DNA of 64,000 bases from Bacteroidota bacterium. Its GTDB lineage: Bacteria; Bacteroidota; Bacteroidia; Bacteroidales; JACABE01. Positions 1 through 64,000 of the stretch are shown in pieces. The position numbers and the translations under genes were made by a program. The notes beneath the pieces were generated by a model. That model ran no database searches, was not told the origin of the DNA, and saw nothing but the letters and a program-made list of their open reading frames with translations. The stretch is taken from NCBI GenBank assembly GCA_026391675.1, contig JAPLDQ010000046.1, positions 1 to 64,000 of the forward strand, in the 5' to 3' direction. Numbering within the stretch: the stretch's first letter is position 1; each line of letters begins with the position of its first letter.

Positions 1-80
1 ATTTGAGTTATGGTAAAATAATCTAAAACTTCTTTTGGTAATATAATACGGGCAAGATCAATTCCTTCATTTATTTGCAT
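1..80 (-). CDS. Partial ORF resembling the N-terminal part of an ISAon1-type transposase protein
   Basis: Reading leftward from an ATG whose complement is at 78-80, the frame stays open for 26 codons to the window edge and includes IDLARIILPKEVLDYF. That acidic/hydrophobic opening (a leucine-proline-x-x-hydrophobic-x-x-F/Y core) resembles the short first ORF of ISAon1-family insertion sequences, which encodes a transposase N-terminal region. Only the start is present, so neither the DDE domain nor an inverted repeat can be checked. It is divergent from the giant surface-protein gene, with about 90 AT-rich bases between them. The assignment rests on a short stretch and is tentative. Confidence 0.35.
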   Translation of the reverse strand, partial: MQINEGIDLARIILPKEVLDYFTITQ

Positions 81-168
81 AGCGTTTTTTTATGCAAAGT
101 AAAAAAATATTTCTTTCTCCTCAACTTTTCGTCTTGATCCAAACAAATTTGAATTTAATATAAAAATA

Positions 169-3100
169 ATGAATCTAAGCACTAACATTAAAATGCTCAG
201 TCCGGCAATGAAAAACATTACCGGCATTCTGGTATTTTTTATGTTAGCTAATAATATTACTTTAGTTGGGCAGGTTACCGGTGATTATCGCTCAAACACT
301 TCATCTACAGCTAACTGGAATTCTGCCAGCAGCTGGCAAAGGTATAATGGCACTGCATGGGTTGCAGCAACAACTCCTCCCACTTCAACCAACAGAGTTA
401 CCATACAGGTTAGTGATAATATTGTAATGAATGCTAACCCTGGTACTTGTGCAGACTTGTTTATAACTGGTAATCTTAACTGGACAACAGGTGGACGTTC
501 TTTGAATGTCAGCGGGAATCTTATAATAAGTGATGGTGTTTTAGGGGGAACTGCGGTAGGAGATTTAAATGTAACTGGAACATTTACTGTACCTGCAGGA
601 ACAGCATGCGATATTCAGAAAGATACCATCAATATTAGTGGAGCCACTAACATTTTTGGAACAATAAATTTTTCATCATCATCTACTGCTATACAAAACT
701 TTTCGGGTTTAGTTACTGTTAATTCATCTGGTAGCTGGAATAATATTAATAATTCGCAAGTAAACTTTAAAGGTGGTATCACTAATTATGGTTATTTTAT
801 GGCCGGAACCGGAGTGCATAACTTTATTTCTTATGCTCAGGCATTAACAGGCAATCTGTCAATCCCAAATGTTACTGTTACCGGGATTACATTAACTAAT
901 AATGATACATTAACTGTAAGTACGGCACTTGCAGGTACAGGGACAATTATTCAAGCTACAGATGCCATATTGAATCTTGGAGGGACCTCGGCTATTACTA
1001 CCTTGAATGCAACTGCATCGGGAAATACTGTAAATTATTATGCAGCAGGAAACCAGACAGCATGCAAACCTACTGTCTATAATAATCTAACTGTTTCAAA
1101 TTCCGGTATTAAAACATTTGCAACAACACCCACTGTGAATGATACCCTATCTATGGAAGGCAGTGCTACAATTACAGTTACGAGCGGAGTTATAACTTAC
1201 GGTGCAAATGCTACACTCAGATATAATACATCAACATCAAGGACATCCTCTGCTGAAGAATGGATTACGCCATTTGTTGCCAGTGGAGGTGTAATTATCG
1301 ATAATACTGCTACTATTACAATGGATGCAGCAAAAGTATTTAATTCTACTGCACCTCTTACTGTTAATAATGGAGCCAGATTGAGTATGTCGACTTATGC
1401 TTTAACATTAAACGGAGATTTTATCAATAATGGAGGAACAGCCTCAGGAACTTCCGGAGGGGTTATAATTACAGGGACTGCTTCTACTCAAAACATTGGA
1501 TCTTTTTCTACTACAGGGACAGTATCTATGACAAAAACTTCAGGGAAGGCAACTTTTACTGGTAATATTAGTGCAGCATCATTTAATATTAATGGAAGCG
1601 GAGGAACATTAAACTTAGGAGCTGCCAGCCATACTTTAAGTGGTGGTATTACTTTAACATCAGGGACACTGAATGCAGCAAGTTCAACAGTTACATTAGC
1701 CACAAACTGGACTAACAATGGAGGTGCATTTACATCAAGTACAAGTACATTTACTTTTAACGGAAGTGCAGCTCAAAGTATTGGAGGAACAACTGCTACT
1801 ACTTTCAATAATTTAACAATCAGTAATGCTTCCGGAGTAAATCTTTCTATTAACGTCACTGTAAATGGAATTCTAAATTTAACAAATGGTATAGTAACAC
1901 CCGGATCATATACCCTTACAATAGCTAATTCATCCGGAAGTGCTGTTAGCGGGGGAAGTACAACAAGTTTTATTAATGGTGCTTTAATTAGGTTATTAAC
2001 TTCAGGTGAAACATACAATTTCCCTGTAGGTAAGGCTACAACCTATCTTCCTTTTGGATTTACCAGTGTTACAGGCACAAATCCTTTTGTTAAAGTTGAA
2101 GCTTTCAATGGAAATGCAGGTGGTTCAGCATCCAGTCCTTTAATATCATTAAGCAATACTGAATATTGGTATGCAAGTATAGTTTCAGGAACATATAGCG
2201 GAGGGGTAGTATCGTTGACTCGTCAAACTGCCCTCAATCTTTTTGAATCTATTGGGAGAAATACTACAACTTTAAATGGAGCTTATTCTTCTTTAAATGG
2301 AAATGTTAGTGGTACATCTGTTATAAACTCTGATAATACGGCTAATTTATTGGGCTATTTTCTGTTTGCTACAAAAAAATCTCTGACATGCGGGACTATA
2401 TCACCTGTTTCTTATTGTCAGGGTTCAGCAATTAATGTACCATTTACTGCCACTGGTACTTTCGATGCCGGAAATGATTTTACTGCTCAGCTATCCGATT
2501 CAAGTGGTTCTTTTGCCAGTCCAACAGATATTGGTACACTAACTTCTCAAACCTCCGGCACTATAAATGCAACTATTCCAATTTCTCAAATTCCCGGGAC
2601 ATCTTATCGTATAAGAGTAATTTCCAGCAGTCCTTCTATGATTTCAAATAATAACGGAACCAATATAACAATTAAAAAATCGGGTATTGTAAATTCAGTA
2701 ATGCCATTTAGCCGTTGCGGTCCCGGAAGTGTAACTTTAAATGCATCAGCCTCTTTAGGTACAATTAACTGGTATAATTCATATACAGGAGGAAGTTTAC
2801 TCGGAAGCGGGAATAATTATACAACACCAAATATCTCATATAATACTACTTATTATGTTGAAGCAACATATAATGGATGTCCTTCATCAACAAGAACAGC
2901 AGTTACTGCATATGTTGTTCCATTAACCTCAGTTACAGCCAGTGGAGGAGGAACATATTGCCCTGGAGATACGATTACATTAACAAGTTCAGGATCAAAT
3001 ATTGCCAATCAATTCTGGACAGGTCCAAATGGCTTTTATTCTCCATACCCAAATATAGTTTTTAATAATGCTACTTCAGCAATAAATGGTACATACACTA

Positions 3101-6100
3101 TTACCGGTAGCGCTTTAAGTGGTATTAATCTGGTAACTAATGGTGATTTTGAATCTGGCAATACAGGTTTTACTACAAGTTATGTATTGGCTCAACATGT
3201 TTATAATGGACTTTGGCCTGAAGGTACTTATGATGTCATGGAAAATCCACATGATGAACATCCGAATTTTGCAAGATGCGGTGACAATACATCTGGAAAT
3301 GGGAAGCAAATGGTTGTAAACGGGTCAACTATTGCAGGAGTAACAGTTTGGTCTCAAACAGTAAATGTAATGCCTGGCAATCATTATCAATTTTCATATT
3401 GGTTACAAAGTGTATTTAATCAACATCCTGCAGCATTACAGGTTTATATCAATAGTGTTGCTATCGGCCCAATTAATACTGCCTTAATCGATACCTGTGC
3501 ATGGAAGCAGTATTACTGGAACTGGAATTCAGATACTAACACAAAGGCTGTAATGTCAATTATTGACCAAAATACTATCGCTCAAGGAAATGACTTTTCT
3601 ATAGATGATATTACTTTTCAACAGGTTTGTGATGCTACCAGTACTGCAACAATATTAGTAAATGATGTTACTGCCGGAGCTATTGCTTCAGCACAAACTA
3701 TTTGCAGTGGTTCAACACCAGCAACGCTGACATCTGTTACACCAGGAACAGGTACAGGTACAATCTCCTATGAATGGCAAACAAATGCCAGTGGCAGTTT
3801 TGTTAAAATTAATGGGGCAACAGCTGCTACATATAATCCACCGGCATTAACATCAACTACTTCTTACAGAAGAAGGACAGTAGCTTTAAACGGAGGAACT
3901 ACATGTTATTCTACTTTTGCTACTGCTATTACTATTACGGTAACCCCATTGCCTAATGCAACAATATCCTATGCAACTGCACCTTTCTTTACATCAACCG
4001 CTACACCACAAAGTGTAACGTTAACAGGCACTACAGGGGGTACATATTCTGCTGCTCCAACAGGTCTTACATTAAATGCTTCTTCAGGTGCAATAACACC
4101 ATCAACAAGTACACCGGGAAATTATACAGTCACCTACACAATTGCAGCTTTCGGTGGATGTGGAGTCTTCACTACGAACACAAATGTATCAGTTTTTAAT
4201 GATAGGATAAACGTTTCCGGTTCAAATGCTGCTGATGGCTATTATAGCTCATTAACCAATACTTCAGGTGCTTTTGCAGCAATTAATGCATCATCACAAA
4301 CAGGTAAGAATATTATAATTACAATATTAGGAAGTTCCACTGCTGAAACAGGTTTGAACAGTTTAAATGCAGGGACATGGACATCGCTTAACCTTTATCC
4401 GGTATTTTCCGGATTAACAATAAGTGGCAGTTATGCAGGTCCTTTAATTAATCTTAATGGTGCTGATAAGGTTAATATTGACGGAAGAGTTAATAAATCA
4501 GGTGCAACAGACCTTATTATAACGAATACGAGTACTTCCAATACATCAAATACATCGACAATCAGGTTTACAGGTTCAGCAGAAAAAAACACAATTAACT
4601 ATTGTACTATTAAAGGGGCTGAAACTAATACCTCCAGTGGAATAATATTTTTCTCCACATCTGCATCAGGAAATGGAAATGACAGTAATATAATTAATAA
4701 TAATAACATCACCGGAGATGCAGCTGGCAGACCAGTAAATGCAATCTATTCACTGGGTGCAAGTGGCTATGAAAATAATGGAATTACTATAAGCAACAAT
4801 AATATCTTCAACGTTTTCAATTATGGAATTGCGTCAAACGGTATAAATTTATCAAGTTTTTCCTCTTTATGGACTATTTTATCCAACAGTTTTTATGAAA
4901 CAACAAATTATATTCCTACAGCCAGTGTTGCTTATAATTCGATACTAATAAATAATACCTCAGGAGTTGGATTTAATATTTCAGATAATTTTATTGGAGG
5001 AAGTGCAGATTCATGTGGAGGAAATGACTGGACAAAAACCAATGCTTTTGATAATACATATAATGCAATAAATTTGAGTGTTGGAACTTCTACAGTAAGT
5101 AATATACAAAATAATAAGATTAACAATTTTGCATGGAGCAATTCATCTGCAGCAGCATGGACCGGAATTAATATTTCAAATGGAAATGTAAATATTGGTA
5201 CAACTAATGCTAATTCTATTGGTTCAGCATTATCTCCCATAACACTAACAGCTGGTGCAACTGCAGCTAATTTTTACGGCATCTATATTTCAAGCACAGG
5301 AACTATTGATTGTCAAAACAATGTTATTAGCTCAATAAATACAACAAATGCTAATACAGCAAATGCAACAAATATTTATGGTATTATAAAGACTGCAGTA
5401 GCAGGAAGTACAACAATCAGTAATAATATTATCGGTAGCACATCTGTTGCTAATAGTATTCAGGCAAGTTCGCAGAGTACAGCTAATGCTCAATCTGTTT
5501 ATGGTATAAATTCTTCAGGTACAGGAACCATAATTATTAACAATAATACAATTGCAAATCTTAATAATAGCACAACAAATGCCAACATCGCAACAACTGG
5601 TTGTATCAATGGGATTACAGCAACAGCAGCAACTATATCTAATAATACAGTAAGTGATTTAACTATAGCTAATGCAAATGCTTCCGCTACCAATACAGCT
5701 TCTATATGCGGTATAGTTTTAAATGGCACCGGAATAAATACAGTAAGCGGAAATACCATTTATGATCTGTCAAATACTTATGCAAGTTTTGCAGGTAATG
5801 TAATTGCATTGTATTTTTCAGGAGGCACCACAATGAATGCTGTTTCAGCTAACCTGATACATAGTTTATCTGTAACAGGAGCTTCTTCAACAACAGCATC
5901 AATATATGGTATTAAAATAGCTACCGGAGTAACTACTTATGCCAATAATATTATAAGTTTAGGAGGAAATACCAAAACTACACTTTATGGATTATATGAT
6001 GCAGGTGCTGCTTCACAAAGCTGCTATTTGTATCACAACACTATATATCTGAGTGGAACATTAGCCTCAGGAAGTACAAATAAATCATACGCTTTATATA

Positions 6101-8520
6101 GTGCTGCAGCTTCAAATATAAGAAATTACAGGAATAATATTTTTTCAAATGCACGTTCAACTGTCAGTGGAACAAGTCAGCATTATGCAATTTCATTAAC
6201 TTCAAATTCATCATTAACTTGTAATTACAATGATTATTATGTAAGCGGAACTGCAGGGGTTTTAGGAATTTTATCAACTGACAGATCCACGCTGGCAGCC
6301 TGGCAAACTGCTACTAATCAAGATGTTAACAGTGTTAATACGAATCCATTATTTAGCAATGCAGGTTCAATTATTGCTATTGATTATAAAATTGCGGCAA
6401 ATCTAGTTGGTGTAAGCGGAACAGGAATTACAACTGATTATGGTGGAATAACCAGAATTAATCCAAATATGGGTGCATGGGAGAAATTAATAAATAAATG
6501 GAAAGGTACTGTAAGCAATAATTGGAACACATCAATAAACTGGACTGAAAATTCAGTGCCTGCTGTTGATGCTGATATAATTTTTGATAATGCACCTTTA
6601 AATCATTGTCAGTTAGATCAGGATCGTTCTGTAACTAATATTACCAATACACAATCAACTTATCGTATGGTTTGTAATGGAAAAAAACTTACAATAAAAG
6701 GAAGTCTTTATTTTACAAATGGTGCTCAAATTGATGCATCTACAACTTCTTCTACCATTGAATTTTCAGGAGCATCAGCTCAGTCTGTTCCTTCCGGAAG
6801 TTTTTATAATAATGAAGTATATAATTTAAATATCAACAATGCAAATAATATAGTGCTGAATGGAAGCTTACGTTTATTAAATACCATTGCAGCAAATTCA
6901 GGGCGATTAGATGCATATACCAATTCTCCTACTGTAATTTATGCTGGGATTTCCTCTCAAACTCTTGATAGCAACAGATACCTTAATGAAAGAATTTATA
7001 ATTTAACCATTGATAATGGTAGTGGTGTATTACTTAATGCTAATTTTACAATTAATAACACACTTCTTATTAATGCTCAAAAACTATTTACAATTCCTTC
7101 AACCAGACAATTAACCGTATCAGGCACTATCACTAATAATTCAGATACTACAGGTTTTATTTTACAATCTGATTTTAACGGAACGGCTTCACTTATTCAT
7201 AATACCAACAATGTAAAAGCTACAGTTCAACGATATATTAATGGCAATGCAGAAGCCTGGCATTTTTTATCATCACCGGTTAGCAATCAGGCTATAACAG
7301 GTAATTGGTTACCATCAGGCACTTATGGAAATGGGACAGGTTATGATCTTTATGCATGGAACGAACCAACCAGTTGCTGGATATATAAATTGAATACCAC
7401 TTCTGCAATAAACTGGAATACAATACATCCGGGAAATAACTTCGAAGTTGGACGTGGTTATTTATATGCTTTTCAGGCCAATAATCCAACCAAAGAATTT
7501 AAAGGAAATCTTAATAATGGCAGTGTGACTTATGCAATGACTGCAACAAGCAGCGATGTGACAAAAAAAGGATTTAATTTTATAGGAAATCCTTATCCAT
7601 CTTCTATTGACTGGCAATCAACTTCCGGCTGGACCCGCTCAGATTTATTAAACAGTGGAAGCGGTTATGATATGTGGATATACAATAAAACTGCAAATAA
7701 TTATGGTGTATGCAACTCCGCTTCAGGAAGTGGAACCAATGGTGTAAGCAGGTATATTGCACCCATGCAGGGTTTCTTCGTAAAAGCTGCTAATGCCGGA
7801 AATTTAATTATGGATAATGCTGCCAGGGTTCATAATGGTGCAGGTGTATGGCTTAAAAATACAGAAAAAGAACCAACAATTATAAGTATTGTTGTACAAT
7901 CTGCAATAGACAATAGTTCAGATGAATCACGCATACAATTTGGATATGCATCAAATAAAGAAGGAGCAGCAAAATTATTCAGCCCGATAGTTACGGCTCC
8001 GAGTCTTTTTATTCCTTATGGAAACGAATTATATTCAATAAAATATTTAACTGATACCATTGAAAATCCTGCAATACCCATAATGTTTAAATCAGGACAG
8101 GAGGGAAATTATACCATCACTTGCAACTTTGATGTAACTAAATTTGAAACTTTTTTTCTCGAAGATCGTAGAATGCATTATATTCAAAATATGAAAGCAA
8201 GAAATACATATAATTTTCAATCTTCACCTGATGATGATGCATCACGTTTCATATTACATTTTGGTCCCGATGATAATGCCTATTATGATAATGAACTTCC
8301 TGCAAGAGTATTTTCTGATGGCAATCAACTGGTAATAGACTTAAGTTTAATTAACGGCGAAACGGAAGCTTTTATTTATGATGCAACAGGACGTCTTTTA
8401 TATCAAAAAACATTAAATGGAGCAACGGAACATAAAATAACATTAGATAAAAACTTAAAAATGCTTTTAGTAAAATTAATTAACAAACAAGGTAAAGTTT
8501 GCAAAAAAATAATTTACTAA
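169..8520 (+). CDS. Giant T9SS-secreted surface protein with Ig-like and beta-helix repeats
   Basis: A 2783-residue protein with an N-terminal signal sequence. The hydrophobic core is at residues 18-34; translation may really begin at Met9 or Met14, since the listed ATG adds an unusually long N-region. The mature part is very rich in Asn, Thr, Ser and Gly. In order I see G8-like/strand-repeat modules (about 40-650), an Ig-like region starting with SPVSYCQGS (about 740-920), a carbohydrate-binding-like segment opening NLVTNGDFESG (about 987-1150), a further Ig-like unit (about 1180-1265), a long parallel beta-helix region with N-N-N ladders (about 1350-2100), a repeat of the N-terminal type of module (GTVSNNWNTSINWTENS, near 2110), and a type A T9SS sorting domain (last ~70 residues, ending KKIIY). 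This predicts export by Sec then T9SS and anchoring at the cell surface. An adhesin or matrix role is inferred; no catalytic motif was recognised. It lies just upstream of the pilus-like locus, with no shared operon evident. Confidence 0.85.
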   Translation: MNLSTNIKMLSPAMKNITGILVFFMLANNITLVGQVTGDYRSNTSSTANWNSASSWQRYNGTAWVAATTPPTSTNRVTIQVSDNIVMNANPGTCADLFITGNLNWTTGGRSLNVSGNLIISDGVLGGTAVGDLNVTGTFTVPAGTACDIQKDTINISGATNIFGTINFSSSSTAIQNFSGLVTVNSSGSWNNINNSQVNFKGGITNYGYFMAGTGVHNFISYAQALTGNLSIPNVTVTGITLTNNDTLTVSTALAGTGTIIQATDAILNLGGTSAITTLNATASGNTVNYYAAGNQTACKPTVYNNLTVSNSGIKTFATTPTVNDTLSMEGSATITVTSGVITYGANATLRYNTSTSRTSSAEEWITPFVASGGVIIDNTATITMDAAKVFNSTAPLTVNNGARLSMSTYALTLNGDFINNGGTASGTSGGVIITGTASTQNIGSFSTTGTVSMTKTSGKATFTGNISAASFNINGSGGTLNLGAASHTLSGGITLTSGTLNAASSTVTLATNWTNNGGAFTSSTSTFTFNGSAAQSIGGTTATTFNNLTISNASGVNLSINVTVNGILNLTNGIVTPGSYTLTIANSSGSAVSGGSTTSFINGALIRLLTSGETYNFPVGKATTYLPFGFTSVTGTNPFVKVEAFNGNAGGSASSPLISLSNTEYWYASIVSGTYSGGVVSLTRQTALNLFESIGRNTTTLNGAYSSLNGNVSGTSVINSDNTANLLGYFLFATKKSLTCGTISPVSYCQGSAINVPFTATGTFDAGNDFTAQLSDSSGSFASPTDIGTLTSQTSGTINATIPISQIPGTSYRIRVISSSPSMISNNNGTNITIKKSGIVNSVMPFSRCGPGSVTLNASASLGTINWYNSYTGGSLLGSGNNYTTPNISYNTTYYVEATYNGCPSSTRTAVTAYVVPLTSVTASGGGTYCPGDTITLTSSGSNIANQFWTGPNGFYSPYPNIVFNNATSAINGTYTITGSALSGINLVTNGDFESGNTGFTTSYVLAQHVYNGLWPEGTYDVMENPHDEHPNFARCGDNTSGNGKQMVVNGSTIAGVTVWSQTVNVMPGNHYQFSYWLQSVFNQHPAALQVYINSVAIGPINTALIDTCAWKQYYWNWNSDTNTKAVMSIIDQNTIAQGNDFSIDDITFQQVCDATSTATILVNDVTAGAIASAQTICSGSTPATLTSVTPGTGTGTISYEWQTNASGSFVKINGATAATYNPPALTSTTSYRRRTVALNGGTTCYSTFATAITITVTPLPNATISYATAPFFTSTATPQSVTLTGTTGGTYSAAPTGLTLNASSGAITPSTSTPGNYTVTYTIAAFGGCGVFTTNTNVSVFNDRINVSGSNAADGYYSSLTNTSGAFAAINASSQTGKNIIITILGSSTAETGLNSLNAGTWTSLNLYPVFSGLTISGSYAGPLINLNGADKVNIDGRVNKSGATDLIITNTSTSNTSNTSTIRFTGSAEKNTINYCTIKGAETNTSSGIIFFSTSASGNGNDSNIINNNNITGDAAGRPVNAIYSLGASGYENNGITISNNNIFNVFNYGIASNGINLSSFSSLWTILSNSFYETTNYIPTASVAYNSILINNTSGVGFNISDNFIGGSADSCGGNDWTKTNAFDNTYNAINLSVGTSTVSNIQNNKINNFAWSNSSAAAWTGINISNGNVNIGTTNANSIGSALSPITLTAGATAANFYGIYISSTGTIDCQNNVISSINTTNANTANATNIYGIIKTAVAGSTTISNNIIGSTSVANSIQASSQSTANAQSVYGINSSGTGTIIINNNTIANLNNSTTNANIATTGCINGITATAATISNNTVSDLTIANANASATNTASICGIVLNGTGINTVSGNTIYDLSNTYASFAGNVIALYFSGGTTMNAVSANLIHSLSVTGASSTTASIYGIKIATGVTTYANNIISLGGNTKTTLYGLYDAGAASQSCYLYHNTIYLSGTLASGSTNKSYALYSAAASNIRNYRNNIFSNARSTVSGTSQHYAISLTSNSSLTCNYNDYYVSGTAGVLGILSTDRSTLAAWQTATNQDVNSVNTNPLFSNAGSIIAIDYKIAANLVGVSGTGITTDYGGITRINPNMGAWEKLINKWKGTVSNNWNTSINWTENSVPAVDADIIFDNAPLNHCQLDQDRSVTNITNTQSTYRMVCNGKKLTIKGSLYFTNGAQIDASTTSSTIEFSGASAQSVPSGSFYNNEVYNLNINNANNIVLNGSLRLLNTIAANSGRLDAYTNSPTVIYAGISSQTLDSNRYLNERIYNLTIDNGSGVLLNANFTINNTLLINAQKLFTIPSTRQLTVSGTITNNSDTTGFILQSDFNGTASLIHNTNNVKATVQRYINGNAEAWHFLSSPVSNQAITGNWLPSGTYGNGTGYDLYAWNEPTSCWIYKLNTTSAINWNTIHPGNNFEVGRGYLYAFQANNPTKEFKGNLNNGSVTYAMTATSSDVTKKGFNFIGNPYPSSIDWQSTSGWTRSDLLNSGSGYDMWIYNKTANNYGVCNSASGSGTNGVSRYIAPMQGFFVKAANAGNLIMDNAARVHNGAGVWLKNTEKEPTIISIVVQSAIDNSSDESRIQFGYASNKEGAAKLFSPIVTAPSLFIPYGNELYSIKYLTDTIENPAIPIMFKSGQEGNYTITCNFDVTKFETFFLEDRRMHYIQNMKARNTYNFQSSPDDDASRFILHFGPDDNAYYDNELPARVFSDGNQLVIDLSLINGETEAFIYDATGRLLYQKTLNGATEHKITLDKNLKMLLVKLINKQGKVCKKIIY

Positions 8521-8810
8521 AATTTAATAAATTAACAGATTAAATAATATTATAATTAACGGAATACTAAATAATTAAATTAATTTATGTAAAACGGAAA
8601 CACAACATACTTTAGGGATATAACATAGTATCCTGCTTTGGTTCTTCATATCAGATATTTGGAAACATTGAATTAAAATATGTAACAAATTAAATTAATT
8701 AAATAATATAAAAAAATTACGGGTTTGTTTAAAAATAAAAAAATCAAAACAGATCTTAATAATAAAACAATAAATAAATTAAAATTAATAATCAATTAAA
8801 ACTTAAAACA
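8521..8810 (+). other. AT-rich intergenic leader before the first DUF4402 gene
   Basis: About 290 bases of very AT-rich sequence between the giant protein and the first DUF4402 gene. I see no ORF, no strong hairpin and no clear TAnnTTTG box. A TTTG at 8724-8727 has no -7 partner at the expected distance. The promoter for the first DUF4402 gene must lie here or further upstream, so a long untranslated leader is possible. Confidence 0.4.
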
Positions 8811-9326
8811 ATGAAAAAATTAATCGTATTATTCGCAGCTATCGTAATGATAGCATGTTTTTCTAACAGTGTTAATGCTCAGAATGTAATTACAGCAACA
8901 CAAACTGATGCTTATATTGTAACTCCACTTTCTGTTACATTAAACCATACATTAGATTTTGGTAAATTAGCTATTATGGGTGCATCTGGAGTTTGTGTTA
9001 TCACTCCAGTAGCAACACCTACACGTACTTCTACTAATGGTGTAAACCTTGTAACTTCTCCTTGGCAAAATGCATACTATACTGTACATGGAGAAGCTAC
9101 TTTTACTTATGATATTACGTTACCAGCTCAACCTGGTATAACAGTAAACGGTCCTTCAAGTAGTACTATGATAGTAGATAATTTTGTTAGTACACCAGCC
9201 ACAACAGGTACTATAGGTGGTGCAGGTAGTGAAGATGTTTATGTTGGTGCCACTCTTCATGTAAGTTCAGGTCAAACACCTGGTGCTTATCTAGGTTCTT
9301 TCAACTTTATTGTTAATTATAACTAA
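8811..9326 (+). CDS. DUF4402 secreted protein, putative major pilus subunit
   Basis: A 171-residue protein with a clear signal peptide (MKKLIVLFAAIVMIACFSNSVNA, cut near NAQ). The mature sequence matches the DUF4402 pattern: an N-terminal stretch of alternating polar and hydrophobic residues (VITATQTDAYIVTPLSV), then LDFGKL, and a C-terminal strand with G-x-Y-x-G-x-F (GAYLGSFNFIVNYN). This C-terminal pattern recalls chaperone-usher and spore-coat-U subunits, where the last strand contacts the chaperone and the N-terminal extension completes the next subunit. It has its own strong terminator downstream and is the most regular copy of the three, so I infer the major subunit. Fibre assembly is an inference from its neighbours (chaperone and usher-like genes); DUF4402 itself has no established biochemical role known to me. 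Confidence 0.8.
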   Translation: MKKLIVLFAAIVMIACFSNSVNAQNVITATQTDAYIVTPLSVTLNHTLDFGKLAIMGASGVCVITPVATPTRTSTNGVNLVTSPWQNAYYTVHGEATFTYDITLPAQPGITVNGPSSSTMIVDNFVSTPATTGTIGGAGSEDVYVGATLHVSSGQTPGAYLGSFNFIVNYN

Positions 9327-9347
9327 AATTTTAATACAATCATTGTT

Positions 9348-9392
9348 AAGAAGAGAAAGATTTTAACATCTTTCTCTTCTTTTAGTTTTTTT
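9348..9392 (+). terminator. Intrinsic terminator after the first DUF4402 gene
   Basis: A perfect 13-bp stem (AAGAAGAGAAAGA at 9348-9360 with its complement at 9369-9381), an 8-base loop and a T-rich tract (TTAGTTTTTTT). It would end transcription of the first DUF4402 gene and separate its expression level from that of the downstream genes. Confidence 0.8.
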
Positions 9393-9398
9393 ATTTAT

Positions 9399-9406
9399 TA
9401 TATTTG
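9399..9406 (+). promoter_or_regulatory. Bacteroidota-type -7 box for the second DUF4402 gene
   Basis: TATATTTG fits the TAnnTTTG element and lies 26 bases before the ATG of the next gene, immediately after the terminator. The expected -33 position falls in the terminator's T-tract, where there is TTTT/TTTA rather than TTTG, so the match is only half complete. Confidence 0.4.
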
Positions 9407-9431
9407 CATAAAAATAAAAAAACTATTGGCA

Positions 9432-9935
9432 ATGAGATTAATAAAAATCCTGATGCTAATTTACTTTTTAATTGAAAATTTTGCAATTTATGGGCAAACT
9501 ACAATTACGGCAACAGCAAATGCAGAAATTGTACCACTGTCTATTACAACAGAAGTAAGTCAATTAAATTTTGGTAAATTTACCCCAATTGGTGGTGGTG
9601 GAAATATTATTATAACTCCTCAGGGGAGTCGTGTATCAAATGGTACAATAATTTTAAAAGAAAGTGCTGTAAGCCCTGCAATATTTGATATTTCTGACTC
9701 ACAAAACACTAACTTTAGTGTAATATTTCCTAAAAATACAGTATATATCTATCATCAAAATGGAATTAATGCAATGTCTTTAACTTCATGGACAGTTGAT
9801 TTACCAACTTTAGGATCTTCATCAGAGAAAAAAAATATTGTAAAAATAGGTTGTACATTAAATATTGGATCCATAGAAACCAATCCCATTGGGATGTATT
9901 CCGGCACTTATTCATTAACTTTCTTTTATAATTAA
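9432..9935 (+). CDS. DUF4402 secreted protein, putative minor pilus subunit
   Basis: A 167-residue protein from the ATG at 9432; an in-frame TTG six bases upstream is less likely because MRLIKILMLIYFLIENFAIYGQ makes a complete signal peptide. The mature N-terminus TTITATANAEIVPLSI has the alternating pattern of DUF4402 proteins, followed by LNFGKF and a central P-A-I-F-D-I motif. It ends with GMYSGTYSLTFFYN, the same G-x-Y-x-G closing strand as the first copy. It is followed after 33 bases by the chaperone gene, so the two are probably co-transcribed from the promoter just upstream. I infer that it is a minor or adaptor subunit of the same fibre. Confidence 0.75.
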   Translation: MRLIKILMLIYFLIENFAIYGQTTITATANAEIVPLSITTEVSQLNFGKFTPIGGGGNIIITPQGSRVSNGTIILKESAVSPAIFDISDSQNTNFSVIFPKNTVYIYHQNGINAMSLTSWTVDLPTLGSSSEKKNIVKIGCTLNIGSIETNPIGMYSGTYSLTFFYN

Positions 9936-9968
9936 CAATTTAATTTAAATTTATTAAAAAAACATTTT

Positions 9969-10793
9969 ATGAAAAAAATATTATTAATTATTCTAATCCC
10001 ATTTTTAGGTATTAATCTTCATTCTTTTGCTCAGGGGAACCTATTGGTAACACCTGTTCGGGTAGTTTTTGAAGGAAACAAGCAGAAAGAAGAATTAAGT
10101 TTAATAAATACAGGCAATGACACAGCTATTTATTCAATATCATTTTTGCAGTATAATATGACCGAAGATGGTAACTTCGAAGCCATTGAAAAGTCAGGTG
10201 ATAATCAGGAATTTGCTGATCCTTTTTTACGTGTTTTCCCACGTCAGATTACACTGGCACCACGTGAATCACAATCAATACGTTTACAATACCGTAAAGC
10301 TAACAATATGAAATCCGGTGAATACCGTTCACACTTATATTTCAGAGCTGATAAAGGAAATAATAGCGCACTGGGAATGGAAACAAAAGATAAAGATACT
10401 TCATTATTAAGTGTTAAAATAACACCTGTTTTTGGGGTTAGTATACCTGTTATCATTCGCAATGGAGAAATAAAAGTTAGTTCAACTATTAGTAATTTAA
10501 GATTAGACAAATCAGATTCTCTTCAATATATAAAATTTTGTTTAAACAGATCAGGAAATATTTCTGTTTATGGAGATATTATAATAGAATACATTCCAAA
10601 TCAGGGTAAAGCTATAGAAATTGGAACAATGAGAGGAATAGCTATTTATACTAATATAAACAAACGTAATATTTCATTTAAATTAAATACTGGAAAAGCC
10701 ATTACATTAAATAATGGGAAAATTAAAATCCGCTTTACCAGCCCAAAAGACGCTCCATATTTACTTTATGCTGAGCAAGAACTTGTACTATAA
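9969..10793 (+). CDS. PapD-like periplasmic pilus chaperone
   Basis: A 274-residue protein with a signal peptide ending near SFAQ. The N-terminal domain (about 22-130) reads like a PapD fold: LLVTPVRVVFEG, then ELSLINTGNDTAIYSISF, RVFPRQITLAPRESQSIRL and GEYRSHLYFR. The P-R-x-x-x-L-x-P-x-x-x-Q-x-I/V-R run and the E-Y-R-S-H-L run are hallmarks of fimbrial chaperones, the latter especially of archaic-type systems. GVSIPVIIR starts the link to the second domain (about 170-274). In known systems the chaperone caps subunits in the periplasm by lending a beta strand (donor-strand complementation) and delivers them to the usher. Its place between DUF4402 genes and an usher-like gene supports that role here. 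No experimental homologue from this phylum is known to me. Confidence 0.75.
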   Translation: MKKILLIILIPFLGINLHSFAQGNLLVTPVRVVFEGNKQKEELSLINTGNDTAIYSISFLQYNMTEDGNFEAIEKSGDNQEFADPFLRVFPRQITLAPRESQSIRLQYRKANNMKSGEYRSHLYFRADKGNNSALGMETKDKDTSLLSVKITPVFGVSIPVIIRNGEIKVSSTISNLRLDKSDSLQYIKFCLNRSGNISVYGDIIIEYIPNQGKAIEIGTMRGIAIYTNINKRNISFKLNTGKAITLNNGKIKIRFTSPKDAPYLLYAEQELVL

Positions 10794-10820
10794 ACGTTTT
10801 TAAGTTGAATACAATAAATG

Positions 10821-10872
10821 TGAAGTATATTTTATAATATTACAATAAAATATACTTCATTTCTTATATTTT
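10821..10872 (+). terminator. 14-bp stem-loop between chaperone and third DUF4402 gene
   Basis: TGAAGTATATTTTA at 10821-10834 pairs perfectly with 10846-10859 around an 11-base loop and is followed by the T-rich TTTCTTATATTTT. It may terminate or attenuate transcription after the chaperone, or stabilise the upstream message. The stem is A/T-rich, so strength is uncertain. Confidence 0.55.
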
Positions 10873-10903
10873 AACTAAATTAACATTATTTAAAAAATAA
10901 TTT

Positions 10904-11437
10904 ATGTCAAAACAATTCTATTATAATATAAAATTTTTGACATTTTTATTTATTGTTATTATCCAACTATTGTCATTACAAACTTTAAGGTCCCAACCAG
11001 GTTTACCAACCAGATCAATTGCAATAATACCAACACAATCAATTAGCTTTGGGGCTTTTTGTTTAATAAATTCAGGAAGTTCAGGTGGAACTGTTCAGGT
11101 TGACTGGCAAGGCAATCGTTTATCAACAGGTCAGATTTTTCTTTTAAATACCTATCCCTGGCACCCTGCAATTTTTGAAATACATCTCTGTCAGGGTCGG
11201 AATGTGGTTATTACTTATTCCTCATCAACAACATTAACAGGTAGTAATGGTGGTTCAATAACTTTAAATATCGGACCTACTGAAAAAGGAGGTAATGGAA
11301 GTTCCTTTGCAGTAAACAACGATTGTAACTTTATCACCATTTTACGTGTAGGAGGTACGCTAATAATAGCAAATAATGCCTCTAATCCAGCCGGATATTA
11401 TACCGGTAATTTTAGTATTACATTCAACCAGCAATAA
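10904..11437 (+). CDS. DUF4402-like secreted protein with short N-terminal extension, possible tip subunit
   Basis: A 177-residue protein with a long signal sequence ending near LRSQ. The mature part shows ISFGAF, the central HPAIFEI motif and the closing strand GYYTGNFSITF, aligning with the other two subunits in the locus. The stretch before the F-G motif is about 20 residues against 26-27 in the other copies and lacks the T-A-T-alternating segment. It also has three cysteines (GAFCLI, HLCQGR, NDCNFI) where the others have one. In donor-strand systems the subunit without a donor extension sits at the fibre tip, so this is my candidate tip or terminal subunit (inference). Its 3' end is 19 bases from the usher-like start. 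Confidence 0.65.
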   Translation: MSKQFYYNIKFLTFLFIVIIQLLSLQTLRSQPGLPTRSIAIIPTQSISFGAFCLINSGSSGGTVQVDWQGNRLSTGQIFLLNTYPWHPAIFEIHLCQGRNVVITYSSSTTLTGSNGGSITLNIGPTEKGGNGSSFAVNNDCNFITILRVGGTLIIANNASNPAGYYTGNFSITFNQQ

Positions 11438-11456
11438 GATTTTGAATAAAACTTAT

Positions 11457-14054
11457 ATGTTGAATGAAGCTAAAAGATATATAAATAAATTTAAGTTTTT
11501 GTTAACTGTTTCCCCATTTTTATTATTTTCTAATTTAATTGATTTGCAGGCTTATGCTCAGAATAAATCTAATTTTGATGAAATTTCAGTTACTGTACAA
11601 ATCGTTAGTATTAATAAAACATTCATTTTAGATGCTTTATATTCATCTGATGCAAAGCTTTATATTTCTGTTGAAGAATTATTTCAGATTTTGAAAATAC
11701 CTTGTCTTGCAAATAAAGAAGCTGATATTCTCAGTGGTTTCTTTGAAAATGAAAAAAGGCTGTATGAAATAAATTTTGTTACCAAACAAATTAAAGACGA
11801 CACAAAATTATATAATTGTGATAAAGAATTAATAAAAGATATGGGGATGATTTTTCTGGAATCATCTGAATTTGAAAAAATATTCGGATTATATTTACTA
11901 TTTAATTTCAGAGAACTGTCAATCAAATTAACTTCAGATTTTGAATTACCTGTTAAAAAGATAGAACGATTAGAGAAATCCAGGAACAATATCCAAAGTA
12001 ATTCATTTACACAAACCTTAATTGATACAACAATTAGACGTGACTATCATTTATTTCAATATGGGACAATTGACTGGTCAGTTATGTCAACTCAGGTTAA
12101 AAATAATCCAATCGAGTCAAGATATAACTTTAGTTTAGGAAGTGAAATCCTTTTTGGTGAAGCAAATTTGTTCCTAAACATTTCAGATAATTACAAACAG
12201 GATCCACGACTACAACAATTTACCTGGAGATGGGTAGATAATGATAAAAAAATTATTCGTCAAATGCAACTTGGAAATGTTAACAGCAATACTATATCTT
12301 CAATATATGCTCCCGTACATGGATTTTCTGTAAGTAATACACCTACAACTTTAAAAATAGCCAAAGGTGAATATATAATAAATGATGTAACAAAACCAGA
12401 TTGGCTTGTTGAATTATACATTAATAATGCATTAATCAATTTTACAAAAGCTGATGCAGCAGGTTACTTCACATTCAGGATTCCGATTATTTATGGTTAC
12501 ACTCTTATGAAATTGAAATTCTATGGACCAATGGGAGAAGAAAGGTCCGAAGAGCGTATAATAAATATTCCTGTTAGTTTTATGCCTCCCGGCAATTTTG
12601 AATATAAACTTAACGGTGGATTTTTACAAGATAATAATGATTCTTATGTTGGAAGAGGAGAAGGAAGATATGGAGTAAACCGTAACATTACAATTGGAGG
12701 TGGTATAGAATATTTATCCTCCAGTTCTTATTCAAATTCAATCTCTTTTGTAAATACCTCGATATTAATAACTCCAAGATTAAATCTGAGTAGTGAGTAT
12801 GATCATAAAGTCAGAACCAAAGTACTTTTAAATTATTATCTATTATCAAATGTTTTATTTGAGATTAATTACATTAAATATGCCAAAGGGCAAAAAGCTA
12901 TTTTATTTAATTATCTAGAAGAAAGGAAATTAGGATTAATATTTCCTTTACACATAAGTAATGTTTATATCGGTTCCCGTTTATCTTTTAAACAAAATAT
13001 TTACAAAAATTTTACTTATAATATGGCTGAATCGATGTTTTCAACGACTTATCATCAGTTTAATGTTAATTTATCTGCCTATGCTAACTGGATTGATAAT
13101 AAATCAGTATATATTTATAGCGCAATTGCACTATCATTTCGACTTCCTAAAAGCTTAATATTCAGGCCATCATCACAATTTAATGTAAGTAATAGAGAAT
13201 TAACTTCAATTAAATTTGAATTGGAAAAAAAAGTGTCAAAGGCTGGATATGGTACTGTTTCTTACGAAAAAAATATTAATACTAATTATAAAAGTTTTAA
13301 TATTTCATTTAAGTATGATCTCAATTTTGCTCAAGCCAATATTTCTGTTCGTAACATCAGTCAAGATATTTCACTGATGGAAAATATCAGAGGGAACTTA
13401 ACATTCGATGCTAAGAACAACAGGACTTTTGCCAGCCAATCATCAATGGTTGGACGCGGAGGCATTGCATTTATTGCTTATGTTGATATAAACCAGAATG
13501 GAATTTACGACCCTGGCGAAAAAAAAGCTAAAGGTCTGTTAGTTAACGTAAATGGTGTTGGGCAGCCAACTTATAGTAATAAAGATTCTATTTTACGTGT
13601 TAGGGGTCTTGAACCTTTTGTATATTATAATGTAGAATTAGATGATAAAGATTTTGAATTTATTACCTGGCGAATAAAAAAGAAAAACTACAGTATATTA
13701 ATTGATCCTAACCAGTTTAAAACCATAGAAATCCCTGTTACTCCTGTTGCCGAAATAACCGGTACTATATTATTTGATGATGACACAATTCAAAAAGGGA
13801 AAGGAAGAGTTGCTGTAATAATTTATAATAAAGACGGAAGTATTGCTACTAAAATCATCTCAGAATCTGATGGTTATATCAGTTATTTGGGCCTTCTTCC
13901 AGGTGAATATTATGCAAAAATAGATCCGGTTCAGTTAGAACGATTGCAAATGGGGGTAAAACCAGTTCAGCTTAATTTTACTATTAAAGCAAAAGAAGAA
14001 GGAGATGTGTTTAATGGTTTAGATTTTGTTTTAAAAAACATCAAATCCAAATAA
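11457..14054 (+). CDS. Usher-like outer-membrane protein of the pilus locus
   Basis: An 865-residue protein from the ATG at 11457; the open frame extends back into the previous gene, but this Met starts a good signal peptide ending near AYAQ. Features: an N-terminal periplasmic region (about 36-180) with LYISVEELFQIL; a segment like an usher's early barrel and plug (QMQLGNVNSN, PVHGFSVSNTP, VELYINNALINFTKADA, YGYTLMKLKFYGP); a long run of alternating strands (about 380-660) consistent with a beta-barrel; then IAYVDINQNGIYDPGEKKAKG (about 675-700) and a carboxypeptidase-regulatory-like beta-sandwich near the C-terminus. Ushers form the outer-membrane pore that receives chaperone-subunit complexes and threads out the fibre. 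Similarity is by motif reading, so a related outer-membrane protein of another class is possible. It is the last gene of the set and is convergent with the heptose cluster. Confidence 0.65.
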   Translation: MLNEAKRYINKFKFLLTVSPFLLFSNLIDLQAYAQNKSNFDEISVTVQIVSINKTFILDALYSSDAKLYISVEELFQILKIPCLANKEADILSGFFENEKRLYEINFVTKQIKDDTKLYNCDKELIKDMGMIFLESSEFEKIFGLYLLFNFRELSIKLTSDFELPVKKIERLEKSRNNIQSNSFTQTLIDTTIRRDYHLFQYGTIDWSVMSTQVKNNPIESRYNFSLGSEILFGEANLFLNISDNYKQDPRLQQFTWRWVDNDKKIIRQMQLGNVNSNTISSIYAPVHGFSVSNTPTTLKIAKGEYIINDVTKPDWLVELYINNALINFTKADAAGYFTFRIPIIYGYTLMKLKFYGPMGEERSEERIINIPVSFMPPGNFEYKLNGGFLQDNNDSYVGRGEGRYGVNRNITIGGGIEYLSSSSYSNSISFVNTSILITPRLNLSSEYDHKVRTKVLLNYYLLSNVLFEINYIKYAKGQKAILFNYLEERKLGLIFPLHISNVYIGSRLSFKQNIYKNFTYNMAESMFSTTYHQFNVNLSAYANWIDNKSVYIYSAIALSFRLPKSLIFRPSSQFNVSNRELTSIKFELEKKVSKAGYGTVSYEKNINTNYKSFNISFKYDLNFAQANISVRNISQDISLMENIRGNLTFDAKNNRTFASQSSMVGRGGIAFIAYVDINQNGIYDPGEKKAKGLLVNVNGVGQPTYSNKDSILRVRGLEPFVYYNVELDDKDFEFITWRIKKKNYSILIDPNQFKTIEIPVTPVAEITGTILFDDDTIQKGKGRVAVIIYNKDGSIATKIISESDGYISYLGLLPGEYYAKIDPVQLERLQMGVKPVQLNFTIKAKEEGDVFNGLDFVLKNIKSK

Positions 14055-14101
14055 ATCCTAAATAATAAAAATTCTTTTAAATAATATATTGAATTTCTTT
14101 A

Positions 14102-14782
14102 TTAAAGTTGCTTTTGTGCCAGAAGATAATCTTCAGGAATTCCAATATCAATAAAATATTTATCCGTAACATAAGCGGCAAAATAATATTTTGCTAAATA
14201 GCTTTCCAGAAAGTCTTTTTCAAATGAAAATTTTTGAGGGAAATTTAACGATTGAAGAATAATATTATCCAGTATATATACGCCACCATTGATAAAACCT
14301 TCATTCATATATTTCTTCTCATTAAACTGAATGATACGCTTATTTGCTAATTCAACTGTCCCATATCTGTCAAAATGCTGCATTGGCTTAACTGCCAATG
14401 TAAAATCAGCATGTTGTAGTTTATGAAATGTAGTTAATTCATCAAGGTTTACGTCAAAAAAAGTATCACCATTAATCAGATAAAATAGATTGCTATTCAA
14501 CAATTTGCAGGCATTCATTATACCGCCACCTGTTCCTAGTGGTTCTTCTTCAATAGCATAAAGCAAATCAATATTTTTGTATTTCCTTCCAAAATATTGC
14601 TCGATAACTTCATATTTAAATCCAACAGATAAAATTACTCTTTCAATTTTATATTTACTCAAATAATCAAGTAAATACTTCAAAAATGGCTTGCCATTGA
14701 TATCAGCCATGGGCTTTGGAATGTCTTTTACCACACCTTGTAAGCGTGTTCCTAATCCACCGGCAAGAATTATTACCTCCAT
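14102..14782 (-). CDS. hddC: Sugar-phosphate nucleotidyltransferase, HddC-like
   Basis: A 226-residue protein opening MEVIILAGGLGTRLQG, the G-G-x-G-T-R-L nucleotide-binding signature of the nucleotidyltransferase family, followed by KPMADINGKPFL and LGTGGGI. Length and motif set fit D-glycero-alpha-D-manno-heptose 1-phosphate guanylyltransferase, which makes GDP-heptose for S-layer or capsule glycans. Pairing with the GHMP kinase two genes upstream supports the heptose assignment over a generic glucose-1-phosphate enzyme. It is the last gene of the leftward polysaccharide set and is separated from the kinase by the broken four-helix-bundle gene. The cytoplasmic isomerase (GmhA-like) and phosphatase (GmhB-like) steps are not in this window. 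Confidence 0.75.
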   Translation of the reverse strand: MEVIILAGGLGTRLQGVVKDIPKPMADINGKPFLKYLLDYLSKYKIERVILSVGFKYEVIEQYFGRKYKNIDLLYAIEEEPLGTGGGIMNACKLLNSNLFYLINGDTFFDVNLDELTTFHKLQHADFTLAVKPMQHFDRYGTVELANKRIIQFNEKKYMNEGFINGGVYILDNIILQSLNFPQKFSFEKDFLESYLAKYYFAAYVTDKYFIDIGIPEDYLLAQKQL

Positions 14783-14791
14783 AATTATTTA

Positions 14792-14819
14792 GTTATCAGT
14801 AAACAGTTATCAGTTTAAA
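14792..14819. repeat. Heptamer tandem repeat (GTTATCA/GTAAACA)
   Basis: Four consecutive 7-base units (GTTATCA, GTAAACA, GTTATCA, GTTTAAA) lie ten bases upstream of the nucleotidyltransferase start. It is one of several 7-bp-period arrays in this window. Confidence 0.6.
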
Positions 14820-14876
14820 AGCTAAGTAAAAATATATTATTCAATTGATTAATTCTAAAAATATATATAATAAATT

Positions 14877-15232
14877 TTATTGATTGTTTATCCGTGTTGT
14901 TTTTAATATTGAAAATAAGATTTTCCCAATTTCGTCTAAGTTATTATTTATATTGTTAAATTGATCAATACTAATGAATTCAGTATCTTTTAATAAAGAA
15001 ATCCAGTATTGAGTTCTTTACATTCTTTATAGGCTATAGACATTTTTGCAGAAAATTCTGCTTTTGAAATTGCACCATTTGCTTCTGAAATATTAGCTCC
15101 TATTGAAGTACCAGATTTTAAAAGTTGTTTTGAAAGTACAAATTCTCTTTTATCTATAGTAATTTGCTTATATAATTTAACAATTTTTATTGCAAGTAAA
15201 TATGCCTTATTATATAAATTATTATTAATCAT
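14877..15232 (-). pseudogene. Frameshifted four-helix-bundle (S23-type) protein gene
   Basis: The first 80 codons read a typical four-helix-bundle protein: NKAYLLAIKIVKLYKQIT, then SGTSIGANISEANGA, then AYKECKEL, but stop early at TGFLY. A different frame of the following DNA continues the family pattern: YWISLLKDTEFISIDQF, then a helix ending ILFSILKTTRINNQ and a stop at 14877-14879. Joining the two parts gives a protein of about 118 residues, the usual length. The break is near 15005-15010 and needs one extra base in CTCAATACTGG, so either a single-base deletion or a sequencing error. These small proteins are often encoded in odd places, including 23S rRNA intervening sequences. Here it sits between two heptose genes and is flanked by heptamer repeats, which suggests an insertion. 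Confidence 0.7.
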
Positions 15233-15270
15233 AATTTTAAATCATTATAAGTAAGTGTTTGTATCAAAGT

Positions 15271-15312
15271 GTTTACTGTTTACTATTCACTGTTTACTGT
15301 TTACTGCTCACT
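15271..15312. repeat. Heptamer tandem repeat (GTTTACT) running into a stop codon
   Basis: Six consecutive 7-base units: GTTTACT twice, ATTCACT, GTTTACT twice, GCTCACT. The array overlaps the last codons and the stop of the heptose kinase gene; on that strand the TAA lies inside AGTAAAC. Confidence 0.75.
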
Positions 15313-16329
15313 AATCCAGGTTTCAAGTCCCTGTTTGGTAAATTCGTATCTTTGAACGCTACCTCCGAATTTCTCTAAGGCTTTAATAACTTCGTATCTT
15401 GTATTTGCAGGACAATAAAAGAAAATAAATCCGCCACCGCCGGCACCTGATATTTTTCCACCGGACGCACCTGCTTTTATTGCAGTATCATATAAATCTT
15501 CAAACAAAGCGGTTGTAATACCTTCTGCCATTTGCTTTTTGTACTGCCAGCCCATATTTAAAATTTCACCAATTTTATTTAATTCACCTTTTAATAATGC
15601 TTCTTTCATCATAAGTGACTGTTCTTTCAGCTTATGCATTGCTTCTATCGATTTGGTATTTTTGGCATTTACATTTTTTTGCTGTTGCTGAATGATATCA
15701 GATGAATTGCGGCTGGTTTGTGTATAAAGCAACACAATGTTATAGGAAAGTTCATTCATTACCCGGTCTTTAATTCGTAACGGATTAATGATAACTTTAT
15801 CATTTTCATAAAATTCCATAAAGTTAAAACCTCCAAAAGTTGCAGCATACTGATCCTGCTTCCCTCCTGCCATTGCCATATCTACCCTTTCGATTTCATA
15901 GGCCAGATGTGCCAAATCATATTCACCCAAAGGCAAGGAAAGCCATTCAGCAAAAGCACCCAATACTGCTACAACTAATGTAGATGAAGTTCCTAAGCCA
16001 GAACCCGGAGGTGCATCAACATAAGTTGCCAATTCAAATGATAATGGTTTTAAATTGTATTTTTTTACTATTCTGTTATAAATGGCTTTAAGCAAATCTA
16101 CCTTACCATCCATAGGAAGCTGTAATTCAGACAAATATTCATAATATTCAACTTTATCATTTAAAGTGAATTTTATTTTACCATCTGTTCGGGGAATTAT
16201 ATTTGCATAGGCATACATGCTTATTGTTGCATTTAAAATGGCTCCCCCATATATATCGGAGTAGGGTGAAACATCAGTTCCACCACCTGCCAGGCCAATT
16301 CTGAGCGGTGCTTTACTTCTGATAATCAT
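15301..16329 (-). CDS. hddA: GHMP kinase, D-glycero-D-manno-heptose 7-phosphate kinase-like
   Basis: A 342-residue GHMP-family kinase. The N-terminus MIIRSKAPLRIGLAGGGTDVSPY carries the R-x-x-G-x-x-G-G-G-T-D motif typical of HddA-type sugar kinases, the ATP loop is PPGSGLGTSSTLVVA (about 108-122), and the C-terminal motif 3 is KISGAGGGGFIFFY. It phosphorylates a sugar phosphate at the anomeric carbon, most likely sedoheptulose-derived heptose 7-phosphate given the HddC-like gene downstream; a fucokinase-type substrate cannot be excluded. Its ATG overlaps the TAA of the neighbouring glycosyltransferase by one base, so the two are probably translated together. The last codons overlap a heptamer repeat array. 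Confidence 0.75.
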   Translation of the reverse strand: MIIRSKAPLRIGLAGGGTDVSPYSDIYGGAILNATISMYAYANIIPRTDGKIKFTLNDKVEYYEYLSELQLPMDGKVDLLKAIYNRIVKKYNLKPLSFELATYVDAPPGSGLGTSSTLVVAVLGAFAEWLSLPLGEYDLAHLAYEIERVDMAMAGGKQDQYAATFGGFNFMEFYENDKVIINPLRIKDRVMNELSYNIVLLYTQTSRNSSDIIQQQQKNVNAKNTKSIEAMHKLKEQSLMMKEALLKGELNKIGEILNMGWQYKKQMAEGITTALFEDLYDTAIKAGASGGKISGAGGGGFIFFYCPANTRYEVIKALEKFGGSVQRYEFTKQGLETWISEQ

Positions 16330-17474
16330 TATCTTGCGTTGTTAATTAATTCGTAAATAGTAGCTGTCATTCTGCTCCATTGGTATTTTTGTTTTTCTTT
16401 TAAAATTCCTTCAGCAAAATATAATTGTTTATTATTTTCATAAAAATCGACCAATCGATCGGCAATAGCTTTGGCATTTACCTCAACTACATAGCCTGCA
16501 ACATCATCCGGAACTATTTCTGATAAACCTCCTACATTAGTTACCAGCATTGGTTTATTAAAATGGTAACAAATTTGTGTAACACCACTTTGAGTTGCAT
16601 TCTTATAGGGTTGAACTATCATATCAGCTGCACAAAAGTAGTTTCCTACTGCATTATCAGGAATAAAGTCTGTTTTAAGTACTATGTGTTCACTAAGTTT
16701 TAATTCTTCAATTAAATCCAGATATGGTTTTGCATCTTCATAAAATTCACCGGCAATAATAAGTTTTACAGGAAATTTGCGAAGGCGTTCATCGGCAAAA
16801 GCCTGCAATAATAAATCCAGACCTTTGTATGCCCTTATAAATCCGAAAAATAACAAATATGAAAATTGATTGTCAAGTCCTGTATTTTTCAGTGCAGTTT
16901 CCTTATCCAAAACTGCTCCAAAATTATCGAACAAAGGATGGGGACAAAATGCTTTAGCTTTATTTTTATCAAAAAATTCAATATCGTTCAATACTGATTT
17001 AGACATAGCGACAAAACCATCTACAGGTTTTACAAAATAATTCGTTAATTGATTGTCACCGATGCGTTTTTCGTGAGGAATAATATTATCGACTATACAG
17101 ATAACCCTAGTCTTCTTATTTCTTTTTACAATACGGGCAATAGTTCCAAAACATGGAGCCATAAAAGGCAACCAATATTTAATAATTAATAAATCAGGTT
17201 TTTGATTTTTTATCTCTTTCCCAATTTTTAACCAGTTTAAAGGATTAATGGAATTAACTTTTACACGAATGGCGATATTTTCAGGTGCTTTCCAATCGGC
17301 AAACTGAGATTTACCAGGGAATAGAAAATTTGGATATTGTAACTTAAAAGTATATATGCATACATGATGGCCTTCGTCCTGTAGTTGCTTAGCGAGACGT
17401 TCATTGTAGGCAGCCAGACCACCCCTGAAAGGATGTGCGGTTCCCAATATTACAATGTTGAGTTTTTCGCTCAT
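16329..17474 (-). CDS. Family 4 glycosyltransferase
   Basis: A 381-residue GT-B enzyme. The N-terminal domain begins LNIVILGTAHPFRGGLAAYN with the G-G-x-x-x-Y/H loop that follows the first strand in GT4 proteins. The C-terminal domain has YLLFFGFIRAYKGLDLLLQAF (G-x-x-x-x-x-K-G donor motif), LIIAGEFY and the acceptor/nucleotide motif QPYKNATQSGVTQICYHFNKP with the conserved SGV/E-type loop. It probably adds one sugar to the lipid-linked glycan at the cytoplasmic face of the inner membrane. Donor and acceptor cannot be deduced. The gene is 108 bases downstream of the asparagine-synthase pair and overlaps the GHMP kinase. Confidence 0.85.
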   Translation of the reverse strand: MSEKLNIVILGTAHPFRGGLAAYNERLAKQLQDEGHHVCIYTFKLQYPNFLFPGKSQFADWKAPENIAIRVKVNSINPLNWLKIGKEIKNQKPDLLIIKYWLPFMAPCFGTIARIVKRNKKTRVICIVDNIIPHEKRIGDNQLTNYFVKPVDGFVAMSKSVLNDIEFFDKNKAKAFCPHPLFDNFGAVLDKETALKNTGLDNQFSYLLFFGFIRAYKGLDLLLQAFADERLRKFPVKLIIAGEFYEDAKPYLDLIEELKLSEHIVLKTDFIPDNAVGNYFCAADMIVQPYKNATQSGVTQICYHFNKPMLVTNVGGLSEIVPDDVAGYVVEVNAKAIADRLVDFYENNKQLYFAEGILKEKQKYQWSRMTATIYELINNAR

Positions 17475-17582
17475 TTTTTTAATTATTATTTAACAAAGAT
17501 ACAAAAAACAACAGGAAGGCTAAAACGATAATTTTTCAAATAATCTATTTTTGACCAACTGTGAATATAATTATCTGTACTT

Positions 17583-19532
17583 TTAATCTACAAATCTGTT
17601 AAACCAGATTTCCAAGGCCATAATTTGCCATATCATATTAGCATATGTTCCATTACCATTCTGGTATTCCCGGTATTTTGCCCTGATTAACTGATGATTA
17701 TAAATACTCCTGTTTTTAAAATTATTGGATTCAAAAATATTCTCAATAAATGGTTTCATTTCATTACGTAACCAAAAATGTTCACCCGGAGCTAAAAATC
17801 CGACCTTATCATTTCTGTCCATAATTGCACTTGGAACTATGGATTTTAACGCTTCGCGATGGATATATTTTCCTAAATGCTTATGTATTTTATATTCCGG
17901 TGGCAGTGAGAATGCAAATTCGACCAAACGATAATCCAGAAATGGAACCCTGCTTTCGATAGAGTGTGCCATAGAGTTTCTGTCTTCAAAATGGAGTAAG
18001 GTTTGAATTGAGGTTGACATCATCTGATTGTATAAAAAGTTGGACAACTTATCTGTTTTCAAATCTTTTATATTATCAAAGATAGAAGTATCATCAAAAG
18101 AAACAGAAAGTGGATTCTGCAGATTACGTTTTGCTTCCTGCTTGTATAATGATGATTCTGAGAAAAACAAAACCGCTGCTAATTTAATAAGTTTGGCAAC
18201 AGTACTTCCTTTAGGATTATATTTTAAATAATCAGGGTATTCTTTTGCAAATCGCAGCAATTTCCCTGATTTTAATAAATAAGCATAATAACGGTAAAAA
18301 GCATGATGATAACCTCCGGTAATTTCATCGCTTCCCTGCCCATCCAGTAATACTGTAACTCCATTTTCACGTGCAATTTTCATTACATAGTTCTGCGAAA
18401 TCGGGCTTGAACCGGGTACTGGAAAATCGTGATGCCAGGTAATGTCTGATAATTCCTGCATTACAGTTTCTGCAGAAGCTGAAACAAAATAAGGTTTTGT
18501 TTGAAAAGTATCGGTAACCAATTGTATCCACTTCCGCTCATCGTATTGAGGAGCATGGGTATAATAGGAACTGAAAGTTTTAAACTGTTTATCGGTACAA
18601 CCCACTGCTGTGGCAACAATAGCAGATGAGTCCAAACCTCCGCTTAATGCACTGCCCACCTCTACATCACTTCGCATGCGAAGCTTTACAGCATCAACAA
18701 ACAAATTTCGGTATTCATTACAACTATCCTCAAAATTCAATGAAGATGAAGCAAAATTATGGGTTGGTAAATCGTAATACCTTTCTATTTTCATTTTACC
18801 CTCTTTTATGATAATAAAATGAGAATGAGGTAATATTTTAATAGTATTGAAGTATGAACTATCAGAATTTATAAGGTAAGAACCAATTTTTAGACTTTTA
18901 TAAATAACTTCTTCATTTACTGTTTTTTCAATATCATTTGCTAAAATCTGTTTTATTTCTGAGCCAAAAATGAACTGATTTCCATCATAATAGTAATTAA
19001 ATGGTTTTACACCAAAGCGGTCACGGGCGCAAAAAAGCATTTGATTAGTGCTATCCCATAATGCAAACGACCACATCCCGTTAAAACGGTTTAAACAGGC
19101 AGTGCCCCATTGTTTGTATGCCATTAAGATAACTTCAGTATCTGTTGCAGTATCAAATGTATGCCCCAATTGTTTAAGCTCCTGACGTAATTCGATATAA
19201 TTATAGATTTCGCCATTAAAAACTATCCAATATTTTCCATCATCAATACTCATCGGCTGATGACCCTTAGGACTTAAATCCAATATTGACAAACGGCGAA
19301 AGCCTAAACCCAAATCAGCCTGAAAATCATTATGTAAAAACTGAGTCTGAGCTTTTATTTCCGGTATACTATCTGCTTCGTGGCAATGGCGGATAACTTT
19401 ATTTGTAGTATTTACCAATAAAAAGCCTTCATCATCAGGTCCGCGATGACGGATAAGTTTGGCCATTTTATTGAGTTTATCAACCTCAACTGGCTTTTTA
19501 TTCAGATTATATATCCCACAAATGCCGCACAT
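17583..19532 (-). CDS. asnB: Asparagine synthase-like glutamine amidotransferase, copy 1
   Basis: A 649-residue protein starting MCGICGIYN, so Cys2 is exposed as the glutaminase nucleophile after Met removal. The Ntn-type glutaminase domain (about 2-215) contains HRGPDDEG and FNGEIYNY. The synthetase domain (about 260-600) has the pyrophosphate loop SALSGGLDSSAIVA and DGQGSDEITGGYHH. AsnB makes asparagine from aspartate, ATP and glutamine, but members inside polysaccharide clusters often amidate sugar carboxylates. The location among glycan genes and a tandem paralogue only 3 bases upstream favour the latter; the substrate is not readable from sequence. Probably cytoplasmic. Confidence 0.85.
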   Translation of the reverse strand: MCGICGIYNLNKKPVEVDKLNKMAKLIRHRGPDDEGFLLVNTTNKVIRHCHEADSIPEIKAQTQFLHNDFQADLGLGFRRLSILDLSPKGHQPMSIDDGKYWIVFNGEIYNYIELRQELKQLGHTFDTATDTEVILMAYKQWGTACLNRFNGMWSFALWDSTNQMLFCARDRFGVKPFNYYYDGNQFIFGSEIKQILANDIEKTVNEEVIYKSLKIGSYLINSDSSYFNTIKILPHSHFIIIKEGKMKIERYYDLPTHNFASSSLNFEDSCNEYRNLFVDAVKLRMRSDVEVGSALSGGLDSSAIVATAVGCTDKQFKTFSSYYTHAPQYDERKWIQLVTDTFQTKPYFVSASAETVMQELSDITWHHDFPVPGSSPISQNYVMKIARENGVTVLLDGQGSDEITGGYHHAFYRYYAYLLKSGKLLRFAKEYPDYLKYNPKGSTVAKLIKLAAVLFFSESSLYKQEAKRNLQNPLSVSFDDTSIFDNIKDLKTDKLSNFLYNQMMSTSIQTLLHFEDRNSMAHSIESRVPFLDYRLVEFAFSLPPEYKIHKHLGKYIHREALKSIVPSAIMDRNDKVGFLAPGEHFWLRNEMKPFIENIFESNNFKNRSIYNHQLIRAKYREYQNGNGTYANMIWQIMALEIWFNRFVD

Positions 19533-19535
19533 ACA

Positions 19536-21491
19536 CTATTGTTTATTGTCAATAAAAATCCTAAACCACATTTCCATAGATAAAATTCTCCATATTTCGT
19601 TGGACTTGAAACTTCCGGGTGATTTATTATACGCCGTTTCAATTTTATCAGCATCAAAAATTCCTCTTTGTTTAAAAGATGTGGATGAAAATATATCTTT
19701 AATCTCATTTTTTAATATTTTGCTTGTCCACAAATCTGTAGGAGTAGCAAAACCAACTTTATCCATTCTTGTTCTTACCTTCTCAGGAAGAATATTTTTC
19801 ATTGCATTACGCAGCACAAATTTTGTTTCAGCACCTCTGATTTTTTGTTCGGTAGGAATAGAGAATATCCATTCAACCAAACGATAATCAAGGAATGGAA
19901 CCCGGCTTTCTATTGAATGTGCCATAGAGTTTCTGTCTTCCCAATGCAATAAATGAGGAATAGATGTATTAACGAGGGTTTGATATAAATTATTACTTAA
20001 TTCATCCTTGTATTTCTGACCCAGATCCATAGGATTTTTAAAATTGCTTAATTGATGACTGTAAAATCCTTCGTTGGCAATTTCCTTGTATTCAAATTGT
20101 TTTAAGAATTTATCCGATAAAAATAATCTGAGTCCGATTTTTGAAAATAACTTAACAGCTTCATTTGAAGGCAGATTAAATTGTTTTTGGTAAAGCCTGA
20201 ATTCATTATACAATTTTGAAAACTTCAGATTTTTCATCAGATCCAGATAATAATACTTAAAATAAGTATGATAACCTGCCAATAATTCATCACCTCCCTG
20301 TCCGTTTAATGCCACAATAATTCCGGCATTTCTGATATTCTGGTTATTCTTATAGGCTGAAAACGGACTAGCACTCATACAGGGTTCATCCTGATGGTAA
20401 AAGAACTTAGTTAACTCATCAAAAGAAACATTTTGATTGGCTGTAAAATAAACAGGATCAAAATTCCCGACTTTCAATACTTCAGATATATATTCCCTTT
20501 CATCAAATTTTTTGTCATCCTCGTAATAAACCGAAAAGGTTTTGATAGGGTTTGAAACAAAACGTCCGGCAATACAGGCAATAGAACTGGAATCCAATCC
20601 TCCGCTCAGTGCAATTCCAAGTGGGACATCGCTTCTTAAACGTAAACGGACTGAATCAGCAAATAATTCTTCAAATCCTTTTGCATAATCCTCATCACTT
20701 AAATTTAAGGTCAGATTTTTTTCATTTATATCCCAATATCGTTCAATCTGAATACCTGCAGCTGATACTTCCATAGTATGAGCTGGTGGTAATTCAACAA
20801 TCTCTTCAAAAAATGTATTTTTATCCACATTTAAGCGTGACATCATCAGGTAGTTATGAATATTGGCATAATTAACCCTGGGTTCAACAACACCTGATTT
20901 AATAAATTGCTTTAACTCGGAAGCCCAAACAAATTTTTTACCGTCAAAATGATAATAGAAAGGTTTTACACCCATGCGATCTCTTGCACAAAACAATAGC
21001 TGTTTTTCAATATCCCATAATGCAATGGCAAACATACCATTAAAACGGCTGACACAGTTTTTGCCCCATTGAAGGTATGCATTGATAATAACCTCAGTAT
21101 CTGTCTCTGAACGAAAAGTATATCCTAAAGCTATTAATTCATTTTTAATTTCCTGATAATTATAAATTTCTCCGTTAAAAACTATCCAGCACTTTTTTTG
21201 CAGATCTGCCATGGGCTGATGACCTGCAGGAGAAAGATCAATAATTGACAACCTGCGGAAACCCATTCCTAAATTGGCATTGAAATCTTCTAATATGTAA
21301 GGCAAAGTGGATTTGTATTCAATAATAGTATCTTCGGCATGACAATGTTTAATAATATTATCCTGTGAGTTAACAAGCATATACCCTTCATCATCAGGAC
21401 CTCTGTGATGTATAAGCTTACCCATTTTTAATAAATGCTCTTTATTAATGGGTTGAAAATTAATATTATAAATACCACAAATACCGCACAT
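19536..21491 (-). CDS. asnB: Asparagine synthase-like glutamine amidotransferase, copy 2
   Basis: A 651-residue paralogue of the next gene downstream, with the same architecture: MCGICGIYN with Cys2, HRGPDDEG, FNGEIYNY, the PPi loop ALSGGLDSSSIACIA and NGQGGDELLAGYHTYF. The two share the long linker around RNSMAHSIESRVPFLDYRLVE but have clearly diverged in the middle and C-terminus (for example ELPPAHTME here against ILPHSHFII in copy 1). This suggests an old duplication with separate substrates rather than dosage. It is 9 bases after a glycosyltransferase gene and 3 bases before copy 1, so it is part of one transcript. Amidation of a glycan carboxylate is inferred from context; plain asparagine synthesis remains possible. 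Confidence 0.85.
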   Translation of the reverse strand: MCGICGIYNINFQPINKEHLLKMGKLIHHRGPDDEGYMLVNSQDNIIKHCHAEDTIIEYKSTLPYILEDFNANLGMGFRRLSIIDLSPAGHQPMADLQKKCWIVFNGEIYNYQEIKNELIALGYTFRSETDTEVIINAYLQWGKNCVSRFNGMFAIALWDIEKQLLFCARDRMGVKPFYYHFDGKKFVWASELKQFIKSGVVEPRVNYANIHNYLMMSRLNVDKNTFFEEIVELPPAHTMEVSAAGIQIERYWDINEKNLTLNLSDEDYAKGFEELFADSVRLRLRSDVPLGIALSGGLDSSSIACIAGRFVSNPIKTFSVYYEDDKKFDEREYISEVLKVGNFDPVYFTANQNVSFDELTKFFYHQDEPCMSASPFSAYKNNQNIRNAGIIVALNGQGGDELLAGYHTYFKYYYLDLMKNLKFSKLYNEFRLYQKQFNLPSNEAVKLFSKIGLRLFLSDKFLKQFEYKEIANEGFYSHQLSNFKNPMDLGQKYKDELSNNLYQTLVNTSIPHLLHWEDRNSMAHSIESRVPFLDYRLVEWIFSIPTEQKIRGAETKFVLRNAMKNILPEKVRTRMDKVGFATPTDLWTSKILKNEIKDIFSSTSFKQRGIFDADKIETAYNKSPGSFKSNEIWRILSMEMWFRIFIDNKQ

Positions 21492-21500
21492 AAAGTGATG

Positions 21501-22691
21501 TTATACTGTTGAATAATAATTTATTAATGGTTTTACAGTTGCCTGCCAGTTGTAATGTTTTAAAACACCCTCTTTGCCGTTTAATCCCATTTTTGCTCTT
21601 ATTTCTTCATTATCATAAAGATAAACAATATTATCTATAAATGTTTCAGGAGAATTTTCAAAATTAACTAAAAAACCGCAATTATTTGAAGTAATAAATT
21701 CACGGGGAAGTAAATGATCGCTTGAAATAACAGGAATTCCCATTGCGCAATATTGAAATAATTTTGTTGGTATGGTTTCGTCAATACCTTTATATTTTTT
21801 TTGAGGATAAATCCCGACTTTTGATGAAGCGATATATGTTGCCAATTTTTCAATAGGCTGAAATCCAGCAAAATGAACATATTTCTCAACATTATTAAGT
21901 ACAGCAAGGCTTTTCAGATTATCAAGAAACCTGCCTGAACCAACAATTAACAGTCTGAAATCGGGTATTTTTTCTACGATTTTAGGTATTAATGGAATAA
22001 CATACTGCAGGCCTCTTAATTCGTCAACCATACCGGAATAAATAACGGTATAAAATTCATTATCATTTGAAGTTGCTGATAAATATACATTATTGATATC
22101 AAATACGCTTAAATCAGGGGTATTGGGTATATAAATTACCTTAGAAGCATCTAAACTGTAATTTTTAATCATTTTTTCAATAAGCAATTCTGAAACACCA
22201 ATTATTAAATCGCATTGGCGTAAACTTTCTTTTTCATAATCTTTCCAATTCTGAAAATATCGAAGTAATTTTTTTACGCCCTTGTTATACAATGGTGTAT
22301 TCAATATCCAGTCAGCAAAATCTTCATGCATATCGCAGATTAATTTGATATTCCATCGTTTTTTTACCATTATTGCAGGTTTACATAATGGTAAATCGTG
22401 CACATGCAGAATATCAATCTTATGTTTCTTTACAAAACGGTTAATCTGTGAAAACCAATACCATCTAAAAACAGGAAGAATAAAAAGTAAGGCAACTAAT
22501 TTTTTCCCTATGCTGAACTTTAAATCTGTTCTGAAAATCTTTATCCCTTTCCAGTTCTCTTCTTTGGGCTGATTATTGTTTGAATAACAAAGTAAATATA
22601 CCTCATGCCCATTATCTATCAAGGTAAGTGCTTCTTTAGCAACCCTGTCATCAGGAGGAAATACATTATCAAGTATCATTCCGATTCTCAT
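21501..22691 (-). CDS. Family 4 glycosyltransferase
   Basis: A 396-residue GT-B protein with an N-terminal half beginning MRIGMILDNVFPPDDRVAKEA, a pattern seen in GT4 enzymes with a P-P-D-x-R-V loop. The C-terminal half has VIYSGMVDELRGLQYVIPLI, LLIVGSG, KYVHFAGFQP, and a TKLFQYCAMGIPVISSD nucleotide-sugar motif. DILHVHDLPLC is the usual inter-domain strand. It probably acts on the lipid-linked glycan precursor. The start codon overlaps the flippase stop by 4 bases (ATGA), showing tight coupling. The sugar specificity is unknown. Confidence 0.85.
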   Translation of the reverse strand: MRIGMILDNVFPPDDRVAKEALTLIDNGHEVYLLCYSNNNQPKEENWKGIKIFRTDLKFSIGKKLVALLFILPVFRWYWFSQINRFVKKHKIDILHVHDLPLCKPAIMVKKRWNIKLICDMHEDFADWILNTPLYNKGVKKLLRYFQNWKDYEKESLRQCDLIIGVSELLIEKMIKNYSLDASKVIYIPNTPDLSVFDINNVYLSATSNDNEFYTVIYSGMVDELRGLQYVIPLIPKIVEKIPDFRLLIVGSGRFLDNLKSLAVLNNVEKYVHFAGFQPIEKLATYIASSKVGIYPQKKYKGIDETIPTKLFQYCAMGIPVISSDHLLPREFITSNNCGFLVNFENSPETFIDNIVYLYDNEEIRAKMGLNGKEGVLKHYNWQATVKPLINYYSTV

Positions 22692-24196
22692 TGTGTGCCT
22701 CCTTTTAATAATTCAAAAAAATTAGATTTGAATTTCTTAAGGTTTTTCCATTTTTCCCAGCTACCTTTCATTCTGTCAATTTCTATTTCTTCAAAGAAAT
22801 TCCAGTAATATAACAAAACAGGAAAAGATAGTATCATTAAAAATTTTACGGATAGTCTTATAAATAAATGTGTTTTAGCCAATAATAGAGATAACAGGAA
22901 TAAACCAATAGCAATAACAATCATTTTAATAATTTTATAAACCTCATAATTTATTCTGTAATGCTTTTGTGCGTAGTAATACATTAATAAAAAATAAAAA
23001 AGCTGAGAAATAATAAATGATGTGGCTGCACCCATTGAACCATATTTGGGAATAATCAGCCAGTTAATTGAAAAGCTGAAAACTGCTGCTACAATTACAA
23101 TTTTACTGATTAAAGCAGATTTCTTAACTATTTGTAATGGGATGGTATTCAAATCTCTGAGCATCGCAAAAATAATACCCAGCGAAATAAAAGGGATAAT
23201 TTTAAATGAATCCCAGTATTCCTGCTTTTTGGCAAGTACTTTAATAATTTCCATTCCATAAAAATTCAAAAACAATACAAAGAACATTATACCAAAAGTG
23301 AAATACGTCTTCATTTTCGAATAAAACCTTTTGGCATCAGGATCATTCATTTTTTTAAACATCATGGGAAAAATAGCCATTTGAGCAGAAGCTATTACAA
23401 GGACTGATAATGTGTTAACTATTTTATATCCAAACTGATATACACCCAGATTGCCCAAGCTGCCAAAAACACGAATAAAATATCTGTCGGAAATGCTGAT
23501 TACCAAAGCCGCAATATTTGAAATTAACATAGGGCTGGAATAGATAAACATTAATTTTAATAAGTTGAACTCTATTTTTAGTTCAATATTGTTCAGGATA
23601 AACTTTGAAACAATGATAAAATAAGTAAGTAACGAAATAATTTGGGCATAATATATTCCATTAAGGCCTAAATTCATATGAACAATAAAGAAAACAGTAA
23701 AGAATAGCTGTATAATGAGGATTGAAATATTTGATATTGTGAACAATACAGCTTTCTGTTGTAATTGAATCAGTGATGACACAAGCTGCATTATTATCTG
23801 AAGCGAAGATGCTACAATAACCAGAAATACTAGTTTTCTATAACTTATATCACCGAAAATAACATTCGATATTATTGAAGTAAAATAATGAGAGGTAAAA
23901 ATAGTAAATGCCAAAAAAGCGCTAAGAAACAAGATCAATGTGAAAAACATTGATTTTTTCTGTTTTGCATACTCTTCATCCCAATACCAGCGATACAAAG
24001 CCTGGGAAAGCGAAAGTCCCAATATTGAAGTTAAAGCAATACCTGTTACTTCTAATAATCCCAGTACACCATAAGTAGCTGTAGAAAAATATTTTACATA
24101 AATGGGTATCAGAATAAAACCAACAAGTTTGGTAGCCAGATTCCCAACACCATAAATAAGTGTATTTGTAAAAGATGATTTTAAAGATTTGAGCAT
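22688..24196 (-). CDS. Wzx-type polysaccharide flippase
   Basis: A 502-residue integral membrane protein of the MATE/MVF-like polysaccharide biosynthesis family. It opens KSSFTNTLIYGVGNLATKLVGFILIPIY, the typical first helix with the G-x-x-x-x-x-x-x-P motif, and has about 12-14 hydrophobic segments. Such proteins flip lipid-linked oligosaccharide repeat units across the inner membrane. It overlaps the following glycosyltransferase by 4 bases and lies 62 bases after the WbsX-like gene. No Wzy-like polymerase gene was recognised in the window, so the polymerase must be elsewhere or the pathway may be polymerase-free. Confidence 0.85.
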   Translation of the reverse strand: MLKSLKSSFTNTLIYGVGNLATKLVGFILIPIYVKYFSTATYGVLGLLEVTGIALTSILGLSLSQALYRWYWDEEYAKQKKSMFFTLILFLSAFLAFTIFTSHYFTSIISNVIFGDISYRKLVFLVIVASSLQIIMQLVSSLIQLQQKAVLFTISNISILIIQLFFTVFFIVHMNLGLNGIYYAQIISLLTYFIIVSKFILNNIELKIEFNLLKLMFIYSSPMLISNIAALVISISDRYFIRVFGSLGNLGVYQFGYKIVNTLSVLVIASAQMAIFPMMFKKMNDPDAKRFYSKMKTYFTFGIMFFVLFLNFYGMEIIKVLAKKQEYWDSFKIIPFISLGIIFAMLRDLNTIPLQIVKKSALISKIVIVAAVFSFSINWLIIPKYGSMGAATSFIISQLFYFLLMYYYAQKHYRINYEVYKIIKMIVIAIGLFLLSLLLAKTHLFIRLSVKFLMILSFPVLLYYWNFFEEIEIDRMKGSWEKWKNLKKFKSNFFELLKGGTQ

Positions 24197-24212
24197 TTGA
24201 AATTTTATTATA

Positions 24213-24241
24213 CAAACATATTGCTTATTTTCTTAATTCAA
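24213..24241 (-). promoter_or_regulatory. Weak promoter candidate upstream of the flippase
   Basis: On the - strand TATGTTTG (24213-24220) matches TAnnTTTG and a TTG lies 18 bases upstream. It falls in the 62-base gap before the flippase and could be an internal promoter of the polysaccharide set. The spacing is slightly short. Confidence 0.3.
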
Positions 24242-24258
24242 GCTATGTTTATATTTTT

Positions 24259-25350
24259 TTAACTAAATTCGGAAATAGCTTGTTTTAATGCTTCAAGGTA
24301 ACCTCTTCCATATTTCAGATCAGGTTCCATATAATTGCCTTCGCCCCATTCATTCCAAGATTTAATAAAAATGAGCCGGTGTTCAGGATCTTTATCTTTA
24401 GCTGTTTCCAATACTAATTTTACATGTTTTTTAAATGCTTCAGGTGTTGAATTAATAAAAATATGTCCCTTTCTGCCTGAACGTGGTGAATGATCCCAAT
24501 TGGGAAGTATAGTCGGATAACAATTTTCCTTTTCATCACTTTTGGCTGAAAAGTATTTATACATTCTGCTATAATCAACCAATTGGCCATGATTAAACCA
24601 TAAGCGCATCGCTTTTATATAAGCTCTTTCAACCAAAGAAAATTCTCTTTTAAAAAAATCAAATAAACGAACTATATTCACAGCATCAAAGCCTTTCTCT
24701 AATACTGCATCAAAATCCTGTTCGGAGAGGGTATGACCAACAAAATGTATGCCTTCAAAACCATTTTGTTTTGCCAAATCCTGCCAGATATTGATAAATT
24801 TATCAACTTCTTTGAAATCTAACGGACTGTATATCTGAAATAAAGGTTTATTATCAACTTTGATATAACGTTTATCTTTAAAGGCCGGTAATACAGCATT
24901 AAAATGAGCAATATAATCAGCTTCACCGGGATAAAGTTGCTCAATCAGCATTTTATTTTTATGTCCTTTTATAAATAGTTTTGCTTCCCAGTCATGATTT
25001 GCCCAGCTCAAACAAAAAGGAAAATCAGGTTTTCCTGATTTCAACACTTCATTAAAAGGCATTTCCAATAATCTTTTCCCATTGCCAAACCAGTAATGCC
25101 AGTAACAAAATCCTTCTATTCCATATTCCTTCGCCATATCTGCCTGTTGCTGGCGAACTTCAGGAAGACGCAAATCATAATACCCTAAATCAGCAGGAAC
25201 CCTTGGCTGATAATGTCCGCGAAACAAAGGTTTGGCATTTCCAACATTTGTCCATTCAGTAAAACCTTTTCCCCACCATTCATCATTCTCAGGAATTGGA
25301 TGAAACTGAGGCAGATAAGTGGCAAGAATCCGAACTTTTTTATTTTCCAT
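24259..25350 (-). CDS. WbsX-like glycan biosynthesis protein (GH99-like domain)
   Basis: A 363-residue protein whose whole length fits the WbsX family. It starts VRILATYLPQFHPIPENDEWWG, then FTEWTNVGNAKPLF, QPRVPADLGYYDLR, EGFCYWHYWF, and near the end SWNEWGEGNYMEPD. The fold is related to glycoside hydrolase family 99, and the proteins occur in O-antigen and capsule clusters where they are annotated as glycosyltransferases; the reaction has not, to my knowledge, been firmly shown. It follows the acyltransferase gene by 5 bases in the same direction, placing it in the polysaccharide transcript. No signal peptide, so cytoplasmic. Confidence 0.8.
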   Translation of the reverse strand: MENKKVRILATYLPQFHPIPENDEWWGKGFTEWTNVGNAKPLFRGHYQPRVPADLGYYDLRLPEVRQQQADMAKEYGIEGFCYWHYWFGNGKRLLEMPFNEVLKSGKPDFPFCLSWANHDWEAKLFIKGHKNKMLIEQLYPGEADYIAHFNAVLPAFKDKRYIKVDNKPLFQIYSPLDFKEVDKFINIWQDLAKQNGFEGIHFVGHTLSEQDFDAVLEKGFDAVNIVRLFDFFKREFSLVERAYIKAMRLWFNHGQLVDYSRMYKYFSAKSDEKENCYPTILPNWDHSPRSGRKGHIFINSTPEAFKKHVKLVLETAKDKDPEHRLIFIKSWNEWGEGNYMEPDLKYGRGYLEALKQAISEFS

Positions 25351-25355
25351 TTATT

Positions 25356-26018
25356 TTAAACTTCCATTAATTTTTTCAATAATAATGCATCTTCTACCGT
25401 TTCAATCTTCCGGTATAAGGTTTCAATATTTTCCTTTATCCATTCTTCAGAGAAATTGATAAAATAAATTGGCATCAATATACTGATAATTTCTTCGGAG
25501 AACCTGTATTTAATCAATTTGGCAGGATTACCACCAACAATAGCATAGGGTGGAACATCTTTGGTAACAATGGCTCCTGCAGCAACTATTGCACCTTTAC
25601 CGATTCTTACACCTGAGAATATTTTTGCTTCAGTACCAATCCACACCTCATCTTCAATAATAATCGGCCCTTTGGTGATGGCATCTATTGGAGATCTCTC
25701 GATAAGCATAGAGTAAAATGGATAAGTGGTAACTGTTTCCGTTTGATGATTTACACCCAGCAAAAATAAAACATCAGGTGCAATGGAAACATAATTGCCG
25801 ATAATAAGCTTTTCCTGAGGCGTTACATATAAACTCTGAACCGTAATATCACCATAGGTGCCTTTACCCACACTTACCACATCAAAAGGGAAAAACCGTG
25901 AACCAACTCTGGTCAGGTTATGCGGATTCCGTTTCCGCCATTCATTATGAAAATTTAATTTCTCTTTTTCTCTTAGCAGAGAACGAAGTACAGGTATTTT
26001 ACCAAATAATTTATTCAT
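25356..26018 (-). CDS. Left-handed beta-helix acyltransferase (CatB/WbbJ type)
   Basis: A 220-residue protein with hexapeptide repeats in the middle: [13 protein letters not shown], then [55 protein letters not shown] and [12 protein letters not shown]. The last two strings are the signature of xenobiotic/sugar O-acetyltransferases. The conserved HQTET region (residues near 115) probably supplies the catalytic histidine. It most likely adds an acetyl group to a sugar of the surface glycan using acetyl-CoA. It lies 4 bases after the FkbM methyltransferase gene and 5 before the WbsX-like gene. The short basic N-terminus ([10 protein letters not shown]) is a family-variable extension. Confidence 0.8.
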
Positions 26019-26022
26019 AATC

Positions 26023-26913
26023 CTAGTCTTTTTTACATCTGATTATTCCTTTACTTAGCCTTTTATCCCAACAAATAAAGCCATCCGAAACCTCATAACT
26101 AAACCCATTTTTTGTAACTAAATCAGCAATATATTCAGGATCATTTTTCCTATGATAAGTAGTAATGGACATTTGAATTGCTGTTGAGTTTTTAAGTGTT
26201 TCTTCAGCACCTTTCAATGCCCTTCGTTCGGCACCTTCAATATCCATTTTTAAGAATAAATCGTTTTTCGGAACATCTGACAAGAAATCATCTATAGTAA
26301 TAAATCTTCCTTCTGTTTTATCTCCTACATATTTCTCAACGAAAGTTACTTTATGCTGCCATGGAGCAAAAGTAGCTCTTAATGGTTTAAGCCAGTATTC
26401 CTCACATTCAAAAATGATTACATTTTTGGTGATTTCAATAGTATCCAGTGCAAATATTCCTTCGGCTGAACCAATATCTAAAAGTGTTTTGTTTTTAAGT
26501 TCATCGTATGAACGTACGTAACGATGTGCCGAACGGATATCCTGTTCAATCAACAAAGCACGATAATCTGTTTTTGTTTTTTCAACAGTGTAAAATTCAG
26601 GGAAATACAACTTATTACCATGATGAATAACATAAGGAAGTTTCAACTCATTGTCATATACTACATTTATTTCCAAATCTTTATATTCAAGCATATATTT
26701 ATTCGGATATGAAGTTAAGCCATATTTTCCTATAAAAGCATATGCTTTGTTTTCTTCTGTTTTAGGCAATATAAAACTAAAGATAAATATGATTTTTCCT
26801 TTCATGATTATACTAAAATTCCTGAAGAAAAAGAGTATTTTTCCCAGGAATAATTCATATAAATAATTACGGAATTTTGAGGGAAGTATTTTACGGTAAA
26901 TATTAGTTAACAT
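26023..26913 (-). CDS. FkbM family methyltransferase
   Basis: A 296-residue protein. After a basic and hydrophobic N-terminal region (about 20-70) the SAM-dependent domain begins with [22 protein letters not shown], the D-I-G-x-x-x-G motif. It then has [15 protein letters not shown], and the FkbM-specific [18 protein letters not shown], followed by [15 protein letters not shown]. FkbM enzymes O-methylate sugars or secondary metabolites; in this setting a glycan methylation is the likely role. First gene of the tight run FkbM-acyltransferase-WbsX. Upstream is a long perfect hairpin that insulates it from the Kelch/DUF4907 pair. Confidence 0.8.
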
Positions 26914-26964
26914 TGTGAATTATAGATTAATAAAAGTATCTGCTAAATTTTAATAATAATGAAA

Positions 26965-27009
26965 ATTATTTGTATACAATCAATTTATTAATGATTGTAT
27001 ACAAATAAT
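26965..27009 (-). terminator. 18-bp perfect hairpin, probable terminator after the DUF4907 gene
   Basis: ATTATTTGTATACAATCA (26965-26982) is followed by a 9-base spacer and its exact reverse complement (26992-27009). On the - strand it lies just after the DUF4907 gene and is followed by TTTTCATTATTATT. A terminator is the simplest reading, but the stem contains the palindromic GTATAC and could also bind a regulator of the FkbM-led transcript. Confidence 0.6.
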
Positions 27010-27043
27010 ACTTCGACAAAATTAATAAAAAAAAATTACTTTA

Positions 27044-27382
27044 TTATTTTATCACAGCTTCAACCTCTTCTTTGGTTAAACTTGGAGGAAATATATTGTT
27101 TTTAAGCTTTTCAACCACTAATACTGCAATTTTCCTGGCTTCAGCATCAGTTCTAAATAAATGATTTCCTTCAATTGCCGGTATATTCGGCTGATGAATA
27201 ATAACTTTATTGTCTTTTAAGATATCATATCCCCAACCAGTTGCATCAGGCTGAAAAGTTTTAATTGTAAAAACATCTTTTGCTGATGAATTTTCCTTTT
27301 TAGTATTACTATCACAGGAAATTAAAACAATTAACGATATTAAAAAAGCCAGCCTTTGAATTTGAATTACCTTTTTTTTCAA
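27044..27382 (-). CDS. DUF4907 lipoprotein, TTG start
   Basis: A 112-residue protein with a lipoprotein signal (RLAFLISLIVLISC, Cys at residue 23) and a short conserved domain: GWGYDILKDNKVIIHQPNIPAIEGN, then an alpha-rich tail with DAEARKIAVLVVEKL. This matches the DUF4907 family, whose function is not established. No ATG precedes the signal peptide in frame; the start is a TTG placed 3 bases after the stop of the Kelch gene, so translation is probably coupled. DUF4907 and Kelch-repeat genes are, as I recall, often neighbours in this phylum, which suggests joint function at the outer membrane or in the periplasm. Confidence 0.75.
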   Translation of the reverse strand: MKKKVIQIQRLAFLISLIVLISCDSNTKKENSSAKDVFTIKTFQPDATGWGYDILKDNKVIIHQPNIPAIEGNHLFRTDAEARKIAVLVVEKLKNNIFPPSLTKEEVEAVIK

Positions 27383-27385
27383 TAC

Positions 27386-28588
27386 TTAAAATACAATAAA
27401 TTTGGCAGATTTAAGATTATTATCCGTACTGCTAATAGTATAAATATATACTCCTTTGTTCAATTGATTGATACTTATTTTTTGATAAGTATTTGTTATT
27501 TTACTATTACTGATGAGTTGTCCCATCATATTATAAATCCTGAATAAAGCATTTTGAGGTAAATTATTCATACTAAGATTTATCGTTTTATTTTGTAAAT
27601 CAAATTTTACATCTGCGAAATATTTATCAGAGTTCTCATTAACAGAGCTCACAGCAGGCGTAAATTGCCAAAAATCATTCAAATAATTTACATTTAAATT
27701 TCCACCAAAACCAACATAGCCAAGATTTCCAATTGCAAAGCCAATACCGCCACTTCTTAATGTTGAACCAACAGGAGCAATTTGGGTCCATGTATTGTTT
27801 GTTGAGTTATATTCCCAAAAATTATTATTATATGAACCAAGATTATCTATTCCAACACCAACATAGGCAGAATTAGCAATCACAAAACAAGATGCGCCTG
27901 CTCTTCCGGATGGGAAATTTAATTTTTGAGTCCAGGAATTTGTTGCAGGATTATATTCAAAAAAATCATTTACATAATGCCCATTACCATCATCACTACC
28001 CAAGCCGGCATATCCTTTTCCATTAATACTGCATCCAATTCCATGAATTCTGCCTGTAATTGTATTGTAACTTGTTTTTTGAGCCCAGCTATCAGTTGCA
28101 GCATTATATTCCCAGAAATCTGTTAAAAAAGGAGGTCCACCAATACTTCCCATGCCAATATATCCTTTATTACCTATAGCAAATGAAAAAGCACCATAAC
28201 GTCCAGTTCCCGGAAAGTTATTTTTTTGAGTCCAGGTATTTGTATTAGGATTATAAGACCATACATCTGTTTTACATTGTCCATTATATCCACAGCATAC
28301 ATATGCCAATGTATCAATTACAAATGAAGACGGAGTATATCTTACACCACCTCCAAAATTTGCTTTTTGGGTCCAGGTATTACTTTCAGGATAATATTCC
28401 CAGAAATCACTGGCATAAGTGGAAGTAGCAATCTGACCTCCACCTATATATCCTTTACTTCCAATGGAAAAACTAAATCCGGCAGATCTTGCACCACCAG
28501 ATAAACTAGCTTTTTGTACCCAGTTTCCCTGGCTAAATAAAGTTACACTTAATAATAATAAGCCTGTAAGTAATAAATTTTTTTTCAT
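27386..28588 (-). CDS. Kelch-repeat secreted protein with T9SS sorting domain
   Basis: A 400-residue protein with a signal peptide (MKKNLLLTGLLLLSVTLFSQG). Residues 20-320 hold about six Kelch-like beta-propeller blades of roughly 48 residues, each with the pattern F-x-I-G-N/S-K-G-Y-I/V-G-x-G followed by DFWEYNPATNSWTQK. The C-terminal ~75 residues (YFADVKFDLQNKTINLSMN, ending KSAKFIVF) form a type A T9SS sorting domain. It predicts a beta-propeller exported to the surface, probably a protein- or sugar-binding module. It is the first gene of a two-gene set with the DUF4907 lipoprotein. No enzymatic motif is visible. Confidence 0.9.
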   Translation of the reverse strand: MKKNLLLTGLLLLSVTLFSQGNWVQKASLSGGARSAGFSFSIGSKGYIGGGQIATSTYASDFWEYYPESNTWTQKANFGGGVRYTPSSFVIDTLAYVCCGYNGQCKTDVWSYNPNTNTWTQKNNFPGTGRYGAFSFAIGNKGYIGMGSIGGPPFLTDFWEYNAATDSWAQKTSYNTITGRIHGIGCSINGKGYAGLGSDDGNGHYVNDFFEYNPATNSWTQKLNFPSGRAGASCFVIANSAYVGVGIDNLGSYNNNFWEYNSTNNTWTQIAPVGSTLRSGGIGFAIGNLGYVGFGGNLNVNYLNDFWQFTPAVSSVNENSDKYFADVKFDLQNKTINLSMNNLPQNALFRIYNMMGQLISNSKITNTYQKISINQLNKGVYIYTISSTDNNLKSAKFIVF

Positions 28589-28679
28589 AATTAATCGATT
28601 TTTTGGTTTTTTTAATAAGGCTAAATTAGATAAAAATTAACTGTAAAAATATAAAAATATTTTTTATTAGCTAGAAATG

Positions 28680-29834
28680 TTAATTATTTAACAATATTTC
28701 ATTGCAAATGAATTCTGCAGCATTTCCATATCCAAATAAGGCAGGGAAATCATTAAATTTTTTTGATAAAAGCGTTTCAGCAGCTTGTAGTATTTTTGAT
28801 TCATCAGCATCAGCAAGTATTGAACTTCCATGTGTTGTCAATTCAACCCATTCAGTTTGAGGACGCAGGATAATACAAGGCTTATTAAGAAAATAGGCTT
28901 CCTTCTGAACACCACCAGAATCAGTAAGTATAAGTGCTGAATGCTTCTCCAGTTCAATCATATCCAGATATGAAACAGCTTCAATAATTTTTATCCCGGA
29001 GTTCTCTTTCAATCGATTATACACTACAGAACTAAGGTTTTCTTTTAATATTTTTGCAGTCCGGGGGTGTAATGGCAATACAATATTAATATTTTTAGTA
29101 TTGGCAATGCCTAATATTGCACTGAAAATACTTGTCAACCGCTCCGGATTATCAGTATTCAAATCACGGTGAATCGTTACAAGAGCATAACTTCCACTTG
29201 TAACATTAGTATTTTCTAATATTTTACAATGTTGCGCAGCTGTTTTTGAAAAATACAGGGTATTATCAAGCATAATATCTCCGCAATGGTATATTTTAGG
29301 GTTATCTGCAGTAAAAGGTGCATTATTATTTGTTGAGAAACCTTCATTTACTAAATTATTAAATCCTGTTTTCGTTGGAGAAAATAGCAATGTGGAACAA
29401 TGATCACAAAGTATACGGTTAATTTCTTCAGGCATGCTTTTATTAAAAGAACGCAAGCCTGCTTCTATATGTACGATTTTAATATTTAATTTTGAGGCAG
29501 CAACAGCACCGGCTAATGTGGAATTGGTATCACCATATAATACAATAAAATCAGGCTTTTCTTTAATCAGGACAATTTCAATTCCTTTAATCATTTCAGC
29601 TGTCTGATAGCCATGTGTTCCTGATCCGACATTTAAATTGTAGTCAGGTATAGGAATCTGCATTTCATTAAAAAAAACTGCAGACATATTTTCATCATAA
29701 TGCTGACCGGTATGAAGGATGATTTCAGATATTTTATCTTTAAAATTATTCCTGATAGCTCTGCTTATAGCCGAAGCCTTTATTATTTGAGGCCTTGCTC
29801 CTATTATTGTAACTATCTTAATTTTTCCTGACAT
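28680..29834 (-). CDS. wecB: UDP-N-acetylglucosamine 2-epimerase (non-hydrolysing)
   Basis: A 384-residue GT-B-like epimerase. Motifs include TIIGARPQIIKASAIS at the N-terminus, LHTGQHYDENMS, VYGDTNSTLAGAV, HIEAGLRSFNKSMPEEINR, TIHRDLNTDNPERL, and LTDSGGVQKEAYFLNKPCIILR near the C-terminus, all characteristic of WecB/MnaA. It interconverts UDP-GlcNAc and UDP-ManNAc in the cytoplasm, supplying a sugar for surface glycans. Its ATG overlaps the stop of the YihY-like gene by one base, an odd pairing functionally but clearly a single transcript. The SGG(V)QKE loop and both Arg/Asp catalytic surroundings appear intact. Confidence 0.9.
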   Translation of the reverse strand: MSGKIKIVTIIGARPQIIKASAISRAIRNNFKDKISEIILHTGQHYDENMSAVFFNEMQIPIPDYNLNVGSGTHGYQTAEMIKGIEIVLIKEKPDFIVLYGDTNSTLAGAVAASKLNIKIVHIEAGLRSFNKSMPEEINRILCDHCSTLLFSPTKTGFNNLVNEGFSTNNNAPFTADNPKIYHCGDIMLDNTLYFSKTAAQHCKILENTNVTSGSYALVTIHRDLNTDNPERLTSIFSAILGIANTKNINIVLPLHPRTAKILKENLSSVVYNRLKENSGIKIIEAVSYLDMIELEKHSALILTDSGGVQKEAYFLNKPCIILRPQTEWVELTTHGSSILADADESKILQAAETLLSKKFNDFPALFGYGNAAEFICNEILLNN

Positions 29835-30796
29835 TATAAAATTATTATTTTTTTTCCATGTTTTTTGGCATGTGATATACTTGCATTCAGTTCAAATCCA
29901 AGCAAAAGGATAATTGCATTAAAATAAATCCACATCAGGATAACAATCAATGTACCAATTGAGCCATATAGTGCATTATACTTGGAAAAATTTGCTACAT
30001 AATAATTAAATCCAAGTATGGATATTAATGTTAGTGCTGTAGCTAATGTAGAACCGGCAGAAATAAAACGGAATGTTCTCTTTTTTGCTGGAGCAAAGTA
30101 ATAAAGAAATGATACACCAAAGAATAACATGGCTAATAATACGATCCACCGGCTTGCAAATAAGAGATATATTGTAAACTGGCCTTTTAAAATTCCATGA
30201 TGTACCAGATAATCCAGAACGAAAGAACCAATGGTAATGAGTGATATTGAAACAATTAACAACAAGCTTAAAATAAGAACCAAAACTATTGAAATCAGTC
30301 GCTGCCTTATCCATGAACGGGATTCAACAGTATGATAGGTTTTATTAAAAGCCTCAATTATTGCATTAACTCCATTGGTTGCAAAATATAAAGTCATGAT
30401 AAAACCTATAGAAAGCAAACCACTTCTTTTGTTCGTAATAATATCGCTTATGGTTGATTTTACTGTTTCAAAAGCGTTTGAAGGCAAAAAAGACTGTAAA
30501 ATTTCAAACAAAGTGGTTTGAAAATTATGAATTGGTAAATATGGAATTAAAGTAAACAGAAAAATTATAGCAGGAAATAAGGCCAGAAAGAAATTAAAGG
30601 ATAATGAAGCAGCCCTTTGGGTAATTGCTCCTTTTTGCATACCTTTTATAAAAAACAAAAACACATCATAAAACGGAACTCCGTCAAATCCGGGTAAAAC
30701 CAGTTGTTTTGAATATTTAATTATTAAAAATACAGGTTTCCAATTGATAATCTTTTTATAGATTTCTTCAAGTTTTAACCGGGATAACTTTATCAT
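29834..30796 (-). CDS. YihY/BrkB family inner-membrane protein
   Basis: A 320-residue protein with six predicted membrane helices between about residues 45 and 305. Family motifs seen: AITQRAASLSFNFFLALFPAIIFL (helix 1), NGVNAIIEAFNKTYH, a middle pair of helices, and LWIYFNAIILLLGFELNA close to the C-terminus. YihY/BrkB proteins were once annotated as ribonuclease BN, which is incorrect; their function is still unclear, with transport or cell-envelope roles suggested. It overlaps the epimerase gene by one base and lies 50 bases after the OmpA lipoprotein gene. Confidence 0.85.
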   Translation of the reverse strand: MIKLSRLKLEEIYKKIINWKPVFLIIKYSKQLVLPGFDGVPFYDVFLFFIKGMQKGAITQRAASLSFNFFLALFPAIIFLFTLIPYLPIHNFQTTLFEILQSFLPSNAFETVKSTISDIITNKRSGLLSIGFIMTLYFATNGVNAIIEAFNKTYHTVESRSWIRQRLISIVLVLILSLLLIVSISLITIGSFVLDYLVHHGILKGQFTIYLLFASRWIVLLAMLFFGVSFLYYFAPAKKRTFRFISAGSTLATALTLISILGFNYYVANFSKYNALYGSIGTLIVILMWIYFNAIILLLGFELNASISHAKKHGKKIIIL

Positions 30797-30846
30797 TTAA
30801 ATTATAATTTTCATTCTGACACCCAACTTCTATCTTCTGATATCAC

Positions 30847-31881
30847 TTAATTTGTTTCCAGAATCTTGAATAATTCATCTAATTTAGGTGTAAGAATAAT
30901 TTCAGTTCTACGGTTTTTTGCACGGGCTTCTTTTGTATCAGCTTTCTCAACAGGAGAATACTGACTTCTGCCGGAAGCTGTAATCCGTTGTGCATCGATA
31001 TTTTTATTTTCAAGTAAAATTTTAACAATGGCTGTTGCTCTTAATACACTTAAGTCCCAATTATCTTTTACCTGCCCTGCTCCGGCATAAGGAACATTAT
31101 CAGTATGTCCTTCTATCATCACATTAATATCACTATTTAACTCCAATACCTTGGCAACATTGCGAAGTGCGGTTTTTCCATCTTCGGCAACATTCCAGCT
31201 GCCGGATGCAAACAACAATTTTTCATCCATAGATACATATACTTTACCATTTCTTGTGTTTATGGTAAGTCCTTTATCCTTAAACCCAAGCAAAGCATCG
31301 GTAATCTTGTTCTTTAAATCATTAACCTGCTTGTCTTTATTAGTTAAAATTGATTGCAGTTCATTTAATTTCTTTTCTTTAGCATCCATAAGTATTGATA
31401 AAGAATCCAACACATTTTTTTTCTCATTGAGCTGTAACTGTAATTTTTGCAAATCAGCTTCTGTCTTTTTAAGGTCAGTTTCTTTTTTTAACAAATCACC
31501 CTGGGTCTTTTGTAATGCATCCATAATTTCTGATGTTTCAGCACGGTTACCGGTAAGCAATTTGTTATATTTTTGTTGTAAAACGCTGTAATCAGATGAC
31601 AATGCTGATTGTTCTCCCTGTAATTTATCATAATTATCTTTTAACTGGGCTGATTCAACAGTTATATCTGACTTCTGCTTTTTCAGTTTTTCAATCTCAG
31701 CATTTAATTCAGTATTCATCACATTTGCATCATTTTTTGCTTTTTCAATACTGTTTAAATCATCATTGCATTTTTTATACTTTGCCTCAAGGTCAGTATA
31801 TCTCTTCTGAGATACACAGGATGAAAATAAAATTACGATAACACCTATGATTATCAGTTTATTACTCACTAAATTTTTCAT
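30847..31881 (-). CDS. OmpA-family lipoprotein with long coiled coil
   Basis: A 344-residue protein. The signal ends in FSSC, a lipobox with Cys22. Residues 28-200 form a coiled coil (repeated L/K/E heptads such as LEAKYKKCNDDLN and LKKTEADLQKLQLQL). The C-terminal ~125 residues are an OmpA-like domain: LFASGSWNVAEDGKTAL, MIEGHTDNVPY, NWDLSVLRATAIVK and RRTEIIL, including the Asp and Arg that hold meso-diaminopimelate of peptidoglycan. It probably tethers the outer membrane to the cell wall across a long rod. It is upstream of YihY by 50 bases and downstream of exonuclease III. Confidence 0.9.
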   Translation of the reverse strand: MKNLVSNKLIIIGVIVILFSSCVSQKRYTDLEAKYKKCNDDLNSIEKAKNDANVMNTELNAEIEKLKKQKSDITVESAQLKDNYDKLQGEQSALSSDYSVLQQKYNKLLTGNRAETSEIMDALQKTQGDLLKKETDLKKTEADLQKLQLQLNEKKNVLDSLSILMDAKEKKLNELQSILTNKDKQVNDLKNKITDALLGFKDKGLTINTRNGKVYVSMDEKLLFASGSWNVAEDGKTALRNVAKVLELNSDINVMIEGHTDNVPYAGAGQVKDNWDLSVLRATAIVKILLENKNIDAQRITASGRSQYSPVEKADTKEARAKNRRTEIILTPKLDELFKILETN

Positions 31882-31920
31882 TTTGTATAATATTTCAATT
31901 TAACTCTAAACATATAACTC

Positions 31921-31956
31921 CAAGTACTCTAAGTACTTTAAGTACTCCAAGTACTT
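31921..31956. repeat. Four tandem 9-bp units with AGTACT core
   Basis: CAAGTACTC, TAAGTACTT, TAAGTACTC and CAAGTACTT follow one another without gaps in the 79-base space between exonuclease III and the OmpA lipoprotein. Each unit contains the palindrome AGTACT. Confidence 0.75.
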
Positions 31957-31960
31957 CCTT

Positions 31961-32728
31961 CTAAAAATCCATTTCAAGCAATACCGGACAATGATCAGAA
32001 TGAACAGCATCAGCTAAAATTACTGAGCGTTTCATTTTGTCAGCAATTGGCTGACTAACCATTAAATAATCAATACGCCAGCCTAAATTCCGTTCTCTGG
32101 CCCGTGTACGAAAACTCCACCAAGTATATTGATGCGGTTCTGAATTAAATGTCCTGAATGCATCCACAAAACCACTGTCAATAAATCCACCTATCCACTC
32201 CCTTTCTTCGGGCAAAAAGCCTGAACTTGTGGCGTTACGAATAGGATCGTGAATATCAATAGGTTTATGACAAATATTATAATCGCCGGCAAGTATCAGA
32301 TTTGGTCTGATTTTTTTTAACTGATTGATATGTTCCTGAAAATCATTCAACCACACCATCTTAAAGCCCTGCCTTTCATCACCACTACTTCCTGAAGGAT
32401 GGTAAACACTAACTACTGAAATATCACCATAGTCGGCACGAATATATCTTCCTTCGTTATCGTATTTTTCAATACCAATACCATAAACTACATTATCAGG
32501 AACTGCTTTGGTAAGTATCGCAACACCGCTATATCCCTTTTTAATGGCAGTATGGTAATAACAGGTATATCCGGCTTGCTGAAATTCCAGTAAGGGCAAT
32601 TGCTCGGCCTGAGCTTTCAATTCCTGTATGCAAATAATATCCGGATCTACAATTTTTACCCAGTCCAGCCAGCCTTTTGACATAGCCGCTCTAATACCGT
32701 TAACATTATAGGTTATAATTTTTTTCAT
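31961..32728 (-). CDS. xth: Exodeoxyribonuclease III
   Basis: A 255-residue endonuclease/exonuclease/phosphatase-fold enzyme starting MKKIITYNVNGIRAA; an in-frame TTG one codon upstream is less likely. Visible catalytic features: Asn in the NVNG motif, IICIQELKAQ (metal-binding Glu), SVYHPSGS, LAGDYNICHKPIDI (Asp/Asn pair), the RIDYLMVS strand and the final SDHCPVLLE with catalytic Asp-His. It acts as an AP endonuclease and 3'-5' exonuclease in base-excision repair. A good housekeeping promoter lies upstream. The gene is followed by the 9-bp repeat block. Confidence 0.92.
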   Translation of the reverse strand: MKKIITYNVNGIRAAMSKGWLDWVKIVDPDIICIQELKAQAEQLPLLEFQQAGYTCYYHTAIKKGYSGVAILTKAVPDNVVYGIGIEKYDNEGRYIRADYGDISVVSVYHPSGSSGDERQGFKMVWLNDFQEHINQLKKIRPNLILAGDYNICHKPIDIHDPIRNATSSGFLPEEREWIGGFIDSGFVDAFRTFNSEPHQYTWWSFRTRARERNLGWRIDYLMVSQPIADKMKRSVILADAVHSDHCPVLLEMDF

Positions 32729-32747
32729 CAATAAAAATTTATGATAG

Positions 32748-32780
32748 CAAATTTAGGTAATGTTTAGGCTGTAACGCAAA
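32748..32780 (-). promoter_or_regulatory. Bacteroidota housekeeping promoter for exonuclease III
   Basis: On the - strand TTTG (32777-32780) and TAAATTTG (32748-32755) are separated by 21 bases, matching the TTTG-N19-21-TAnnTTTG consensus. The -7 box ends 19 bases before the ATG, so the leader is very short. Confidence 0.6.
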
Positions 32781-32881
32781 ATATGCTTTTTTCTTATTAA
32801 CAATTATTTGTAAATAAGATAAAAAAATAGAAATTACTCATTAATATGAAGTTTCAGTGATAAGATTTTAAGTAAAATAAT

Positions 32882-33988
32882 TTAATCTTTAATAATTTTA
32901 ATCTCAACTCTTCTATTATTTGATTTACCTTCATCTGTTTTATTGTCATCAATAGCATTCTCGCTACCATAGCCATTACTAGTAATTCTTTTTTTATCAA
33001 TCCCATTATTTATCAGATAATTAGCAACAGATAAAGCCCTCATTTCTGATAATGTTTTATTCTTTTCCTCCTCACCGCTATCATCTGTATATCCGGATAT
33101 TTCAATTTGAGTTGTATTTCTGGTTATCAAAAAATTAAATAATTTTTCCAATTCTTTATAAGATTGAGGAGTAAGTTTGGCACTATTTACTTCAAAATTA
33201 ATATTTTTCAAAATCACGATGTGCCTTTCGCCAATAGTATCAAATTCAGAAATATCAGGTTTTTCACTATCTTCTTTTTCAATATGTTCAATATTTTCTG
33301 CTTCTTTTTCCTTACATTCACAAACATCATCGTTATTAAGCATAACTACAGCAACATCATCAATATAATAATGAGTATCGATTTTTTCAGATTCAAAACA
33401 ACCAAACATAATAAATTTTTCATCTCCTTTAGCTTTATAAGTTATTTTTAAACAAATCCAATCATTTTCAACATTATAGCCTTCAGGTTGTAAAAATTCT
33501 AGCTGTGGTTTATTATTGAAATCATAAACTGAAGATGTAAACAGAATACCAAAGCTTTTTATACTTTCTTTAAAATTTGCAGCTTTACTGATAAAAAGAC
33601 TTACACAATATAATTTATTCCTTTTTAAAGGTTCTGATAATCTGGTAAAAATAAATTCTCTATATTTTGAATTTATACATATTCCCGCATAAGCATCTCC
33701 TGAATGAGACTCTAAATTACCAAATTTATTTATAGGTACACCAGCTTTTACACTAATTGATTTTTTATGATAATAATCAAAAAAACCGTGAATATAAAAA
33801 TGATTATACTTTTCAGGAACAGCATTTGTCCAATATTTTAAACACATTTCACCTTGTCCGGTATTGTTGGGCAATTGCTTATACATTTCAAAACTGGGAT
33901 CAATAATTAAATTTTCCTGACTACAAACATTGAATGTGAAAAAACAATTTAACAATATAAATATCATTAACTTACAATATTTTTCCAT
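32882..33988 (-). CDS. OmpA-family protein with N-terminal binding-like domain
   Basis: A 368-residue secreted protein (signal peptide ends near CSQ). Residues 25-225 start NLIIDPSFEMYKQLPNN and end HYYIDDVAVVML, the frame of carbohydrate-binding-like jelly-roll domains seen in many Bacteroidota OmpA proteins. An acidic linker (about 225-255, ECKEKEAENIEHIEKEDSE) leads into an OmpA C-terminal domain: INFEVNSAKLTPQSY, EISGYTDDSGEEEKNKTLSEMRA and NNRRVEIKI, with the peptidoglycan-contacting Asp and Arg. It should bind the cell wall with one end and an unknown ligand with the other. It is transcribed alone; spacing to neighbours exceeds 80 bases on both sides. Confidence 0.85.
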   Translation of the reverse strand: MEKYCKLMIFILLNCFFTFNVCSQENLIIDPSFEMYKQLPNNTGQGEMCLKYWTNAVPEKYNHFYIHGFFDYYHKKSISVKAGVPINKFGNLESHSGDAYAGICINSKYREFIFTRLSEPLKRNKLYCVSLFISKAANFKESIKSFGILFTSSVYDFNNKPQLEFLQPEGYNVENDWICLKITYKAKGDEKFIMFGCFESEKIDTHYYIDDVAVVMLNNDDVCECKEKEAENIEHIEKEDSEKPDISEFDTIGERHIVILKNINFEVNSAKLTPQSYKELEKLFNFLITRNTTQIEISGYTDDSGEEEKNKTLSEMRALSVANYLINNGIDKKRITSNGYGSENAIDDNKTDEGKSNNRRVEIKIIKD

Positions 33989-34068
33989 AAAATATTTTTT
34001 AGTTTATGCTTTCCCCAAAATTAATATTTATAATCTATAATTAAGATATATCAGGAATAGGATTAACA

Positions 34069-34716
34069 TTATTTCCCATCTGCCTTATCTTCCAGCAAAG
34101 GCACAAATCTGAAACTACCGTGTTCTTGCTGTACCAATTTGGTTTCAGTAACTTTAGTGAGTGTTATCATAGTTTGTATGTCATCGCCAACCGGAACCAC
34201 CATGATACCACCCGGTTTTAATTGCTGAATCAATGCTTCAGGAATAAATGGAGCACCGGCAGTTACGATTATCTTATCAAATGGTGCATAAGCAGGCAAA
34301 CCGGCATAGCCGTCACCATAAAACATACGCGGATTATAACCTATACCGGGTAAGAAAATTTTTGTTTTTTGATACAAGGACTTTTGACGTTCAATGGTAA
34401 AAACCTTTACGCCCATTTCAAGTAAAACACAAGCCTGATAACCAGAGCCGGTGCCCACTTCCAGTACTTTTTCACCTTTTTTCAGCTGCAATAATTCTGT
34501 TTGAAATGCAACAGTATATGGTTGTGAAATTGTTTGTCCGTTTCCTATAGGGAATGCTTTATCCTGATATGCAAATTCAATGAAAGAAGAATCTAAAAAG
34601 AAATGACGAGGAATTTTTTCAATAGCAGCCAAAACATTTTCATCCTTTATCCCTTTTTCCTTAATTACTGCTATTAACTGTTTTCGTAAGCCTTTGTGTT
34701 TGTATGAGTCTATCAT
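34069..34716 (-). CDS. pcm: Protein-L-isoaspartate O-methyltransferase
   Basis: A 215-residue enzyme with the Pcm order of motifs: PRHFFLDSSFIEFAYQD, then IGNGQTISQPYTVAFQTELL, the SAM motif VLEVGTGSGYQACVL, FYGDGYAGLPAYAPFDKIIVTAGA and PGGIMVVPVGD. It methylates isoaspartyl residues in damaged proteins, starting their repair. Length is the usual one. It is divergent from the Gfo/Idh oxidoreductase gene with about 90 bases between, and has no obvious link to neighbours. Confidence 0.93.
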   Translation of the reverse strand: MIDSYKHKGLRKQLIAVIKEKGIKDENVLAAIEKIPRHFFLDSSFIEFAYQDKAFPIGNGQTISQPYTVAFQTELLQLKKGEKVLEVGTGSGYQACVLLEMGVKVFTIERQKSLYQKTKIFLPGIGYNPRMFYGDGYAGLPAYAPFDKIIVTAGAPFIPEALIQQLKPGGIMVVPVGDDIQTMITLTKVTETKLVQQEHGSFRFVPLLEDKADGK

Positions 34717-34784
34717 TTATTTATTTTTCTTCGAGCCGGATGTTTTTTTTTGCGAAAATACTAATTTCATAGACGATAAAAAAT

Positions 34785-34792
34785 TACTTTTG
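34785..34792 (+). promoter_or_regulatory. -7 box before the Gfo/Idh oxidoreductase gene
   Basis: TACTTTTG fits TAnnTTTG and lies 17 bases before the ATG. No TTTG is found at the ideal upstream distance, so the match is partial. Confidence 0.35.
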
Positions 34793-34809
34793 CAAAAAAA
34801 AATAAATCT

Positions 34810-35787
34810 ATGTTAAGAATAGGCGTTATGGGTGCCGGTCACCTTGGTAAAATACATATTAAATGTATTCAACAAATACCTGAATATGAGTTTGTTGGTT
34901 TTTTTGATCCGGATCAGGAAAATGCAAAAAAGGTAGCAGAGGAATATAAAACACATTCATTCCGCTCCATTGAGGAATTAATTGATGAAGTGGATATAGT
35001 AGATATTGTGACTCCAACCCTCGCTCATTTTGAATGTGCTTCAAAAGCGTTGAAACGCGGAAAACATGTATTTATTGAAAAACCTATAGCTGCTTCTGCA
35101 GAAGAAGCAAAAAAAATGATAGATTTATCTACTGAAGCCAATGTTAAAGTTCAGGTTGGCCATGTAGAACGATTTAATCCTGCTTTTACTGCGGCTTTAC
35201 CATTTTTTGACAGCCCAATGTTCATAGAAACGCATCGTCTGGCTCAGTTTAACCCACGTGGCACAGATGTACCGGTTATTCTCGACCTGATGATACATGA
35301 TATTGATATCGTATTAAGCGTTGTAAAATCAAATGTTCGCAGAATCAGCGCCAGTGGAGTTAATGTAGTTAGCGATACGCCTGATATTGCTAATGCACGT
35401 ATTGAATTTGACAATGGTTGTGTTGCAAACCTTACTGCAAGCCGTATTTCAATGAAAAATATGCGAAAATCGAGGTTTTTCCAGCGCGATGCTTATATTG
35501 CTGTTGATTTTCTGGAAAAAACAACAGAAATTGTACGTATGAAAGAAGTTAATCCTGATGAAAACGATCCTTTTGCCTTAATTATTGATTTGGGAGAAAA
35601 TAAAGGATCAAAACAAATATTCTTTGAAAAACCTGAAGTTCAGGCTGTGAATGCAATAAAAACAGAACTTGAAACATTTTATCATTCAATTAAAAACGAC
35701 ACCACTCCATTGGTTTCAATTATTGATGGCTATAATGCATTAAATGTTGCATATCAAATCATTGACAAAATTAACATGAATTCATAA
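34810..35787 (+). CDS. Gfo/Idh/MocA family NAD(P)-dependent oxidoreductase
   Basis: A 325-residue protein with an N-terminal Rossmann fold (RIGVMGAGHLGKIHIKCI, G-x-G-x-x-G) and the diagnostic HVFIEKPIAASAEEA at about residue 90, followed by the C-terminal substrate domain beginning near VQVGHVERFNPAF. LDLMIHDIDIVLS carries the family's histidine. Such enzymes oxidise sugars or reduce ketosugars, and some act on UDP-sugars for cell-surface glycans. The next genes include a polyprenyl-phosphate sugar transferase, which fits a glycan role, but a stand-alone housekeeping role is equally plausible since this family member is widely conserved in the phylum. Confidence 0.85.
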   Translation: MLRIGVMGAGHLGKIHIKCIQQIPEYEFVGFFDPDQENAKKVAEEYKTHSFRSIEELIDEVDIVDIVTPTLAHFECASKALKRGKHVFIEKPIAASAEEAKKMIDLSTEANVKVQVGHVERFNPAFTAALPFFDSPMFIETHRLAQFNPRGTDVPVILDLMIHDIDIVLSVVKSNVRRISASGVNVVSDTPDIANARIEFDNGCVANLTASRISMKNMRKSRFFQRDAYIAVDFLEKTTEIVRMKEVNPDENDPFALIIDLGENKGSKQIFFEKPEVQAVNAIKTELETFYHSIKNDTTPLVSIIDGYNALNVAYQIIDKINMNS

Positions 35788-35870
35788 AGTTCGTAAACTA
35801 TATAAAGAAAAAGTATACTAAATCTTTTTAATTAACGTTACTAATTTTCTATAAATAAACAAATCTTTCA

Positions 35871-35902
35871 CATAATTCATAATTCATAATTCATAACTCA
35901 TT
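35871..35902. repeat. Heptamer tandem repeat (CATAATT)
   Basis: CATAATT three times, then CATAACT and CATT, in the 126-base space before the lipoprotein gene. The same heptamer type recurs at 39261-39288. Confidence 0.75.
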
Positions 35903-35913
35903 AACATTTAACA

Positions 35914-36840
35914 ATGCTAAATAAATACCGTTTTATTCCTTTTGTTAAGCTTTTTATATCACTTTTAACAGGAGTCGTATTATTTGCTGCATGTGATAAA
36001 TTTGATAACGAACAAACAATTCCTGCTTATATCCATATTGACAAAATAATATTAATACATAATCAAATTCCAATTAATAATGAAGGCAGTTTATCTAATA
36101 GAATTACAGATGCCTGGGTATATGTGGATGACCATTTAATCGGAGCTTTTGAATTACCAGCCACTTTCCCTGTTTTATCAAAAGGAAAGCATAATATTAG
36201 CATTTATCCGGGAATAAAAATGAATGGAATGTCGGGAACCCGTGTTGTTTATGAATTTTACAACAAAATTGATATACCAGGATTTAATTTTATAGAAAAC
36301 ACTATCAGTACAATAGATACATCATTAACAACAACTTCATACAAATCCAATGTGGTTATTTGGGGTGAAGATTTTGAAGGTTCAACCGCTCCCGTTAAGT
36401 TTCAGAAACGCCCGCTTAGCGATACCAATATCATTAAAACCAACATGCCAAGTAATGTTTTTGAAGGTGGATTTTCAGGTCAGATTACCATTGACGCTAC
36501 ACACAGTTATTTTGAAATTGAACCAATTGGTGATAATTTTAAATTACCCAAAAACTCATCTCCTGTTTTTATTGAGCTGAATTATAAAACAAATAATTCC
36601 TTCTATGTTGGATTAATGGCTTATCAATCCGGTCAAACATTACCATCAAACCAGATTGCCACAATTTCAATAAGACCAACTACTGAATGGAAAAAAATAT
36701 ATATAAATCTTACCCCTGACCTTATTGATAATTATAGTTATTATAGTTATAAGTTTTTTATAAGTGGATTTAAAGATGAAGGTGTTCAAACTGCAAGTAT
36801 ATTTCTTGACAATGTAAAACTTGTTTATTTTAATTATTAA
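35914..36840 (+). CDS. Lipoprotein of unknown function
   Basis: A 308-residue protein with a lipobox signal (LTGVVLFAAC, Cys27). Residues 35-140 look like a short beta-rich domain with IPAYIHIDKIIL and HNISIYPGIKMNG; the second half (about 150-308) begins with VVIWGEDFEGS and ends with a strand ASIFLDNVKLVYF, a layout like carbohydrate-binding jelly-roll modules. I do not recognise a named family. It lies 14 bases before the sugar transferase gene on the same strand, so a role linked to the surface glycan, at the periplasmic face of a membrane, is possible but not shown. Confidence 0.6.
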   Translation: MLNKYRFIPFVKLFISLLTGVVLFAACDKFDNEQTIPAYIHIDKIILIHNQIPINNEGSLSNRITDAWVYVDDHLIGAFELPATFPVLSKGKHNISIYPGIKMNGMSGTRVVYEFYNKIDIPGFNFIENTISTIDTSLTTTSYKSNVVIWGEDFEGSTAPVKFQKRPLSDTNIIKTNMPSNVFEGGFSGQITIDATHSYFEIEPIGDNFKLPKNSSPVFIELNYKTNNSFYVGLMAYQSGQTLPSNQIATISIRPTTEWKKIYINLTPDLIDNYSYYSYKFFISGFKDEGVQTASIFLDNVKLVYFNY

Positions 36841-36854
36841 GATTAATCATTATT

Positions 36855-38270
36855 ATGAATAAAAAACTCCAGGTTACAAAATATGTTATTGCTGATGTAT
36901 TCTCAGCAATACTTGCCTGGGGCTTGTTTTTTATTTACAGAAAAACTAAAGTTGATCCTGCTATTTTTCATAAACTGGATCTTATTATTAATGATTTTAA
37001 TCTATATAAAGGATTAATAATCATTCCTGTTTTTTGGATAATACTTTATTTAATGACCGGTACTTATCGTAAAATTTACAGGAAATCGAGATTGAAGGAA
37101 TTGGAACAAACTTTTGTAATTTGTTTGTTTGGCGTATTGGTTATCTTTTTTGCATTAATACTGGACGATGTAATTATTACCTACAAGAATTATTATCAAT
37201 CCTTTTTTGTATTGCTTTTTCTGCATTTCATTTTCACTTATTCTTTACGTCTGATTATTACTTCCCGGACTGCCTATAAAATTCATAATAAAATTATTGG
37301 ATTTAATACCGTTATTGTAGGAAGTTGTGGAAATGCAGTTAAAACTTATCAGGAAATTGAAAATCAGGTTGAATCATCAGGAAATAAATTTGTGGGTTAT
37401 GTTAGTGTAAATGGAAATAAAAATTCATTAATGAGTAAATACTTAAGCTATCTTGGCGATTATAAATCGCTTAAAAGCATCATTAATGAATTTGAAATAG
37501 AGGAAGTTGTAATTGCCATCGAAGAACCTGAACATAAACTCATCGAAAACATCATTACAGCACTTGAAGACAGCGAAGTTGTTATAAAAATCATTCCTGA
37601 TATTCAGGATATACTTCTAGGTTCAGTAAAAATGAGTGCCATATTTCAGGCACCTTTAATACTCATTTCACCTGATTTAATGCCAGCATGGCAACAATCC
37701 ATTAAACGATTACTGGATATCATTACTTCCTTAATAATTTTAACTATATTTTCACCGGTTTATCTGATAACTGCTTTAATTATAAAATCTTCATCCAGAG
37801 GACCTATTTTTTATTCGCACGAACGAATCGGTTTAAAAGGTAAACCTTTTTTAATGTACAAATTCCGCTCGATGTATATGAATGCTGAAAAAGGAACGCC
37901 TTTATTATCCTGCAAAGACGACCCAAGGATTACCAATTTCGGCAAGTTTATGCGCAAAGTAAGACTGGATGAAATACCTCAATTCTACAATGTTCTTTTA
38001 GGCAATATGTCCATAGTAGGCCCCCGCCCCGAAAGACAATTCTTTATTAACGAAATTATGAAAAAAGCACCCCATTACCGCTTATTACATAAAGTTAAAC
38101 CCGGTATTACTTCATGGGGACAGGTTAAATTTGGTTATGCTGAAAATGTGGAGGAAATGATTGAGCGATTAAAATATGATTTGTTGTATATCGAAAATAT
38201 GTCATTAGCAACAGATTTAAAAATACTACTTTACACCTTCATCATTATTATACAGGGGAGAGGCAAATAA
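36855..38270 (+). CDS. Polyprenyl-phosphate sugar-1-phosphate transferase
   Basis: A 471-residue protein of the WbaP/WcaJ type. The N-terminal third has about four or five membrane helices (within residues 8-135), followed by a Rossmann-like cytoplasmic domain (GFNTVIVGSCGNAVKTYQE, about 150-270) and another helix before the catalytic domain (about 280-470). The catalytic part shows KRLLDIITSLIILTIFSPVY, GPIFYSHERIGLKGKPF, YKFRSMY, DDPRITNFGKFMRK, LDEIPQFYNVL and MSIVGPRPERQF. It transfers a sugar phosphate from UDP-sugar to undecaprenyl phosphate, the first step of glycan assembly. It could initiate the polymer made by the 14-30 kb gene set. Confidence 0.9.
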   Translation: MNKKLQVTKYVIADVFSAILAWGLFFIYRKTKVDPAIFHKLDLIINDFNLYKGLIIIPVFWIILYLMTGTYRKIYRKSRLKELEQTFVICLFGVLVIFFALILDDVIITYKNYYQSFFVLLFLHFIFTYSLRLIITSRTAYKIHNKIIGFNTVIVGSCGNAVKTYQEIENQVESSGNKFVGYVSVNGNKNSLMSKYLSYLGDYKSLKSIINEFEIEEVVIAIEEPEHKLIENIITALEDSEVVIKIIPDIQDILLGSVKMSAIFQAPLILISPDLMPAWQQSIKRLLDIITSLIILTIFSPVYLITALIIKSSSRGPIFYSHERIGLKGKPFLMYKFRSMYMNAEKGTPLLSCKDDPRITNFGKFMRKVRLDEIPQFYNVLLGNMSIVGPRPERQFFINEIMKKAPHYRLLHKVKPGITSWGQVKFGYAENVEEMIERLKYDLLYIENMSLATDLKILLYTFIIIIQGRGK

Positions 38271-38339
38271 AAACCTTAAATAAATTCCATTTGAATTATT
38301 TTTGCTGTATAAAAAATCCAATTCTATCAGTAGGCGAAT

Positions 38340-39155
38340 CTAATCACATAATACATATAAATCATCCCTTGGATTGAGGCAAAAAATGGGTATTTGTGAT
38401 TTATTAGTTATTAGGTTTAATATTTTTGGCCCTTTTAGTAAATCTATCAGACCGTAGGATTTATCAGACAATACAATTACAATTCCATTTTTATCTTCAG
38501 CGGCATGTCTGAGTGCAAAATCATCGATGCTGTTTTGCTTTTCAGCTGTTTGCATGATACTGTATTCTATTTCTAAGTTTTCAAATATCTTTTTAATAAA
38601 TTTCAGGTTATTTCTTAACTGACGCAACAAGTATTCATCCTTAACACTGGCAGCCATTACTATTATTTCTGCATCATTAAAGCGTGCAAAATAACTGGCC
38701 CAAAGTACTTTTTCTTTTGATTCTTTTCTGGAATCAATAGGTAAAAATACTTTTTTATACTCGTTTTCAGTTGGAGCTGCTTTATTTACAAACAAATAAG
38801 GAATGCGGGAATTTCGGAAAATTTTAAGTAGGTTTTTTGGCTGAAAATCGCTTCCTGAATTCTCAATATTAAAACTAAGAATTGCCAATACTGCATTAAT
38901 TTCTGGTATTAAATTATTTAAACTTACACTTGGCTTACCGGCAAGGACTTTTGTATGAATATTTATTCTCTTTTCTATAGCCATTTCCTGCATTTTTGTA
39001 AGCAGTAATGCTTCATCTTCATTATTATGCATTATACAAATTAGTGTCAGCTCCTTCTCCAATATCTTACATAACACAACAGCATGATCAATTGCAATAT
39101 AGCTATTTACAGAGAAATCAGTTAAAACGATAATTTGCTGTCTGTCGCTTTGCAT
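38340..39155 (-). CDS. Universal stress protein-like, two-domain
   Basis: A 271-residue protein that reads as two fused USP folds. The N-terminal one begins QQIIVLTDFSVNSYIAIDHAVVLCK, matching the first strand and helix of the UspA fold; the second starts near YKKVFLPIDSRKESKEKVLWASYF. The ATP-binding glycine loop (G-x-x-G-x9-G-S/T) is not evident in either half, so nucleotide binding is doubtful. Cytosolic. It is convergent with the sugar transferase gene; the region upstream is full of short repeats. Confidence 0.65.
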   Translation of the reverse strand: MQSDRQQIIVLTDFSVNSYIAIDHAVVLCKILEKELTLICIMHNNEDEALLLTKMQEMAIEKRINIHTKVLAGKPSVSLNNLIPEINAVLAILSFNIENSGSDFQPKNLLKIFRNSRIPYLFVNKAAPTENEYKKVFLPIDSRKESKEKVLWASYFARFNDAEIIVMAASVKDEYLLRQLRNNLKFIKKIFENLEIEYSIMQTAEKQNSIDDFALRHAAEDKNGIVIVLSDKSYGLIDLLKGPKILNLITNKSQIPIFCLNPRDDLYVLCD

Positions 39156-39158
39156 TTG

Positions 39159-39246
39159 GTTATTAGTTATTGGGTTAATGGGTTATTAAGTTATTGGATA
39201 TAGGGTAATTATGTAATAGGTTATTGAGTTATTGAGTTATTAAGTT
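39159..39246. repeat. Degenerate octamer repeat (GTTATTGA/GTTATTAA)
   Basis: Repeated GTTATTGA, GTTATTAA and near variants over about 88 bases, with the cleanest run at 39220-39251. It fills the gap between the USP gene start and the heptamer array next to TsaB. Confidence 0.6.
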
Positions 39247-39260
39247 TTTAAATTTTAATT

Positions 39261-39288
39261 CATAACTCATAATTCATAACTCATAACT
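39261..39288. repeat. Heptamer tandem repeat (CATAACT/CATAATT)
   Basis: Four gapless 7-base units (CATAACT, CATAATT, CATAACT, CATAACT) ending at the stop codon of tsaB. They are the same heptamers as at 35871-35898, 3.4 kb away. Confidence 0.75.
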
Positions 39289-39989
39289 TAATAAAGTCCT
39301 TTCACAACAGGCTTTGCCGCGATAAAGTCTTTCAGATAAAATGGTTCAAAATATGCTGTATCTTCAAATTCCTCTTTCCTGAATTTCTCTTCGGCCAAAC
39401 CTGCCATATTGGCTGCTGATAGCTTTATATCTGTTATAAAATGAGCATTTGCATTATTATTCAGTATATCCTTACATTTATCTGAACCATTGCCAAAGAA
39501 ATAAACATTATGACTCAATAAGTATTCTGTATAAGTATTTTCATCAACAATATTTGCCTGTACTTCACGGATCTGATTCAGGTTCATATCATAAATTCCA
39601 CTGTAAACTTCCATTCTGCGGGCATCAATCATTGGACAAAAGAGAGCACCGGTATTTTCAACTTTTTTATCATGAATAACACCATATACCATGGCTTTCA
39701 GCGTATTAATTGAAATTAAGGGGATATTTAAACCGTAACATAATCCTTTAGCAGATGAAACGCCAATACGTAAACCGGTATAAGAACCCGGACCTTTGCT
39801 AACAGCCACAGCATTCAAATCACCTGGAGATTTATTTGCTTGTTTTAGGACTTCATCAATAAATACAGCAACATTAGCAGAATGAGAATTTCCTTTTTCC
39901 GTTTCTTTCATCGAAATAATTTGACCATCCAACGCCAGTCCAACAGAACAAACTTCTGTGGCAGTTTCAATCAATAATATCAAGCCCAT
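39288..39989 (-). CDS. tsaB: tRNA threonylcarbamoyladenosine biosynthesis protein TsaB
   Basis: A 233-residue ASKHA-fold protein with the TsaB signature SKGPGSYTGLRIGVSSAKGLCYG at about residues 64-86 and the opening LILLIETATEVCSVGLA. TsaB forms a complex with TsaD and TsaE that makes t6A37 in ANN-decoding tRNAs. It is the last gene of a run TolC-HlyD-TsaB, 6 bases after HlyD. The first two have no functional tie to tRNA modification, so the grouping is probably only transcriptional. Its stop codon abuts a heptamer repeat array. Confidence 0.92.
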   Translation of the reverse strand: MGLILLIETATEVCSVGLALDGQIISMKETEKGNSHSANVAVFIDEVLKQANKSPGDLNAVAVSKGPGSYTGLRIGVSSAKGLCYGLNIPLISINTLKAMVYGVIHDKKVENTGALFCPMIDARRMEVYSGIYDMNLNQIREVQANIVDENTYTEYLLSHNVYFFGNGSDKCKDILNNNANAHFITDIKLSAANMAGLAEEKFRKEEFEDTAYFEPFYLKDFIAAKPVVKGLY

Positions 39990-39995
39990 TAATTA

Positions 39996-41390
39996 TTATT
40001 TACTTTTTGTTGGTTTTTGGTCAAACAATTTTAATTTATCTACTTTTTTTACTGCTGATTTATTCTTTAGCAATTTTGTAACTGCTGTATAAGGTCCGGC
40101 AATAATTTCATCATTCTCTTTCAAACCTTCTTTAATTTCTATATAATTATTGTCCTGTATACCTGTTTTAACTTTTTGCATAACAGCTGTACCATTTTTA
40201 AATAAGAATACATATTCAACTATTGCTTCTTTAAAGGCTTTCTTTGATGATCCTTCATTGGTTTTTTCTTCATTATCATTATTCTTATCATTTTCTTTTT
40301 TAGCAAATAATGATTTCTTACCTGTTGAATCTTCTCTTGTAGTAACTGATTGTATAGGAACCGTTAAAATATTCAAAGCACTTTTAGTCTGAATTTCAAC
40401 AGTAGCTGACATGCCCGGCCTGAATGGACTGATATTAGGCTTATCGGCTTTCATCAAATCGGAATAAGATAACTGCAATATTCTTATTTTAACATTGAAA
40501 TTAGTAACCTGATCAGCACTTACACCCTGTATATTGGCTGAATTTGCAATCTGAGTTACTATTCCCTTGAATTTACGGTTAAGGTAAGCATCAACTTCAA
40601 TGAGTGCTGTATCCCCTAATTTTACACGAACAATATCATTTTCATTTACATCCACATTCACTTCCATATTATTCAGATTGGCAATACGCATAATTTCTGT
40701 ACCACTGGAGAATTGTGAAGCACCGGTAACGCGTTCTCCAACCTCAACACTCAGTTTAGAGATAGTACCACTATTTGGTGCAAAAATTGAAGTACGGCTT
40801 AAGTTTTCCTTGGATTGTTTAAGAGCAGCTTCTGAACTGCTAACATTGTATTTTGCAGCTTCTACATTTTGTTCAGCAGCTTCTACCTGAGCTTTTGCGA
40901 CATCAAAAGCAGCCTTAGCAGCATCATAGTCAGCAGCTGAAATAGTTTGCTGTTTATATAATTTTTCGTTGCGTTCAAAAGTTAATTTAGTATTGGTAAA
41001 TTGTGCCTTAACCTGGGTTAAATTAGCCTTTGCATTGGCTAAACCGGCTTTTTGACCATTCAATACAGCCATACTTTGCTCATAGGATGATTTGTAAAGT
41101 TCAGGATCTATTTCAGCCAATAATTGCCCTTGCTTAACATCATCACCTTCCTTAACCAACAGCTTAACGACTTCTCCCGAAATAAAAGGACTTATTTTTA
41201 TTTCTACTTCAGGTTTAATTTTCCCACTTGCAGAAACCGATTCAACAATATTTCTTTTTGCTGCTTTTTCTGTAAAAACCTCAATAGCTGATTCACCGCC
41301 TATCCAACCGCTTTTTTTAGCAATAACTAATAAAATTACTAAAACTACACCAGCAATAATGGATATTCTTATTATATTTTTCTTTTTCAT
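39996..41390 (-). CDS. Periplasmic adaptor (HlyD/MacA type) of an efflux pump
   Basis: A 464-residue membrane-fusion protein: one N-terminal membrane helix (IIRISIIAGVVLVILLVIA), a lipoyl-like half domain (IKPEVEIKISPFISGEVVKLLVKEGD, about 58-83), a long coiled-coil hairpin (about 95-200, rich in A, K, Q, E), the second half domain (SIFAPNSGTISKLSVEVGERV), a beta-barrel region, and a Lys/Glu-rich low-complexity insert near residue 370 (KKENDKNNDNEEKTNEG). It bridges an inner-membrane pump and TolC. The pump (MacB-like permease or RND protein) is not in the window. It lies 39 bases after the TolC gene and 6 before tsaB. Confidence 0.9.
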   Translation of the reverse strand: MKKKNIIRISIIAGVVLVILLVIAKKSGWIGGESAIEVFTEKAAKRNIVESVSASGKIKPEVEIKISPFISGEVVKLLVKEGDDVKQGQLLAEIDPELYKSSYEQSMAVLNGQKAGLANAKANLTQVKAQFTNTKLTFERNEKLYKQQTISAADYDAAKAAFDVAKAQVEAAEQNVEAAKYNVSSSEAALKQSKENLSRTSIFAPNSGTISKLSVEVGERVTGASQFSSGTEIMRIANLNNMEVNVDVNENDIVRVKLGDTALIEVDAYLNRKFKGIVTQIANSANIQGVSADQVTNFNVKIRILQLSYSDLMKADKPNISPFRPGMSATVEIQTKSALNILTVPIQSVTTREDSTGKKSLFAKKENDKNNDNEEKTNEGSSKKAFKEAIVEYVFLFKNGTAVMQKVKTGIQDNNYIEIKEGLKENDEIIAGPYTAVTKLLKNKSAVKKVDKLKLFDQKPTKSK

Positions 41391-41429
41391 ACTGAAAAAT
41401 TATATTTGTTTTAAATTATTATCTAAAGC

Positions 41430-42860
41430 TTATTTTGATAAAGTAATAGGATTTCCCTGATAGAAATCAAGTATTACTTTTTTAAAAATAAAATTATATT
41501 TTGCTCTCAATAAATCCGATTGTGCTTTAATGAGTTTGTTTTTAGCATCATTATAATCAACACCGTTCATCATACCAACATCAAATTTTTGTTGGGTATA
41601 ATTAAAGGATTCCTGAAAAGATGAAACAGCTTTTTGAGAAGCGGTATAGCTTTTATAAGCACCCTGAGCATCTGCTGAAGCCTGTTCAATACTTTTCTGT
41701 AACTGGTTTTTCTGTAATTGTAAATTATAGGAAGCATTCAAAGTATTTAATTTTGCTTTGCTCACATTTGAATTGACCTGGTAACCATTAAAAATAGGGA
41801 TTGAGAGCGTAAATCGTAAAGATTTATTCAAATTATTGTTTAACTGATCTTTAAAAGACATTCTTTCAAATTCATAGCTGGTAATTTTCTGTACAATGGG
41901 AGCTCCAGTACCTGCTACTGTGTAATTTGTAGGAACATTTTCAAAAACTGAAAATGATTTTATTTTAGTGTAATCAGGATAATTATCCGCATAATTACTA
42001 CCAAAATAGCCGCTTAATGATAAACTTGGATATCTCTGACTACGTGCTATGGCCAATCCATTGTATGAACTTTCGAGACGAAATTCAGCGCTTTTTATTT
42101 CAGGCATTAAACCTTGTGCATAAGCAAATACCTGATTAGAAGGAACCAGAGTAATATCACCCAATACTTTAATTTCGGGTTTTACAATATCAAAATCATC
42201 TGTTGACTTTAAGTCAAGCAATTGTGTAAGATCGAGATATGAAAGTTCAAGCTGATTTTGTGCAGCAACAAGATTTGATTCTTCTAATGCACCCTGTGCC
42301 TGAATCTCAAGAAGATTACCCTTAGCTATTGTTCCGGCTTCAAAGAGCTTTTTTGTTCTTTCTATCTGCTGATTACTCATATCCACCTGATTCTGACAAA
42401 TATCCACCTGTTCTTTATTAAATAAAATCTGCAAATATGCCTGACCAATCCGAAGTGCAATGTCATTTTTCATTTTTTCAACATCATATCTGCTTGCTAT
42501 ATAATTGTTCTGGCTTTGTTTGATTGTATTTAATTTTTGGAATCCATTAAACAAATCAACTGATGAAGTCAAAGCAAATGAATTGGATTGTGTCTGCTGA
42601 TCAGTATATGTATTGGACGATGGGTCAATATTTCTTCCCCAATTGTAATTATGACTGACACTTCCGTTTAAATTCGGCAACATACCCAGTTTATTCTGAA
42701 CTGTTGTTATTTTATCAGATTCAGCATTAAGCTGGCTTTGCTTTACCTGAATATTATTTTCAAGTGCATACTTAATACATTCTTCCAACGTCCATTTCTT
42801 TTGTGCCTCAGCATGATAACAAAAAGAAACAATTAAAAATAAAAGCAATATTTTTTTCAT
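41430..42860 (-). CDS. TolC-family outer-membrane efflux protein
   Basis: A 476-residue protein from the second possible start, where MKKILLLFLIVSFCYHAEAQ is a clean signal peptide (the longer reading would add 11 residues). Two repeats of the outer-membrane efflux family are present: WTLEECIKYALENNIQVKQSQLN at the start and the second one beginning near ALAIARSQRYPSL-type sequence (here GLAIARSQRYPSLSLSGYFGSN). Long helices rich in Q, N, A and K follow both. It forms the outer-membrane and periplasmic tunnel of a tripartite pump with the HlyD-like protein encoded 39 bases downstream. A possible -7 box (TACTTTTG on the - strand, 42928-42935) lacks a matching -33 element. Confidence 0.9.
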   Translation of the reverse strand: MKKILLLFLIVSFCYHAEAQKKWTLEECIKYALENNIQVKQSQLNAESDKITTVQNKLGMLPNLNGSVSHNYNWGRNIDPSSNTYTDQQTQSNSFALTSSVDLFNGFQKLNTIKQSQNNYIASRYDVEKMKNDIALRIGQAYLQILFNKEQVDICQNQVDMSNQQIERTKKLFEAGTIAKGNLLEIQAQGALEESNLVAAQNQLELSYLDLTQLLDLKSTDDFDIVKPEIKVLGDITLVPSNQVFAYAQGLMPEIKSAEFRLESSYNGLAIARSQRYPSLSLSGYFGSNYADNYPDYTKIKSFSVFENVPTNYTVAGTGAPIVQKITSYEFERMSFKDQLNNNLNKSLRFTLSIPIFNGYQVNSNVSKAKLNTLNASYNLQLQKNQLQKSIEQASADAQGAYKSYTASQKAVSSFQESFNYTQQKFDVGMMNGVDYNDAKNKLIKAQSDLLRAKYNFIFKKVILDFYQGNPITLSK

Positions 42861-42974
42861 TATAAAATAATGTATATATTTAATTCTGAGCAATTTATTT
42901 CAATAATAATTGTAATAAATTAATTATCAAAAGTATAAATAAAACTTAAGATGTTGATATAAATTCTCGTTTTT

Positions 42975-43007
42975 TTTGCTGTATTTTCGTTCAATGCCTT
43001 ACATTTG
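42975..43007 (+). promoter_or_regulatory. Bacteroidota housekeeping promoter for the M1 peptidase gene
   Basis: TTTG (42975-42978), 21 bases, then TACATTTG (43000-43007), an excellent match to the phylum consensus. The -7 box ends 31 bases before the ATG. Confidence 0.65.
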
Positions 43008-43038
43008 CAGTTGAAATATTTATTTTATGTGTTGAACT

Positions 43039-45402
43039 ATGAAAAAAGCTACCAGTTTCTTCGTTTTTATCTGTTTAATGTTACCTTCCTTTTTATTTTC
43101 CCAGCATGCTTCAATAAAAGCATTAAGCAGCGATTCTATTGATGTTTTGCATTATGATATTCATTTAGACATATCTCATACTATTCAAAATCAATTAATT
43201 GGATTTACCGAAGTTAAAATTACACCTAAAATTAACAATATTGGAAATATAAGTCTTGAATTATTATATCTTTCAATTGATTCAATTAAGTTAAATAATT
43301 CTAATAATTCCTTTACTTATATTAACAATAAGATTCTAATACCCCTTTCCACAACAGCAAATATAAATGATACATTGAATGTGAAAGTATTTTATCATGG
43401 AACTCCGCATATTGAAAGTTCCGGATGGGGTGGTTTTCATATCAGTTCAGGATTGTCTTATAACCTGGGAATTTCATTTGCTGATAATCTTCACAATTAT
43501 GGAAAATGTTTTTTCCCTTGTATAGATGATTTTATTGACCGGGCTTTTTACGATTATTACATTACTGTTGATTCAACAAAATTTGCTGTTTGCGGTGGCA
43601 CATTAATGAGTATTATTAATGATGGAAGCGGAAATAAGACTTTCCACTGGAAGTTTAACAATACGATACCTGCTTATCTTGCATCAGTTGCTGTTTATAA
43701 TTATGTTCCGGTAAATGGAACATTTCTTGGAATAAACGGAAATACACCCACAGCAATCTATGTTTTACCGGCTGATACCAATAAAGCCAAAGCTTCATTT
43801 ATTCATCTGAATGATATTTTGCAAACATTTGAACATTATTGGGGCCCATACAGATGGGAAAGAGTTGGTTACGTTGCCACTACACTCGGAGCAATGGAAC
43901 ATGCCACCAATATAGCTTATCCTGCTTCATCTATTGATGGAACGCTCAACGATGAATACTTATATGCACATGAGTTATCACATCAATGGTTTGGCAACCT
44001 AATTACCTGCAGTTCAGCAGAAGATATGTGGATTAACGAAGGCTGGGCTACCTATAATGAAGCATTATACAAAGAAGGCGTGTATGGTAAAAAAGCATAT
44101 AAGGATTATCTAAGAACAAAACTTAAGAAAGTGTTGCAACTTTCTCATATTGATGATAATGGTTACAGAGCGGTATATGGAATCCCAAGCGCATATACCT
44201 ATGGTGAAACTGTTTATCAGAAAGGGAGTTGTGTAGTTCAAAGTCTTCGTGCTTATTTAGGTGACAGCCTGTTTTTTGGCGGAATAAAGCAATTGTTGAA
44301 TCAATTTGCATTTAGCTCGGTTTCATCATTACAGATACGAGATTTTTTAAGCAATTATTCCGGCATTAATTTAAATGATTTTTTTAATTTTCATGTATTC
44401 AGCCCCGGGTTTACACATTATTCAATTGACAGTATGATAAGTTTTTCATGTCCTGCCAATCATTATGTATATTTACATCAACGTTTAAAAGGGGCAACTG
44501 CATTTGCCAATTCAAATGTGGTTGAAATTACTTTTATGAACAATAATTGGCAAAAATATACCGATACTATCCATTTTAATGGTGAATACGGGATGAAAGC
44601 ATTTCAGATGCCTTTTGTTCCTACAATTGCAATGGTTGATATGGAAGAAAAGCTTGCAGATGCTACAACAGATAAGTATGAAATAATCAAAAATACAGGT
44701 ATTGTTGATTATTCTGAAAGTTTGTTTCAGCTGGATATACAGCAAATTGCAGATTCAGCATTAGTAAGAGTAGTTCACAATTGGGTAAAACCCGATAGCC
44801 TGAAAACTGCTAATCCAGAGATAAAGAGAATAAGTCCTATTCGTTATTGGCTGGTAGAAGGAATATTTCCTGCAGGATTTAATGCAAAGGGAAAGTTTTA
44901 TTATAATTGTCAGACACCTTTTCATCTGGAATACCAAACTTTACTCCCCTCCTATCTTTCAACTGATTCTTTAATTTTATTATACCGCAAAAACAATAAA
45001 GATGACTGGCATATTATTAACTTTATAAAAGATGATGATATGTTTTCCGGATACATGACTACTGAAAACCTGCAACAAGGAGAATACGTTTTAGGTGTTG
45101 GCAAACCGTTTCAATCAGGTTTAAATGAATTGAAGCAAAAGCAAAATAATAAAAAAATTGAGCTATTTCCAAACCCTAATAATGGCGAATTTAACATCAG
45201 ATTGAATAATATTAATGAGGATATTATAGTAAAACTATATACACAAAATGGTGCATTAATAGATAGTTTTGCTGTTTCAAAGAAAAATATTTATCAATAT
45301 CGCTCAAAAACAAAACTGAAAGCAGGAAATTATTTGATTCAATTTTCAACTTTAAATGGAAAAATAATTGATAATGAGCAGTTAGTAGTAATAAAAGATT
45401 AA
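43039..45402 (+). CDS. M1-family metallopeptidase with T9SS sorting domain
   Basis: A 787-residue secreted protein (signal peptide ends near FSQ). The N-terminal domain begins DVLHYDIHLDISHTIQNQLIG, as in M1 aminopeptidases. The thermolysin-like domain has HELSHQWFGN (zinc ligands His311 and His315, catalytic Glu312) and the third ligand Glu334 in NEGWATY, so the HExxH-x18-E spacing is exact. The usual GAMEN exopeptidase motif reads GAMEH here, so the Asn that helps hold the free N-terminus is changed. The last ~75 residues (IELFPNPNNGEFNIRL and onward) are a T9SS sorting domain. It is expected at the cell surface or released, digesting peptides. It is convergent with the archaemetzincin gene, overlapping by 4 bases. 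Confidence 0.9.
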   Translation: MKKATSFFVFICLMLPSFLFSQHASIKALSSDSIDVLHYDIHLDISHTIQNQLIGFTEVKITPKINNIGNISLELLYLSIDSIKLNNSNNSFTYINNKILIPLSTTANINDTLNVKVFYHGTPHIESSGWGGFHISSGLSYNLGISFADNLHNYGKCFFPCIDDFIDRAFYDYYITVDSTKFAVCGGTLMSIINDGSGNKTFHWKFNNTIPAYLASVAVYNYVPVNGTFLGINGNTPTAIYVLPADTNKAKASFIHLNDILQTFEHYWGPYRWERVGYVATTLGAMEHATNIAYPASSIDGTLNDEYLYAHELSHQWFGNLITCSSAEDMWINEGWATYNEALYKEGVYGKKAYKDYLRTKLKKVLQLSHIDDNGYRAVYGIPSAYTYGETVYQKGSCVVQSLRAYLGDSLFFGGIKQLLNQFAFSSVSSLQIRDFLSNYSGINLNDFFNFHVFSPGFTHYSIDSMISFSCPANHYVYLHQRLKGATAFANSNVVEITFMNNNWQKYTDTIHFNGEYGMKAFQMPFVPTIAMVDMEEKLADATTDKYEIIKNTGIVDYSESLFQLDIQQIADSALVRVVHNWVKPDSLKTANPEIKRISPIRYWLVEGIFPAGFNAKGKFYYNCQTPFHLEYQTLLPSYLSTDSLILLYRKNNKDDWHIINFIKDDDMFSGYMTTENLQQGEYVLGVGKPFQSGLNELKQKQNNKKIELFPNPNNGEFNIRLNNINEDIIVKLYTQNGALIDSFAVSKKNIYQYRSKTKLKAGNYLIQFSTLNGKIIDNEQLVVIKD

Positions 45403-45935
45403 TCCAATTTTAATAAATTTGCTTTGCAGCTGGGGCAAAACATTATATTTTTCTGATCTATATCCTCAACATAGGTTCCTGAACGCATAACACAATCAGG
45501 AACATGGCAATGAATCAATCCAAAAGTATGACCCAGTTCATGTATTAATTCTTTAGCAAACCTATCTAATAACAGATTAGCATCTGCCTCTATTCCGTAA
45601 CATTCATTATTTAATCTGTAAGCAGATGCAATTCCTGTTCGGCCACCCAGAAATGCCTGCCCAAAAATATAGGTAAAAATAGGAATAAACAAATCAACAT
45701 TAAATAATCCGATTGTTTTTGAAGCCTCAGCTGCGAATTGTTTTTCCATGTAATGAAGCAATTCATTGGCATCATATTGCCTCCGCATAGGGTTATAAAA
45801 ATCACTTAAATCAAGATGTGCTTCTTTAATCTGAATGCTGATTGAGAATTCATTATATATTTTTTCAGATAGACTTCGCAAAAAAAAATTATCGAAATCC
45901 CCAAAAGAAATTAATGTGATTTTTTGCAGCACCAT
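45399..45935 (-). CDS. Archaemetzincin-like zinc metalloprotease
   Basis: A 178-residue cytosolic protein with no signal peptide. The zinc site is HELGHTFGLIH (His132, Glu133, His136, His142), followed directly by the archaemetzincin-specific cysteines: Cys143 and Cys148 in CHVPDC, then Cys167 and Cys170 in CPSC, which would bind a second zinc ion. Met150 in CVMRSG is the Met-turn. The N-terminal half holds FNVDLFIPIFTYIFGQA and GGRTGIASAYRL, as in AmzA. Family members are known from archaea and vertebrates and scattered bacteria; their natural substrates are unclear. It is convergent with the M1 peptidase gene and is followed by the response regulator gene after 65 bases. Confidence 0.85.
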   Translation of the reverse strand: MVLQKITLISFGDFDNFFLRSLSEKIYNEFSISIQIKEAHLDLSDFYNPMRRQYDANELLHYMEKQFAAEASKTIGLFNVDLFIPIFTYIFGQAFLGGRTGIASAYRLNNECYGIEADANLLLDRFAKELIHELGHTFGLIHCHVPDCVMRSGTYVEDIDQKNIMFCPSCKANLLKLD

Positions 45936-46000
45936 TCAAAAATTTATAATAATTACGATTAGTATTATTTTTCTTCAATCAATCAAACCGTCAATAATAA

Positions 46001-47344
46001 TTATTTATCAGAAGCTTTTAAGTTATATTTTTTAATTTTGTTATACAGTGTTACCCTGTCAACTTTTAAAGCTTTTGCTGAACTTGAAATATTCCAATCA
46101 TATTTGGTTAAGATTTGAAGTATATGAATTTTTTCCTGCTCATATAAACTTTCAACAGAAGAATTACTTGTATTTTTAACAAAGGGAAGATCTTTTAATG
46201 AAATTTTCTTTCCATTACCAATAACTATTGCGCGCTCTATCATGTTTTCCAATTCCCGTATATTTCCGGGAAAATCAAATTCTTCCAGGCGTCTTAATGC
46301 AGCTGAATCTATAGGTATTGGCGGTTTATTCATCGATGTGCAGTATTTCTTAATAAAATACTCAGTTAGAAGTGGAATATCACCTGTTCTTTCACGAAGT
46401 GGAGGAACCTGAATATTTACAACATTTAACCTATAATATAAGTCTTCGCGAAAATTACCTTCTTCAACCATTTGTTTAAGGTTTCTGTTGGTCGCACAAA
46501 TAACCCTAAAATCAGAACTTATTTCTTTATTACCACCAACCCTGATAAATGCTTTTGTTTCGAGCACCCTTAATAGTTCAACCTGCATTTTAGGTGAAAT
46601 AGTAGCAATTTCATCAAGGAAAATCGTTCCGTTGTCGGCCATTTCAAATCGGCCTTTACGATTATACATTGCACCTGTAAAAGCTCCTTTTTCGTGACCA
46701 AATAATTCGCTTTCAAGTAAGCTCTCAGTAAGTGCACCACAATGAACACTAACCAAAGGGAAGTATTTTCTGGAAGAATTAGAATGAATGGCTTTTGCAA
46801 TAAGTTCCTTGCCTGTTCCGCTTTCTCCTGTTATAATTACCGAAGAATTGGATTGCGAAACACTTTCTACTTCCTGAAGTACTTTCTTCATTGCTTCGCT
46901 ATTACCTACAATATTTTCAATATTTTCAAGGGTAACAACTTTTTCTTTAAGTACTTCATTTTCTTTTGCTAAAGAAATTTGCTTAGATGCATTTCTAATC
47001 AAGTGTGATAAATCATCAGGATCAAAAGGTTTTGTAATATAATCAAATGCTCCGTCTTTCAATGCCTGTACGGCAGTATCAACAGTTGCAAATGCAGTCA
47101 TGATAATTACAATTGCATCATTCTTTAATGATTTAATCCTTCTGAGTAATTCCATGCCATCCATACCTGGCATTTTTATATCAACAAGTATAATATCAAA
47201 ATAATCTGATTCAAGTTTTAACAATGCAATTTTAGCATTCTCAGCACATTCAACACGATATCCATCTTCTATAAACCAGTTGAACAGTGAATCTCTGACA
47301 GAATCTTCGTCATCAACAATTAGTATTGAAATTTTATTATTCAT
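46001..47344 (-). CDS. NtrC-family sigma-54-dependent response regulator
   Basis: A 447-residue regulator with three domains: receiver (residues 4-120, phosphoacceptor Asp55 in ILVDIKMPG), AAA+ sigma-54 interaction domain (about 145-370, Walker A GESGTGKE at 173-180, GAFTGA loop at 220-225, and FLDEIATI), and a Fis-type helix-turn-helix (about 405-447, NISSSAKALKVDRVTLYNKIK). The intact GAFTGA means it can activate sigma-54 polymerase. It is 8 bases downstream of the heme-type histidine kinase gene, its likely partner. Its targets are probably the TGTTGAA-N3-TTCAACA palindromes upstream of the H-protein-like/ferredoxin/NrfD genes and upstream of the kinase gene (inference). Confidence 0.93.
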   Translation of the reverse strand: MNNKISILIVDDEDSVRDSLFNWFIEDGYRVECAENAKIALLKLESDYFDIILVDIKMPGMDGMELLRRIKSLKNDAIVIIMTAFATVDTAVQALKDGAFDYITKPFDPDDLSHLIRNASKQISLAKENEVLKEKVVTLENIENIVGNSEAMKKVLQEVESVSQSNSSVIITGESGTGKELIAKAIHSNSSRKYFPLVSVHCGALTESLLESELFGHEKGAFTGAMYNRKGRFEMADNGTIFLDEIATISPKMQVELLRVLETKAFIRVGGNKEISSDFRVICATNRNLKQMVEEGNFREDLYYRLNVVNIQVPPLRERTGDIPLLTEYFIKKYCTSMNKPPIPIDSAALRRLEEFDFPGNIRELENMIERAIVIGNGKKISLKDLPFVKNTSNSSVESLYEQEKIHILQILTKYDWNISSSAKALKVDRVTLYNKIKKYNLKASDK

Positions 47345-47352
47345 ATTTTATA

Positions 47353-49011
47353 TTATTTTTCCTTCTTTAAAGGGAGTAATATTGATATTGTTGTTCCTTT
47401 TCCCAATTCTGATTTTACATTAATTTTACCATCATGACTCTGAATAATTCCATGCACAATAGCCAAACCCAAACCGGTAGCTCTTTCATTCTGTTTAGTT
47501 GAAAAAAATGGTTCAAAAATATGAGGAACATCTTCTTCTGCAATTCCTGATCCATTATCAATAACTTCAATGGCTATATGATCATCATCGTAATTAATTG
47601 TTCTGAATACTATTTCACTGTTTTCTGATACAGCTTCAGAGGCATTTACCAATATTGCAATACAGGCTTGCTTTATCTGATTTGGACTACAATAGACCAA
47701 GTCCGATTTTGCTGAAAAATCAGTGATAAAACTTATTTTGGCAATTTTTAGTGAATGGCTCATTAAATCACTGGTTTCATGTAATACTTCATGAATATGT
47801 TTATCTTCAAAAAAGTTTTTATCCTTTCGTGAAAAGTCAAGCAAACCTTTTACAATATCACCACATCGTTTGGATTCATTTTCAATCATCTTCAGATGTT
47901 TTAATATAGATTCTTTCTTTTCAGGTTCCAGATTCTGATTAAGCAATTGCTTATATACTAATTTGGTATAAATCAGAATTCCTGAAAGCGGATTATTGAT
48001 TTCATGTGCTACTGATAGCGATAATTTACCCAATGAAGCGATTCTTTCTATATTTATCAGTTCATTTTGCGCCTGACCTAATTCTTCTGATTTTTTTCTA
48101 ACTTTATATTCAAGCTGTTGCGACCAGTTATGCAATTCATTATTAGCTTCCTGAAGATTATCAAGCATTTGATTAAATGCTTCCGATACCATTCTCATAT
48201 CATCCAGTTGATTTGCCTTGATTTCAAGTCTTGTATTTCTATCACCGTTTGAAACATCATTACTTGCTTTTATCAATGCATTTAAAGGGATTTTAATTCT
48301 TTTGCTTGTAAAAAAAATAAGGAAACCGATAAGGAGTAGTGTTGTTATTGTTGCCAGAATATAAAAATCTCTTGTAGATTTTTCTAATGTCTTATCAAGA
48401 TCTTTCAATGGAATTTTTATAACCAAAGACCCCAGCGTTTTCTCACTTTGTTGATGGGCATGGCATGAACTTGTGTAACAGGATCTTTCGTTTTGTATCG
48501 GTGAGTTGAGTAAAATATGTCTGTGAGCATTGTCATTAAGGTTCATCTCACATTCACTGTTTACATCAATAACTTTGTAAAAATTATCTTTTTCAGGAAG
48601 TTTTGCCTTTATACTTGGATGACATTCTAAACAATTGGGATTACTATGACCCACAGTATTGGCGGGATAAGAAGAATATACGAGTTTTTCTTTATTATTA
48701 TATAAATTAACTTCATCTATCCCTGACATCCTGTTAATAACATTAAGCGTATTCTGTAATGATTCTTTATTGTTTTCAAGCATTGACTGATACAAAGCGC
48801 TTCTTACCATTAAAGCTGCATTTGAACCACGTTGATGAATAATGCTTTTCATATATTCTTCGTTTACAGATCTGAAAATGAATCCAAATGAAACAAACAA
48901 GAATACCGATAAAAGAATAATTATGATTACAACCCTGCTATATATAGATGAACGAAACTTTATATATTTTTTAAGTAATGGATTTTCAGCTATTTTAAAT
49001 TTAAATTCCAT
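47353..49011 (-). CDS. Sensor histidine kinase with c-type heme motifs
   Basis: A 552-residue membrane kinase. A first helix (about 26-46) and a second (about 216-236) enclose a periplasmic domain of some 170 residues, which contains CLECH (Cys127-His131, the CX2CH heme c site) and CYTSSCH (Cys178-His184, a CX4CH variant), as well as Cys154. HAMP (about 237-290), a coiled coil, HisKA (SLSVAHEINNPLSG, phospho-His near 335) and HATPase (DNGSGIAEEDVPHIFEP, GLGLAIVHG) follow. Two covalently bound hemes would let it sense redox state or a gas in the periplasm. It precedes the NtrC regulator by 8 bases, and a palindromic operator-like site lies upstream. Confidence 0.88.
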   Translation of the reverse strand: MEFKFKIAENPLLKKYIKFRSSIYSRVVIIIILLSVFLFVSFGFIFRSVNEEYMKSIIHQRGSNAALMVRSALYQSMLENNKESLQNTLNVINRMSGIDEVNLYNNKEKLVYSSYPANTVGHSNPNCLECHPSIKAKLPEKDNFYKVIDVNSECEMNLNDNAHRHILLNSPIQNERSCYTSSCHAHQQSEKTLGSLVIKIPLKDLDKTLEKSTRDFYILATITTLLLIGFLIFFTSKRIKIPLNALIKASNDVSNGDRNTRLEIKANQLDDMRMVSEAFNQMLDNLQEANNELHNWSQQLEYKVRKKSEELGQAQNELINIERIASLGKLSLSVAHEINNPLSGILIYTKLVYKQLLNQNLEPEKKESILKHLKMIENESKRCGDIVKGLLDFSRKDKNFFEDKHIHEVLHETSDLMSHSLKIAKISFITDFSAKSDLVYCSPNQIKQACIAILVNASEAVSENSEIVFRTINYDDDHIAIEVIDNGSGIAEEDVPHIFEPFFSTKQNERATGLGLAIVHGIIQSHDGKINVKSELGKGTTISILLPLKKEK

Positions 49012-49036
49012 TCTTTATAATTTATATATATTGTTA

Positions 49037-49044
49037 CAAATTTA
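49037..49044 (-). promoter_or_regulatory. Possible -7 box of the kinase/regulator genes
   Basis: TAAATTTG on the - strand fits TAnnTTTG and lies 25 bases before the kinase start. The matching -33 area coincides with the TGTTGAA palindrome at 49060-49082 and lacks TTTG, so this promoter may be weak or controlled by the protein that binds there. Confidence 0.35.
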
Positions 49045-49059
49045 ATTAATTATTTTGCA

Positions 49060-49082
49060 ATATGTTGAAAAATTCAACATAT
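49060..49082. promoter_or_regulatory. Palindromic regulator site upstream of the kinase gene
   Basis: ATATGTTGAA-AAA-TTCAACATAT is a perfect 10-bp inverted repeat with a 3-base centre. Its core TGTTGAA-N3-TTCAACA is the same as at 52824-52840 and nearly the same as at 52912-52928. It is probably a binding site of the NtrC-type regulator, which would make the kinase/regulator genes self-controlled. Confidence 0.7.
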
Positions 49083-49095
49083 TTTTAGTTAAAGT

Positions 49096-49815
49096 TTAAT
49101 CTTTAAAATTCAGAAATTTTTCCTGAAAATCCTGCCAAACTTCATCTGATAATTCTGAAAGGGTATGATCTACTAATTCACCACCATCCTGTAATATTAC
49201 CAGTGTAGATTCAGATAGATATTTTTTATTAGAAATAGCCAGAAAATCCTTAAACCGCTGCAATTCTGTTTTAGACCAATTTATAGCATCTTCTGCCAGA
49301 TAACAGTTTTTAATTTCGTTAACCCAGTTTGTAGGCTTAATTTTATATATCCACCCCTTTCCGAAAGGATCTTCATTTAATAGCTCAGGAGTTTCATTAA
49401 GATGAATATTTCTTGACATTATTTCTCCTGAAATAGGTGAATAGATTTTTAATAATTTATTGTCTTGCTTAACTTCCATTAATAAATCTCCTTTGCTTAT
49501 TATTTCTCCTGAATTTCTTTGATTAATCAATTGTAATTCTCCTGTTGTATGCAATAAAAAATCATCCAGACCGACAGAAGCATTTCCTGATTTTTCGAGA
49601 TATATCCATGTGTGATTTTTACCAAGGAAAATCCCCTGAGGTATTTTCAACATATCAAATGACAAAAAGCTAAGTGCTTTTTTAATGCTGTGCTTTATCT
49701 CTGTTTTTTTGTTTAATATTATCCAAAAAGGAATTAATATCAGAAAAAAAACTATAATTGCTATATATTCAATACCCTTGGTTTCGAATATATTATAATA
49801 ATTAAAATTATCCAT
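49096..49815 (-). CDS. Membrane-anchored H-protein-like (lipoyl fold) protein B
   Basis: A 239-residue protein with one N-terminal membrane helix (residues 15-34) and a GcvH-like domain (about 60-165): GKNHTWIYLEKSG, VGLDDFLLHTTGEL, IYSPISGEIMSRN and PELLNEDPFGKGWIYKI all match glycine-cleavage H-protein. The lipoyl hairpin differs: MEVKQDNKLLKIYSPISG replaces ESVKAASDIYAPVSG, leaving Lys116 or Lys120 as candidates, neither exactly at the canonical position. The last ~40 residues carry ILQDGGELVDHTL and EVWQDFQEKFLN, a tail shared with the paralogue and not part of GcvH. There are no other glycine cleavage genes here. Lying 44 bases after NrfD, it probably belongs to the same membrane redox complex. 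Confidence 0.8.
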   Translation of the reverse strand: MDNFNYYNIFETKGIEYIAIIVFFLILIPFWIILNKKTEIKHSIKKALSFLSFDMLKIPQGIFLGKNHTWIYLEKSGNASVGLDDFLLHTTGELQLINQRNSGEIISKGDLLMEVKQDNKLLKIYSPISGEIMSRNIHLNETPELLNEDPFGKGWIYKIKPTNWVNEIKNCYLAEDAINWSKTELQRFKDFLAISNKKYLSESTLVILQDGGELVDHTLSELSDEVWQDFQEKFLNFKD

Positions 49816-49859
49816 AATCTTTGTTTTTTATTTTATGATTATTATTTTATTTAAATTCA

Positions 49860-51089
49860 CTATTTTTCATCTTTTACCCAATCCGGCGATTCTCTTAAAA
49901 CCGGCATACGGTTAACTACCCATCTGAATATCCAGATTTCTGTAAATATTACAGTTAATGTAACTACAAATTCCATCCAGGACGGAAAATAATGTATTGG
50001 AGCATCCCATCTGAAACCAATTACAGTAACATTCAATCTGTTAATGATTATTCCAATCATTGTTATGATAGCTGCAAGTTTAACTGTAAAAATATTGTTC
50101 CGCTTGTAACTATAAACAAAAAGCAACATTGGAAATACAACAAAACCTAACATTTCAATTAAAAACCAGTAGCCCATAGGTGTATTGAGCAGATCCCAGT
50201 GTTTACCATGAATAAATACAAGTAATTGCATAAAGAAATATGCAAACATAGCCCCTGCACAGATTTTAGCCAAACTAAGAACTATTCCGTTTTGAGCTTT
50301 ATGATTTTTTTCACTGATTTGATTAAAAAACACTTTATGGCTAATGGAACCTTCGAATATTACCATTGATAATCCGGCAAAAATACTGGATACAAGAAAT
50401 AAAATGGGTATAAACTCTGAATACCATAAAGGATGTATTTTATCTTTTGCCATTAGATATAATGCACCTAAGCCTGATTGGTGAAGTGTTGATAATGTAA
50501 TACCAAAAATTACAGCAGCAATAGTCATACCTGACAGAATTTTCCGGGCTCGCTTTGCACCTAACCATTCAGCAATAGCCGGTGAAAATTCAATCAATTC
50601 GGCTATCATGTACAATAGAAAATGCCATGCTACCAAAAATAGTACTGAACTTGTACCAAAACTATTACCGATAATAGGATTAATAACATTCCAAGGCCGG
50701 CCTAAATCCAGAAGCAAGGCTCCGGCATAGAAAACATAAGCCAGAAAGCCGTTAAGAACTGTTATTCTTACGATTGAATGATATTTTTTAACATTTAAAA
50801 TATATACCATAAAAGTCAGTACATAAGCACCTCCTGCAAATGCTACTCCCGTAACAACATCAAACCCTATCCATAAACCCCATGGCACTTCTTGTGACAG
50901 GTTAGTAACAGAGCCTATACCATTAATAAAACGGAAAACTATTATTATTACTCCTAAAACTATTACAGGAACAGATATAATATTAAAAGGTGTAAGGAAT
51001 TTACCTCTTGGTTTTAATTCCTTCAGTATAAATTTAAAAGTAGATTCACTACCTTTAAAATTTGATTTTTGTGATATTATATTATTCAT
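49860..51089 (-). CDS. NrfD/HybB-type membrane quinone-interacting subunit
   Basis: A 409-residue integral membrane protein, started at the ATG at 51087-51089 because the longer frame overlaps the previous gene. About ten hydrophobic segments begin with FNIISVPVIVLGVIIIVFRF. WGLWIGFDVVTGVAFAGGAYVLTF is a characteristic NrfD/HybB helix, and the later MLGFVVFPMLLFVYSY and PSWMEFVVTLTVIFTEIWIFRW segments fit HybB. NrfD-type proteins pass electrons between a periplasmic iron-sulfur subunit and the quinone pool, some with proton movement. The 8-base overlap with the ferredoxin gene shows translational coupling. No catalytic subunit (hydrogenase, molybdopterin enzyme or cytochrome) is encoded next to it. 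Confidence 0.88.
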   Translation of the reverse strand: MNNIISQKSNFKGSESTFKFILKELKPRGKFLTPFNIISVPVIVLGVIIIVFRFINGIGSVTNLSQEVPWGLWIGFDVVTGVAFAGGAYVLTFMVYILNVKKYHSIVRITVLNGFLAYVFYAGALLLDLGRPWNVINPIIGNSFGTSSVLFLVAWHFLLYMIAELIEFSPAIAEWLGAKRARKILSGMTIAAVIFGITLSTLHQSGLGALYLMAKDKIHPLWYSEFIPILFLVSSIFAGLSMVIFEGSISHKVFFNQISEKNHKAQNGIVLSLAKICAGAMFAYFFMQLLVFIHGKHWDLLNTPMGYWFLIEMLGFVVFPMLLFVYSYKRNNIFTVKLAAIITMIGIIINRLNVTVIGFRWDAPIHYFPSWMEFVVTLTVIFTEIWIFRWVVNRMPVLRESPDWVKDEK

Positions 51090-51951
51090 TTTCGTCGCTT
51101 TCTTTAGAGTTATTCTTTTTTGTAGCTTCATAAATACCTAATAACAGAGGTGGTAATAAAACAAATACAGAGGGAACACTATACAAAAATCCTTTTGACA
51201 ATTCAGGATATGATTTATTTTGTAACTTAGTGCTAAATCCTAATTCTTTGAAGGGAACAGGTGAAATATACATAAATCCTGTTCCTCCGGCAGTTTGGTC
51301 TCCGTAAATTTCATCTACATAAGTTCCGGGATTTTGAACTATCCTTTTTCTTGCTTCTGCAAGTAATTCACGACGAGTTCCGAATTTTATTGCTTCAGCC
51401 GGACAATTTTCTGCACAAGCAGGAATTCCACCTTTTTCAATCTTTTCGTTACACATCGTACATTTCTGGATTTTTGGATTTGAACTGTGATATTCAAATT
51501 TTGGTATATCAAACGGACAGGAAACCATACAATAACGACAACCCATACATTTCTCACCACGCCAGATTACGGGGCCTTCTTTTGTTTTGTACATGGCTTT
51601 GGTTAAACATGCGGCTCCACAAGCAGGCTCATTACAATGCATACATTGTGTTTTAATAAACACATCACCTTTAGAGGTTTTAAAACTGTTTACCACAGTA
51701 CGATGCAGTTCATCTGTCTTTCTTATTACGCCTGATTTGGGAACTCCAACAGGTGCAGGTAATCCATGTGATTCAGCACAAACAGTTTCGCAGGTTTGGC
51801 ATCCTACACATCGGGTTGAATCATATAACATTCCATAAAATTCAACATTACCTTTATTGTCTTTTTTTATTGTCCCGAAAGTATCTGCAGCCATTAATGT
51901 AATACCTGCAACTCCAAGGGTTTTTATAAAATTTCTTCGGTCAAAACTCAT
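51082..51951 (-). CDS. Tat-exported four-cluster ferredoxin subunit (HybA-like)
   Basis: A 289-residue iron-sulfur protein. The N-terminus MSFDRRNFIKTLGVAG is a Tat signal with the RR-x-F motif. Cysteine groups: CVGCQTCETVC (Cys48-58), CMHCNEPACGAAC, CMGCRYCMVSC, and CTMCNEKIEKGGIPACAENC, sixteen cysteines for four [4Fe-4S] clusters. A C-terminal hydrophobic helix (SVPSVFVLLPPLLLGIY) anchors it, as in HybA. It should lie on the periplasmic face, relaying electrons to or from the NrfD subunit whose gene overlaps its end. The order ferredoxin-NrfD is standard for hydrogenase-2-, Hmc- and Qrc-like complexes; the missing catalytic partner leaves the donor or acceptor open. Confidence 0.92.
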   Translation of the reverse strand: MSFDRRNFIKTLGVAGITLMAADTFGTIKKDNKGNVEFYGMLYDSTRCVGCQTCETVCAESHGLPAPVGVPKSGVIRKTDELHRTVVNSFKTSKGDVFIKTQCMHCNEPACGAACLTKAMYKTKEGPVIWRGEKCMGCRYCMVSCPFDIPKFEYHSSNPKIQKCTMCNEKIEKGGIPACAENCPAEAIKFGTRRELLAEARKRIVQNPGTYVDEIYGDQTAGGTGFMYISPVPFKELGFSTKLQNKSYPELSKGFLYSVPSVFVLLPPLLLGIYEATKKNNSKESDENE

Positions 51952-52002
51952 AATTTCTATTTTTTAAATTATTGATAAGAATTGAATTTTTTAACGAAAT
52001 AT

Positions 52003-52692
52003 TTATCTGGATGTATTAATAAACTTAGTTTGAAAATCCTCCCAAACTTCTGGTCCAAATTCAGCAAGGATATTATCATTAAGCTCTCCACCATCCTGAA
52101 GTATTAATGGTGCATACGCAGAATTATTCGCCATTTTAATATTTACAAAAAAATCTTTAAGTCGCATAAATTCATTTTTCAACCATTCTTTATAACTGTC
52201 AGCTATTAATAAAAACTGAATTTCCCTTACCCAATTATTCGGTTCTATTGTATAAATCCATCCTTCATTATAGTTTGAAGTTGTTATTAAAGAAGAATTT
52301 TCTATCAATTGATTATTTATCGATTTGATGCTTCCTGATATTGGAGCATTAATTGTTAATTGTTTGCCATTCTGAATTATCGAAAAAACAGGTTCTCCTT
52401 TCATTATTTTTTCTCCTATATTTTTCATTTTAATTCTGTTTAATGGTCCTGTAATATGAAGAAGGAAATCATCAATCCCGATTTTTACATAACCATTTTT
52501 TTCCATAAACGCCCAGGTATGTGTTTTGTCATAATACATCCCTTTGGGTATTGTTACAGTTTCTTCATTAAAAACGCGGGAAAGAACATTTGAAAAAGCA
52601 GCAATCTTCGATTTTTTTTGTTTGCTGTAATGAACGATCGCATCCATTGTGATACACATCACCACAAATGCTATTATTAATAAAATTACCAT
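52003..52692 (-). CDS. Membrane-anchored H-protein-like (lipoyl fold) protein A
   Basis: A 229-residue paralogue of the protein encoded after NrfD. One N-terminal helix (residues 2-20) is followed by a GcvH-like domain: KTHTWAFMEKNGYVKIGIDDFLLH, NAPISGSIKSINN and NEGWIYTI. The lipoyl hairpin reads IIQNGKQLTINAPISG, with Lys110 aligning with Lys120 of the paralogue (K-x-L-x-I-x-x-P-I-S-G in both). The C-terminal tail LILQDGGELNDNI, EVWEDFQTKFIN is shared too. This is the first gene of the set and lies 50 bases after the sigma-54 promoter. No lipoic-acid attachment has been shown; a swinging-arm or a purely structural role in the complex is inferred. Confidence 0.8.
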   Translation of the reverse strand: MVILLIIAFVVMCITMDAIVHYSKQKKSKIAAFSNVLSRVFNEETVTIPKGMYYDKTHTWAFMEKNGYVKIGIDDFLLHITGPLNRIKMKNIGEKIMKGEPVFSIIQNGKQLTINAPISGSIKSINNQLIENSSLITTSNYNEGWIYTIEPNNWVREIQFLLIADSYKEWLKNEFMRLKDFFVNIKMANNSAYAPLILQDGGELNDNILAEFGPEVWEDFQTKFINTSR

Positions 52693-52741
52693 GACATTGA
52701 TTTTTAAATTGTTTACAAAATTTATTTTTACATTTACTGTT

Positions 52742-52759
52742 ATGCAATAATAATGCCAA
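52742..52759 (-). promoter_or_regulatory. Sigma-54 promoter (-24/-12) of the redox gene set
   Basis: On the - strand TTGGCATTATTATTGCATA has the GG and GC dinucleotides exactly ten bases apart and a TTGCA -12 element, as in the consensus TGGCAC-N5-TTGCA. It is 50 bases before the first H-protein-like gene, and an NtrC-family activator is encoded in the same cluster. Confidence 0.75.
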
Positions 52760-52823
52760 TCTATATATCTTATTAATATACAAATATATACAAACTATTT
52801 ATTGAAATATTAAACATGGTAAC

Positions 52824-52840
52824 TGTTGAATTTTTCAACA
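52824..52840. promoter_or_regulatory. Proximal enhancer-like palindrome
   Basis: TGTTGAA-TTT-TTCAACA, perfect 7-bp arms. Its centre is about 99 bases upstream of the predicted sigma-54 start point, a normal position for an NtrC-type activator site. Same core as at 49060-49082. Confidence 0.7.
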
Positions 52841-52911
52841 CATAAAATATAAATCAGCTTTAATTCAATGAGTGATAAGTTAATAAGGGGATTGTATAAT
52901 TTTTATACACG

Positions 52912-52928
52912 TGTTGACATATTCAACA
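52912..52928. promoter_or_regulatory. Distal enhancer-like palindrome
   Basis: TGTTGAC-ATA-TTCAACA, one mismatch in the arms. It lies 88 bases beyond the proximal copy, close to eight helical turns, so both could be bound by an oligomer on one side of the DNA. Confidence 0.65.
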
Positions 52929-52989
52929 ACGCCGGTAGCTTTATCCTTTGTTTTAAGGGAAAAGAGAAAATATTAAAAATGATTAAGTC

Positions 52990-53015
52990 AAAAAAAGTTA
53001 TAATACTTTTAACTT
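52990..53015 (-). terminator. Weak terminator of the lamin-tail protein gene
   Basis: On the - strand AAGTTA, a 9-base loop, TAACTT, then a run of T. The stem is only 6 bp and overlaps the stop codon. Confidence 0.4.
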
Positions 53016-54825
53016 AGAATTTCCCTGCTAAAACAGCCGTTTTTTTATAGCTGTTAACATTACCTTTTACATCAAAAACTTCAATATAAATTATATAAAT
53101 TCCAATGAGGGCTTTTTGCATGTTTTCGTCCAGGCCATTCCATAAAAAGCCACCTTTGCATCCTAGTAACTCATTCTTAACCAAGGTTTTAATTAACCTG
53201 CCTTTACTATCATAAATAATAACATTAGCTGTATAACCCGGATCTGTAAACTGATAATTAATATTCAGTACATCATTAAATCCATCGTTATCAGGAGAAA
53301 ATATTTCAGGTGATATGGTTATTGGGTTTTCAAGATAAAGAAATGTATTATACTGTGAGTTTTTATAAGTTGGTGTACCAAAACCAACAGATTGAGCTGC
53401 AGAATGCCAGTTTTGAGGATCTTGTGTTGCTTTTTCAGAATTTATGCGTTCTAAAGCAACACCTTTAAAAGAAACCAATAATGGATACTGCATATTTTCG
53501 TTATAATCAAACCTGTCAATTATAGTAGAATCAGGACGTGCAACTACTACTGTACCCAAGTCATTGTTAAAAGATGGCATTGTTGCCATTTGATTAAAAT
53601 TGGCCGGCACTTCAGTATAATACTGTTGTTTTACTTTAGCAGGATCTTTTGTTAGTACCAGATATTCTCCTGTATACAATATTTTATTTGTTTCAGCAAT
53701 GAGATACATTGACTTAAGCTTATTGTTTAGCAAATCATAACTTGCAATCATCAGCTTTGTTAAATCAATATTTTTTTGTGAAAGGTTATAAATCTCGACA
53801 TAATCTTCACCGTTATCTTTAGGGTTAAACAAAACTTCATTGATAATAACATCATTTGGTTGAGCAGCGACAGGATAAGCAAAAGGTAATGTAACATCTT
53901 TAATTACATTCGCATTTAAATCAGCTATATTATTAATTGTGAGGTGATTTATACCTGTAACAGGAAAATTTTGTGCAAACTGCAAATGTATTAATGCATT
54001 ATTTGATAAATCTTTTATTGCTATAATGGGATTTCCTATTGAATTGTCAGCGAAATAATTGGAAGGATTTTGAGATGAAGTAGCATCAACTTCTTCAGAA
54101 AATATAACATCTAATGTATTCATTGTTTTAACAATTACGTCAATAACATGTGGCTTAATTGTATCCGGTATTATATTTCCAATATTTACATCATCAAAAT
54201 AATACATATTGTAGCGCGAAGCTGTTGAATACTGACAATAGAACCCAAAATAGTTTGTAGTTGTTATACTGTTTTCTATAAATGAATTTCCTTCTGAAGT
54301 ATAATTAGTCCCTCCATTTTTATCGCAATAAATATTCCAGATTCCATCTGCTTTACGACAGATTTTCAACCTTACTTTCAGCTCTGTAATAGAAGTAGCA
54401 AAAGATGTTAATCCTGTAAAAATTAAATTAGAAATACTTCCTTGTTTTTTAAAAAATTTTATTGAATCCTGATTACTTTGCCCAATCTCAATATAATAGG
54501 CACTGGAAGTATTAACAAGATCTGAATCGCCGGATACCAGATATATACGAACAAAGTTAGTAGAAGAGGGTGCAAACTTAAGGTCAACCAAAAAGCTCCA
54601 CTCAGTACTATCTATCATTGAATTAGAAGTACACAGGGATATTTTGCTCGAAGCCTGAAGTCCATTGCTGTGGAGCTGAGCATTTTCAACATTAAAATAG
54701 GCTGTATCACCAATCCATTCAGGATTATTGGTAAAATCACCATCATTAAAATTATCAACTACTTGTGAATATGAGTTGAAAGCAAAAAGTAGAAATAGCA
54801 GTAGTAGTAGAGGTAGTTTTTTCAT
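53014..54825 (-). CDS. Secreted lamin-tail-domain protein with gliding-type C-terminal domain
   Basis: A 603-residue protein, started at the ATG giving MKKLPLLLLLFLLFAFNSYSQ, a complete signal peptide; the longer frame adds 13 residues. Residues 25-220 form a jelly-roll-like domain ending DDVNIG; 225-325 an Ig-like Big-type domain (IKPHVIDVIVKTMNTLDVIFSE); 326-460 a lamin tail domain (VIINEVLFNPKDNGEDYVEIYN); and the last ~100 residues the gliding-motility-associated T9SS C-terminal domain (IFSPDNDGFNDVLNI, YDSKGRLIKTLV, LWNGLDENMQK, GIYIIYIEV). It should be exported through T9SS, possibly surface-attached. A nuclease partner is common for lamin-tail domains but none is fused here. Confidence 0.85.
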   Translation of the reverse strand: MKKLPLLLLLFLLFAFNSYSQVVDNFNDGDFTNNPEWIGDTAYFNVENAQLHSNGLQASSKISLCTSNSMIDSTEWSFLVDLKFAPSSTNFVRIYLVSGDSDLVNTSSAYYIEIGQSNQDSIKFFKKQGSISNLIFTGLTSFATSITELKVRLKICRKADGIWNIYCDKNGGTNYTSEGNSFIENSITTTNYFGFYCQYSTASRYNMYYFDDVNIGNIIPDTIKPHVIDVIVKTMNTLDVIFSEEVDATSSQNPSNYFADNSIGNPIIAIKDLSNNALIHLQFAQNFPVTGINHLTINNIADLNANVIKDVTLPFAYPVAAQPNDVIINEVLFNPKDNGEDYVEIYNLSQKNIDLTKLMIASYDLLNNKLKSMYLIAETNKILYTGEYLVLTKDPAKVKQQYYTEVPANFNQMATMPSFNNDLGTVVVARPDSTIIDRFDYNENMQYPLLVSFKGVALERINSEKATQDPQNWHSAAQSVGFGTPTYKNSQYNTFLYLENPITISPEIFSPDNDGFNDVLNINYQFTDPGYTANVIIYDSKGRLIKTLVKNELLGCKGGFLWNGLDENMQKALIGIYIIYIEVFDVKGNVNSYKKTAVLAGKF

Positions 54826-54914
54826 TTCATCAAATTTTATAAAAAGAACGTTAATAAAAAGCAAACCTACATATTTTTTTTAAATAAAATCCGTTACTTA
54901 ATAAATTTTTTTTG

Positions 54915-54922
54915 TAGGTTTG
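54915..54922 (+). promoter_or_regulatory. -7 box upstream of asd
   Basis: TAGGTTTG fits TAnnTTTG and ends 25 bases before the ATG. No TTTG is present at the -33 distance. Confidence 0.35.
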
Positions 54923-54947
54923 AAGTCGGTTTTATTAATATTAAAAA

Positions 54948-55940
54948 ATGAAAATTGCAATTGTAGGCGCTACAGGTTTAGTTGGAAATATTATGCTTAA
55001 AGTGCTTGAAGAAAGAGGATTCAGTGCTATTGATTTAATTGTTGTTGCCTCATCTGCTTCTGTTGGGAAAAAAATAAAATATTTCGAAAAAGAATATGAA
55101 GTCATTGCTGTTGAAGAAGCAATCAATAAAAAACCAGATATTGCCATATTCTCTGCAGGGTCAGAAACTTCTCTGAAATATGCACCAATTTTTGCTGAAA
55201 ATGGATGTTTTGTTATTGATAATTCATCTGCATGGCGTATGTATCCAAATGTTCCTTTAGTTGTGCCTGAAATTAATGCCAGCAGTATTACAAAAGAAAC
55301 AAAAATTATTGCCAACCCAAATTGTTCTACCATTCAGATGGTAATGGCATTGGCACCCTTACACAATGCTTATAAAATAAACAGGTTAGTAATTTCAACC
55401 TATCAATCGGTTACCGGGACAGGTGTTAAAGCTGTTAAACAGTTAGAAAATGAAATAAAAGGTATTAATACTGAAATGGCTTATCCATATCCAATCCATA
55501 AAAATTTATTTCCTCATGGAGGAAGCTTTTTATCAAACGGATATACATCAGAAGAACAAAAACTTGTTGATGAGACACGTAAAATATTATCGGATAACAG
55601 CTTACGTATAACATCCACGGTTGTAAGAGTTCCTGTTACAGGAGGGCATTCAATTGCAGTAAATATTGAATTTGAAAATGATTTTACAATTGATAATGTC
55701 AGAAAACTACTTTCAGAAATGCATGGTATTATTGTTTTGGATGATGTTGCAAATAATAGCTATCCTATGCCTTTGATATCTGAAGGTAAAGATGAAGTTT
55801 TTGTCGGGAGAATCCGCAGAGATGAATCAAATCCAAAATCATTGAATATATGGATTGTTGCTGATAATTTACGCAAAGGTGCTGCAACCAATGCAGTACA
55901 AATTGCTCAGTATTTGATTGAAAAAGCTTTTGTAAAATAA
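54948..55940 (+). CDS. asd: Aspartate-semialdehyde dehydrogenase
   Basis: A 330-residue enzyme. The NADP fold starts MKIAIVGATGLVGNIMLKVL, the catalytic Cys126 is in IIANPNCSTIQM, and FPHGGSFLSNGYTSEE and VRVPVTGGHSIAVNIEF carry the substrate arginine and the acid-base histidine. It reduces aspartyl phosphate to the semialdehyde, feeding lysine, diaminopimelate, threonine and methionine synthesis. Transcribed alone, divergent from the lamin-tail gene and convergent with the SnoaL-like gene after 12 bases. Confidence 0.95.
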   Translation: MKIAIVGATGLVGNIMLKVLEERGFSAIDLIVVASSASVGKKIKYFEKEYEVIAVEEAINKKPDIAIFSAGSETSLKYAPIFAENGCFVIDNSSAWRMYPNVPLVVPEINASSITKETKIIANPNCSTIQMVMALAPLHNAYKINRLVISTYQSVTGTGVKAVKQLENEIKGINTEMAYPYPIHKNLFPHGGSFLSNGYTSEEQKLVDETRKILSDNSLRITSTVVRVPVTGGHSIAVNIEFENDFTIDNVRKLLSEMHGIIVLDDVANNSYPMPLISEGKDEVFVGRIRRDESNPKSLNIWIVADNLRKGAATNAVQIAQYLIEKAFVK

Positions 55941-55952
55941 AAGGAAGCTGGT

Positions 55953-56411
55953 CTAATCCCAGACATATTTCCAACTTCCATCTGACTGTTTTTTCCAAAC
56001 AGTATGGAAAATTCCTTTATAAATATTTGCTTTGTTACTTAATGAATCTATAATTATCCATTCATATTTACCATACGTATAGCCTAATTTCCCGTCATCA
56101 GAAACATCAATAAAATCAGGTTTCCAGCTAACAGATGCATTTATATATCTGGATTGCTGGTAGAAGCTTTTGATTCCTTCTTTCCCTTTAATTAAACTAT
56201 CATTTCCTCTGATAATTACTGCATTATCATCAGCAAAAGCAACAAATGCATCAGCAATTCCATTTTTTTTAACAGCAGTTTCAAATGATTTTTCTGTAAC
56301 TGCAATTTCATCTTTTAATGCTGTTTTACTTTTTTTTGTATTAATTGAATTACATGAAATAAAAATAAAAACAATTAATGAATATAACAAAATGAAATTC
56401 AGCCGTTTCAT
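55953..56411 (-). CDS. SnoaL/DUF4440-like lipoprotein
   Basis: A 152-residue protein with a lipobox signal (SLIVFIFISC, Cys20). The rest fits an NTF2-like cone: a first helix with KSFETAVKKNGIADAFVAFADDNAVIIRG, then GKEGIKSFYQQ, WKPDFIDVSDDGKLGYTYGKYEW and GIFHTVWKKQSDGSWKYVWD. This is the DUF4440/SnoaL pattern; no enzyme role can be assigned. It follows the GH16 gene by 24 bases and is the last gene of the folK-led set. Periplasmic, probably outer-membrane bound. Confidence 0.8.
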   Translation of the reverse strand: MKRLNFILLYSLIVFIFISCNSINTKKSKTALKDEIAVTEKSFETAVKKNGIADAFVAFADDNAVIIRGNDSLIKGKEGIKSFYQQSRYINASVSWKPDFIDVSDDGKLGYTYGKYEWIIIDSLSNKANIYKGIFHTVWKKQSDGSWKYVWD

Positions 56412-56435
56412 AAATCCAGTTTTAATATTTATTAC

Positions 56436-57809
56436 TTATTCCTTTACAAATTTTAAAGTTCGTTTTTGTTTGTCAGTTGAAATTGAAATATAATATATCC
56501 CCTGTTGCAATGATGAAACATCAATTTTCTGTTGTAAATTTGTTTTTTTATGAAGGTATTTTAAACCTTTAGCATCAAAAATATCAATGAATACGATACT
56601 TTCATCTTTACTGATAAATTTAATCTCTAAGAAATCTTTAACCGGATTGGGATAAATATTTAATCCGTTAGTTTTAATATTTTCTTTAATACTGGTTGCA
56701 TCAGGAACTCTAACCAATAAATTAAAAACAGGGCTATTATCTATTCCATCATTTACTTTTACCTGGACATACAAAGTATCTTCATAATTATACAAGGGAG
56801 TTATTACATTTCCGTTCAAGGAATAATTATTACCTGGGAGAACTATTACTTTGAATCCGGCAGGATAAACATGATAAAAATCTGCTACTTTAAGCATTGA
56901 CGGTATAATAGCAAGAGTAGAGTTAAAAGACATACTAACCGGTATCTGTCCTGTAATTAATGGTGGAGGAACTGTATCATCGCTATAAGCCCTAACATAA
57001 TCGATATTAAAATAGGATGGAAAAATTGTTGTTGAATCCGGACTTCCATCCATAGGACCAACAGCCAAAGTGTAAATTAAATTCATTTTAACATCAGGTA
57101 TATGCCGTGATCTTACTAATCTTGTATAAAAATCTTCAATAACCTCATTTGTATCAACATACCATTTGAGTTCATTCTTTTTCCATTTAACTCCAAAAGT
57201 GTAATACTTATCAGAATAATTGGTATCAACACTGTATTTACTATAAACACTTTGTTTTGAATTGGTTATAGAATCAGGGGTTTTCCAGTGTAATGTCATT
57301 AAAGCATTATTGGTTGTACTACCTAAGATTTCAAAAACATCAATTTCACAATTATTTAAACCATATAACCAAAAAGCTGAATTAAAACTTTTGCCTTTAG
57401 GTACTTTAACTTTAGTTTCAAAATAGCCATATTTGAAATCACGGTTTGAATAAATCATTCCTGATGTATAATCGAAATGCTTGTAATATGGTGTATAATT
57501 ACCCAAACTATCCCAATTCATAACAAAGCCGGTTAATGTATCATCATCAACTTTTATATTAAAGTGACTCCCATCAAAATATAAATTTTGTCCATTAGTA
57601 TAATATTGCTGACCGCCAACCCAACGCCCCCAGGGATAACTGTTACTCCATTTCTGTGGATTTAAGCCTAAGGAATCAAATTCATCATAAAAAACAAGTC
57701 TCCAATTTGTTTTATAGGCCTTATGTGTTGCTGAATTCTGAGTATGACCCTTATGTGTTGCAACTAAAAGTAGCAAACCGATGATTATTAATTTGTAAAA
57801 TGTCTTCAT
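56436..57809 (-). CDS. Family 16 glycoside hydrolase with T9SS sorting domain
   Basis: A 457-residue secreted enzyme (signal ends near HTQ). The GH16 catalytic domain (about 35-280) starts WRLVFYDEFDSLGLNPQKWS and contains the active site EIDVFE (nucleophile Glu155, Asp157, acid-base Glu160). SYPWGRWVGGQQYYT lines the glycan cleft, as in laminarinase- and beta-glucanase-type enzymes. Residues 285-375 form a cadherin-like linker, and the last ~75 (LNIYPNPVKDFLEIKF onward) a type A T9SS sorting domain. It should hydrolyse a beta-1,3- or mixed-linked glucan, galactan or carrageenan at the surface; the exact polymer is not readable. It is 9 bases downstream of the nucleoside kinase gene. Confidence 0.92.
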   Translation of the reverse strand: MKTFYKLIIIGLLLLVATHKGHTQNSATHKAYKTNWRLVFYDEFDSLGLNPQKWSNSYPWGRWVGGQQYYTNGQNLYFDGSHFNIKVDDDTLTGFVMNWDSLGNYTPYYKHFDYTSGMIYSNRDFKYGYFETKVKVPKGKSFNSAFWLYGLNNCEIDVFEILGSTTNNALMTLHWKTPDSITNSKQSVYSKYSVDTNYSDKYYTFGVKWKKNELKWYVDTNEVIEDFYTRLVRSRHIPDVKMNLIYTLAVGPMDGSPDSTTIFPSYFNIDYVRAYSDDTVPPPLITGQIPVSMSFNSTLAIIPSMLKVADFYHVYPAGFKVIVLPGNNYSLNGNVITPLYNYEDTLYVQVKVNDGIDNSPVFNLLVRVPDATSIKENIKTNGLNIYPNPVKDFLEIKFISKDESIVFIDIFDAKGLKYLHKKTNLQQKIDVSSLQQGIYYISISTDKQKRTLKFVKE

Positions 57810-57818
57810 TGTATATTT

Positions 57819-58454
57819 TTATAAACTAATCCGATGAATTCCTTTTGTATATTCTTTAAAAATTATATCCAATAATGTTTGATAATCATTTGACTTATTC
57901 ACAAAGTCCAGATTATTAATATCAATTATAAGTATTCTGGTTTCAGGAAGATGTTTTATATATTCAAAATACCCTGACTGAATTTTTTCTAAATATTCTG
58001 CTTTAATATCCTGTTCATAAGAACGGCCGCGATGCTTAATATTACTTTTCAGTCTGTCAATATTAACATAAAGATAAACTAAAAGTTCAGGTTTAGGTAA
58101 AGTTGGATTTATTATATTAAAAAGTTTGGAATATAATGTGTATTCATCATCCGGCAAATTCTTCTGGGCAAAAATCAATGATTTATCAATAAAGTAATCA
58201 GCAACCACAAAGTTTTTAAACAAATCCTGTGTAATTAATTGATTTTTAATTTGTTGATACCTTTCAGCCAGAAAAGAAAGTTCAAGTGGAAATGCATATT
58301 TTTCAGGTTCCTTATAAAATTTGGGTAAGAAAGAGTTTTCTTCAAATTGTTCCAGTATAAGTTTAGCATTAAATTGTTCAGCAATCATTGTTGCAAGAGA
58401 TGTTTTTCCCGCGCCAATATTTCCTTCAATTACGATATAGTTATAATGAGTCAT
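57819..58454 (-). CDS. Deoxynucleoside kinase
   Basis: A 211-residue kinase with the P-loop IEGNIGAGKTSLA (about 10-22), LERYQQ-type helix as AERYQQIKNQ, DYFIDKSLIFAQKNL (the D-R/K-S substrate motif) and the lid region GRSYEQDIKAEYLEKI. It phosphorylates deoxynucleosides, probably purine or cytidine, in salvage. It is 1 base after folK, an arrangement common in this phylum. Substrate preference cannot be read. Confidence 0.88.
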   Translation of the reverse strand: MTHYNYIVIEGNIGAGKTSLATMIAEQFNAKLILEQFEENSFLPKFYKEPEKYAFPLELSFLAERYQQIKNQLITQDLFKNFVVADYFIDKSLIFAQKNLPDDEYTLYSKLFNIINPTLPKPELLVYLYVNIDRLKSNIKHRGRSYEQDIKAEYLEKIQSGYFEYIKHLPETRILIIDINNLDFVNKSNDYQTLLDIIFKEYTKGIHRISL

Positions 58455-58455
58455 A

Positions 58456-58947
58456 TTAGTTTTTTTGTTTCGTAACCATTAATGGATCATTACATTCACT
58501 TAACAATTCCTTTATTGTTTTATTTAAAACAGGATGTTTTATTTCTGAAGCAATTTCGCTGAGTGGTAATAAAGTAAATCTTCTTTCCTGCATTAATGGG
58601 TGTGGTATTTTTAAATCTTGTTGATAAATGATTTCATCATTAAAAAACAAAATATCAATATCAATCTCACGTGAGTTATAATTATCGGTGTTTTTGCGAA
58701 CCCTTCCCAGTAATAACTCAATATTGAGTAAATTTTGCAATAAATCATCGGCCTCCATAGCAGTATCAATAAGAATTACCTGATTTATAAACTTATTTTC
58801 TGTATTAAATCCCCATGCTTCAGTTTCATATAAAGATGAAGTTTTCAGAACTTTCCCGCAGGATGAATGAATATAAGCTATAGCATTAGCAATATTAGCG
58901 AATCTATCTCCTAAATTACTCCCCAATAATAAATAAGCTAAATTCAT
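58456..58947 (-). CDS. folK: HPPK, 6-hydroxymethyl-dihydropterin pyrophosphokinase
   Basis: A 163-residue enzyme with YLLLGSNLGDRFANIANA at the start, SSLYETEAWGF, and the HPPK signature region SREIDIDILFFNDEII followed by IPHPLMQERRFTLLPL. It transfers pyrophosphate from ATP to the pterin, one step before dihydropteroate synthase in folate synthesis. First gene of a run with the nucleoside kinase, GH16 and SnoaL-like genes; the upstream region carries a heptamer repeat. Confidence 0.94.
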   Translation of the reverse strand: MNLAYLLLGSNLGDRFANIANAIAYIHSSCGKVLKTSSLYETEAWGFNTENKFINQVILIDTAMEADDLLQNLLNIELLLGRVRKNTDNYNSREIDIDILFFNDEIIYQQDLKIPHPLMQERRFTLLPLSEIASEIKHPVLNKTIKELLSECNDPLMVTKQKN

Positions 58948-58971
58948 TTCTATGATGTAAAATTAATGGGG

Positions 58972-58999
58972 TAAAATTAAAAATTAAAAATTAAAAATG
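58972..58999. repeat. Heptamer tandem repeat (AAAAATT)
   Basis: TAAAATT, AAAAATT twice and AAAAATG follow one another just upstream of folK. The low complexity makes this array less striking than the others. Confidence 0.5.
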
Positions 59000-59074
59000 C
59001 TGTAATAATAAAACAAACTTTAAAAGTTTTTTATCTAATGTCATCGGCTATTTCTTTACTTTTGTCGAATAAAT

Positions 59075-59106
59075 TTTGTTTTTGCCAGTCATATATCGTA
59101 AACTTG
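59075..59106 (+). promoter_or_regulatory. Promoter candidate for sppA
   Basis: TTTG (59075-59078), 20 bases, then TAAACTTG (59099-59106), one mismatch from TAnnTTTG. It ends 32 bases before the ATG. Confidence 0.5.
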
Positions 59107-59138
59107 CATAAAATTATTAACTTATAAAACTAAACATA

Positions 59139-60911
59139 ATGAAACAGTTTTTTAAATTCATGTTCGCCTCTATGTTAGGAACATTTTTAATGTTATTATT
59201 GGGATTTTTCCTGATGATTGGCATATTAGCATCTATCATATCTTTATCCGGTAAAGAAGAGGTAAAAATATCCGATAAATCGGTTCTTCATATCACACTT
59301 GAAGGAATTATATCTGACAGGTCCAGTAATAATCCATTTGAAGCATTTGATTTTAACACCATGAAAAGCAATAAAGAACTTGGGTTAAATGATATTCTTT
59401 CAAATTTAAAGAAAGCAAAAACCGACCCTAATATTAAGGGTATTTTTCTGGAATTAAGTACAATTCCAACAGGTATTTCATTGTTGGATGAAATTCGGAA
59501 TGCACTGATTGATTTTAAAAAATCCGGAAAATTTATCATTGCTTATAGCGAAATGTTTACTCAAAAATCATATTATCTGGCCTCAATAGCAGATAAAGTT
59601 TATTTAAACAAAGAAGGAAGTATTGATTTCCATGGTTTATCTGCTGAAATAATGTTCTTTAAAGGATTATTACAAAAATTGGATATAGATATGCAGATTA
59701 TCCGTCATGGGAAATTTAAAAGTGCTGTTGAACCATTTATGCTGGATAAAATGAGTGATCCGAACCGTTTACAAACACGGATGTTGATTAATGGTTTATG
59801 GATGCATATAATACAAGGAATTTCAGATTCAAGAAAAATTAGCATAGCTGAATTACAAAATATAGCTGATAATTTATTGGTCCAGAATGCTGATGATGCA
59901 GTTAAATACAAACTTGTAGATGAATTGGTATATAAAGACCAAATTATTGATATACTTAGAAAAAAATTAAATATTACGAACACTAAAGATATTGATTACA
60001 TATCTTTATCTAAATATAACAATGTAAATGATAAAACTATAAAGAAAATCTCAAAAAATAAAATTGCAGTTATTTATGCAGTCGGTTCTATTGTAAGTGG
60101 AGATGGTGATAAGGAAAATATTGGAAGTGAAAAAATTTCTGAAGCTATACGTGAAGCAAGAACAAATGAATCTGTTAAAGCAATAGTATTAAGGGTAAAT
60201 TCACCTGGTGGAAGTGCTTTAGCATCTGAAATAATCTGGAGAGAAATTGATTTAGCTAAAAGAACAAAGCCAGTAGTCGTTTCAATGGGTGATTATGCTG
60301 CCTCAGGTGGTTATTACATTGCCTGTGCAGCCAATAAGATTATTGCCAGTCCTACTACTATAACTGGCTCTATCGGTGTATTCGGATTAATTCCTAATAT
60401 GCAAAAATTGTTTAACAATAAATTAGGAATTACATTTGATACAGTATTAACCAATAAAAATGCTGCAACAATAACAGGAAACAGGCCATTAAATAATGCT
60501 CAGGAAAAATTAATCCAAAACCAGATTGAACGTATTTACGGGGTCTTCATTTCACATGTTGCTGAAGGAAGAAAAATGACTGTAGCGCAAATTGATAGTA
60601 TTGGACAAGGCCGGGTATGGAGTGGTCTGGATGCTAAAAGAATAGGATTAGTTGATGATTTCGGAGGTTTGGATAAAGCAGTCGAAGAAGCTTCAAAATT
60701 AGCTAAACTATCTGATTACAAAATCGTTGAATATCCAAGGCAAAAAGAATTTTTTGAAGAAATAAAAGATATTTTTTCAGGAAAAGATGCTACAACAAAG
60801 ATTCTGGAAAAAGAACTCGGAGAAAATATTGTTTATTATAAGACTTTAAAATCAGTTTCTGAAATAAAGGGTATTCAGACAAGGTTACCATTTGTTATTA
60901 GTATAAATTAA
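59139..60911 (+). CDS. sppA: Signal peptide peptidase SppA, long type
   Basis: A 590-residue inner-membrane protease of the 67-kDa class with a duplicated fold. One N-terminal membrane helix (about 8-35) is followed by the first half, which carries the presumed general-base Lys194 in GKFKSAVEPF. The second half holds the nucleophile Ser389 in GDYAASGGYYIAC, and TTITGSIGVFG. This Lys/Ser arrangement across two halves is that of E. coli SppA. It digests cleaved signal peptides in the membrane. Transcribed alone, with a strong terminator downstream. Confidence 0.93.
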   Translation: MKQFFKFMFASMLGTFLMLLLGFFLMIGILASIISLSGKEEVKISDKSVLHITLEGIISDRSSNNPFEAFDFNTMKSNKELGLNDILSNLKKAKTDPNIKGIFLELSTIPTGISLLDEIRNALIDFKKSGKFIIAYSEMFTQKSYYLASIADKVYLNKEGSIDFHGLSAEIMFFKGLLQKLDIDMQIIRHGKFKSAVEPFMLDKMSDPNRLQTRMLINGLWMHIIQGISDSRKISIAELQNIADNLLVQNADDAVKYKLVDELVYKDQIIDILRKKLNITNTKDIDYISLSKYNNVNDKTIKKISKNKIAVIYAVGSIVSGDGDKENIGSEKISEAIREARTNESVKAIVLRVNSPGGSALASEIIWREIDLAKRTKPVVVSMGDYAASGGYYIACAANKIIASPTTITGSIGVFGLIPNMQKLFNNKLGITFDTVLTNKNAATITGNRPLNNAQEKLIQNQIERIYGVFISHVAEGRKMTVAQIDSIGQGRVWSGLDAKRIGLVDDFGGLDKAVEEASKLAKLSDYKIVEYPRQKEFFEEIKDIFSGKDATTKILEKELGENIVYYKTLKSVSEIKGIQTRLPFVISIN

Positions 60912-60933
60912 TGTTAATATTAAAAAATAAAAG

Positions 60934-60963
60934 AAGGGGTTTTAAATTAAAACCCTTTTTTTT
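60934..60963 (+). terminator. Terminator of sppA
   Basis: GGGTTTTAA, one base, TTAAAACCC, extended by A-T pairs on both sides, then a run of eight T. A textbook intrinsic terminator, readable in both directions. Confidence 0.8.
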
Positions 60964-61017
60964 ATCTGAATTATCAACTATATTAAGAAATTAACAATGA
61001 AACAAAAATATTAAATA

Positions 61018-61051
61018 TTTGTTAAAATAGATTTTTTAATACTTATCTTTG
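61018..61051 (+). promoter_or_regulatory. Promoter of the first OmpA/TSP3 gene
   Basis: TTTG (61018-61021), 22 bases, then TATCTTTG (61044-61051). The -7 box and the following GCAT are identical before the paralogous gene downstream. Confidence 0.5.
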
Positions 61052-61086
61052 CATATATATAAAATATTAACTAAAAAATATTAAAT

Positions 61087-62613
61087 ATGAAGAAATTAGT
61101 AATTTTTATGCTATTTATTAATATTATAATAATAGCAAATGGGCAAAATGCTGACAGCAAATGGTCTATTGGATTATCAGCTGGCAGAACCGATTATACA
61201 GGTGATTTGGGCAATGCTCTTGTTGACCAGAATGGTCAGGAATTTCAGGGATTTGGCGCTTTATCAATCGGTTTTTTTTTAAATAATTCGTTTGATTTAA
61301 ATTTACGCGGCAGTTATGGAAACTATGGTTTTAAGAAAAATGCTGATTCTAAGTTTCAGTCTACAAAATTTGATGGTCAATTATTGATTCTTTATAAATT
61401 ATGCAATGGATACCTATTTAAAACCAATCCTTTTATTGATCCTTATCTTGCCGGTGGAGTCGGAATAGCTAATTTTGATTCCAAATCAGGTAATTACACC
61501 TATAATTATAGTATCTCTAACAATACTAATATTTCAGGTCTTCCTCTTAAAGATAAAGGGACAGATGTTATTTTTACTATTGGTGCCGGCATAAAATTTA
61601 ACTTTACCAGTGATTTTGCCTTACAATTCCAATCATTATTTAGCCTTACAACTGGTGACAAAAGGGATTTTTATGTTGATAATTCTAATGATGCATATTT
61701 TTCCCATTCTGTAGGTATTGTATTTAGCTTTGGAAAACCTAAAGATACAGATAATGATGGCATTCCGGATAAACTGGATAAATGTCCGAATACTCCTGTA
61801 AATGTTAAAGTTGATGCTAACGGCTGTCCTGTAGATTCGGACAATGACGGCATAGCTGATTATCTCGATAAATGTCCAAATATTAAAGGTTTAACTGCCT
61901 TCAATGGTTGTCCTGATACCGATGGTGATGGAGTAGAAGATGCTTTGGATAAATGTCCGAATACTCCAGCAAATATAAAAGTTGATGCAACTGGTTGTCC
62001 AATTGATTCTGATGGTGACGGAATTCCTGATTTTCAGGATAAATGTCCAAATGTTAAAGGATTAGCTGCTTTCCAGGGTTGTCCGGATACTGATGGTGAT
62101 GGAATTCAGGATTCTGAAGACAGATGCCCGAATGAAAAAGGTGACAAAGCATTAAAAGGTTGTCCTGACAGAGATAAAGACGGTGTTGCTGATATTGATG
62201 ATAGGTGCCCGGATGTTCCCGGAATAAAAGAAAACAAAGGATGCCCTGAAGTAAAAACTGAAGTAAAAGAAGTATTCAAAAAAGCGCTTCAGGGGATACA
62301 ATTTGCAACTGGAAAAGATGTTATTTTAAAACCATCTTACCCAATTTTAGATCAGGTTGCAAAAATTATGAAAGATAACCCATCTTATAAACTAATTATT
62401 AACGGACATACTGATAATGTTGGTAAAGCTGATAAAAATAGAGAATTATCCGAAAAACGTGCAGCTTCTGTTAAAAAATATTTATTGGATAAAGGTGTTG
62501 ATGATTCAAGAATGAAAGCTGCCGGATTTGGGGATACCATGCCGGTTGCAGACAATAAAACCAAAGAAGGTCAAAAGCAAAACAGACGTGTTGAGTTTGT
62601 GGTCGAATTCTGA
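61087..62613 (+). CDS. OmpA-family outer-membrane protein with thrombospondin type 3 repeats
   Basis: A 508-residue protein (signal ends near ANGQ). Residues 20-218 form an eight-strand-like barrel opening WSIGLSAGRTDYTGDLGNAL; residues 219-395 hold about seven TSP3 repeats with D-x-D-x-D-G-x-x-D and KCPNTP motifs that bind calcium; the last ~110 residues are the peptidoglycan-binding OmpA domain (GIQFATGKDVILKPSYPIL, INGHTDNVGKADKNRELSEKRA, NRRVEFVVEF). It joins the outer membrane to the cell wall through a rigid calcium-stabilised stalk. The next gene is a close paralogue with the same promoter layout. Confidence 0.93.
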   Translation: MKKLVIFMLFINIIIIANGQNADSKWSIGLSAGRTDYTGDLGNALVDQNGQEFQGFGALSIGFFLNNSFDLNLRGSYGNYGFKKNADSKFQSTKFDGQLLILYKLCNGYLFKTNPFIDPYLAGGVGIANFDSKSGNYTYNYSISNNTNISGLPLKDKGTDVIFTIGAGIKFNFTSDFALQFQSLFSLTTGDKRDFYVDNSNDAYFSHSVGIVFSFGKPKDTDNDGIPDKLDKCPNTPVNVKVDANGCPVDSDNDGIADYLDKCPNIKGLTAFNGCPDTDGDGVEDALDKCPNTPANIKVDATGCPIDSDGDGIPDFQDKCPNVKGLAAFQGCPDTDGDGIQDSEDRCPNEKGDKALKGCPDRDKDGVADIDDRCPDVPGIKENKGCPEVKTEVKEVFKKALQGIQFATGKDVILKPSYPILDQVAKIMKDNPSYKLIINGHTDNVGKADKNRELSEKRAASVKKYLLDKGVDDSRMKAAGFGDTMPVADNKTKEGQKQNRRVEFVVEF

Positions 62614-62675
62614 TAAATTCAGCATAATAATTACATAAAAAAAATTACTCGTTGTAATGACTATGAAATTAAATC

Positions 62676-62718
62676 AGGAGTTGCAAATTAATCTTTGCAA
62701 CTCCTATCTTGTTTTTTA
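62676..62718 (+). terminator. Terminator of the first OmpA/TSP3 gene
   Basis: AGGAGTTGCAAA, a 6-base loop, TTTGCAACTCCT (12-bp perfect stem), then ATCTTGTTTTTTAG. Confidence 0.85.
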
Positions 62719-63009
62719 GTAAGTTTGTTTAAATTTAACAATAGAAAAATAATTTGAATAATTTGATTTCATTTTTCCAAAGGATTATACTTAACAGGAC
62801 TTAATTTTTCAGGTATTGAGATTATTTATTTTATATATTCTTCTTCTTAAAATTTGTAATAATAAGTATAATAATAAAACCAGTTCTGAAAAAGTATTCA
62901 AAAGGAATGATTTTTTTGAAACAAATTTATATTTTATATGTTTTAACTGAAAAAATAAAAAAATCTTAGAAAAATTAAAAAAATGTTAAAAAATAAGACT
63001 TTTTATATT

Positions 63010-63017
63010 TATCTTTG
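63010..63017 (+). promoter_or_regulatory. -7 box of the second OmpA/TSP3 gene
   Basis: TATCTTTG, followed by GCAT as in front of the first paralogue. An upstream TGTTAAAA at the -33 side also aligns with the first gene's TTTGTTAAAA, so the promoter seems to have been duplicated with the gene. Confidence 0.5.
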
Positions 63018-63050
63018 CATAAAAAAATATTAACCAATAAATATCTTACT

Positions 63051-64000
63051 ATGAAGAAACTAATTATTTTTGTGCTATTAATTAATAGCTTAATAATAGC
63101 AAATGGACAAAATGCTGATAAAAAATGGTCGCTTGGCTTACTAATAGGTAAAACTGATTATAATGGCGATTTAAGAGCTAGTGCACTTGACTTAATTAAA
63201 GATATGCAAATCTTTGATAATGTTAAACTTTTCGGCGGGTTATCAATAAACCGTTATTTAAACAAATCTTTTGATTTAGGTTTTCAGGTTACTTATGGGA
63301 AAATAGCCTATACTAAAGATGCTTTTAAACTGTTTGATGGGAAAAAACTTGATGGGAATCTTTTGCTATCTTACAAATTAAATAATGGTTATATTTTTAA
63401 AACAGATGCATTTATAGCACCTTATTTAGCTGGAGGAATTGGTTTTGCTAATTTTGACAATACATCTGGTTTAACAACTTTTGATGCCTCAACCAATAAA
63501 TTTACAGGCTCACCAAAAGCTTACTCAGCCACTGAATTTATTTATACTTTGGGTGGTGGCTTGAAATTTAATTTTACATCAAGTATTGCATTGCAATTAC
63601 AGGAATTGTATAGCTTTACAAGTGATAAAATTGACATGTATGAATCTAATTCAAAAGATGGATATTTTTCTTCTTCAATTGGTTTAATTTATAGCTTTGG
63701 AAAAGCAAAAGATTCTGATGGTGACGGTGTTCCTGATAAATCAGATAAGTGTTCAAATACACCTGCCAATGTTCAGGTTGATGCTAATGGTTGCCCATTG
63801 GATTCTGATAAAGATGGTGTTGCAGATTATCTTGACAAATGTCCTAATACACCATCTGGTGTTAAAGTTGATGCATTTGGTTGTACTTTAGACTCAGACA
63901 AAGATGGTATTGCTGATAACCTTGATAAATGTCCTAACACTCCTGCTAATGTAAAAGTTGATGCTAGTGGATGTCCTGTTGATACTGATGGTGACGGCGT
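63051..64000 (+). CDS. OmpA/TSP3 outer-membrane protein, paralogue, cut by window end
   Basis: The frame opens with MKKLIIFVLLINSLIIANGQ and stays open for 316 codons to the window edge. The barrel region (WSLGLLIGKTDYNGDL, then GYFSSSIGLIYSFGKA near residue 212) aligns with the first paralogue, and TSP3 repeats begin at about residue 220 (DSDGDGVPDKSDKCSNTP). The barrel has drifted, and the repeats here keep the NTPANVKVDA spacing more regularly. The OmpA C-terminal domain expected from the paralogue lies beyond the window. The ATG sits 33 bases after the -7 box. Same role as its neighbour is assumed, perhaps under different conditions. Confidence 0.88.
   Translation, partial: MKKLIIFVLLINSLIIANGQNADKKWSLGLLIGKTDYNGDLRASALDLIKDMQIFDNVKLFGGLSINRYLNKSFDLGFQVTYGKIAYTKDAFKLFDGKKLDGNLLLSYKLNNGYIFKTDAFIAPYLAGGIGFANFDNTSGLTTFDASTNKFTGSPKAYSATEFIYTLGGGLKFNFTSSIALQLQELYSFTSDKIDMYESNSKDGYFSSSIGLIYSFGKAKDSDGDGVPDKSDKCSNTPANVQVDANGCPLDSDKDGVADYLDKCPNTPSGVKVDAFGCTLDSDKDGIADNLDKCPNTPANVKVDASGCPVDTDGDG

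Follow-up and report, generated by a model that had tools for sequence, protein, structure and literature searches.

Evidence for a chaperone-usher pilus locus with DUF4402 subunits in a Bacteroidota genome

Five adjacent genes in the 64,000-nucleotide stretch analyzed here (the window) very likely make up a complete chaperone-usher (CU) pilus system. Open-access papers place CU pili in Proteobacteria, Cyanobacteria and Deinococcus-Thermus, and a search of the titles and abstracts of the open-access literature found no published account of them in Bacteroidota, which does not prove their absence. Judging from sequence, a CU pilus system turns out to be common in this phylum yet missed by the standard protein-family databases. 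The earlier note had proposed three DUF4402 proteins, a PapD-like chaperone and an 865-residue large protein on a single strand; all five open reading frames are there, at 8811-14054 (+), in the order sub1, sub2, chaperone, sub3, usher. Together with two intergenic elements, the features are:

8811..9326, + strand: sub1, a secreted DUF4402 subunit of 171 aa (PF14352, E 5.2e-23)
9348..9381, + strand: terminator-like hairpin 3' of sub1, a 14-bp perfect stem followed by a T-rich tail
9432..9935, + strand: sub2, a secreted DUF4402 subunit of 167 aa counted from the ATG at 9432, which is used here in place of the TTG start of the ORF-calling program at 9426 (PF14352, E 2.5e-22)
9969..10793, + strand: PapD-like periplasmic chaperone of 274 aa (weak PapD_N match, hhalign, residue counts)
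10819..10857 (approximate), + strand: 15-bp perfect inverted repeat between the chaperone and sub3
10904..11437, + strand: sub3, a DUF4402 subunit of 177 aa (PF14352, E 9.5e-16; extension length and cysteine counts)
11457..14054, + strand: predicted usher of 865 aa (AF2 model, fold matches to FimD and PapC, hhalign with K-12 ushers)

The three small proteins score 82.6, 80.3 and 59.1 bits against PF14352 (DUF4402; cut-off 25.2). They are the only DUF4402 matches in the 4.04-Mb genome, and no other pilin family matches them. Comparisons of DUF4402 with the FimA-type subunits of K-12 (by profile) and of the subunit-family profile with PDB sequences were likewise without a relevant match. The AF2 model of sub1 (pLDDT 93.4) matches CU pilins, among them the archaic CsuA/B and CupE, and these pilins fill 46 of the best 50 Foldseek rows and 49 of the best 50 VIA rows. 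Taken singly the matches are weak (best Foldseek E 0.02, none below 0.001; best VIA Z 8.1); it is the uniformity of the list that carries the pilin reading. The earlier note had given all three subunits an N-terminal strand and a closing G-x-Y-x-G strand. The closing motif holds, being nearly invariant among 55 subunits, and an N-terminal extension is present in sub1 (QNVITATQTDAYIV...) and sub2; sub3 lacks it, being some 7-8 residues shorter there. This division is general: the extension has at least 24 residues in 35/35 subunits encoded upstream of the chaperone, and at most 22 in 20/20 at the position of sub3. Since sub3 has no extension and carries conserved cysteines (three cysteines in all), it probably lacks a donor strand and forms the tip. 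Sub1 would be the major (shaft) subunit and sub2 a minor or adaptor one. It might be argued that the locus encodes a relative of CU systems that exports single proteins or short oligomers, for example as a coat-like layer, and not a long pilus. In favor of this, the genes include no tip adhesin that has a lectin domain of its own, sub3 is single-domain, and how many DUF4402 subunits precede the chaperone differs from locus to locus. The complete separation of the subunits into two classes by extension length is nevertheless what a polymer with a tip would give, and we consider the short-oligomer reading improbable.

The chaperone carries both signatures attributed to it beforehand, P-R-x-x-x-L-x-P at residues 91-98 and E-Y-R-S-H-L at 118-123, and both are conserved across 30 sequences: P91, R92 and L96 in 30/30, R120 in 28/30. 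P91 is the superfamily-invariant proline of PapD-like chaperones, kept in all 30, and its distance to R120 is always 29 residues, as compared with 29 in EcpB and 30 in CsuC (PMC4654587). The pair, P91/R120 here and Pro59/Arg89 in the archaic CsuC (PMC4654587), is typical of the non-classical (archaic or alternative) class, with R120 predicted to lie in strand F1. In our reading of the alignment, a Ser/Thr at the apparent position of CsuC Ser117 is conserved in 28/30, and a proline occupies the apparent position of the cleft lysine of classical chaperones, from which the non-classical arginine also sets this protein apart. In non-classical chaperones an Arg and a Tyr of domain 2, spaced 21-22 residues apart in EcpB and CsuC, bind the subunit carboxylate (PMC4654587); the conserved R194 (28/30) and Y227 (27/30) of our family are 33 apart. 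Residues 149-163 are a candidate donor strand. Kinship with PapD, on which the initial interpretation depended, is borne out at the family level. The window protein has only a weak PapD_N match in Pfam, but three relatives (L095, L097 and L098) score above the cut-off of PF00345, and the family aligns with six K-12 chaperones in hhalign at E 2.4e-6, or 1e-7 with relatives included, against 0.03 or worse for column-shuffled controls. PDB sequence searches with the window chaperone gave nothing relevant and the family profile did no better; with a wider profile, PapD and FimC are listed only at E 0.2-0.5.

The large protein has no usher match above cut-off in Pfam or NCBIfam; Pfam assigns it just one domain, SdrD_B/carboxypeptidase-regulatory-like, at the C-terminus. 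Its AF2 model (pLDDT 82.9, pTM 0.60) divides into the following parts:

residues 40-160: N-terminal domain
residues 200-293: barrel strands
residues 300-371: plug
residues 381-651: barrel strands
residues 668-861: two C-terminal domains

From our reading of the listed DSSP elements, these comprise six strands, the plug, 18 strands and the two C-terminal domains. The model thus predicts a barrel of 24 strands, its plug inserted after the sixth, and C-terminal domains on the periplasmic side, the same plan as in the FimCD and PapCD systems of type 1 and P pili. In a Foldseek search of the PDB, ranks 1-18 are all FimD or PapC (E 8.9e-28 to 9.9e-13), and LptD leads the unrelated barrels at 7.1e-7. 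VIA places FimD/PapC in its best 15 rows, with Z from 16.9 to 22.0 against 13.7 for the next. Identity in these fold alignments is about 10-14%, and PDB sequence searches found nothing relevant with the window usher and no usher with a wider profile, whose matches were SdrD/NOMO-like domains at the C-terminus and further short, unrelated segments. Profile-profile comparison (hhalign) with six E. coli K-12 ushers gave E 3.7e-7 over 495 columns, and 9.7e-15 over 546 columns when Proteobacterial relatives were included; column-shuffled targets never did better than 0.15, nor reversed ones better than 0.07. The SdrD_B-type domain is common in Bacteroidota surface proteins, and with no usher named by Pfam or NCBIfam one could take the protein for an ordinary outer-membrane barrel of the phylum (a TonB-dependent receptor, an LptD-like protein or a porin), with the DUF4402 proteins as unrelated secreted proteins. 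This is very improbable: the wide lead of FimD/PapC in both fold searches speaks against it, as do the TonB-dependent FhuA/CirA and LptD, which reach only E 0.05 or worse against the usher profile, and the chaperone and DUF4402 genes that adjoin the usher gene in nearly all loci with flanks examined. The earlier interpretation as a chaperone-usher pair is therefore upheld on both counts, the large protein matching ushers and no other barrel family, and the chaperone being related to PapD/FimC.

The N-terminal domain of the usher is structured in the model. Most fold matches do not extend over it (most VIA rows start near residue 193), and it compares with K-12 usher N-terminal domains at E 0.3-0.4; by profile, neither this domain alone nor the plug alone matches K-12 ushers. 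In FimD, the N-terminal domain binds the chaperone.

Bacteroidota are known for type V fimbrial and type IX secretion routes. The type V fimbriae of Porphyromonas (FimA, Mfa1) are surface fibers thought to be held by strand exchange, and their subunits are protease-processed lipoproteins that need no chaperone-usher pair. A 2783-aa protein just upstream (169-8520) does have a weak match to a T9SS sorting-type C-terminal domain, but export of a surface structure by either route is hardly credible here: the subunit signal peptides end in A/G/S-Q, with the Gln invariant in 55 subunits and no lipobox cysteine of the kind that marks type V subunits, the locus has no FimA/Mfa genes, Pfam and NCBIfam find no FimA/Mfa or T9SS domain on the five proteins, and the locus encodes a chaperone and an usher instead.

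A model of pilus assembly can be proposed for the CU system by analogy with known ones. The subunits and chaperone would be exported to the periplasm, since signal peptides with an A/G/S-Q ending are visible in the sequence of both. The PapD-like chaperone would then fold each DUF4402 subunit, its own G1 strand filling the gap of the missing last strand, a step suggested by homology and by the conserved anchor residues. Without a donor strand of its own, sub3 would be delivered first and become the tip. The usher, a plug-closed 24-stranded outer-membrane barrel in the model, would accept the chaperone-subunit complexes, and the N-terminal extension of the incoming sub2 or sub1 would take the place of the chaperone's strand in the subunit before it. 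In this way subunits would polymerize by donor-strand exchange at the usher, the fiber growing outwards, with sub1, made in excess thanks to the terminator behind it, forming the shaft. The likely role is in adhesion or biofilm formation.

The gene order, which the earlier note suggested checking in related genomes, is conserved. Chaperone and usher co-occur in 30 distinct loci, 28 of which have a subunit between the two, and the arrangement subunit(s)-chaperone-(subunit)-usher is repeated in these loci, across the phylum (the usher is adjoined by a chaperone in 18/20 phylum-wide loci) and on Proteobacterial plasmids. Labilibaculum and Draconibacterium bins are among the carriers of the locus. 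Six plasmid operons, from Polaromonas, Sphingopyxis, Novosphingobium and Pseudoalteromonas, share the order small subunits, chaperone, large protein. Their small subunits are DUF4402 in 5/6, their chaperones (25-34% identity over most of the length) and ushers are homologous to those of the window, and their large proteins are annotated as carboxypeptidase regulatory-like, SdrD B-like or hypothetical. In these operons, unlike the window locus, chaperone and usher are not separated by a subunit gene. Full-length members of the usher family occur in about 45/296 sampled Bacteroidota genomes (our count of matches with E < 1e-50), while PF00577 is above cut-off in 0/296. Its four sub-threshold matches in the phylum (one in a set of 40 genomes, three in the 296) all fall inside members of the window usher's family. 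Many related ushers have peptidoglycan-binding SPOR or OmpA tails, which that of the window lacks. In the usher tree, a well-supported branch separates the Bacteroidota proteins, which are deeply split among themselves, from the six plasmid ushers; recent transfer of the system from Proteobacteria was rejected for this reason.

Among known systems, the archaic (sigma) Csu of Acinetobacter and CupE of Pseudomonas likewise combine subunits, chaperone and usher. They differ from the window locus, whose subunits are DUF4402 domains and whose usher is below the PF00577 cut-off with an unmatched N-terminal domain. Their reported hosts are Proteobacteria, Cyanobacteria and Deinococcus-Thermus, without Bacteroidota. 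Going by sequence, the usher is a separate deep lineage, and the chaperone resembles the archaic and alternative classes. We advance, tentatively, that these loci may represent an unrecognized phylum-wide CU lineage, with ushers too diverged for existing profiles, a different N-terminal docking domain, a built-in SPOR/OmpA peptidoglycan anchor at the periplasmic end in many members, and fibers of DUF4402. A docking domain that truly differs would mean a new mode of chaperone recruitment. If the CU assignment is true, one of the best-studied secretion pathways extends to a major phylum, and proteins annotated merely as carboxypeptidase regulatory-like are explained. DUF4402, a domain of unknown function for which we found no paper in the open-access literature (searched as DUF4402/PF14352), would gain a function. 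With their SPOR or OmpA domains, the tailed ushers hint at how a pilus base could be held to the cell wall.

A search for Bacteroidota promoter motifs gave 10 against 7.6 expected, which is chance level, with none just upstream of 8811. The gap after sub1 (9327-9431), which contains the hairpin, folds at -28.2 kcal/mol (z -6.4), and a stem with a T-run also follows the first-type subunit in three relatives (L019, L020 and L021). Such a hairpin would allow an excess of sub1 over the products of the downstream genes. The gap between the chaperone and sub3 folds at -20.3 kcal/mol (z -5.1), and its inverted repeat is possibly a partial terminator or a processing site.

The five genes lie where the earlier note had placed them, all on the forward strand with short gaps between them, and inverted repeats occur within the locus:

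8811-9326, forward: first DUF4402 subunit (sub1)
9348-9381: terminator-like hairpin after sub1, with a 14-bp perfect stem and a T-rich tail
9432-9935, forward: second DUF4402 subunit (sub2)
9969-10793, forward: chaperone, 274 residues
before sub3: second inverted repeat
10904-11437, forward: third DUF4402 subunit (sub3)
11457-14054, forward: usher, 865 residues

DUF4402 (PF14352) scores strongly in all three small secreted proteins, and a genome search finds no further DUF4402 gene in the window's genome. Searched as a single sequence, the 274-residue protein resembles PapD_N and some other Ig-like families only weakly. Neither Pfam nor NCBIfam identifies the 865-residue protein as an usher; its resemblance to SdrD_B is confined to the C-terminus. 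Just upstream on the same strand (169-8520) is a 2783-residue protein, which contains two Ig_7 stretches and gives a weak match for T9SS type C sorting; it is probably a giant secreted protein of its own. The convergent genes on the reverse strand (14102-21491), for a nucleotidyltransferase, a sugar kinase, a glycosyltransferase and a neighbouring pair of asparagine synthase-like proteins (649 and 651 residues), look by eye like a polysaccharide locus.

The 865-residue protein is an usher. A profile of its family matches six E. coli K-12 ushers at E 3.7e-7 over 495 columns, and at 9.7e-15 over 546 columns once Proteobacterial relatives are added, against at best 0.15 for column-shuffled ushers, 0.07 for reversed ushers, and 0.05 or worse for FhuA/CirA and LptD. 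The protein thus sides with the ushers, as had been proposed, and not with other barrel families. FimD and PapC have 24 barrel strands, with the plug after the sixth. The AlphaFold2 model (pLDDT 82.9, pTM 0.60) follows this plan: its listed structure elements, as we read them, give an N-terminal domain, 6 barrel strands, an inserted domain (residues 300-371), 18 barrel strands and two C-terminal domains. FimD and PapC fill Foldseek rows 1-18 for this model (E 8.9e-28 to 9.9e-13), and VIA-align gives these Z 16.9-22.0 versus 13.7 for the next barrel. The four sub-threshold PF00577 matches in Bacteroidota genomes (one in a set of 40, three in a set of 296) all fall within members of this family, an independent sign of usher identity. 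The weak point of the identification is the N-terminal domain, for which profile comparison with K-12 usher N-terminal domains gives no match.

The PapD-like nature of the chaperone is likewise borne out. Comparison of its family profile with six K-12 chaperones gives E 2.4e-6 (1e-7 with relatives; controls 0.03 or worse), and relatives encoded on plasmids in Polaromonas JS666, Pseudoalteromonas and Novosphingobium score above the PF00345 cut-off. Pakharukova and colleagues (PMC4654587) name a proline (Pro59 in CsuC, Pro60 in EcpB) as the sole invariant residue of the chaperone superfamily, and an arginine (Arg89 in CsuC and EcpB alike) as the mark of archaic and alternative chaperones. The window chaperone resembles them in both residues: P91 is invariant in its family, R120 (the R of EYRSHL) is kept in 28 of 30 sequences, and the two are 29 residues apart in all 30. 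In our reading, S158 (Ser or Thr in 28/30) is the counterpart of CsuC Ser117, the residue that holds this arginine in CsuC, and the alternating hydrophobic stretch that it closes would be the donor strand. For the anchor residues in domain 2 the correspondence is less clear. R31 (10059-10061), an arginine in 28/30, aligns with that of the classical TRVIY motif, and because of this the cleft may mix classical and non-classical residues.

The gene order recurs in related genomes, a check that the earlier note had called for. At least one DUF4402 gene is followed by the chaperone, one DUF4402 gene and the large protein; 30 distinct loci contain both chaperone and large protein (leaving out L036, a duplicate of locus L020), 28 of them with a subunit gene in between. 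The large protein is present in 14 of 98 related genomes searched, and a scan of genome contigs yields 18 named loci, among them Prolixibacteraceae, Labilibaculum, Mariniphaga and one Flavobacteriaceae bin. In a phylum-wide sample, the usher profile matches about 45 of 296 genomes (E < 1e-50); of the 20 loci examined here, 18 have the chaperone next to the large protein, and one of the two exceptions is on a short contig ending beyond the usher. A second Bacteroidota usher clade (loci L030, L034, L109-L115 and similar) is paired with a more diverged chaperone, which lacks EYRSHL in L030 and L034, and has weak DUF4402-like subunits, usually upstream of the chaperone.

No Foldseek match of the sub1 model (pLDDT 93.4) goes below E 0.001; chaperone-usher pilins nevertheless make up 46 of its 50 best Foldseek rows and 49 of its 50 best VIA-align rows (best Z 8.1), the latter including CsuA/B and CupE. 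Measured from the invariant mature N-terminal Gln to the conserved FG motif, the N-terminal extension is at least 24 residues long in all 35 subunits encoded upstream of the chaperone, and at most 22 in all 20 encoded between chaperone and usher, 16 of which have two or three cysteines. The N-terminal strand previously attributed to every subunit therefore does not extend to this second group. Since a subunit able to accept a strand but not to give one would belong at the tip, we infer that the in-between gene encodes a tip subunit. The predicted fold of the gap after sub1 is far more stable than that of shuffled sequence (z -6.4), and the hairpin there would fit production of a shaft subunit in excess of the machinery. 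Similar stem-plus-T elements follow first-type subunits in L019, L020 and L021, and many other loci are without one.

Archaic chaperone-usher systems have been reported from Proteobacteria, Cyanobacteria and Deinococcus-Thermus; in the open-access literature we found no description of chaperone-usher pili of Bacteroidota and no mention of DUF4402. The mechanism is the familiar part of the system; new are the subunit domain, the diverged usher, the phylum and, possibly, a difference in the docking domain. Plasmids of Polaromonas, Sphingopyxis, Novosphingobium and Pseudoalteromonas carry relatives of both chaperone and usher, in operons that also include DUF4402 genes. The annotation of these ushers goes no further than carboxypeptidase regulatory-like, SdrD B-like or hypothetical, the small gene in L099 is likewise annotated just as hypothetical, and a PF00577 search of the six plasmid records gives no match. 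In the usher tree, E. coli and plasmid ushers each lie on one side of a branch and Bacteroidota ushers group together on another, which argues that the latter are no recent import.

The window's usher has no tail, whereas 27 of 29 family members, mostly distant, carry one of at least 50 residues, with SPOR in 15 and TPR in 5. The ushers of the same-genus relatives L019 and L020 are nearly 300 residues longer; a domain scan finds OmpA and SPOR domains in that of L019, and peptidoglycan-binding SPOR ends are also found in L026, L034 and L039, among others. The obvious reading of these tails is a putative periplasmic anchor for the pilus base. On the Pseudoalteromonas xiamenensis plasmid L097, separate SPOR genes (3310-3795 and 8612-9250) flank the DUF4402-chaperone-usher operon on either side, an arrangement that would suit a tail provided in trans.
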